DNA of 31,180 nucleotides from a virus. Every line of letters begins with the position of its first letter. Position 1 is the first letter of the stretch. A program made the position numbers and the translations under genes. A model generated the notes under the pieces. It had not been told where the DNA came from. It saw only the letters and a list, made by a program, of their open reading frames with translations, and did not search any database. Shown here piece by piece: positions 1-31,180 of the stretch. The stretch covers positions 1 through 31,180 of the IMG/VR virus record IMGVR_UViG_3300032296_000343. One strand, given 5' to 3'.

Positions 1-735
1 AAGGAATTATCCAAAGAATTAAAATTATATCAATTTTTGATAAATGAAAAATATAATTCAGAAGTTAAAGCTGAAAAATTTATAGATACAATTCTGGAAG
101 CACGAAAGCAATTGGATGAAAAGAAGCTTATAAAAGAAAAGTATAATTTAATTAAACAAATTAAAGAAACTTATGGTTTAGATGAGTTTATTAAATCTCC
201 AATTTCTAATTATAAAACATTAGCATCTATATATAAAATATTCGAAGTAGTATCAACTAATCAACAATATGACCCAACGGATATTGTAAGTTCTCGTTTT
301 ACTATTGCTGAAAGTATAATCAATTCATCAATTCAAAATAAAGATGCTAGAATCAAAGATGCAGTTTTGGAAGAATATAAAAAGCAGGACGAAGATTTGA
401 GAGCAATCTCTTATAAGATGTTGGTAGAATCTTTTAATAACAAATACAAAAACCTTACAGAAGAACAAAAACTTTTATTGAGAGAATACATAAATAACAT
501 TAATAATACTGGTAAATTGAATGAATATATTTCAACCGAAATTATTAAATTAATTAATGGGTTAAAAGAAGTTGGTTCTAAAATACCAGATAAGGTAACA
601 AAAATCAAATTAGCTGAAACTATATCCAATATTAGAAAAATTAAATCAGTTAAAAAAATTAAGGAACAACATTTATCAGCAATGATGATGAGTTACGAAT
701 TGTTAAAAGAATTAAAAAATAGTTTAAATAAATAA
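1..735 (+). CDS. Conserved-looking helical phage protein, 5' end cut by window edge
   Basis: The reading frame is open from the first base, so the true start lies left of the window. The TTG at 37 is only the first possible start inside it and is not a convincing start. At least 244 residues are visible, rich in Lys, Ile, Asn and Glu, predicted almost entirely helical, with no signal peptide or membrane segment. The gene ends two bases before the next one and belongs to the same co-directional head-gene block as the prohead protease. In T4 the portal gene (gp20) lies upstream of the protease, so this could be a portal-proximal head or core protein, but I do not recognise the family. No function is assigned. 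Confidence 0.75.
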   Translation, partial: KELSKELKLYQFLINEKYNSEVKAEKFIDTILEARKQLDEKKLIKEKYNLIKQIKETYGLDEFIKSPISNYKTLASIYKIFEVVSTNQQYDPTDIVSSRFTIAESIINSSIQNKDARIKDAVLEEYKKQDEDLRAISYKMLVESFNNKYKNLTEEQKLLLREYINNINNTGKLNEYISTEIIKLINGLKEVGSKIPDKVTKIKLAETISNIRKIKSVKKIKEQHLSAMMMSYELLKELKNSLNK

Positions 736-737
736 AA

Positions 738-962
738 ATGGTAAATTATAGAGCATTTGACGCAAAATTAGTAACATCTGGTTCTGCTTCATTAATAGAT
801 AGAGTTTGGGGAGTATTGCCTGTAAGTGGTGTAACTGGTACAATTACATTGGAAGGTGGAACAACTATTTCGTTAGCGCATCTAACCGCAGGAGAACCAT
901 TCCCTTGCTATGTTAAAAGTGTAACAGTAACCAATGGTGGTGCTGTTTATGTATTAGCCTAA
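738..962 (+). CDS. Small beta-rich phage protein of unknown function
   Basis: The protein has 74 residues, with alternating hydrophobic and polar residues and many Gly, Thr, Ser and Val, which suggests a compact beta fold. It has no Lys-rich helices, unlike its neighbours. The start ATG follows an A-rich stretch (ataaaaATG) two bases after the previous stop, and the next gene starts 12 bases downstream, so it is co-transcribed with head genes. The size, fold type and location are compatible with a small capsid-associated (decoration-type) protein. That is inference from context only; I do not recognise the family. Confidence 0.7.
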   Translation: MVNYRAFDAKLVTSGSASLIDRVWGVLPVSGVTGTITLEGGTTISLAHLTAGEPFPCYVKSVTVTNGGAVYVLA

Positions 963-974
963 ACTTTACTAAAA

Positions 975-2249
975 ATGCCAGCAGTATCTAAAGCACAACA
1001 AAAATTTATGGGTATGGTACACGCCGCTCAAAAGGGCGATATGGAAAACCCATCCCCAGAAGTTGAAAAAGCAGCAGATTCAATGAGTGATAAAGATGCT
1101 AAAGATTTTGCATCAACATCTCATAAAGGATTACCTGATAAAATAAAAGAAATGGTGTTGGCTGAATTACGTTCTGTTAAGGCCATTCAAACGGATTATA
1201 GTAATGTTGTTGATTTGATTCAAAAACATTTGGAATTATATAAAAAATCGAAAGGAACTCCTGAAGAAAAAAAACACGTAGCACATCTCAAAACACTTAA
1301 CGATAAAAAGAAAAAACTGGCAGCAGAATTGAATGATAAAGTTAGTGATATGTATAAAGATGCCGAATTGAAAGTAGATGAAATGAATACTACTGGCGGT
1401 GTTGAAGGATACAATACTCCATTTGCGTTTAGTGGTAAAGATAGTGAAGAAAAGAAGGGAAAGAGGCAAGCAGATTTAACTGGATATTCCGTAGTAAAAG
1501 AATCCGAACTTAAAGGATACCTTGCAGCAGATGTAGTAGATGATATTATTAAATTAATAGGTTCAAAGTTTGTAAGTGGTGAAATTAAGAATGCACCTAA
1601 TAGAAATTACATTTATCTTAAACTTACTGATATAAAGTTTGGAAGTGGTGTTGTAAAAATGTTAAAATCACAATTTGGAATTGATGCTAAAGTTGATAAA
1701 ACATTTGGAAATATACCAACCGTATCTTTTGCAAGTAAGAAAGTAGTTAGTGAAGGTAAATACTATGTAACCTACAATAAAGGTAGAGGACAGGGTAAGG
1801 ATTTAGAAAAAGAATTTGACCAAAAGAATTTTAGAACAACCGATAAACCAAAAGTATTCAATTCATTTAAGGATGCAAAGAAATACGCAGAAGCTGCAGA
1901 AAAAATGTTCCGTAACTCAATCGGTGGTGGTGTTGCATATTATGTATCTGATGAAAAAATGAATAAAGTAGAAGAATCAGTAAACGAAGCAAGTCAAAAC
2001 ACACCTGCCAAAACTGCAAAAGAATTAGCGGATTCCGTATTAAGATGGTATGATTTTTACACAAATTATATCGATGATGGTGGACAGAGAAGAAGAGCAA
2101 TAAAGAGTAATGAAGATATTTCAGAATGGTTTAATTCTCATCCTAGTGAATTAAAAAAAGATGCACTTAAAATTATAAAATCAAAAATAGATTCTTCAAA
2201 AGGACCGGAAATACAAAGAGTTTTTGGTAAATCTACTACGGATAAATAA
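975..2249 (+). CDS. DUF3008-like phage protein with long Lys-rich C-terminal extension
   Basis: The N-terminal ~60 residues resemble the DUF3008 family of T4-like phages: MPAVSKAQQKFMGMVHAAQK at the start, then SPEVEKAADSM, then a DFASTSHKGLP motif near residues 45-55. Known DUF3008 proteins are usually short, whereas this one is 424 residues. Its remainder is Lys/Asp/Glu-rich, with a coiled region near residues 80-130 and two mixed alpha/beta stretches (about 165-250 and 260-330), the second containing a YYVTYNKGRGQG stretch. The function of DUF3008 is unknown. The position among prohead genes suggests a head-assembly or internal head protein. The fusion-like length is notable. Confidence 0.75.
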   Translation: MPAVSKAQQKFMGMVHAAQKGDMENPSPEVEKAADSMSDKDAKDFASTSHKGLPDKIKEMVLAELRSVKAIQTDYSNVVDLIQKHLELYKKSKGTPEEKKHVAHLKTLNDKKKKLAAELNDKVSDMYKDAELKVDEMNTTGGVEGYNTPFAFSGKDSEEKKGKRQADLTGYSVVKESELKGYLAADVVDDIIKLIGSKFVSGEIKNAPNRNYIYLKLTDIKFGSGVVKMLKSQFGIDAKVDKTFGNIPTVSFASKKVVSEGKYYVTYNKGRGQGKDLEKEFDQKNFRTTDKPKVFNSFKDAKKYAEAAEKMFRNSIGGGVAYYVSDEKMNKVEESVNEASQNTPAKTAKELADSVLRWYDFYTNYIDDGGQRRRAIKSNEDISEWFNSHPSELKKDALKIIKSKIDSSKGPEIQRVFGKSTTDK

Positions 2250-2255
2250 AATACA

Positions 2256-2265
2256 TATATTTATA
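2256..2265 (+). promoter_or_regulatory. Candidate late-promoter motif (TATATTTATA)
   Basis: TATATTTATA lies in the 47-base gap before the EF-hand protein gene, 31 bases before its ATG. The core TATTTATA recurs at the same kind of position before at least seven other genes in the window. It resembles the Bacteroidota -7 box (TAnnTTTG) with the last base changed. It is also the reverse complement of the T4 late promoter box TATAAATA. Promoter activity is inferred from position alone. Confidence 0.4.
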
Positions 2266-2296
2266 CATTATAGAAGTAATACTAAAAGTACAAATA

Positions 2297-3016
2297 ATGA
2301 AAAAATCACAATTATTGGAACTTATTAAAAATGTTGTAAGAGAGGAGCAAGACTATCAACAACTATTTAAACATATGTTAGATAAAGTTGGTAAATCAAT
2401 TACCGATATGTCTGATGATGAAAAGAAGAAATTTTTTAACGCGGTAGATACTGCTTACAAAGCTAAATCAGAAGGAAAATTAAGAGGATATAATGAAGCT
2501 GAATTAACTGCGGGTCAAAAGAAAATTGATACCGATGGTGATGGTGAGATTGAAGGTTCCGATTTAGCAGCATTAAGAGCTGGTAAAAAAGTAGAAGAAG
2601 AAAACCCAGGGTTGTGGGCTAACATAAGAGCTAAAAAAGCCAGAGGAGAAGAACCTGCACATGGTAATTCTGATGCACATAAAGATGCGGTAAAAGCTGG
2701 TAAAGAAATAAACAAAAATGAAGCGGGTACTCCTATCGATTTCAAGTGGCCAAAAGGCAACACTTCAAAAGAAATAGAAGAGTTGGAAGCCGAGTATAAA
2801 AAATTAATTGAAAAAGGTAGTGACATACTTGAAAAACAAAAACAATTAATAAGAAAAGAACCACTTACAGGAGAATACCCTTGGGAAAATTATGATAAAT
2901 GGCCAACCAAACTTAAAATAGAAGTAGAAAAACTAGAAAGGGAATTCGAAAAAAACAACGCGAAAACAACCGAAATGGGTAAAAAATTATTTAAATTAAA
3001 AGGATTTTCCCGATGA
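2297..3016 (+). CDS. Head-region protein with a single EF-hand-type calcium loop
   Basis: The protein has 239 charged residues. Residues 78-89 form an EF-hand-like loop (DTDGDGEIEGSD): Asp at positions 1, 3 and 5, Gly at 6, Ile at 8 and Asp at 12, as in EF-hand or dockerin calcium loops. A motif near residues 105-120 (PGLWANIRAKKARGEEP) precedes a Lys/Asp-rich segment, and the C-terminal half is coiled coil. The N-terminus (MKKSQLLELIKN) is a short basic/hydrophobic helix like those of several neighbouring genes. The stop overlaps the next start (ATGA), indicating translational coupling. A role as an internal or core head protein is plausible but unproven. Confidence 0.75.
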   Translation: MKKSQLLELIKNVVREEQDYQQLFKHMLDKVGKSITDMSDDEKKKFFNAVDTAYKAKSEGKLRGYNEAELTAGQKKIDTDGDGEIEGSDLAALRAGKKVEEENPGLWANIRAKKARGEEPAHGNSDAHKDAVKAGKEINKNEAGTPIDFKWPKGNTSKEIEELEAEYKKLIEKGSDILEKQKQLIRKEPLTGEYPWENYDKWPTKLKIEVEKLEREFEKNNAKTTEMGKKLFKLKGFSR

Positions 3017-3462
3017 TAAAGTTAAAGTCGCTATTAATTGAAGTGATGAAAAAAAAAAGTGTAAATGAGAATTTAGCTTTAGGAATACTATCAACACTAA
3101 CTGGTATTATTATTGGCAAAATTGCATTATATTATATAGGAGAATTAATAGAAAAAGGAATTAAGTATTTTAATGGTTCTAAAGAAACTGAAAAAGAAAT
3201 ATCAGGAATATTAGATAAATTAGAATCAAATAAAAAATTTATAAGTGATGTTACTGAATATATTGAAAAGAATAACGGAGTAAACGCTGCAGCTGCAGAC
3301 AAAATGGTTAAATCTGATTATATTCAATCTCTTATTAAAAAAGTAAATAATGAAGATGTTGATAAAGAAGATATTGAAAGTGGTTTAAAAAATATATTTT
3401 TGAAAGCTTGGTCTAACGATAGTAAGAAAGCAATTGAAAAGGTTAAAAACGATATAAAGTAA
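3013..3462 (+). CDS. Small protein with one transmembrane segment, function unknown
   Basis: The protein has 149 residues and starts within the stop of the previous gene (ATGA overlap). Residues about 20-45 form a strongly hydrophobic segment rich in Leu, Ile and Gly, long enough to cross a membrane. Both flanks are charged, and the C-terminal ~100 residues are Lys/Asp/Glu/Asn-rich helices. The N-terminus (MIKLKSLLIEVMKKK) is basic/hydrophobic and contains an L-I-E triplet, the kind of site cut by T4 gp21-type proteases. It may anchor a prohead-assembly intermediate to the membrane or be an internal head protein. Neither role can be decided from sequence. Confidence 0.7.
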   Translation: MIKLKSLLIEVMKKKSVNENLALGILSTLTGIIIGKIALYYIGELIEKGIKYFNGSKETEKEISGILDKLESNKKFISDVTEYIEKNNGVNAAAADKMVKSDYIQSLIKKVNNEDVDKEDIESGLKNIFLKAWSNDSKKAIEKVKNDIK

Positions 3463-3463
3463 G

Positions 3464-4054
3464 ATGAATAAAGGATTATTGATAGAAACCCATTTGTTTG
3501 AAGCAAAACTTCAACAAGAAGAAAATGGAACATATTTGGTAAAGGGCATCTTACAAAGAGCAGGTGCTGCTAATCAAAATGGTAGACGCTATCCTAAAGA
3601 AATTTTAGAAAGAGAATGTGGAAAATACAAACAACTCATTAAAGAACGTAGAGCTTTAGGTGAGTTGGACCATCCAGATTCTCCTGTTATCAACTTAAAA
3701 AATGTATCCCACAACATTAGAGAAATCTATTGGGAAGGTGATGATGTATGTGGTGTAGTAGAAATTCTTTCAACTCCATCTGGTAATATTTTAAAAGAAT
3801 TATTAAAAAATAATATCCGTTTAGGTATTTCATCACGAGGATTAGGTTCAGTAAAGGAATTAAGAGATGGGACCGTAATGGTTCAGGAAGATTTTGAATT
3901 GGTTGGTTGGGATTTTGTTTCCAATCCATCCACACATGGTGCATTTATGGCACCAATGAATGAATCGAAGCAGTGGGCTAAAATGGCAGAAGAATGTGGT
4001 AAGTGGTGCAAATCACAAGATTTAATGAGAGAGATTATAATAGAATTAAATTAA
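3464..4054 (+). CDS. 21: Prohead core protease (T4 gp21-like)
   Basis: This is the 196-residue maturation protease of the head. In T4-like phages it sits in the prohead core, digests the scaffold and trims the major capsid protein so that the head can expand. The sequence shows the expected landmarks: His70 in a GELDHP motif, Ser123 in GISSRG (the catalytic Ser context of this serine-protease family), and Asp150 in VGWDFVSNPS. An N-terminal NGRRYP motif at about residues 40-44 is also typical. It lies upstream of the scaffold and capsid genes, as in T4, although five small genes are inserted between. L-I-E and L-F-E triplets in its own first 13 residues could be self-cleavage sites. Start: ATG one base after the upstream stop. 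Confidence 0.9.
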   Translation: MNKGLLIETHLFEAKLQQEENGTYLVKGILQRAGAANQNGRRYPKEILERECGKYKQLIKERRALGELDHPDSPVINLKNVSHNIREIYWEGDDVCGVVEILSTPSGNILKELLKNNIRLGISSRGLGSVKELRDGTVMVQEDFELVGWDFVSNPSTHGAFMAPMNESKQWAKMAEECGKWCKSQDLMREIIIELN

Positions 4055-4061
4055 CAAAAAT

Positions 4062-4328
4062 ATGGCAAAATTAGTAAATTTTATACCAGGCAGAAACGCA
4101 ACTCCGAAACCAACAATCAAAGAAGCATTGGATGATTTGGATACCAACTTACCAGTATCTATAGAACGATATTTGGATAAAATGGTAGCTCAAATTAAAG
4201 GAATGAGTCTTTCTCGTAAAAAAGAAATTCTTGTATTAGCAAAGGTAATCGATGCTATGGGAATTGATAAGCAAGAAATGATGAGATACGTTTCAAAAAT
4301 TAAGAAAAACGATATATTAAAGAAATAA
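4062..4328 (+). CDS. Small helical protein of unknown function
   Basis: The protein has 88 residues and is mostly helical and basic. It has a Pro-containing N-terminus (FIPGRNATPKP) followed by three amphipathic helices. It has no membrane segment or recognisable motif. It starts seven bases after the protease stop with the aaaatATGGC context typical of this phage, and ends one base before the next gene, so it is tightly co-expressed with the protease. It may be a prohead core component or assembly cofactor; this is inferred from position only. Confidence 0.7.
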   Translation: MAKLVNFIPGRNATPKPTIKEALDDLDTNLPVSIERYLDKMVAQIKGMSLSRKKEILVLAKVIDAMGIDKQEMMRYVSKIKKNDILKK

Positions 4329-4329
4329 T

Positions 4330-4965
4330 ATGATACGTTTAAAAAATTTACTCAAAGAATCAGAAGAGCTTCAACAACTCCCAACAGAGTTGAAAAGACA
4401 CTTTTTGGAAATTATTTCTACCTATGGACAGCATAGAGAAGGAATGCGTAGAAAATCTGACATCAGAACTATTGCAGAAACTTTAGGTGGGATTGCAGAT
4501 GCTGCTCAAGAATACACTTTAAGAGAGGGTGGTGATTGGTTCGATAGAGTTACAATTAAGCGTAACATGAATGAATTGAAAAAATTACAATCTGCATTCG
4601 AAAAAGAATCTCTTGAAGCAAAAGCACAAGAAGAAAGATTAGAAGCTCTATATGAAGATATGGGACACGTATTGGGTAGATACTTTGAAATTGCTGATGT
4701 ATCCGAAGAAGTTATGAAGCAACGATTGGGTAGAAGTTCAATTCAAGAAGCTAAAAAATACGATATTGGTTCTGGCTATATGGGAAATGGTTTAACTATT
4801 TGGAATAGAGCAGAAGAACAACATGGTGATTACAAAATAATCGCACATATTTCACCTGATGGAAAACTATCTATTAGAGATAAACAATTACCTGCTGATT
4901 TAAAGAAGATGTTCCAAATTTGGGCAGATTCTATGGCAAAGGGTAATATGGGTCCAAAATACTAA
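4330..4965 (+). CDS. Helical head-region protein with capsid-targeting-like leader
   Basis: The protein has 211 residues. The N-terminus MIRLKNLLKESEEL closely parallels the leader of the membrane-segment protein upstream (MIKLKSLLIE): a basic/hydrophobic helix ending in L-x-E. Residues about 20-135 are long charged helices. The C-terminal ~65 residues appear to be a small beta-containing domain (IGSGYMGNGLTIWNRAEE, then DYKIIAHISPDGKLSI). The gene lies one base from the genes on both sides. I do not recognise the family. The leader and location suggest an internal head protein processed by the adjacent protease. Confidence 0.7.
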   Translation: MIRLKNLLKESEELQQLPTELKRHFLEIISTYGQHREGMRRKSDIRTIAETLGGIADAAQEYTLREGGDWFDRVTIKRNMNELKKLQSAFEKESLEAKAQEERLEALYEDMGHVLGRYFEIADVSEEVMKQRLGRSSIQEAKKYDIGSGYMGNGLTIWNRAEEQHGDYKIIAHISPDGKLSIRDKQLPADLKKMFQIWADSMAKGNMGPKY

Positions 4966-4966
4966 T

Positions 4967-5338
4967 ATGGAAGAATTAGCATCATTATTATTACAAAGTA
5001 GAACTCAAGCTCACTCATTTCATTTAGGAGTTAGGGGAGTAGGTTCGCATTCTGCACATCTTGCATTGGGTGAATACTACGATTCTATTGGTGGTTTAAT
5101 TGATGGGTTAGTAGAAACATATCAGGGTAAAGAAGGTTTAATCCAAATATCTGGAATAGGAACATTGGATAAAAATAACGATATTAAAAATATCATTAAG
5201 TATTTTGAAACTTTATGTGGAATGGTAGCTAGATTAAGACAAAATCCTAAATTAAAAGATACTTGGATACAAAACGATATTGATACGGTTGTATCTCTTT
5301 TATATAGAACAAAATACAAATTAGTAAATCATCAATAA
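4967..5338 (+). CDS. Dps/ferritin-like four-helix protein (DUF5856-like)
   Basis: The protein has 123 residues, predicted as a helical bundle. The first 50 residues show the spacing of Dps ferroxidase ligands: His19, His31 (+12), Asp46 (+27) and Glu50 (+31). These match the intervals between H51, H63, D78 and E82 of E. coli Dps. The surrounding pattern (FHLGVRG, then HLALGEYYD, then IDGLVETYQG) also parallels Dps (FHW-V-G, then LH-FE-LYD, then VD-IAE). The usual extra Asp at +16 is absent, with Glu36 next to that position. Related small phage proteins (DUF5856) occur in T4-like phages. At 123 residues it is shorter than a typical Dps (about 160). Metal binding and oligomerisation are inferred, not shown. 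Confidence 0.6.
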   Translation: MEELASLLLQSRTQAHSFHLGVRGVGSHSAHLALGEYYDSIGGLIDGLVETYQGKEGLIQISGIGTLDKNNDIKNIIKYFETLCGMVARLRQNPKLKDTWIQNDIDTVVSLLYRTKYKLVNHQ

Positions 5339-5343
5339 TAATT

Positions 5344-5532
5344 ATGATTATAATTGATATTAAAAACGGTAATATAGAACTAGCTCTGAAACAATATAAG
5401 AGAAAAGTTCAGAACATTAAACAAGTAGAGCAGTTAAGAGAACGGCAAACATTTGTTAAACCATCCGTTAAAAATAGATTAGAAAAAGAAAAAGCTATAA
5501 GAAAGAATCAAAAAGATTTGGGTTTTCTTTAG
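5344..5532 (+). CDS. rpsU: Phage-encoded 30S ribosomal protein bS21
   Basis: The 62 residues match bS21 along the whole length: an IIIDIKNGN start, ALKQYKRK at 14-21, LRERQTFVKPS at 31-41, then a basic helical tail. Host bS21 is about 64 residues in Bacteroidota and 71 in E. coli. bS21 joins the 30S platform near the 3' end of 16S rRNA and affects mRNA selection; in Flavobacterium it helps hide the anti-Shine-Dalgarno sequence. From memory, a Tyr near residue 54 of the flavobacterial protein takes part in this, and the aligned phage residue is Arg53. The gene has no Shine-Dalgarno site, is the last of the head block, and is followed by a terminator. It is probably made late and incorporated into host ribosomes. 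Phage-encoded bS21 is known from other large phages. Confidence 0.88.
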   Translation: MIIIDIKNGNIELALKQYKRKVQNIKQVEQLRERQTFVKPSVKNRLEKEKAIRKNQKDLGFL

Positions 5533-5550
5533 TTTTCTAAAAAATTTATA

Positions 5551-5558
5551 TATTTATT
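5551..5558 (+). promoter_or_regulatory. Near-match to the TATTTATA motif before a terminator
   Basis: TATTTATT lies in an A/T-rich stretch just after the bS21 stop and just before the terminator. It differs by one base from the recurrent intergenic motif. As a promoter it would fire straight into the terminator, so its role is doubtful. It could instead drive a short leader RNA for the capsid operon. Confidence 0.2.
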
Positions 5559-5565
5559 TTCGAAT

Positions 5566-5589
5566 ATCCTATCTCATATAGGATTTTTT
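5566..5589 (+). terminator. Intrinsic terminator after the bS21 gene
   Basis: A perfect 7-bp stem (ATCCTAT / ATAGGAT) with a 5-base loop (CTCAT) is followed by a run of T. It closes the head-gene block and separates it from the scaffold and capsid genes. Confidence 0.75.
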
Positions 5590-5702
5590 AATTAAAGTAC
5601 AGTTGATTAACGAATACTCTTTCATATAAGATGTGACCGAACAATCAGCATAATCCTATTGGAGTTTTTTAGAAATAACTTCACAATCAACATACAACAA
5701 AA
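5590..5702 (+). promoter_or_regulatory. Leader region of the scaffold-capsid operon
   Basis: About 110 bases lie between the terminator and the scaffold start. Bases 5611-5632 are a degenerate direct copy of the terminator region at 5561-5584 (both begin CGAATA and contain CATATA.GAT) but without the T run. A weak TCC-tatt-GGA hairpin followed by six T lies at 5654-5670 and could be an attenuator. The last ~30 bases before the ATG are A/C-rich and unstructured, favourable for initiation without a Shine-Dalgarno site. A promoter for this highly expressed operon is expected here, but I cannot place it with confidence. Confidence 0.4.
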
Positions 5703-6953
5703 ATGGCAAATTCAAAATTATTGAAAGAAGCAATCGCTGATGCCAAAGCCGTTAAAGAAACCGCTTTAGCAAACGCAAAACTTGCGCTTGAAGAGGCATT
5801 TACTCCACGACTTCAATCTATCTTATCTCAAAAGATGAGAGCAGAAGCAGAAATGGAAGATGATGCAGAACAAGTAGACGAGGAATTAAGTTCAGATGGT
5901 ATCGGGTCTAAATCAGACGCCGGATATCCACAAACTCCTGGTGCAAATCCATCTTACGATGCAATTACTGACTTATCAGTAGGCGTAAAGAAAGATAGTG
6001 GTAAGCCAGAGGCAGCAGGTACTGACTACAAAAAAGTAGCAGATATTAACGAAGAAGATGAATTCGACTTTGGTGGTGAAGAAGAATCTGATAAGGATGC
6101 AGAAATTGCTGAATTAAAGGCAAGATTAGCAGAATTAGAAGGTGAAGACGAATTCGGTGGTGCAGATGAATTCGGTGGTGAAGAAGAAGGTGACCCTTTC
6201 GCAGCAACAGAAGAAGAAGACCCAATGGCAATGGCTGGTGGTGAAGATGATTCTTTTGGAGAAGACCCAATGGAGGGTGAAGAAGAAGACGAAATGGGAT
6301 TGGAAGCTATCATCAGAGAATTAGAAGCACAGTTAGGTGACGAAGAAGAAGAACCAACAATGGAAGGTGAAGAAGAAGAAGAAAACCCTTTTGCAGCTAA
6401 TGAAAATTTAGCAGATGGTTCAGAAGCAGGTACTGATAAAGGTGAAGACCCTAAAGTAGTAGTAACTAACGAAGGTGAAGAAGAAGATGAAGATACGGTT
6501 GATTTAGCAGAAATCTTGAGAGAAATGGAAGATGAATATGGTTCAAGTGAAGAAGAGCCAAAGGCAGAATCTCTAAAGAAAGACTTGAATGAGGCGTACC
6601 GAACTATCAGAACTCTTCAAAAAACTATTAATGAGGTGAACTTATTGAACGCCAAATTATTGTTTGCAAACAAATTATTCAGAGCTCACAACATGACTAA
6701 CGAACAAAAAGTGAAAGTGATTGAAACTTTGGATAGAACAAAGTCAGTAAGAGAGGTTAAATTGGTGTTCTCTACATTAGCAGAGAATTTCAAATATACT
6801 TCATCTTCTAACAAATTAACTAAAAAGGCTATTTCAGAAGGCATCGCTAGTAAAGCAGTTAAATCTACAAAACCTGCTCAATCTAAAGCGGTAATCAATG
6901 AATCAGCTAATTTTGCTAACAGATTTAAGAAATTAGCAGGTATTATTAAATAA
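5703..6953 (+). CDS. 22: Prohead scaffolding (core) protein (T4 gp22-like)
   Basis: The protein has 416 residues, larger than T4 gp22 (about 270). It forms the internal core around which the capsid assembles and is later degraded by the gp21 protease. The middle (about residues 45-290) is extremely acidic, with runs of Glu/Asp and repeated EEDP, EFGG and GEEEE motifs encoded by gaa/gat repeats. The C-terminal ~110 residues are a basic helical domain with the conserved gp22-type pattern: LNAKLLFANKLFRAHNMT, then KVKVIETLDR, then VKLVFSTLAENF. The N-terminus (MANSKLLKEAI) again has an L-K-E triplet. The gene lies immediately before the capsid gene, 29 bases apart, as in T4. The long acidic region causes several spurious overlapping frames. 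Confidence 0.88.
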   Translation: MANSKLLKEAIADAKAVKETALANAKLALEEAFTPRLQSILSQKMRAEAEMEDDAEQVDEELSSDGIGSKSDAGYPQTPGANPSYDAITDLSVGVKKDSGKPEAAGTDYKKVADINEEDEFDFGGEEESDKDAEIAELKARLAELEGEDEFGGADEFGGEEEGDPFAATEEEDPMAMAGGEDDSFGEDPMEGEEEDEMGLEAIIRELEAQLGDEEEEPTMEGEEEEENPFAANENLADGSEAGTDKGEDPKVVVTNEGEEEDEDTVDLAEILREMEDEYGSSEEEPKAESLKKDLNEAYRTIRTLQKTINEVNLLNAKLLFANKLFRAHNMTNEQKVKVIETLDRTKSVREVKLVFSTLAENFKYTSSSNKLTKKAISEGIASKAVKSTKPAQSKAVINESANFANRFKKLAGIIK

Positions 6954-6982
6954 TTTAAATAAAACAAATAAATTCATTTAAA

Positions 6983-7696
6983 ATGAACATTAAAAAATTA
7001 ATGAGCGGCGCGAACCCACAGAGCGTGATGCTTGAGCAAACCAGAGGTTTGAAAGGCAAATGGGAAAGAACAGGTCTACTTGAAGGAGTAGGTTCTGAAA
7101 CTACAAAGCATGGTATGGCAGTAATGCTTGAAAACCAAGCAAAACAATTATTGGATGAGGCAACTCGTACTGGTACTTCTTCAGGTTCTGAAGAGTGGGC
7201 TGGTGTAGCTCTTCCTTTGGTAAGACGTATCTTCGGTTCTATTGCAGCGAAAGAATTCGTTTCAGTTCAGCCAATGAACTTACCATCAGGTCTTATTTTC
7301 TACATGGACTTCAAATATGGTACTAACCCAGCGGGTAATCCAAATTTCACAGGTTCATCTTTGTTTGGTAACAGTGGTACTTTCGGTAAAGATTCTTTAT
7401 CTCCAGCTGGTAACAAATTAGGTTCAACTCAATCTCCAGAAGGAGGTCTTTACGGAGCAGGTCGTTTCGGATACACTATCAACAACGCTACTGCTGCTAT
7501 CACTGCTACTTTTGCATCTGCATCTTTAGCTGATATTGATTATGATTTATCTTCTGGTTCAGTTTCTGCATCATTCGCAGGTAACACATTGAAGAAAATC
7601 GTTGTAGCTTTACCTTCTGATGCTGATTTCAATGGTGTTAGAGCTTTCGAACCAACTTTATTAACAGGTTCTGTAACAGGATACTATCCACAATAA
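6983..7696 (+). CDS. 23: Major capsid protein (T4 gp23-like), N-terminal part, ends at an in-frame TAA
   Basis: This is the first 237 residues of the gp23-type HK97-fold capsid protein. A charged propeptide precedes a likely gp21 cleavage site after Glu59 (QLLDE|ATRTG; T4 gp23 is cut in a comparable L-T-E|A context). It is followed by PLVRRIFGSIAAKEF and VSVQPMNLPSG, which match the conserved T4 gp23 segment (VRR...VQPMNSPTG). The frame meets TAA after ...GYYPQ. Translation in the same frame continues without another stop into the C-terminal half (TTKNGSNVEFVATVTGLSN). Together they make 537 codons including the stop, close to the 521 residues of T4 gp23. This is therefore one gene broken by one codon, not two genes. 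Start: ATG after a TTTAAA leader. Confidence 0.88.
   Translation: MNIKKLMSGANPQSVMLEQTRGLKGKWERTGLLEGVGSETTKHGMAVMLENQAKQLLDEATRTGTSSGSEEWAGVALPLVRRIFGSIAAKEFVSVQPMNLPSGLIFYMDFKYGTNPAGNPNFTGSSLFGNSGTFGKDSLSPAGNKLGSTQSPEGGLYGAGRFGYTINNATAAITATFASASLADIDYDLSSGSVSASFAGNTLKKIVVALPSDADFNGVRAFEPTLLTGSVTGYYPQ
7694..7696 (+). other. Single in-frame TAA stop inside the major capsid gene
   Basis: The TAA is flanked by CAA (Gln237) and ACA (Thr239), and reading frame 2 is otherwise open from 6983 to 8596. No insertion or deletion is needed; one substitution (for example CAA, GAA or AAA to TAA) explains it. TAA is the normal stop of nearly every other gene here, so codon reassignment is unlikely. A base-call error, a nonsense variant or stop readthrough remain possible. 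Confidence 0.85.
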
Positions 7697-7837
7697 ACAA
7701 CTAAAAATGGTTCAAATGTTGAATTTGTTGCAACTGTAACTGGTTTATCTAATCTTGCAACTGTTGGTGTATCATTAGCATATCACGTACAACCTACTGA
7801 TATTTCTCGTGGTGATTTCGAAGATAGAGGAACAGAT

Positions 7838-8596
7838 TTGGCAATTCCAGAAATTGAATTGGAATTGAAATCAGAGCCTATCGTTGCTAAAACACGTAAG
7901 TTGAAAGCAATTTGGACTCCTGAATTGGCGCAAGATTTGAACGCATATCACTCTGTAGATGCAGAAGCTGAATTGACTCAAATGTTATCTGAATACATCT
8001 CTTTGGAGATTGATTTGGAAATCCTTGAGATGTTGCAGCAGAACGCATTCACAACTGAATACTGGTCATCTAAAGTAGGATATGAGTGGACTGGTGCTGG
8101 ATTTGCTATTGATTCTAACGCAGCAGCTGCTTCGGCTTACCAAAAGAATACTTGGTTCCAAACTTTGGGTATCAAATTGCAGAAAGTATCTAACAAAATT
8201 CACCAATTGACTATGCGTGGTGGAGCAAACTTCTTGGTTGTTTCTCCAAACGTAGCTACAATTTTGGAATCAATGAACGGATTCTCTGCAAACCCTGGTA
8301 AAGATGCGTTGACTTTCGCAGCAGGTGTAACTAACATCGGTTCTATCTCTAACAGATATGATGTTTACAAAAACCCTTACATGACTGAAAACGTAATCTT
8401 ATTAGGTTTCAAAGGTTCTAACTTCTTTGAGACTGGAGCAGTTTACGCACCGTATGTACCATTGATTATGACTCCTTTAGTGTACGACCCAACCAACTTT
8501 ACTCCACGTAGAGGTGTTATGACTCGTTACGCAAAGAAAATCGTAAGACCAGAATTTTACGGTAAGATTCTCGTAGATGGTTTAGAAACTCTTTAA
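7838..8596 (+). CDS. 23: Major capsid protein (T4 gp23-like), C-terminal part
   Basis: This is the second half of the gp23-like capsid protein. The TTG given as its start is only the first alternative start after the stop; homologous coding continues back to 7697 without interruption. The stretch ISRGDFEDRGTDLAIPEIEL and the following VAKTRKLKAIWTPELAQDL are typical gp23 P-domain and spine sequence. The tail end (RPEFYGKILVDGLETL) is the expected C-terminus. No start-like A-rich leader or Shine-Dalgarno site precedes the TTG, so independent translation is unlikely. A functional virion needs this half joined to the N-terminal half, so the intervening stop must be an artefact or be bypassed. 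A terminator follows 24 bases after the stop. Confidence 0.82.
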   Translation: MAIPEIELELKSEPIVAKTRKLKAIWTPELAQDLNAYHSVDAEAELTQMLSEYISLEIDLEILEMLQQNAFTTEYWSSKVGYEWTGAGFAIDSNAAAASAYQKNTWFQTLGIKLQKVSNKIHQLTMRGGANFLVVSPNVATILESMNGFSANPGKDALTFAAGVTNIGSISNRYDVYKNPYMTENVILLGFKGSNFFETGAVYAPYVPLIMTPLVYDPTNFTPRRGVMTRYAKKIVRPEFYGKILVDGLETL

Positions 8597-8620
8597 TATT
8601 TAGAGTTTTAAACAAAAATT

Positions 8621-8650
8621 GAGGGAGCAGTAATGTTCCCTCTTTTTTTT
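8621..8650 (+). terminator. Intrinsic terminator after the capsid gene
   Basis: A 6-bp stem GAGGGA / TCCCTC with a 10-base loop is followed directly by eight T. It ends the scaffold-capsid transcription unit. An apparent upstream start at 8633 for the next gene falls inside this hairpin and is therefore rejected. Confidence 0.8.
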
Positions 8651-8677
8651 ATACTTATATTAAATAAATTTATCAAA

Positions 8678-9322
8678 ATGGGATATCCGGAAAAACAATA
8701 TCATAGGCAAGAAACTGCAAAAGAATATACAAAATTATATACATTGGATTCCACCGATGAGATGATAGTAAAGCAAGAGGATGGGATGTTGGGATATATT
8801 TCGGTATCCGATTTAACATCTTACATAAATTTAAGAACTTCTGAAAAATTGGGATGGGCAAGATATGATGATACTCAATACACAACATCATCAGTATTCA
8901 CTTTGACAACAGCCGCAGGAGAACAAACATTGCCAAATAATGGAGGTAATACAATAGAAACCAACTTACATTCAACAATTTCATTTTATAATAGTAGTTC
9001 TGGTAAAATACAAGTTGAAAATAATGCAGATGTGTATATGTGTACAATTGTATTTAAAGCAAAAACCGCAAATGCAAATGGAACTTCTATGAGAGTACAA
9101 TTAGATAGTACCACAGAAACTCCATACGAAAGAGTTGGTAAAGACCTTTTTTTCGGAAAAGGAAACGATGTTTGGCATGAATTTCACGAAGTATTTCAGT
9201 ATTACGCCGATAGTGATTTTGTAACGAATGGCAATAGATGGAATATTCAGGCATTTGGAAATACTATCAGTATAGCCGATGTGATATTCTTTATACAACG
9301 AACCCAAAATCATACAACATAA
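8678..9322 (+). CDS. Candidate capsid decoration/fibre protein with jelly-roll-like C-terminal domain
   Basis: The protein has 214 residues from the ATG (MGYPEKQYHRQ) preceded by ttatcaaa. A longer frame starting at 8633 would begin within the upstream terminator. Residues 1-60 are polar and charged, possibly an attachment segment. The rest is beta-rich with a C1q/TNF-like feel: a GWARYDD start, alternating strands (YMCTIVFKAK), aromatic-rich HEFHEVFQYYADSDF, and a terminal IADVIFFIQRT strand. The gene stands alone between two strong terminators, directly after the major capsid gene. Independent high-level expression fits a decoration protein or head fibre, but a whisker-like role is also possible. 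The assignment is from fold impression and context. Confidence 0.65.
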   Translation: MGYPEKQYHRQETAKEYTKLYTLDSTDEMIVKQEDGMLGYISVSDLTSYINLRTSEKLGWARYDDTQYTTSSVFTLTTAAGEQTLPNNGGNTIETNLHSTISFYNSSSGKIQVENNADVYMCTIVFKAKTANANGTSMRVQLDSTTETPYERVGKDLFFGKGNDVWHEFHEVFQYYADSDFVTNGNRWNIQAFGNTISIADVIFFIQRTQNHTT

Positions 9323-9328
9323 ATTAAA

Positions 9329-9356
9329 AAGAGTAGTTTTATCTACTCTTTTTTTA
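9329..9356 (+). terminator. Intrinsic terminator
   Basis: An 8-bp stem AAGAGTAG / CTACTCTT with a 6-base loop (TTTTAT) is followed by T5 and ATT. It closes the single-gene unit of the candidate decoration protein. Confidence 0.8.
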
Positions 9357-9360
9357 TTCT

Positions 9361-9370
9361 TATATTTATA
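9361..9370 (+). promoter_or_regulatory. Candidate late-promoter motif (TATATTTATA) before the neck genes
   Basis: TATATTTATA lies between the terminator and the neck-gene start, 24 bases before the ATG. It overlaps a small inverted repeat (TATAGT / ACTATA at 9367-9384). Because terminators close both preceding units, a new promoter is needed about here, which makes this the best-placed copy of the recurrent motif. Confidence 0.5.
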
Positions 9371-9394
9371 GTCGTAAAACTATAATTAAGAATT

Positions 9395-10603
9395 ATGTCT
9401 ATAAACACATATTGGTCGGGTTCAACGGCAGCAGCATTTTTATCGGCATCGGCATCGGCAGAAGCAACTCCGTTTGGATTATATGATTCAGATTCAGAAT
9501 TTAGAGCTGATGCACCTAAAACAGCCGTATGGGTTGCAAAAAGATTGGGGTATCCCGTTATAAACATAGAATTGGATAATCAACAAATTTGGGCATGTTT
9601 TGAAGAATCAACTTCGGAATACTCTGCACAAATAAATCAATTCAATCTTCGTAATAACCTTGATATTCTAAAAGGACAACCGAAAGGTAAAGTTGCAAAC
9701 TATTCACAAACACTTGTCGAAGGTTCATTTCTTCCAACTGCAGTTCGTATGTCCCAACAATATGGTACATTAGCAGGAGTAGGTGGTGCAACTTCAATTA
9801 AGAAAGCATATATCAATTTAACTCCTGGACAACAGAAATACAATATAATGAGTGCATCTATTGATGTGGAAACATCGGCATCATTTACAACATTATTTTC
9901 AGGAAGTTCTACAATTGATGTAACTAGAATGTATCACGAAGCAACCCCTGCTATTGCACGTTTCTTTGACCCATATTCAGTTGGTGCACAAGGTACTCTA
10001 AACTTAATTAGTGAATTAGGGTTTGGTAATTTCTCACCTGCTGCACAATTCTTAATGATGCCAATATATGAGGATGTATTGAGAATGCAACAAATTGAGT
10101 TTAATGACCACATTCGTAAATCTGCACATACATTTAACATTATAGATAATAAATTAGAAATATTCCCAATACCAACCGAAGGAACGGTTAGTAGAATATA
10201 TTTTGAATATATGAGTAGAGATGAGTTTGAACATGATTCACAAACAATTCAAGCTGATTCTCTTTCCGATTATTCTGATATTCCATATGATTTTATTCAG
10301 TATTCAAATATAAATGACGTTGGTAAACAATGGATTAGAAAATATACATTAGCACTTTCAAAAGAATTATTAGGAGCAATTAGAGAGAAATACTCAAATG
10401 TTCCGATACCTGATGGTGAAGTATCATTGGATGGTGCTGCATTGAGAGCTGAAGCACAAGTTGAAAAAGATGAATTGATAAAACAATTGAGAGAAAATTT
10501 GGAAGAATTGAGTAGAAAAAATGTGATGGAAAATAAAGCACATGAATCAACACATCAGCAAGAAATGTTGAGAAAAGTTCCACTTAAAATATATGTAGGA
10601 TAA
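9395..10603 (+). CDS. 13: Neck protein (T4 gp13-like)
   Basis: The protein has 402 residues, longer than T4 gp13 (about 309). The N-terminal region has a pattern I associate with neck or connector proteins of marine T4-like phages: FGLYDSDSEF, then VAKRLGYPVINIEL, then IWACFEESTSEYSAQINQFN. A long central alpha/beta region includes a DPYSVGAQGTLNLISELGFG segment, and the C-terminal ~60 residues are a charged coiled coil. In T4, gp13 and gp14 close the DNA-filled head and dock the tail. The next two genes look like gp14 and gp15, so the order 13-14-15 is kept, which supports the call more than the weak sequence likeness does. It overlaps nothing and starts the tail-side unit after a terminator. 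Confidence 0.6.
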   Translation: MSINTYWSGSTAAAFLSASASAEATPFGLYDSDSEFRADAPKTAVWVAKRLGYPVINIELDNQQIWACFEESTSEYSAQINQFNLRNNLDILKGQPKGKVANYSQTLVEGSFLPTAVRMSQQYGTLAGVGGATSIKKAYINLTPGQQKYNIMSASIDVETSASFTTLFSGSSTIDVTRMYHEATPAIARFFDPYSVGAQGTLNLISELGFGNFSPAAQFLMMPIYEDVLRMQQIEFNDHIRKSAHTFNIIDNKLEIFPIPTEGTVSRIYFEYMSRDEFEHDSQTIQADSLSDYSDIPYDFIQYSNINDVGKQWIRKYTLALSKELLGAIREKYSNVPIPDGEVSLDGAALRAEAQVEKDELIKQLRENLEELSRKNVMENKAHESTHQQEMLRKVPLKIYVG

Positions 10604-10604
10604 T

Positions 10605-11060
10605 ATGCCAAAGTTTTTATTAGGTAGAGATATTGATTTTTTCAAAAGTATAGCCAGAGAATTGGTTGATACTGTTATAGAAAATACTGTCGTTTTGTAC
10701 AAAATAAATTTGAATGAAACGAAGATAAATATCTATGGTGAAGCATTAAATAAAACCTGGCATACTGGTGTAGAACTATACGCATTAATTGATAAAGAAC
10801 CAGAATCGGCTCTATATGAAGGATTTGGACCTGATACAAATCAGGATGTTGTGTTTAAATTCGATAGAGGATTGTTAGAAGAGCGTAATATACATCCTGA
10901 AATAGGTGATGTTGTTTATTTTGATAATCAGTATTATGAAATAGGTAATATGAATGAAGTACAATTTATTGGTGGTTTACCTAATAATACTTATAGTATA
11001 GTATGTTTTGCATTTTTAGTAAGCAAATCAAATCTTAATATTGAAAAGAGAATAACATAA
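10605..11060 (+). CDS. 14: Neck protein (T4 gp14-like)
   Basis: The protein has 151 residues, shorter than T4 gp14 (256). It starts one base after the previous stop. Features in common with head-closure proteins of T4-like phages are an N-terminal helix (FFKSIARELVDTVIEN), the NIYGEALNKTW motif, and IHPEIGDVVYFDNQYYEIGN followed by an FIGG segment. This beta-barrel-like architecture fits a head-closure protein of the connector. Position between gp13-like and gp15-like genes supports the call. The alternative is a generic head-tail connector protein. Confidence 0.6.
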   Translation: MPKFLLGRDIDFFKSIARELVDTVIENTVVLYKINLNETKINIYGEALNKTWHTGVELYALIDKEPESALYEGFGPDTNQDVVFKFDRGLLEERNIHPEIGDVVYFDNQYYEIGNMNEVQFIGGLPNNTYSIVCFAFLVSKSNLNIEKRIT

Positions 11061-11064
11061 AAAT

Positions 11065-12180
11065 ATGTCTACAAACCCATTAAGAAAACAGGAGAGAGTT
11101 CTTCAAATTAAAAAGGAAAAAGGAGAATTAAGGCATTCGGTATCTTTATTTGATATTGATTACGCTATGATGTCTTATTTAGAAGATACTGTATTACCTA
11201 CATTAGATGATAATGGTAAAGCCTTAAAAATACCTGTCATATATGGTAATTCCGAACGATGGAATGGAGCAAGAAGACAGGGAATTTATAGAGATGGTAA
11301 TGGAAAAATTCAATTACCTCTAATGATGATTCGTAGAACATCTATTGCAAAAGACGATGCAATGCCAATGCAAAATCGGCATGTAACATATCAGGGTATC
11401 ACAAAATACTCAAAAGATAATAGATACGATAGATTCACACTTTTGGGAAACACATACCAACCAAAGTATGAAATATACAAAATTCAAATGCCTGAATATG
11501 TGGAATTGGTATATGATTGTATGGTTTGGACTTCGTACATAGAACATTTAAATTCTGTAATAGAACAATTACAATACACTGGTACCTATTGGGGTGATAA
11601 AAACGGGTTTCAATTTAGAACTACATTAGGTGATTTTAATGTAATAAACGAAGTTGGGGATGGTACTGAAAGAGTTAACAGAATTGAATTTAATTTAACA
11701 GTCAAAGCTCATTTACTTCCTGAAAAATTTGATGGAGAGGATACTACTAAAAAATCATTTTCTACAAAAAGAGTGGTGGTATCAACCGAAACGGATGTAA
11801 CAAGTGGAACTGGTAGATTGGAAGGTATACTAACTACACCATCACCATACTACGATAATAAAGATTTGATTGATTTTCTTTCTTTAAATAATAGTAAAAT
11901 AGAAAATCCAATAGTATCTAATACGATTACATTTGCCGGAATAAAACTGATAAAAACTCCATCTACGCTAACATCCGTAGTTACTGGTGGTATAACAGTT
12001 GGTGATAATACATATGATATTAAAGTTTATATAAATGGTACAAGATATTATCATAATACACATTTTTCCATCAGTATAACATCATCATCTTTAATTATTA
12101 ATTTTATTCAAGCAAATTTAGGATTTGCTGTTGATAGTGGTGATGAAATTTCCATAACAGGTAAATTTATAAATGTGTAA
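11065..12180 (+). CDS. 15: Tail sheath stabiliser / tail terminator (T4 gp15-like) with C-terminal extension
   Basis: The protein has 371 residues. The first ~240 follow T4 gp15 closely in pattern: LKIPVIYGNSERW (T4: VPITYASKEHF), QLPLMMIRRTS, and a helix ELVYDCMVWTSYIEHLNSVI (T4: MIYELSIFTRYEDDMFQIV), ending in RIEFNLTVKAHLLPE. gp15 caps the completed tail and binds the neck. The remaining ~100 residues, absent in T4, form a beta-rich extension with many Thr and Ser, possibly an added Ig-like domain. The stop shares its A with the next start (TAATGA), so the two are translationally coupled. Confidence 0.72.
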   Translation: MSTNPLRKQERVLQIKKEKGELRHSVSLFDIDYAMMSYLEDTVLPTLDDNGKALKIPVIYGNSERWNGARRQGIYRDGNGKIQLPLMMIRRTSIAKDDAMPMQNRHVTYQGITKYSKDNRYDRFTLLGNTYQPKYEIYKIQMPEYVELVYDCMVWTSYIEHLNSVIEQLQYTGTYWGDKNGFQFRTTLGDFNVINEVGDGTERVNRIEFNLTVKAHLLPEKFDGEDTTKKSFSTKRVVVSTETDVTSGTGRLEGILTTPSPYYDNKDLIDFLSLNNSKIENPIVSNTITFAGIKLIKTPSTLTSVVTGGITVGDNTYDIKVYINGTRYYHNTHFSISITSSSLIINFIQANLGFAVDSGDEISITGKFINV

Positions 12181-12509
12181 TGAAAAGAAGTCTTTTAGAT
12201 ATAACTCAAAAAATTAGTAGAAAATTAGGAGATCCTGAATTGACTCCAAAGGATTTAAATAATCCTACATATTCGATATGGGAAGCAAAAGGTTGGAGAT
12301 TTGTTGAGTTATTAAGAGAAATAGAATATAGAGCAATGCAGGATAGATTGAGAGTAATAGTCAATACTCAATACATTTCAGCAAACGATTATATAGTAGA
12401 ACAAGGAAGTGATGGGTTGTTAATCAAATTTATAAAAAATAATTTTGAATTTGAGTTGGATGACAATGATTATATTGAAGTAACAGGTGATATAGAACGA
12501 TATGCTTAA
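12180..12509 (+). CDS. Small unrecognised tail-region protein
   Basis: The protein has 109 residues. An N-terminal basic helix (SLLDITQKISRKLGDP) is followed by mixed alpha/beta sequence with a WEAKGWRFVELLREIEYRAM helix and an acidic C-terminus. It overlaps the preceding gene by one base and the following gene by eight, so the three are coupled. The context (after gp15-like, before the fibre cassette) suggests a tail or baseplate part. I do not recognise the family. Confidence 0.65.
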   Translation: MKRSLLDITQKISRKLGDPELTPKDLNNPTYSIWEAKGWRFVELLREIEYRAMQDRLRVIVNTQYISANDYIVEQGSDGLLIKFIKNNFEFELDDNDYIEVTGDIERYA

Positions 12510-13056
12510 TAGATTTAATTCAAATGCGAAAAAATTAAATAGGATTATACCAAAAATAAATCCTAATAATTTAAATGATGAGTTATACATCACAGGTAGC
12601 TTATTGAATATAGAATCACCAACTACAAATAAATTTAATTCAAACTCTAAATCCAATCCAAACCCAACTAAATTAGTAAATAATAAAACAAAAATATCAG
12701 AATTTCATAATGAAATTTTACAATTTAGTGGAAGGGTGGTATCAAGACTAATAGATGCTTTTGATAATACTGGTTTTGGAACTCTTACGATTTATAATGT
12801 AGCATTGGATTATGGAACTGAAGGAGCATCTCCTGAAAATTTTGAGATATTAGTTTATGGATTACATTTACCAGGACATTACACTGTTAAAGAAGTTGGA
12901 AACAATGTAGTAATCGCATTATTAGATAATTATATAGATTATGATTCCATAACAATAAACGATATATATGTTATAGGTAAATTGGTAGATATTCCAATTG
13001 CAACTGAAGATAATTTTATCATAACAACCGAAGATGGTTTAGATATAATAATATAA
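12502..13056 (+). CDS. Unrecognised tail-region protein with Asn-rich linker
   Basis: The protein has 184 residues. Residues 1-65 are Asn/Lys/Ser-rich and low-complexity (NRFNSNAKKLNRIIPKINPN and a second NKFNSNSKSNPNP stretch), probably a flexible linker. Residues about 70-160 are beta-rich and regular. The last 25 residues repeat a TEDNFIIT/TEDGLDII pattern, a Glu-Asp-Gly ending that I have an impression of from phage structural proteins. The start overlaps the previous stop by eight bases. A minor virion protein at the start of the fibre region is the likeliest reading. Confidence 0.6.
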   Translation: MLNRFNSNAKKLNRIIPKINPNNLNDELYITGSLLNIESPTTNKFNSNSKSNPNPTKLVNNKTKISEFHNEILQFSGRVVSRLIDAFDNTGFGTLTIYNVALDYGTEGASPENFEILVYGLHLPGHYTVKEVGNNVVIALLDNYIDYDSITINDIYVIGKLVDIPIATEDNFIITTEDGLDIII

Positions 13057-13059
13057 TAA

Positions 13060-14076
13060 ATGGCAAACGTAAGAAAAAGAATACTAGAATTAACTCCATT
13101 ACCATCCGCATCATTAGATACAACAATTGTTGGTGTAGATGGTGGTACAACTTATAGAATAGAATTGGATGTTCTTGCAGATGCAGTTACATCGAGAGTA
13201 AATATATTAGATAGAGATAGATTAACATCGTTAGAATCCGTAACATCTTCGTTTGAATCAAAGGGTAGAAGTGTTATAAGTTCATCTGCACAAATAACCG
13301 CATTTGGATTTATTAGTTCATCAGTAACGATACCAACGGGAACTATATCTTCATCTGCACAAATTACATCATTTGGGTTTATATCTCAATCAGTGGATAT
13401 AACTTCGTTAAATTCATTTACATCATCTCAACAAACATTAAATACTGCATTCACAAATGGTATTAGTGCAAGATTACAAACATCTTCATTTAACGATTTT
13501 TCCACATCAGTAGATAGTAGAATTATTGCAGCAACAAACGAACAAAGTTTAACACATTTAGTAACTACATCTTCATTTAATGAATATACTGCAAGTATTT
13601 CGACTGGTAGTTTAGTAAATAGATTAAACACAATCGAAAGTGTAAGTGGAAGTTGGATTACTGAAAGTGAAACGGGTTCATTTTTGACAAGTTTAAATGG
13701 AGCAATAAGTAGTTCTGCACAAATAACTGCATTTGGATTTGTTAGTGGTAGTTATGAAACAACAGGTAGAGGTATCATATCCTCATCTGCTAATTTAGTA
13801 ACTACATCATCTTTCAATTCTTATACTGCAAGTATTTCGACTGCAAGTTTAGTAACATCTATTTCAAATTTAAATTCAGCAACATCATCATATTTGACAT
13901 CATTGAGTGGAGCAATAAGTTCTTCATCTCAATTAACATCATCATTTGATACAAGATATGCATTAAGTGCTAGTTTTGTTAGTTCATCAAATGTATCATC
14001 AATACAAACTATAACATCGGCTTCATACGCAGTATTAACACCTGTAAGTGGGACTCTTTACATTATAATAGGTTAA
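13060..14076 (+). CDS. Ser/Thr-rich fibre protein with SSAQIT repeats
   Basis: The protein has 338 residues. Residues 1-60 are a distinct N-terminal domain (LPSASLDTTIVGVDGGTTYR) that probably attaches to the virion. The rest is low-complexity Ser/Thr/Gly sequence. It contains three copies of an ISSSAQIT-FGFIS unit (about residues 73-86, 96-109 and 217-230) and a duplicated VTTSSFNEYTASIST unit, typical of trimeric beta or coiled-coil shafts. It ends in a short hydrophobic IIIG with no lectin or chaperone domain, so it may be a shaft, whisker or adaptor rather than a tip. It is the first gene of the 17-kb fibre cassette. Confidence 0.7.
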   Translation: MANVRKRILELTPLPSASLDTTIVGVDGGTTYRIELDVLADAVTSRVNILDRDRLTSLESVTSSFESKGRSVISSSAQITAFGFISSSVTIPTGTISSSAQITSFGFISQSVDITSLNSFTSSQQTLNTAFTNGISARLQTSSFNDFSTSVDSRIIAATNEQSLTHLVTTSSFNEYTASISTGSLVNRLNTIESVSGSWITESETGSFLTSLNGAISSSAQITAFGFVSGSYETTGRGIISSSANLVTTSSFNSYTASISTASLVTSISNLNSATSSYLTSLSGAISSSSQLTSSFDTRYALSASFVSSSNVSSIQTITSASYAVLTPVSGTLYIIIG

Positions 14077-14079
14077 GTT

Positions 14080-14847
14080 ATGCCAGTATTTGGAAATGCA
14101 ACTAATATAAGATTTAACGGAAATTCCGCAACAAAGGCATTTTTGAATAATAATCAAATATGGCCAATAACATCCGCAGTAACTACCGAAAATTTACTTT
14201 TACATTATAACACATTTAATACATCATCATATAATGGTAGTGGAGCAACTATTACCGATATAAGTGGTAATAGTAGAAATGGAACAATTGCAGGTTCTCC
14301 AACTTGGACTAGTAATTATTTTACTTTTGTTGATGACCGTATAACGACACCAAATTTAAGTTCACTAATAACATCGGCTAATGAAACTCATTCGGTAGAA
14401 TTATGGATATACCCAACTGATAATGGGGTGTTAGTTCAGTATAATAATACTATAAATCCAAACGCATCATATCACCATTCCGCCATAGAAATAGTTGGTG
14501 GTAATTTAGAAGTTGGACTTTGGGGTGGAAGTTCAGTAGTATCAACCGGAAATATAGGTGTAGTTTCATTTAATCAATGGCATCAAATAGTTTTAACTTA
14601 TAATGGTTCAGTATGTAAAGGATATATTGATGGTGTATATAAGGGTTCGGTAAATGTATCGTGGGACTCACCAATGAATAGTTCTATGGCATTTTATATG
14701 AATTTTGGTTTTGCAGATTTTACAAGTCAAGGTGATGGAACTAATTTTGATGGTAGATTTGGTATAATGAGAGTGTATAATAAAGCATTGACAGATGCAG
14801 AAGTGTTGAGTAATTATAATGCTGACGAATCTAATTACGGATTATAA
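14080..14847 (+). CDS. LamG/concanavalin-like lectin-domain virion protein
   Basis: The protein has 255 residues. Residues 1-45 form a short N-terminal segment (GNATNIRFNGNSATKAFLN). Residues about 45-250 fit a LamG/concanavalin A-like jelly roll: LLLHYNTFN, then ITDISGNSRNGTI, then HSVELWIYPTD, then NQWHQIVLTYNGSVCKGYIDG, ending with GRFGIMRVYNKALTDAEVLS and YN. This strand order and the IMRVYNKALTDAEV motif are characteristic of LamG-like domains that bind carbohydrates. It starts three bases after the upstream fibre gene and is probably a receptor- or glycan-binding adhesin. Confidence 0.75.
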   Translation: MPVFGNATNIRFNGNSATKAFLNNNQIWPITSAVTTENLLLHYNTFNTSSYNGSGATITDISGNSRNGTIAGSPTWTSNYFTFVDDRITTPNLSSLITSANETHSVELWIYPTDNGVLVQYNNTINPNASYHHSAIEIVGGNLEVGLWGGSSVVSTGNIGVVSFNQWHQIVLTYNGSVCKGYIDGVYKGSVNVSWDSPMNSSMAFYMNFGFADFTSQGDGTNFDGRFGIMRVYNKALTDAEVLSNYNADESNYGL

Positions 14848-14857
14848 TAAAGAAAGA

Positions 14858-14865
14858 TATTTATA
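14858..14865 (+). promoter_or_regulatory. TATTTATA motif unusually close to a start codon
   Basis: The same core as the other candidate promoter motifs, inside AGATATTTATAGG. It lies only four bases before the next ATG. If it were a -10 element the transcript would start at or after the ATG, so it either serves the following gene, marks a leaderless message, or argues against the promoter reading. Confidence 0.25.
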
Positions 14866-14869
14866 GGAT

Positions 14870-15289
14870 ATGGCAAACTTTATAAGATTAAAACAAATAG
14901 AAAGTGGTTCGGCGTTAAATACGGCGGCGCAAGTTGGTAACGATTTTTCGCAATCTGTAATTAATGTTATTACATCCGAAGTTGGTGCAGTATTACCCGA
15001 AGGAGTTATATCTTCATCGGCACAAGTTGTATTATCAGATACTACGGGAAGTCTCACAGGTTCTAGAGTAGTTGGTGGAACACAAGCATCATCAATAGAA
15101 TATCAAAATATACTAAATAGACCAACATTAGTTTCTGGTTCATCACAAGTAATTGATATATTAAATCCATTGAACCAACATTCCGCATCTATTAACCAAT
15201 TCACCACATCGTTGGATAATACATTTGCAACAGATGCAGAACTTACCTTATCTCAATCAAACATTAACATCGACATGGGTGAATGGTAA
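14870..15289 (+). CDS. Short fibre-type protein with an NRPTLVSGSSQV module
   Basis: The protein has 139 residues. The N-terminus (MANFIRLKQIESGSALNTAA) differs from the Mtd-like N-terminal domain of the larger fibres. The middle holds an ILNRPTLVSGSSQVIDILNP module that recurs, with variation, in the 1513-residue and 530-residue fibres downstream. It ends abruptly in NIDMGEW, similar to the acidic-Gly-aromatic ends of two other fibres. The small size suggests a truncated paralogue or a short shaft segment. No enzymatic or lectin domain is visible. Confidence 0.65.
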   Translation: MANFIRLKQIESGSALNTAAQVGNDFSQSVINVITSEVGAVLPEGVISSSAQVVLSDTTGSLTGSRVVGGTQASSIEYQNILNRPTLVSGSSQVIDILNPLNQHSASINQFTTSLDNTFATDAELTLSQSNINIDMGEW

Positions 15290-15337
15290 AAAAATATAAA
15301 TATAACATATGAAACATTCGGTTCATAAAAAAAAACA

Positions 15338-15345
15338 TATTTATT
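15338..15345 (+). promoter_or_regulatory. Near-match promoter motif in the leader of the large fibre gene
   Basis: CATATTTATTA lies 44 bases before the fibre start, one base off the recurrent TATTTATA. The same 100-base gap also has an exact T4-type TATAAATA at 15295-15302. Bases 15290-15389 contain nothing else that I recognise, apart from an A/C-rich unstructured stretch before the ATG. Confidence 0.3.
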
Positions 15346-15389
15346 AAAGTATAATCGTAATCAAACTAAAAGAGATTAACCAACACAAT

Positions 15390-17828
15390 ATGGCACAAAT
15401 AATTAAACACAGACGCGGTAGTTTAGAAGCCCTATCCGCAGTAACATCATCCTTGCAGAAAGGTGAATTAGTAATTGCTTCAGGCTCATCTAACTTATCG
15501 ATAACGAATGGTGCCTCAATTGTATTCGCAGTTCCAGAAAATGGACAGGTACAAGCGGTAAATAGATTCCTAGTAGGAGCAAACGCACCAAATACATTTG
15601 CGGCTGGTACTTACAACGGAATGGTGAAAGGTGTTCCTTACTACGCAAGTGGTAGTTCTACCTTATATTTGTTGGGTGAAGGAGCCAATGATATTCCGGA
15701 TTTAACGGGTAACATTAGTAACTTTAGTTCATCGGTTGCATCATCAATCAACGCATTAAGTGCATCAATTGGTAGTGGTGCAATTGGCACATCGGTAACA
15801 CAATTAAACACATTTAGTGGTAGTACTTTAGTTAGTTTAGGAGCACTAAATTCATTCAGTTCTTCTCAATTAACTCAAAATTCAACTTTAGCAACTTATA
15901 CGGGTTCAGTTGAAACGAGATTAACAGAAATTGGTGTAGTTAGTGGAAGTTTAATAGCATCAGCATCAGCAGCTAAAACTACAAACGATTCACAAGGAGT
16001 TTCAATAACAAATTTAAATACTTTTAGTGGTTCTCAATTAACTCAAAATTCAACTTTAGCAACTTATACGGGTTCAGTTGAAACGAGATTGACTGAAATT
16101 GGTGTAGTTAGTGGTTCGTTAATTAGTTCTGCAAGTGCAGCAGCAATTGCAAATGTAAATCAAAATACATTTACTGCATCAGTTGAAACGAGATTAACAG
16201 AAGTTGGTGTTGTAACAGGTTCATTAATTAGTTCAGCATCAACTGTATTAACTAGATTTAATGCGTTTAGTTCATCATTCGATACGGCATTTGATATTAG
16301 TGGAACGAATGTAACGATTGCTGGTAACTTAACAGTAGCTGGTACACAAACCATTGTAGATTCTACGACTGTTCAAATTGGTGATAATATTATCGAATTA
16401 AATGGTAGTGGAGCAGCAAATGGTGGTTTATTAGTTAAAGACCCAACTGCACCTAATACGGTAAGTGGTTCTTTACTTTGGGATTCTACAAATGATTATT
16501 GGAAAGGTGGAGCAGTAGGTGCGGAATCTAAATTTTTAAGAGCAGGTGGTGATAATGTTGTAACCGCATCTTCGCAAGTATTACTATCACAATTAGATGG
16601 GTTTTCAGCATATGATTCGGCATTATCAACTGTAACAGGTTCGTTAATTACTTCTGCATCAGCTGCAAAAACAACAAATGACTCGCAAGGTGTAAGTATA
16701 ACAAACTTGAATACAACATCAGCAAGTGTAAATACTTCAATTGCAGCTTTAAACTCATATACATCATCTAATACTTCTACAAACGCATTAAATGCATATA
16801 CTGCATCAGCTGAAACAAGATTTACTGAAATTGGTGTAGTAAGTGGTTCATTGATAGCATCAGCATCAGCAGCTAAAACTACAAACGATTCACAAGGAGT
16901 TTCAATAACAAACTTAAACACATTTAGTGCAAGTGTAAACACTTCTGTAACGGCATTAAATTCATCCTCTGCATCACAACAAGTATCAATTGATACATTA
17001 AATTCATTTAGTGGTTCTCAATTAACTCAAAATACTGCATTAGCAACAGTAAGTGGTTCATTAATTAGTTCCGCATCCGCTGCTAATATTTCAATAACAA
17101 ACTTAAACACATTTAGTGGTTCTCAATTAACTCAAAATTCAACTTTAGCAACTTATACTGCAAGTGTTGATACGAGATTGACTGAAATCGGCGTAGTTAG
17201 TGGTTCATTGATTTCATCGGCATCCGCTGCTAGTGTTTCTATCACTAACTTAAATTCGAAATCAGCTAGTGTAGATATTTCTATTACGAATATCAACTCA
17301 TTTACTTCATCTTTTGGAACAACATTCAGTTCTTCAGTAGATAGTAGATTAGATACATTAGAAGGAACTGGAACAATACAAGGAGTAGGTACTGGCAATA
17401 ATGTAACATTTGCAAAAGTAACAACGACAGGTGATGTAGTAGTAGGTGGTGATTTAGTAGTACAAGGTAATACTGTAACATTAAACACTGCAACATTAAT
17501 AGTAGAAGATAAACTAATTACATTAGCAAGTGGTTCAACATCATCTGCAACCGCAGACGGTTCCGGATTTGAAGTAGCTGGAGCAAATGCAAATTTTGTT
17601 TATCAACATTCTACAACTGCATTTACTTCATCGGTAGCATTAATTGCACCAGCTGTAACCGCATCCTTTAATTTGGGTTCGGCAGCAGGAAGTTCTAAAC
17701 GAGTGGCATTCCGAAACACAAATGGTAATTTGGATTTAGTTCCAACCGCAAGTGTAGCTGGAGATTTACTACAATGGGATGGCACTGATTTTGTAATGAG
17801 TAATGTAATTGATGGTGGTTCATTCTAA
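15390..17828 (+). CDS. Large modular tail fibre with Mtd-like N-terminus and LTQN/TEIGVVSGS repeats
   Basis: The protein has 812 residues. The N-terminus (IIKHRRGSLEALSAV, then LQKGELVIASGS) resembles the N-terminal domain of Mtd-type phage receptor-binding proteins (RRGT... GEL pattern), probably the baseplate-attachment end. Long repeats follow: FSGSQLTQNSTLATYTGS / TRLTEIGVVSGSLI occurs in full three times, with shorter copies. A beta module (AGNLTVAGTQTIVDS, then SLLWDSTNDYWKGG) lies at about residues 310-390, and a second GDLVVQGNTVTLN-type module at about 685-720. It ends in MSNVIDGGSF with no S74 chaperone or lectin domain. The 60-base identity between two repeats 168 bases apart shows recent duplication or recombination. 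A terminator follows directly. Confidence 0.8.
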   Translation: MAQIIKHRRGSLEALSAVTSSLQKGELVIASGSSNLSITNGASIVFAVPENGQVQAVNRFLVGANAPNTFAAGTYNGMVKGVPYYASGSSTLYLLGEGANDIPDLTGNISNFSSSVASSINALSASIGSGAIGTSVTQLNTFSGSTLVSLGALNSFSSSQLTQNSTLATYTGSVETRLTEIGVVSGSLIASASAAKTTNDSQGVSITNLNTFSGSQLTQNSTLATYTGSVETRLTEIGVVSGSLISSASAAAIANVNQNTFTASVETRLTEVGVVTGSLISSASTVLTRFNAFSSSFDTAFDISGTNVTIAGNLTVAGTQTIVDSTTVQIGDNIIELNGSGAANGGLLVKDPTAPNTVSGSLLWDSTNDYWKGGAVGAESKFLRAGGDNVVTASSQVLLSQLDGFSAYDSALSTVTGSLITSASAAKTTNDSQGVSITNLNTTSASVNTSIAALNSYTSSNTSTNALNAYTASAETRFTEIGVVSGSLIASASAAKTTNDSQGVSITNLNTFSASVNTSVTALNSSSASQQVSIDTLNSFSGSQLTQNTALATVSGSLISSASAANISITNLNTFSGSQLTQNSTLATYTASVDTRLTEIGVVSGSLISSASAASVSITNLNSKSASVDISITNINSFTSSFGTTFSSSVDSRLDTLEGTGTIQGVGTGNNVTFAKVTTTGDVVVGGDLVVQGNTVTLNTATLIVEDKLITLASGSTSSATADGSGFEVAGANANFVYQHSTTAFTSSVALIAPAVTASFNLGSAAGSSKRVAFRNTNGNLDLVPTASVAGDLLQWDGTDFVMSNVIDGGSF
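15863..16140 (+). repeat. Tandem 168-base fibre repeat (two copies), related copies downstream
   Basis: The segment starting at 15863 is repeated at 16031 with 60 identical bases and then continued similarity (56-residue period). Further copies lie near 17121 in the same gene and, diverged, near 26169 and 26781 in the last S74 fibre gene. These are substrates for homologous recombination between fibre genes. Confidence 0.75.
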
Positions 17829-17833
17829 ATACT

Positions 17834-17864
17834 AAACCCCCCTTCTAAAGAGGGGGTTTTTTAA
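17834..17864 (+). terminator. Intrinsic terminator after the 812-residue fibre gene
   Basis: An AAACCCCC / GGGGGTTT stem with a 10-base loop and T run begins within ten bases of the stop codon. It is the most GC-rich hairpin in the window. Confidence 0.85.
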
Positions 17865-17895
17865 AATTATAAATGAACAAAAAACATCAATCATA

Positions 17896-18546
17896 ATGGC
17901 TCAAAAAATATTACAAAAACGGTCGCTAATAGCAGGAAAAGTTCCTGATACTGGCTCCCTATTAGTAGGCGAGTTAGGTGTAAACGTATATGATGGTAAG
18001 GTTTATTTACACAAATCTGGTTCTTCACAATCAATTCAAACATTAGTTACTACCAATTCGATTACCACTGGTTCAATAACATTGACTGGAACGGGTTCAT
18101 TTGGTGAAGCTAGTATTGATTTTGATGCAAACATTGGACAAGATTTATTTGTAACTAGGGATATTGTTGGTAATGGTGATATTGATATTGCGGGAGCAGT
18201 ATCCGCATCAGTAGTATCTTCTTCTTTATTTATTGGTAGTGGTGCTGGATTAACAGGAATTACCGCTTCAATGCGACCTGATGATTTTGATTTCAATTCA
18301 GACCCTTACGCTGGAACAGTTGGATATATACAAGGTAGTGGTTCTCTTTATAAAGTAGCAACTACTCCTACCGCAGTCGAATTTAGATACAATGATGAAG
18401 TTAGAGGAACTTTTACAACTACAAATGGTTTTAGTGGTTCACTTTATGGAATTGGAGATGTATTGGCATTTAGTGGTTCAGTAGCTAATAGACTGACAGC
18501 TTTAGAAGCATCTTCTTCATTGGGTCCAGATGCTGGAGAATTTTAA
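17896..18546 (+). CDS. Short tail fibre with Mtd-like N-terminus, paralogue A
   Basis: The protein has 216 residues. The N-terminal ~90 (ILQKRSLIAGKVPDTGSLLV, then GELGVNVYDGKVYLHKSG) share the attachment domain of the downstream 266-residue fibre, including an almost identical TTNSITTGSITLT stretch. The two are tandem paralogues. A SGDI-type beta region and a GAGLTGITAS motif (as in gp12/fibritin-type fibres) follow. The C-terminus ends in ALEASSSLGPDAGEF with no tip domain. It lies alone between two terminators, so its expression can be set independently. Short length suggests a short fibre or a capped shaft. Confidence 0.75.
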   Translation: MAQKILQKRSLIAGKVPDTGSLLVGELGVNVYDGKVYLHKSGSSQSIQTLVTTNSITTGSITLTGTGSFGEASIDFDANIGQDLFVTRDIVGNGDIDIAGAVSASVVSSSLFIGSGAGLTGITASMRPDDFDFNSDPYAGTVGYIQGSGSLYKVATTPTAVEFRYNDEVRGTFTTTNGFSGSLYGIGDVLAFSGSVANRLTALEASSSLGPDAGEF

Positions 18547-18564
18547 ACGATTATAAAAATATCA

Positions 18565-18574
18565 TATATTTATA
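18565..18574 (+). promoter_or_regulatory. Candidate late-promoter motif (TATATTTATA)
   Basis: TATATTTATA lies 60 bases before the next fibre gene, immediately followed by the terminator hairpin. This arrangement (motif, then hairpin) also occurs at 5551-5589. Either the promoter reads through the hairpin, or the motif has another role. Confidence 0.35.
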
Positions 18575-18600
18575 AAGGTACTATATAGTACCTTTTTTTA
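18574..18600 (+). terminator. Intrinsic terminator
   Basis: A 9-bp perfect stem AAAGGTACT / AGTACCTTT with a 4-base ATAT loop is followed by a T run. It closes the paralogue A fibre unit. Confidence 0.8.
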
Positions 18601-18634
18601 TTATATAATAATAAATAATCTATAGCTCATATAT

Positions 18635-19435
18635 ATGGCACAAAGTATTATACTAAAGCGTTCATCGCTACCTGGAAAAGTACCCGATACTGGTTCATTG
18701 AATGTTGGGGAAATAGCAGTAAACACTTACGATGGTAAGGTATTTATTAAGCGTTCCGGAAATTTAGATTCCATAGAAGGTATTGTAGTAACAAATTCAA
18801 TCACAACTGGGTCTATAACCTTAACTCGAACGGGTTCCTTTGGGGAATTAGTAGTAACACAAGACGCCAATATAACTAGAGATTTATATGTAACAAATGA
18901 TATTATAGGAGCGGGTGATATTGATATAAGTGGAGATATTACAGGTAGTTCCGCATTATTAAGTGGGAGTTTAATATTAAGTGGTTCTCAAACCATAACA
19001 AACAATTTAACCGTATTAGGTGAAGTAAATGCTAGACAATTTAATATATCAGTAATTTCTTCATCAGTATTATTTCAAAGTGGTTCAACCAAATTTGGAG
19101 ATACATCAGATGATACACATTCATTCACAGGTTCAGTTTCTGTAAGTGGTTCATTTTTAGTTAATGGAACAGAAGTTGGAGTATCAGCAGGACCAAACAC
19201 ATTTGATTTTAATTTAGACCCCGAAGCAGCAGGTACTGTAAACTTCATAGAAGATTCAACTGCTAATACTCTAGCAATAGCAAGGACAGGTTCATTTGAT
19301 ATTTTAATTGGTAATAATACTCATTTATCAGTAAGTGCATCTGCAATAAATGTAACAACTGGCAGTATAACTGCAAACTATATGCACTTGGCAAAATATA
19401 TTTCAGAATCAGGTGATTTAGATTTTAATATTTAA
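18635..19435 (+). CDS. Short tail fibre with Mtd-like N-terminus, paralogue B
   Basis: The protein has 266 residues. The N-terminal domain (IILKRSSLPGKVPDTGSLNV, then GEIAVNTYDGKVFIKRSG) is closely related to that of the preceding fibre. The similarity continues through VTNSITTGSITLTRTGSFGE and the DIIGAGDIDISGDI stretch, then breaks down, so the two genes share the attachment end and differ in the distal part. A module GSTKFGDTSDDTHSFTGSV (about residues 152-170) recurs in the 710-residue fibre as GSNKFGDFSNDTHEFTGSV. It ends in SESGDLDFNI without chaperone or lectin domain. The ATG follows tatatATGGC, with no Shine-Dalgarno site. Confidence 0.75.
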   Translation: MAQSIILKRSSLPGKVPDTGSLNVGEIAVNTYDGKVFIKRSGNLDSIEGIVVTNSITTGSITLTRTGSFGELVVTQDANITRDLYVTNDIIGAGDIDISGDITGSSALLSGSLILSGSQTITNNLTVLGEVNARQFNISVISSSVLFQSGSTKFGDTSDDTHSFTGSVSVSGSFLVNGTEVGVSAGPNTFDFNLDPEAAGTVNFIEDSTANTLAIARTGSFDILIGNNTHLSVSASAINVTTGSITANYMHLAKYISESGDLDFNI

Positions 19436-19437
19436 GA

Positions 19438-19445
19438 TATTTATA
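19438..19445 (+). promoter_or_regulatory. Candidate late-promoter motif before the giant fibre
   Basis: AGATATTTATAC starts directly after the previous stop, and its core ends 20 bases before the next ATG. It matches the extended AGATATTTATA form also seen at 14858, 25617 and 28788. Confidence 0.4.
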
Positions 19446-19465
19446 CAAAACGGAAATAACAATAA

Positions 19466-22400
19466 ATGGCAGCTATATTTCAAATAAGAAGAGGAACTAC
19501 AAATGTATCACTTACAGAGGGTGAATTATATCTACATCAGGCGTCTGGTTCTTTACAATTTGGTAGTGGTTCAAATAACTACAATGTATTAACTTTAAAC
19601 GCACCTGTAAATGGTGATGTTATATTAGCAGGAAATATAACCGCATCAAACGCATATTTTAGTGGTGATGTTGCAATATCTGGAAACTTATTTTTAGGAA
19701 ACAACACCGGGGATAACATTAGTGTTCCAGGTGTATTTACAACTAATTTAGTTCCAGGTGGAAACGGAACTCTCGATTTAGGAACATCTGGTGCAAAATG
19801 GAGAACTGTATATGCTAATAGTATAAGTGCATCTTTTACTGGCAGTGTAAATGGTATTGATATAGTATTATTATCATCTTCAATAGATTCCCAATTTGAT
19901 GCAATATCAATTGTATCTCAATCTTTGAATGCATTTACTGCATCACAAGAATCAATTAATACTGGATATAACACTTTTACTCAATCTGCTGATAGTAGAT
20001 TAGATAATATAGAACTTATCACTTCATCATTGCAAGGTGAAGTAGATAATTTACAAAGTGTAACTGCGAGTTATGCGACTACTGGAAGTAATATATTTGT
20101 AGGTAATCAAACTATTAGTGGTTCCTTAACTATTAGTGGTTCATCTACTTTTAGAAATATAGGTCCAACAATACTATCTGGTTCAGTTTTAGTGAGTGGT
20201 AGTATTAATTCTGATGGGTTTGAATTAGATGCATCATTGACACAAAATATACCTGCTTTAAATTCCACATTCAATTTAGATTTTTCAGGTTCAGAATCTA
20301 CAATTATAAAAAAATCATTAGTATTAGGTGATGGTAAGATATTAGTTGCTGGTAGATTTACATCTGTAGATGGGCATACTACAAATGATATAGCAAGATT
20401 AAATTCGAATGGTACGATAGATACTTCTTTCTCCGCACCTGTATTTAGTACAACAATAGGAGGTGATACTGGCGGATATGTAAATACATTTGTTACTCAA
20501 TCTGATGGTAAAATTATAGTAGGTGGTAATTTTAGTAGAGTTAATGGTGCATTGCGTTATGGACTTGCAAGGTTAGATTCCGATGGTATATTAGATACAT
20601 CATTTGAGGCTCAATCTTGGGGTTCATTTGGTGAAATTAGAGATATTGCAATTCAAAGCGATAATAAAATAGTTTGTGTAGGTAGTTTTCCATCAGGAAG
20701 TAGACGAGTAAATCCAGATGGTACTATTGATACTTCTTTAGTAGTATCTACATCTCCTGGATTTGGAGATGATAATTTTTATTCAGTAGCATTACTACCT
20801 AGTGGTTCCGAAGAGGCAATTTTAATTGGTGGTGATTTTCAACAATGGAATTCATTCTCCGACTACCATCACCTTGTAAAACTTCATCCTAGTGGTGCTT
20901 TAGATTTTGGATTTGCTGGTACTAATTTAGATATAGCTACTGGTAATAGTTTAGATAGAATTCAAAAAATTAAAGTAACTGATGCCTACACCGCAGGTGA
21001 TAATGGTTATATCTATATTGCTGGTAGATTTAAAGATACTAGAATAGGAGCACAAGGTAGAAATGCCGGATTTGCAAGATTAACAACCGATGATGTGGCT
21101 TTTGGAAGGGGTGCATATGATAATGGATTTAGACTATACATAAGTGGTTCAGACCAAAATACTCCAGGAGTACAATATGTAAATGATTTTGATTTTTACG
21201 ATGGTGATAAAATATTAATAGGTGGTAGTTTTACCAGTATTGGAAATCCTCTAGCCTCATATCAAACCACTAATAGATTTATAATAGTAGATGATGATAC
21301 TGGTGGTCTCATAGATGGGTTTTCTAGTAGTACTTATAATTTAAATACTGGTAGTGTAAACTCGGTAACACTTCTACCAAATGATAATGTATTGGTAGGT
21401 GGTACATTTACACAGGCTAATTCAACCGCAAGAGAAGGATTAGCAAGTTTAAAATTGGCAGGACTAGGTAATGTAACAACTACATCTGATTACTCAATTA
21501 CTGCAAATGTAAATGAACTATTGATTAGTTCATCTAATACATACTTTAGTGGATATGTAAGTGCATCGGTAATTAGTTCTTCATTTGTTGGGGATGGTAG
21601 TGGATTGACTGGTGTAACCGCTGCTGACGTAGAATTTGCAAATGTTCTAAATAAACCAACGCTAGTATCAGGTTCATCACAAATAATATCTATATTAAAT
21701 CCACTAAATAATTTTAGTGCAAGTGTAACCTCATCATTAGAATCTATATATCAAACTACGGCTAGTTTAAATTCCTATACCTCATCTCTTAAAACTGCAA
21801 TAGGTGTAAGTGGGCAAAATGTAACTATAGCAGGAGATTTAATAGTAAATGGAACTACAACCCAAATAAACTCTACGCAAGTTAATATTGGTGAAAATAT
21901 ATTAGAATTAAACTTTGGTGGGTCATCTACCGAAGCTGGGATTTATACAAAAGACGCTACCGGAGCTTCATTAGTTTCAGGTTCAATCTTATGGGATTCA
22001 ACAACCGATTATTGGAAAGCTGGTAAAAAAGATTTAGAATCGAAAATATTATTAGCAGGTGGTGATAATGTGTTCACATCTTCATTACAATTAACTGAAA
22101 TAAATAATACAACTGCTTCTTTAAATCAAACTACTGCAAGTTTAAATAATTTTAGTGCAAGTGTAACCACTTCATTAGAATCCATTTATCAAACTACCTC
22201 TTCATTAAACTTATTTAGTGCAAGTGTAACGGCTTCATTGGTTTCTGTATATCAGACGACTGCGAGTTTAAATTCATATACTCAATCTGTAAATAATAAT
22301 TTAGCAAGTATTCACCAATCATCGGCATCTTTAAATTTATTTAGCGCGAGTGTAACTTCTTCGTTAGAATCCGTTTACCAAACTACCGCAAGTTTAAATA

Positions 22401-24007
22401 GTTTTAGTGCAAGTGTAACTGCTTCGTTGAGTTCTATTTACGAAACTACGGCAAGTTTAAATAATTTTAGTGCGAGTGTAACTTCTTCATTAGAATCCGT
22501 TTACCAAACTACTGCAAGTTTAAATAGCTTTAGTGCAAGTGTAACTGCTTCGTTGGAATCCGTTTACCAAACTACTGCATCTATAAATTTATTTAGTGCA
22601 AGTGTAACTGCTTCGTTGGAATCTATTTATCAGACTACTGCAAGTTTAAATAATTTCACAGGTTCTCAATTAACTCAAAATACTGCATTATCAACGATTA
22701 CGGGTTCATTAATAGTATCCGCATCTCAATCATATATAAGTGCATCATTGATGACATCGTCTGTTAAAGACCATGAAGAAAGACTTGTGTATTTAGAAGG
22801 AATTGGTGGAATTAGTGGAGGAAATCCTTTAACACAATTAAATACATTTTCTGCTTCTGCTAAAATTTCGATTGAAAATTTAAATACATTTACATCATCT
22901 TTTAGTGAATCCGTATCCGCATCTATTGCAGCATTAGAATCAAGTAGTGGATATATCAATTATGTAACAAATAGTATAGAACAATTAACAGGAATCGAAG
23001 TGGCAGATTTTGATAGTAATGTGGCAGTAACATTTATAAATGGAACTTTGAAATTTATTTTCGGAACTCCAGCAATACCAACATCAATAGCAACATCTTT
23101 AAGTGGATTTTTAACAGATAGATTTAATAATGTAAATGATGCGTACATTGTAAATGGTACTTGGAGTAATCAGGGATACACATTAGTAAGTGCATCTTTA
23201 TACGAAGGTTCTACTTTGTTAACTGAAGTTGGTAGTGGAACATCACTATCATTCAGTACAACTACATCTGGCTCACATACATATAGATTGGAATATACTG
23301 CAAGTTCTCCATTAGATGGTACTTTGTATAAAACGTCAACTACGGCTACTGGAACAATTTCCAAATCAAACCCCGCTTCTCCTACGTTGACACCAACTGC
23401 GACAGTTCAGTTAGGGGCATCATCAAATCAAATCGAACAAGGTGCGACTGGTAGTATTTCATTCACATCTTCATCAGCAGACCCATCTAATAGTTGGAAT
23501 TTGGTAAATACTACAACAAATGTTAGTACACCATACTTTGTGACAGGTTCTGCTACGGGTTCTACTTCAATTAGTATAACCGCTACTGCGAACTACGCAT
23601 CTCCAATAGGTGATAATATACCAGATTTAACAACCACATCTACGACAACTACTACATATTCAAAAATTAGAAGTTTAAGATATGGTGCAAGTGATGCAGC
23701 TTCATTTACTGCCGGAGAATTGGAAAATTTGGCATTGTGGGATACAACTTTGGGAGGAACAATTGGAACGATTGCAAAAGGAACAACTACTGCAAGTGGC
23801 CAAACGTTAACAATTACTTGGTCAGGTGATAAATATCTTTATATAGTATTCAATAGTTCCTTATCTAATCTATCTAACATCACAACAAGTGGATTTGGTG
23901 TATTAGGACAATTTAGTGTAACAACTGTTGGACAATATAAGGTTTACAGAACAACTGTTCCGAATGCAGGTGGTGCAGGAAGTAGCATAACATATACATT
24001 AACATAA
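19466..24007 (+). CDS. Giant multidomain tail fibre/adhesin with delta-60 beta-propeller
   Basis: The protein has 1513 residues, the largest in the window. Order: Mtd-like N-terminal domain (FQIRRGTTNVSLTEGELYLH, 1-50); beta/coiled shaft to about 260; a region of delta-60 repeats (about 265-667) with the hallmark pattern DGKILVAGRFTSVDG, then IARLNSNGTIDTSF, repeated about seven times (a seven-blade propeller is likely); an NKPTLVSGSSQI module; a GDLIVNGTTTQIN / DSTTDYWKAG beta module shared with the 812-residue fibre; eight 21-residue heptad-type repeats (894-1061); and C-terminal Ig-like beta domains (about 1170-1513) rich in Ser and Thr. No S74 chaperone is present. The propeller and Ig-like domains probably bind receptors or polysaccharide. 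Confidence 0.8.
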   Translation: MAAIFQIRRGTTNVSLTEGELYLHQASGSLQFGSGSNNYNVLTLNAPVNGDVILAGNITASNAYFSGDVAISGNLFLGNNTGDNISVPGVFTTNLVPGGNGTLDLGTSGAKWRTVYANSISASFTGSVNGIDIVLLSSSIDSQFDAISIVSQSLNAFTASQESINTGYNTFTQSADSRLDNIELITSSLQGEVDNLQSVTASYATTGSNIFVGNQTISGSLTISGSSTFRNIGPTILSGSVLVSGSINSDGFELDASLTQNIPALNSTFNLDFSGSESTIIKKSLVLGDGKILVAGRFTSVDGHTTNDIARLNSNGTIDTSFSAPVFSTTIGGDTGGYVNTFVTQSDGKIIVGGNFSRVNGALRYGLARLDSDGILDTSFEAQSWGSFGEIRDIAIQSDNKIVCVGSFPSGSRRVNPDGTIDTSLVVSTSPGFGDDNFYSVALLPSGSEEAILIGGDFQQWNSFSDYHHLVKLHPSGALDFGFAGTNLDIATGNSLDRIQKIKVTDAYTAGDNGYIYIAGRFKDTRIGAQGRNAGFARLTTDDVAFGRGAYDNGFRLYISGSDQNTPGVQYVNDFDFYDGDKILIGGSFTSIGNPLASYQTTNRFIIVDDDTGGLIDGFSSSTYNLNTGSVNSVTLLPNDNVLVGGTFTQANSTAREGLASLKLAGLGNVTTTSDYSITANVNELLISSSNTYFSGYVSASVISSSFVGDGSGLTGVTAADVEFANVLNKPTLVSGSSQIISILNPLNNFSASVTSSLESIYQTTASLNSYTSSLKTAIGVSGQNVTIAGDLIVNGTTTQINSTQVNIGENILELNFGGSSTEAGIYTKDATGASLVSGSILWDSTTDYWKAGKKDLESKILLAGGDNVFTSSLQLTEINNTTASLNQTTASLNNFSASVTTSLESIYQTTSSLNLFSASVTASLVSVYQTTASLNSYTQSVNNNLASIHQSSASLNLFSASVTSSLESVYQTTASLNSFSASVTASLSSIYETTASLNNFSASVTSSLESVYQTTASLNSFSASVTASLESVYQTTASINLFSASVTASLESIYQTTASLNNFTGSQLTQNTALSTITGSLIVSASQSYISASLMTSSVKDHEERLVYLEGIGGISGGNPLTQLNTFSASAKISIENLNTFTSSFSESVSASIAALESSSGYINYVTNSIEQLTGIEVADFDSNVAVTFINGTLKFIFGTPAIPTSIATSLSGFLTDRFNNVNDAYIVNGTWSNQGYTLVSASLYEGSTLLTEVGSGTSLSFSTTTSGSHTYRLEYTASSPLDGTLYKTSTTATGTISKSNPASPTLTPTATVQLGASSNQIEQGATGSISFTSSSADPSNSWNLVNTTTNVSTPYFVTGSATGSTSISITATANYASPIGDNIPDLTTTSTTTTTYSKIRSLRYGASDAASFTAGELENLALWDTTLGGTIGTIAKGTTTASGQTLTITWSGDKYLYIVFNSSLSNLSNITTSGFGVLGQFSVTTVGQYKVYRTTVPNAGGAGSSITYTLT
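22145..22648 (+). repeat. Eight tandem 63-base (21-residue) fibre repeats
   Basis: The unit reads N-x-F-S-A-S-V-T-x-S-L-E-S-[IV]-Y-Q-T-T-A-S-L, which is 21 residues (three heptads), repeated eight times without gaps. Hydrophobic residues at fixed spacing fit a trimeric coiled coil or beta-helical shaft. The third unit (NSYTQSVNNNLASIHQSSASL) is diverged. Codons differ between units, so the array is old, apart from a few near-identical neighbours. A single related unit lies near 21710. Confidence 0.9.
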
Positions 24008-24022
24008 AATAAAAAATAAGAA

Positions 24023-25615
24023 ATGGCAATTATATTACCTGGTGGATTTAACATAACTAACAACGAACCCGTTGATGCTAGAATAACATTAGCGGACCAG
24101 ACTGCCCGTTACGCTTTATCATCTGCTAATGTATATGAAGGGTTAATAGTTTTTCAACAAGATAATAACACAGTATGGGTATTAACTGATACTACAAATG
24201 TTGGAAATTCAAATGGTTGGACTCAATTACAAATAGGAAGTGTTAGTTCAAATCTTCCAGAAGGAGTAGTTTCGGGTTCTTCTCAATTAACATCTAGTTT
24301 TGCAAGATTAGGTGCGGTAAATACATTTACTGCTAATCAAACAATTAGCGGTTCATTAACTGTAACTCAAGATTTTGTAGTTTTGGGTTCATCATCTATA
24401 CAACATATTAGTTCATCTACTTTAGATATTGGAACTAATTTAATTACCGTAGCAGTAAATCAACCATCGGTAAGATTTGGTGGTATTGCAGTAATCGATA
24501 GTGGTTCCGCAGGACAATCTGGTTCATTCCTATATGATGCACTTCAAGATGAATTCATATTTGTACACAGAGGTAATGGAACAAATGTGACCTCATCCCA
24601 TTTTGTGTTAGGACCTGAAACATACGATGATTTAGGAAATGAAACCTATCTTACAAATAATAGAGTACCAAAAGGAAGTGGTAAAGAATACCTTAATGAT
24701 TCAAATATCACTGATACTGGAACTTTAATAACTCTTGGGTCAAATTCGGTTGTAAACGGAACATTTTACGCAACTGGAACTACATTAGTATCTGGTTCAT
24801 CACAAGTTTCGTATCCTAATTTATCAAATATACCTGCGGGTATTGTATCGGGTTCATCTCAAGTAATATCAATTTTAACTGAATTAAATACATTTTCTGC
24901 TTCTGCTAAAATTTCTATAGCAAATATAGAAACATTTACATCATCGGCAAATACTAGATTAGGTTTATTAGAAACTTCGACTGGAAGTTTAAATACATTT
25001 ACATCATCCATTAATACAACTATTAAAGATAAATTAAATACGGATGGTGTTGTTTCTGGTTCATCTCAAATCAATGTAGCATCCACAACGGGTGATATTG
25101 CATTAGGAACGAGAACATCTGGTAATTATGTTGCAACAATTACAGGTACTGCAAATCAAATCGTAGTAGCAGGTTCTGGATTGGAAAATGCAGCAATAAC
25201 TCTTTCCACACCACAAGATATTCATACATCGGCAAATCCACAATTCAATTCATTAGGTATAGGAACTGCTGCATCAACAACGGCTGGTGAGATTAGAGCA
25301 ACTGGAGATATTACTGCATTTTACTCATCCGATATCCGTTTAAAAGAAAATATCCAACCAATCCAAAATGCATTAGAAAAAGTTGAATCAATTAGTGGTA
25401 ACACATACGATTGGAAAGAAGGATATGATGAAATTCATTCTCACAAAGGAAACGATGTTGGAGTAATTGCACAAGAAATTGAACAAATACTTCCACAAAT
25501 TGTAACAAATAGAGATAACGGATTTAAAGCAGTTCAATATGAAAAAATAGTTCCATTACTAATTGAGGCAATCAAAGAATTATCAGCTAAAATTAAAGTA
25601 TTGGAAAATAAATAG
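24023..25615 (+). CDS. Tail fibre with C-terminal S74 intramolecular chaperone (first copy)
   Basis: The protein has 530 residues. The N-terminus (IILPGGFNITNNEPVDARIT) differs from the Mtd-like domain of its neighbours and has WVLTDTTNVGNSNGWTQLQI, a pattern I associate with attachment domains in other phage fibres. The middle contains VSGSSQ modules and SGNYVATITGT-type repeats. Residues 435-530 are the peptidase S74 domain (endosialidase chaperone): S435-S-D-I-R-L-K-E-N followed by GNTYDWKE, NDVGVIAQEIEQILPQIV and YEKIVPLLIEAIKEL, ending in a coiled coil. This domain assists trimer folding and is then cut off near the Ser-Asp motif. The stop is TAG. Confidence 0.88.
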   Translation: MAIILPGGFNITNNEPVDARITLADQTARYALSSANVYEGLIVFQQDNNTVWVLTDTTNVGNSNGWTQLQIGSVSSNLPEGVVSGSSQLTSSFARLGAVNTFTANQTISGSLTVTQDFVVLGSSSIQHISSSTLDIGTNLITVAVNQPSVRFGGIAVIDSGSAGQSGSFLYDALQDEFIFVHRGNGTNVTSSHFVLGPETYDDLGNETYLTNNRVPKGSGKEYLNDSNITDTGTLITLGSNSVVNGTFYATGTTLVSGSSQVSYPNLSNIPAGIVSGSSQVISILTELNTFSASAKISIANIETFTSSANTRLGLLETSTGSLNTFTSSINTTIKDKLNTDGVVSGSSQINVASTTGDIALGTRTSGNYVATITGTANQIVVAGSGLENAAITLSTPQDIHTSANPQFNSLGIGTAASTTAGEIRATGDITAFYSSDIRLKENIQPIQNALEKVESISGNTYDWKEGYDEIHSHKGNDVGVIAQEIEQILPQIVTNRDNGFKAVQYEKIVPLLIEAIKELSAKIKVLENK

Positions 25616-25616
25616 A

Positions 25617-25624
25617 TATTTATA
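25617..25624 (+). promoter_or_regulatory. Candidate late-promoter motif before the last S74 fibre
   Basis: AGATATTTATACACA begins just after the TAG stop, 47 bases before the next ATG. The rest of the 56-base gap is A-rich, ends in a run of eight A plus GG, and shows no hairpin. Confidence 0.4.
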
Positions 25625-25671
25625 CACATACATAATAATTTTATTAACGTACTAAAAAAAAGGTAAACTAG

Positions 25672-27804
25672 ATGGCACTTAAATTTAGACGTGGGACAAC
25701 CGCACAACAATCAGGTTCGTTAGCATTCGGAGAACCATTCGTAAACACAACATTAGGAACTTTATTAGTTGGTGGTCCAAACGGAGACATCGTTTTATCA
25801 TCTGCAGGTACAGGAAGTACCGGAAACTTCGGAGCAATTTCGGGTTCTGGTTTAGATATTACAGGTAATGCAAATATAGCAGGTAATTTAACATTAGGTG
25901 GAGCAATCACAATTGGTGATGCATCTGCCGATACTGTAAATGTTGTAGCATCTTTAAGTTCATCTCTTATCCCACAAACTTCAAACGCATTTGATTTAGG
26001 TTCTGCAACTAAAATTTGGAGAGACCTTTATATATCAACTGGTTCAATTAAATTTGTAGAAGGTAATTCTGTTGTAAAATCATTAAGTGCAGCAACATTA
26101 ACCGCATTAGAAGTAGCAACAGGTTCATCAAATGTATCGGTATCTGCATTAAACTCATTCAGTTCATCTCAACTAACTCAAAATAGTACATTAGCAACAT
26201 ATACGGGTTCAGTTGATACAAGGTTGACAGAAATCGGTGTAGTTAGTGGAAGTTTAATAACATCTGCGTCAGCTGCAAAAACTACAAATGATTCACAAGG
26301 TGTTTCAATAACAAATTTAAACTCTGCAACTGCTAGTTTATTAATTGAAACGGCTAATTTGGAAACATTTAGTGGTTCTGCATTAACAAGATTATCAGCA
26401 TTAGAAGTTGAAACAACTAATTTAGAATCATTCACATCTTCAATCAACACAACTATTAAGAGTAAGTTGGACGCAGATGGTGTAATTAGTGGTTCATCGC
26501 AATTAAATAATACTACTATTACAAATTTAACAATTACAAATTTAACAACTGTTAATCAAACGGCAAGTGTTTTATTTAGTAGTGGTTCAAACAAATTCGG
26601 TGATTTTAGTAATGATACACATGAATTCACAGGTTCGGTTCAAATAAGTGGTTCACTTACAACAATAGGCACATCAAATGCAACATCTTATAATGGTACA
26701 ATAAATGCAACTAATGGTGTAGTAAGTGGTTCATCGCAAGTAATTGATATATTATCATCATTAAATACATTTAGTGGTTCTCAACTAACTCAAAATAGTA
26801 CATTAGCAACATATACAGGTTCAGTTGATACAAGGTTGACAGAAATCGGTGTAGTTAGTGGTTCATTAATTTCTTCAGCATCAGCCGCTAAAACTACAAA
26901 CGACTCACAAGGAGTTTCAATAACAAATTTAAATACAACAACTGCGAGTTTATTAATTGAAACCGCTAATTTAGAATCATTTAGTGGTTCTGCATTAACT
27001 AGATTATCAGCATTAGAAGTTGAAACCGCTAATTTGGAAACATTTAGTGGTTCTGCATTAACAAGATTAAGTAATTTAGAAGGTACAGATTTTACTATCA
27101 CATTGACTGGAGATGTAACGGGTGCAGGTACTGTAACTAATTTGGGTAGCGTATCATTCGCAACTACGATAGCTGCAAATTCAGTAGCATTAGGAACTGA
27201 TACAACTGGTGATTATGTTGCAAGTATGACAGCCGGAGCGGGTATCACAGTAGGAACTGCAACGGGTGAAGGTTCAACTCCTGTTATTACAAATACTGGT
27301 GTAACTTCAAACGTAGCAGGAACAGGTGTAACTGTAAGTGGAGCAACGGGAGCAGTAACAATATCAATTGGACAAGCAGTAGCAACTTCATCTGATGTTA
27401 GATTTAACTCTTTGGGAATTGGAATGGCAGCATCCGCTACGGCAGGTAGAATTGATGCGGCAAATGATGTTGTAGCATTCTCATCTTCTGATATTCGTTT
27501 CAAAGAGAACATAAAACCAATTGAAAACGCAATCGACAAAATCAGAAAGATTAGTGGTAACACATACGATTGGAAAGAAGAAAATAAAGTTGAGCACGGA
27601 TACGAAGGAAACGATGTGGGTGTAATTGCACAAGAAATTGAAGCAGTATTACCACAATTAGTTCAGACAAGAGAAAGTGGATTCAAAGCAGTTAAATACG
27701 ATAAGTTAGTAGCATTACTAATTGAAGGTATTAAAGAACAACAATTACAAATAGAGCAATTAAGAATAGATTTAAATAATTGTAGAAATAACAAAGGTTT
27801 ATAA
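25672..27804 (+). CDS. Tail fibre with Mtd-like N-terminus and S74 chaperone (second copy)
   Basis: The protein has 710 residues. The N-terminus (LKFRRGTTAQQSGSLAFGEP) is the RRGT-type attachment domain. The shaft has two copies of the QLTQNSTLATYTGSVDTRLT / EIGVVSGSL unit 204 residues apart, almost identical at DNA level, and a three-fold FSGSALTRLSALEVET repeat. The C-terminal domain (604-710) is a second peptidase S74 chaperone: SSSDIRFKENIKPIENAIDK, GNTYDWKE, NDVGVIAQEIEAVLPQLV, closing with a coiled coil. A 31-base DNA match links it with the S74 domain of the previous fibre (25391-25421 and 27550-27580), so the two tips can recombine. The next gene (glycosyltransferase) begins three bases after this stop. 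Confidence 0.88.
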   Translation: MALKFRRGTTAQQSGSLAFGEPFVNTTLGTLLVGGPNGDIVLSSAGTGSTGNFGAISGSGLDITGNANIAGNLTLGGAITIGDASADTVNVVASLSSSLIPQTSNAFDLGSATKIWRDLYISTGSIKFVEGNSVVKSLSAATLTALEVATGSSNVSVSALNSFSSSQLTQNSTLATYTGSVDTRLTEIGVVSGSLITSASAAKTTNDSQGVSITNLNSATASLLIETANLETFSGSALTRLSALEVETTNLESFTSSINTTIKSKLDADGVISGSSQLNNTTITNLTITNLTTVNQTASVLFSSGSNKFGDFSNDTHEFTGSVQISGSLTTIGTSNATSYNGTINATNGVVSGSSQVIDILSSLNTFSGSQLTQNSTLATYTGSVDTRLTEIGVVSGSLISSASAAKTTNDSQGVSITNLNTTTASLLIETANLESFSGSALTRLSALEVETANLETFSGSALTRLSNLEGTDFTITLTGDVTGAGTVTNLGSVSFATTIAANSVALGTDTTGDYVASMTAGAGITVGTATGEGSTPVITNTGVTSNVAGTGVTVSGATGAVTISIGQAVATSSDVRFNSLGIGMAASATAGRIDAANDVVAFSSSDIRFKENIKPIENAIDKIRKISGNTYDWKEENKVEHGYEGNDVGVIAQEIEAVLPQLVQTRESGFKAVKYDKLVALLIEGIKEQQLQIEQLRIDLNNCRNNKGL

Positions 27805-27807
27805 TTA

Positions 27808-28806
27808 ATGTATGATGTATACTACACCACCGCTGGAGGACCTTGGTTCAATAGCGGTGCTGATATGTGGGTAACCGAATGGATAAAAGAAGTGGCTCCT
27901 CATTTAGAAGTAAAGCCACTTCTTCTTTTCCATAGACATAGACCCACCAACTATGAAGAATTTCCAATTGATATTGACCACATTTGGGAAACATCTGAAG
28001 ATGAAATTATAAAAGTATTTGAAGGTGCAAGACGGATACATATTCTTCATGGTCATTACACTCCAACCAAAGCTATTCATCAAAATTTGGAAAAGATTGA
28101 TTCAATTATTTTCCATAATTTAACAAAAGTGTCTTTATTGGCACAAATGGAAAAAGATGAATATCTTCATTGGTATGGTAATTGGGAATATGAAAGTGAA
28201 TTAATTAATAAAATTAAAAATAAAGTTTGGGTAGGATTATACCATTTTCCATACGAAACAGAAAATTTATATCACATTCCAAATGTATATAAATTTACAC
28301 AAAATAAAGAACTTTCTAAATCTATTGAGATAGGATATGCCGCAAGAGTAGAAGGTAGAAAGAATGTTGAATATATGGATGGATTGGTTGGATTTATTTC
28401 TACAAATTCAGAAACATTCAACAAATACTATAAAAAGAAATATGGCTTCAAATTCGAAAAGTCAAAGGTTTACAAATTTGATTACAAATTTAAAGAAAGG
28501 TTCTATGGACTTGATTGGGGAATCTCTCATTCTTGTTTTGAGTACGAACCCTTCGGATACGGTATATTTGAGGCAGTGGATTGGTGTAAGCTTCCCATAT
28601 TACATAAAGACTGGCATGTTCCACTTGACTACAAATACAAAGCTAGTGATGCGGAAACATTTAAGCAGGCCTACCAAACGATTTGTGAGGATGATTACGA
28701 AACCCGTAAAACAGAATTTGAAAAACTTAAAAGTTGGATGATAAACCACTTTTCAAACAAAGAAGTATGGAAAGAAAAACTTTTAGATATTTATAACGGA
28801 GAATAA
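27808..28806 (+). CDS. GT-B-fold glycosyltransferase (GT4-like) in the fibre cassette
   Basis: The protein has 332 residues and is soluble. Its composition is quite unlike the Ser/Thr-rich fibres around it: rich in Lys, Tyr, Trp, Glu and His. The C-terminal half has the GT-B/GT4 nucleotide-sugar signatures GYAARVEGRKN (177-187) and EYEPFGYGIFEAVDW (245-259; the E-P-F-G-x4-E motif). The N-terminal half is Rossmann-like (HILHGHYTP, IFHNLTKVS). It probably transfers a sugar from an activated donor. It starts three bases after the S74 fibre stop and ends 11 bases before the Hint/LamG gene, so it is co-expressed with adhesins. That suggests modification of fibre Ser/Thr or host glycans. The substrate is unknown. 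Confidence 0.75.
   Translation: MYDVYYTTAGGPWFNSGADMWVTEWIKEVAPHLEVKPLLLFHRHRPTNYEEFPIDIDHIWETSEDEIIKVFEGARRIHILHGHYTPTKAIHQNLEKIDSIIFHNLTKVSLLAQMEKDEYLHWYGNWEYESELINKIKNKVWVGLYHFPYETENLYHIPNVYKFTQNKELSKSIEIGYAARVEGRKNVEYMDGLVGFISTNSETFNKYYKKKYGFKFEKSKVYKFDYKFKERFYGLDWGISHSCFEYEPFGYGIFEAVDWCKLPILHKDWHVPLDYKYKASDAETFKQAYQTICEDDYETRKTEFEKLKSWMINHFSNKEVWKEKLLDIYNGE
28788..28795 (+). promoter_or_regulatory. Candidate late-promoter motif within the end of the glycosyltransferase gene
   Basis: AGATATTTATAACGG overlaps the last codons of the glycosyltransferase (D-I-Y-N-G). It lies 22 bases before the next start, the same distance as the intergenic copies. Confidence 0.35.
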
Positions 28807-28817
28807 TACATACGAAT

Positions 28818-30548
28818 ATGCCAAGAACTAATTTATCATTAGGAAATTTATTTAGAGCGGTTAGTGGTTCAAACAGAGCCGGAGCAGTTTCATTGGGAGG
28901 ATTATCAGGCGGAGCTTCAAATAGTTCACTAACTTCATTTGCAATAGACTCCGTAACACCAAACTTACCAACTTTTACTTATATAGTAGAATCTACAACA
29001 GAAACCGCAACATTCTCATTTGGGACAGCGGGTTCATTGCATGGTTCGAAAGTAGGTAGTGTAGCTGCAAATTACACCGCATCTTTTAATAACGCAAACT
29101 TTACAGTAGGTTCTCCAACATTAGGTGCATCTCCGTCATTTCCAATCACTCCCGCATCTATTGCACAATCAACATATTCGGAAGCATCTTCAGTATTGAC
29201 TTTAAATTATGCCGATGGTTATAATTTGGCAGCAACTGGATATAACACACCATCTACCAAAACCTTATTTGCAGTAGATGTTTATAATACAATTAACCAA
29301 CCAGATTTCTGTTTACTATTTGGAACAAAAATAACTAAAGCAGATGGTACTATTGTAAATGTAGAAGACCTTTCAGTAGGTGATACTATTAAAGCATGGG
29401 TACCTGATGGTTTACCTGATGAAGACCAGGATCCAGAATCAGACCAAGTTGATTGGAGATTCTATATGTTAGAAAATCAATCTGGTTCATATCAAGAAGT
29501 AAATGTAGCAGATATTGTATTTAACTTTGCAAGTGGATATTACGATTTAAATGGTGGATTGATAAAAGCAACTGGCACTCACCCTCTTTGGGTTTGGGAT
29601 TCTGAAATCGAAAAATATCGTTTTAAGAATATCGAAGATGTATTAATTGGTGATTTAGTAGTAACATACGATTCGGTAACTGGTTTAAATGAGGTAGAAA
29701 TTACTGATATTGAAGTAATAATTGAAGATGTTGAAATCGTAACACTTAATGTGGAAAATGCTGACGTTTATTTGGCAAACGGTATCATATCTCATAACAA
29801 AGGTACAACTACACAACCATATATCCCATCTTCTGGATTAAGATTATATGCTGACCAATATAAAACGGCATCTTATAATTCAGGTTCTGCAGCAGCAGAC
29901 TGGTTAGATTTGAGTGGATATAATACAGGTGTTAGACCTGCAGGTGTTATAAACGATGCGGGAATTACGGGTGGTAATCCAACATCTACAAATGGTGCAA
30001 ATAAGAAAGCATCTTTTGTAACATTTAACGGAAGTAACCAATTCTTCTATAAAGATACTACAACAAATATTAACGGAGGATACTCTCAGTTCAATACAAA
30101 CACAGGTACAATTCACGTTTGGGTTAGACCAACTGCAGCATCAATAGGTTCAGCTTCAAGATGTATTTTTGATTATGCAGGATTTTATCAATTATTTATT
30201 GAATCAACCGATAACTCTGCATATAATAGAGTTAGATTTAATGGTAGTTCATTAGGAAACTCAGGTCAATTTACAACATCTTTAGCAGTTGGAACAAACT
30301 ATTTAATTTCAGCAACATTCCAACCAAGTGGTACTGTAACGGTTTATGTAGATGGTTCATCTGTTGGAACATTTACATCTTCAGCATTTACTGCACCATC
30401 ATCTACTAACTTTGTAACGATTGGAACAAATAGTGCAAGAACAATATTTTGGAATGGTGGTATTCAAGCGGTATTGTTTTACAATGTATTACAAAATGCA
30501 GCAACGGTTCAACAAGTATATAACCATTTCTCAGTAGCATTAAAGTAA
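28818..30548 (+). CDS. Virion adhesin with internal Hint (intein-like) domain and C-terminal LamG lectin domain
   Basis: The protein has 576 residues in three parts. Residues 1-164: Gly/Ser/Ala-rich N-terminus (SLGNLFRAVSGSNRAG) and an Ig-like beta domain. Residues 165-327: a Hint/intein-like domain starting at Cys165 (DFCLLFGTKITKADG), with VEDLSVGD, the T-x-x-H motif (T252-GTH255, then PLWVW), and the C-terminal block VYLANGIISHN ending at His326-Asn327. The residue after Asn is Lys, not Cys, Ser or Thr, and no homing endonuclease is present, so it resembles bacterial intein-like domains that cleave rather than splice. Residues 331-576: LamG/concanavalin-like domain (FVTFNGSNQFF, TIHVWVRP, GIQAVLFYNVLQNAATVQQVYNH). 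Autocleavage could release or expose the lectin. Confidence 0.82.
   Translation: MPRTNLSLGNLFRAVSGSNRAGAVSLGGLSGGASNSSLTSFAIDSVTPNLPTFTYIVESTTETATFSFGTAGSLHGSKVGSVAANYTASFNNANFTVGSPTLGASPSFPITPASIAQSTYSEASSVLTLNYADGYNLAATGYNTPSTKTLFAVDVYNTINQPDFCLLFGTKITKADGTIVNVEDLSVGDTIKAWVPDGLPDEDQDPESDQVDWRFYMLENQSGSYQEVNVADIVFNFASGYYDLNGGLIKATGTHPLWVWDSEIEKYRFKNIEDVLIGDLVVTYDSVTGLNEVEITDIEVIIEDVEIVTLNVENADVYLANGIISHNKGTTTQPYIPSSGLRLYADQYKTASYNSGSAAADWLDLSGYNTGVRPAGVINDAGITGGNPTSTNGANKKASFVTFNGSNQFFYKDTTTNINGGYSQFNTNTGTIHVWVRPTAASIGSASRCIFDYAGFYQLFIESTDNSAYNRVRFNGSSLGNSGQFTTSLAVGTNYLISATFQPSGTVTVYVDGSSVGTFTSSAFTAPSSTNFVTIGTNSARTIFWNGGIQAVLFYNVLQNAATVQQVYNHFSVALK
29310..29798 (+). other. Hint domain coding segment (Cys165 to Asn327)
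   Basis: This 163-codon insert within the lectin-type virion protein has the size of a mini-intein. Visible catalytic positions are the first Cys (TGT at 29310), the block-B TxxH, the penultimate His and the terminal Asn (AAC at 29796). The missing +1 nucleophile predicts N- and/or C-terminal cleavage rather than splicing. Confidence 0.8.
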
Positions 30549-30573
30549 TATTTGGTGTTTTGGAATAAAAAAA

Positions 30574-30583
30574 TATATTTATA
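30574..30583 (+). promoter_or_regulatory. Candidate late-promoter motif before the tail sheath gene
   Basis: TATATTTATA lies in the 70-base gap, 35 bases before the sheath ATG. The surrounding gap is A/T-rich without a hairpin terminator, so transcription from the fibre unit may also read in. Confidence 0.45.
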
Positions 30584-30618
30584 TTAGATTAAAACTAACT
30601 TATTAAATTTAAGATAAC

Positions 30619-31180
30619 ATGGCAGAAAAATTAGTATCTCCTGGTGTATTTACGAGAGAAAATGATTTATCATTTTTACAACAAGGTGTTGCAAACATTG
30701 GAGCAGCATTCGTAGGACCTTTTTTAGAAGGACCAATAGTTCCAACAATAGTAAATTCACAAGCAGAATTTGAAACATTATTTGGTAAAGCAGATGGTAC
30801 ATATTATACTCCTTTGGCAGTACAAAATTATTTAAGAGAAGCAGGAACTGCAACAATTTGTAGAGTAGCAGGTGTTGGTGGTTATACCGAAACCGCTCCT
30901 TTATTATTAACTGCAACTTCTGGTTCAGTATCAGCATCTTTAGGTATTCTTTTCAATACTTCAGGAAGTGCTAATGCTGGATTTGGAACTGCACAATGTA
31001 CAGGTTCAATCGCAGGTGGCGGTGATTTCGTATTAAGAGGTACGGGATTAGATGTATCAGCATCTTTAGATTCATCTGATGCTAGTGATATTGAAGCAGT
31101 ATTTGGTAATTCTGCGTTTGGTAGTAAGAGCCCATATGTTTATGGATTCTTCAAAAACGCATCTATGACATTTAACTCAA
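30619..31180 (+). CDS. 18: Tail sheath protein (T4 gp18-like), 3' end cut by window edge
   Basis: The first 187 residues are visible. The start MAEKLVSPGVFTRENDLSFL is the typical sheath N-terminus (SPGV...E-D-S), followed by NIGAAFVGPFLEGP, then a VNSQAEFETLFGK segment and YYTPLAVQNYLREAG with a CRVAGVGG strand. This is the canonical opening of T4-like contractile sheath proteins, which polymerise around the tail tube and contract at infection. A Ser/Ala/Gly-rich insertion (SGSVSASLGILFNTSGSANA) follows. The ATG is at gataacATGGC. The frame stays open to the window end, so this is a partial gene. Confidence 0.92.
   Translation, partial: MAEKLVSPGVFTRENDLSFLQQGVANIGAAFVGPFLEGPIVPTIVNSQAEFETLFGKADGTYYTPLAVQNYLREAGTATICRVAGVGGYTETAPLLLTATSGSVSASLGILFNTSGSANAGFGTAQCTGSIAGGGDFVLRGTGLDVSASLDSSDASDIEAVFGNSAFGSKSPYVYGFFKNASMTFNS

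Follow-up and report, generated by a model that had tools for sequence, protein, structure and literature searches.

Why does a phage keep a gene for ribosomal protein bS21 among the genes of its head, and does that gene have anything to do with how the capsid messages are translated? bS21 is reported to be the commonest ribosomal protein of phages, and the window analyzed here, a whole stretch of 31,180 nucleotides from an IMG/VR virus record, carries one copy (Table 1). A sequence-only reading of the window had described a full-length 62-residue bS21 lying among structural genes, in a phage whose genes lack Shine-Dalgarno (SD) sites, and had proposed a link between this bS21, SD-less translation and the capsid operon.

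The identification is sound. In the Pfam search which that reading had proposed, the product matches PF01165 (Ribosomal_S21) with 50 bits against a curated cut-off of 27 (E 2.4e-13), and the match is nearly full length (residues 4-55, profile positions 2-54 of 55). Its PHROG match is 21469, "ribosomal protein S21," the neighbors are head genes, and the closest PDB chains by sequence are the bS21 proteins of 9i5v and 7jil. The predicted model has the two long helices with a short joint that characterize the family (residues 11-35 and 40-58), at a middling confidence (mean pLDDT 78, pTM 0.41); Foldseek returned no match to this model at E 0.001, and its seven weak matches are all ribosome or mitoribosome chains. 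Across 11 relatives of the same length the median dN/dS is 0.14 (49 usable of 55 pairs), and the gene is under strong purifying selection.

Table 1. Features of the bS21 locus and its surroundings in the window
Feature	Position	Strand	Remarks
Late-promoter-like motif TATATTTAT ahead of the gene group 2297-5532, which ends with bS21	2256-2264	+	Exact match
Head maturation protease, gp21 type	3464-4054	+	Peptidase_S77, 1.3e-29; PHROG 207
DUF5856 gene directly upstream of bS21	4967-5338	+	PF19174, 1.7e-12
bS21, 62 residues	5344-5532	+	One open frame, ATG to TAG; Arg53; start without SD
Late-promoter-like motif TATATTTAT ahead of the capsid operon	5549-5557	+	Exact match; kept in aligned leaders
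Structured leader RNA of the scaffold/capsid operon	5564-5685	+	Stems 5566-5572/5578-5584, 5602-5608/5643-5649 (around an inner hairpin) and 5660-5666/5677-5683
Scaffold-like acidic protein (gp22 position), first gene after the leader	5703-6953	+	By position only; no Pfam or PHROG match
Major capsid protein gp23	6983-8596	+	Gp23, 1.5e-12 for the first part; in-frame stop 7694-7696

The T4-like head order of protease (gp21), scaffold (gp22) and capsid (gp23) is present, the scaffold being recognized by its position only, and the site of bS21 corresponds in T4 to the junction of genes 21 and 22. The motif ATATTTAT is enriched upstream of genes in two related contigs (20 against 1.6 expected and 18 against 1.2). 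Exact copies of TATATTTAT on the plus strand of the window begin at 2256, 5549, 9361 and 18565, each upstream of a listed gene; a further plus-strand copy at 30574 lies beyond the last listed plus-strand gene, and there is one minus-strand copy at 15296. Allowing one mismatch, we see no excess over the whole window (55 against 49.9). Because of the enrichment in the two related contigs and the placing of the exact matches, TATATTTAT is likely to be the late promoter of the phage; one copy would then serve the group 2297-5532, with bS21 as its last gene, and another the capsid operon. The earlier placement of bS21 at the junction of the head block and the capsid operon is thus right in that the gene lies between the two, but it is the last gene of the protease unit and not the first of the capsid operon.

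Three further features of the window deserve mention. The in-frame stop in gp23 is a sense codon in all 12 relatives that align there (15 were queried), and is either a sequencing error or the mark of a broken copy. A lectin-like Laminin_G_3 protein (28818-30548) contains a stretch resembling an intein-splicing domain (residues 180-327; 15.4 bits, below the Pfam cut-off of 35.8), and a series of long Ser/Thr-rich frames with internal repeats (13060-27804) resembles tail-fiber proteins.

Presence and absence of bS21 among relatives

We examined 80 loci found through the DUF5856 gene, out of 160 matches to it. bS21 is present in 57 and absent in 20 in which the leader RNA is whole; the remaining three (L336, L348 and L355) are cut by a contig end and were excluded, L336 having the beginning of the leader and no room for bS21. 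The gene is therefore missing from its slot in 20 of the 77 evaluable relatives, and these keep both the capsid operon and the leader. In most of these 20 loci, the slot is taken by a hairpin with a run of T behind it. Other small frames occupy it in L354 (3888-4382) and L357 (4358-4701), between the DUF5856 gene and the leader, so the slot may be a site of changing cargo.

A search with PF01165 found no match in the contigs of 12 of the bS21-less loci, which reach 245 kb and may be incomplete, and exactly one match in each of 15 searched contigs with bS21, including three of the second class described below and two of marine type. On the DUF5856 tree the distribution of bS21 takes at least eight changes, two of which are forced by well-supported branches. 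bS21 is an optional gene at this slot.

These observations tell against the proposed link of bS21 to SD-less translation and the capsid operon. Relatives without the gene keep the operon and its leader, the capsid genes have a late-promoter-like motif and a leader of their own, and SD sites are about as scarce in the two bS21-less contigs measured as in four that carry bS21 (see below). A special tie of bS21 to the capsid operon is not supported.

Residue 54 and the use of SD sites

The comparisons that follow use 109 distinct bS21 neighborhoods kept from viral loci and 80 bacterial loci. The phage proteins comprise the best 80 of 410 matches and the best 80 of 217, both ranked by likeness to the window bS21 or its class, together with 80 of the 160 DUF5856 matches; the bacterial proteins are the best 80 of at least 556, one titled Rhizobium and the others Bacteroidota by title. 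The proportions describe near relatives and not phage bS21 in general.

Arg53 of the window bS21 aligns with Tyr54 of Flavobacterium bS21, a correspondence that the sequence-only reading had given correctly, and the alignment with PDB entry 9i5v likewise pairs R53 with Tyr. Among the matches listed, the phage neighborhoods fall into two classes. In the class of the window, bS21 lies on the same strand as the protease, scaffold and capsid genes and within their unit (26 of 26 loci checked), and residue 54 is Arg in 69 of 74 neighborhoods, His in four and Gln in one. The other class has its head genes on the strand opposite bS21 (39 of 39 loci with a recognized head gene; 15 further loci have none), and residue 54 is Tyr in 33 of 35 neighborhoods and Phe in two. 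A TATATTTAT-type motif lies within 30 bases of bS21 in 18 of these 35 and in none of the 74, again among the matches listed. Tyr occupies the position in all 80 bacterial proteins (best 80 of at least 556), and the C-terminal residues around it likewise differ between the window class and hosts.

Three other positions unite the two phage classes among the matches listed and separate them from the bacteria (best 80 of at least 556): position 23 is Val or Ile in all 109 neighborhoods and Phe in 78 of 80 bacteria, position 27 is Lys in 108 of 109 and Gly in 77 of 80, and position 28 is Gln in all 109 and mostly Thr, Ala or Val in bacteria.

The window protein thus lacks Tyr54, a trait of the Bacteroidia-type bS21 that sequesters the 3′ tail of 16S rRNA. 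Residue 54 was reported as aromatic in all of 61 phage bS21 proteins (Chen et al. 2022, PMC9723584), and on these alignments the window class is a systematic exception to that rule rather than a single odd protein. What is new is a T4-like group that has bS21 inside the head-gene operon and mostly Arg, not an aromatic residue, at this position. Since Arg stands where the host has Tyr54, the phage protein may act differently from the host's, as had been suggested. The gene product is a genuine bS21, and its phage setting is of a known kind; its class, however, is a distinct one without the clamp residue of Bacteroidia.

The host is probably a member of Bacteroidota, because of the nearest bacterial bS21, the capsid DNA matches and the SD-less starts. 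The nearest bacterial bS21 proteins are those of Bacteroidota (best 80 of at least 556), although two of the five sequences in the query alignment were Bacteroidota bS21, which favors such matches. The capsid DNA matches six phage records, four of them of Flavobacterium phage immuto. Against a Bacteroidota host, the protease is closest to that of a Microcystis phage (60.8%, compared with 50.3% for immuto). The Bacteroidota promoter word TANNTTTG is weak evidence: it is mildly enriched in two related contigs (9 against 4.8 expected in G001, 7 against 3.7 in G004) and absent from both the window (0.5 expected) and immuto (2.8 expected). If the host is not a member of Bacteroidota, Arg54 may be ordinary, as Arg is also the aligned residue in the Staphylococcus aureus chain 6fxc.

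The exchange at residue 54 might also be neutral, or Arg might be a substitute contact that holds the 16S tail by stacking or through a phosphate, so that the phage protein acts just as the host's does. The purifying selection on the gene and the prevalence of Arg within the class are consistent with this, as is the use of SD sites, which is unshifted between contigs with and without bS21. However, the constancy of Tyr in the 80 bacteria and the finding that a Y54A mutation alters message choice in Flavobacterium johnsoniae (PMC9976891) indicate that the site is not neutral in hosts, and the adjacent C-terminal residues have changed as well; we consider this explanation unlikely.

No SD-like 5-mer occurs in the 30 bases before bS21 in any of the 109 phage neighborhoods (among the matches listed), compared with an SD before 52 of 80 bacterial rpsU genes and before 25 of 26 of Flavobacteriales type (best 80 of at least 556). 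The window gene has no extended SD, the autoregulatory trait of many Flavobacteriales rpsU genes; the rpsU gene of F. johnsoniae carries such an SD, and ribosomes without bS21 translate it (PMC9976891). With SD-less starts set against SD-bearing host genes, the phage copy may therefore escape host autoregulation. A search of journal papers, mostly open-access ones, and of the phage passages of PMC9976891 found no statement of such an escape.

The description of the phage genes as lacking SD sites holds for related long contigs. Core SD 4-mers stand at 7.7%, 10.2%, 8.2%, and 11.4% in four contigs with bS21 (the first two being G001 and G004, with shuffles of 5.3% and 6.0%) and at 9.3% and 8.2% in two without (shuffles over all six, 5.3%-7.4%), compared with 76.7% in T4 (18.7% shuffled) and 46.3% in Microcystis phage Mel-JY01 (18.2% shuffled). 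Upstream of starts the base profiles resemble that of Flavobacterium phage immuto in being rich in A, and show no G peak like that seen in T4 and Mel-JY01. An automatic count in the window alone, 8 of 29 starts (27.6%, against 8.8% shuffled), at first sight speaks against SD-lessness, but most of these 4-mers sit in or at the end of a preceding overlapping gene, or before a probably misplaced start at 8633. When the sites are listed individually, the starts of bS21, scaffold and capsid in the window have no SD 4-mer.

It could be imagined that Arg54 frees the anti-SD tail and so makes a specialized ribosome that prefers SD-bearing phage messages, those of the capsid operon above all. The Y54A mutation does raise the output of SD reporters in F. 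johnsoniae (PMC9976891), and one contig with bS21, G033, has SD 5-mers at 11 of 176 starts (6.2%, against 2.4% shuffled). Moreover, in a scan for the leader pattern that gave at least 120 stretches, 110 of which were examined, AAGGA(G) lies shortly upstream of the scaffold start in 54 of 67 loci with bS21 and in only six of 18 without. This excess is not upheld in the DUF5856 set (80 of 160 matches), where the motif precedes the scaffold gene in 20 of 54 loci with bS21 and nine of 18 without, nor on the DUF5856 tree, which offers just two firm independent pairs with and without bS21 and no trend. AAGGA(G) is absent before the scaffold start of the window, and the sole strong SD common to two contigs proved to be the coding end of a poly-Gly protein. 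Nor does genome-wide SD use follow bS21: although G033 is slightly above its shuffles, the core 4-mer values given above do not separate contigs with the gene from those without. An SD-preferring ribosome is thus highly improbable; should the anti-SD tail indeed be freed by Arg54, the SD sites of these phages give no visible sign that it is exploited.

The leader RNA of the scaffold/capsid operon

The more novel object at this locus is the leader RNA that adjoins bS21. The 170 bases between bS21 and the scaffold gene are strongly conserved among relatives. An alignment of 36 leaders, of which 35 are distinct, has five helices with 28 pairs in all; pairing is preserved in 99.5% of cells, and 10 pairs have changed on both sides, compared with 2.7 in shuffles. 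The covariation score is 0.169 against 0.100, with none of 500 shuffles as high, and slid partners pair in 35%-47%. Because the last stem is nearly invariant among the aligned leaders, the support specific to it is slight; the version in Mel-JY01 differs, yet pairs. Folded alone, the window strand reaches -27.9 kcal/mol (z -2.4) with the first two stems formed and the last paired otherwise.

With a model of the leader (R1), the window and six related contigs each give one strong copy (>119 bits); for three of these contigs the search covered the first 200 kb only. No score above 27 bits was obtained from two contigs of the second class, a T4 stretch or an immuto stretch, and stretches of P-SSM2, Cr30 and LR756508 gave no match at E 1; a weak match in Mel-JY01 (33 bits, E 0.005) lies directly before the scaffold gene. 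Among the at least 120 stretches of the pattern scan, the scaffold gene follows the leader in 106 of the 110 loci examined, the other four ending first, and bS21 lies directly upstream in 72 of the 94 with a readable upstream side. No Rfam family reaches its gathering score in the window, and permissive scans of two leaders stay far below the cut-offs; blastn of the leader against 50,697 phage records found nothing, and our literature search found no description of it.

The leader is whole in the 20 loci without bS21 and also in G020 and G022, contigs that gave no PF01165 match, and is thus independent of bS21; an element that needs bS21 is ruled out. We also discarded the idea that GGAG in the last stem is an anti-SD target with a link to bS21, as it occurs in 10 of 22 bS21-less loci as well (three have GAAG and nine are unmatched by the pattern). 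The first stem is absent from a standard terminator scan, whereas under looser criteria 70 of 72 were labeled "terminator-like," several being chance stems of A and T only; just past a late-type motif, it is as likely to be a 5′-end stem as a terminator. A role of bS21 outside the ribosome, either in the virion, where its packaging has been raised by Chen et al. (2022, PMC9723584), or bound to the leader RNA to tune capsid synthesis, is in line with the adjacency of the two in the pattern scan but is made very doubtful by leaders that are whole where bS21 is missing.

We tentatively propose that the leader represents an undescribed class of cis-acting RNA that sets scaffold and capsid output in a large T4-like group, with or without bS21 and as far as Mel-JY01; that its invariant internal loop is a site for a protein or ligand, perhaps the scaffold or capsid protein; and that, independently, this bS21 class has given up the tail clamp of Bacteroidia ribosomes. 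As a whole this proposal strikes us as somewhat more apt to fail than to hold. If it is true, infection would bring a new mode of holding the 16S 3′ end. As a candidate for controlling how much capsid is made, the leader concerns uncultured phages of which the searched collection holds many.

Proposed function and comparison with known systems

For bS21 itself, we lean slightly toward a late-made substitute for the host protein, carried as optional cargo by an uncultured T4-like phage, whose gain would be steady initiation-competent 30S subunits for SD-less messages. The gene would close the late head-protease unit, the timing being suggested by the motif at 2256. Its message would be translated by ordinary bS21-replete ribosomes, and outside the host feedback loop because its start lacks the extended SD of rpsU. 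The product would fill the bS21 site of host 30S subunits late in infection, and may outrun the host protein. The conserved core is retained, as is the Lys-Gln at 27-28 common to the sampled phages, but because Arg replaces the Tyr with which the host protein stacks on the 16S 3′ tail, the tail would be expected to be held less tightly or otherwise. The most likely gain would be neither SD recognition nor a special service to the capsid operon.

The Pfam match, the selection on the gene, residue 54 and positions 23 and 27-28, the SD-less starts, the late motif and the Bacteroidota matches are all in keeping with a substitute bS21. So is published work: the SD-bearing rpsU is translated without bS21, ribosomes with truncated bS21 are poorer on SD-less messages (PMC9976891), and a pelagiphage bS21 enters 70S ribosomes (Mizuno et al. 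2019, PMC6375957). Against it stand the absence of the gene in 20 of 77 evaluable relatives (from 80 of 160 DUF5856 matches), a host assignment that is indirect, and the observation that the pelagiphage protein left Escherichia coli ribosomes nearly inactive, with translation down to about 5% (PMC6375957). A clade that has lost the one residue linked to anti-SD sequestration can be set against close relatives in which the gene is missing from this slot; this natural comparison, with or without the gene and with a basic or an aromatic residue 54, suits the existing F. johnsoniae system.

Replacement of host bS21 in connection with the capsid genes, which the sequence-only reading had called untested, has already been published as a proposal, together with expression data. 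Chen et al. (2022, PMC9723584) describe freshwater Bacteroidota jumbo phages in which bS21 lies among head genes and is transcribed late with them, propose that it replaces the host protein and favors phage messages, and count a head gene within ten genes of bS21 in 388 of 900 published phages with bS21. They also treat the Tyr54/anti-SD setting in Bacteroidota phages, which is taken up in the 2023 study of F. johnsoniae, itself speculating about phages (PMC9976891).

Four known systems may be set beside the window bS21. That of Pelagibacter phage HTVC008M is likewise viral and has been shown to enter 70S ribosomes in E. coli, but belongs to an alphaproteobacterial lineage and host (PMC6375957). 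The F. johnsoniae protein is of the same family, its chain 7jil being among the nearest solved ones, but it has Tyr54, and 25 of 26 sampled rpsU genes of its type carry the SD that all the listed phage genes lack. RpsU of Microcystis phage Mel-JY01 is also encoded between protease and scaffold, with the weak leader match before the scaffold gene; it differs in its bS21 lineage and longer N-terminus, and Mel-JY01 genes use SD sites. The jumbo phages of Chen et al. (PMC9723584) have bS21 near the gp21 protease, scaffold and major capsid protein, with late expression proposed and an SD-less host group, and share Val/Ile23 and Lys27-Gln28 with the window class among the matches listed. In those phages bS21 runs antisense to the head genes and has an aromatic residue 54, whereas in the window class it lies on the same strand, inside the unit, and mostly has Arg.
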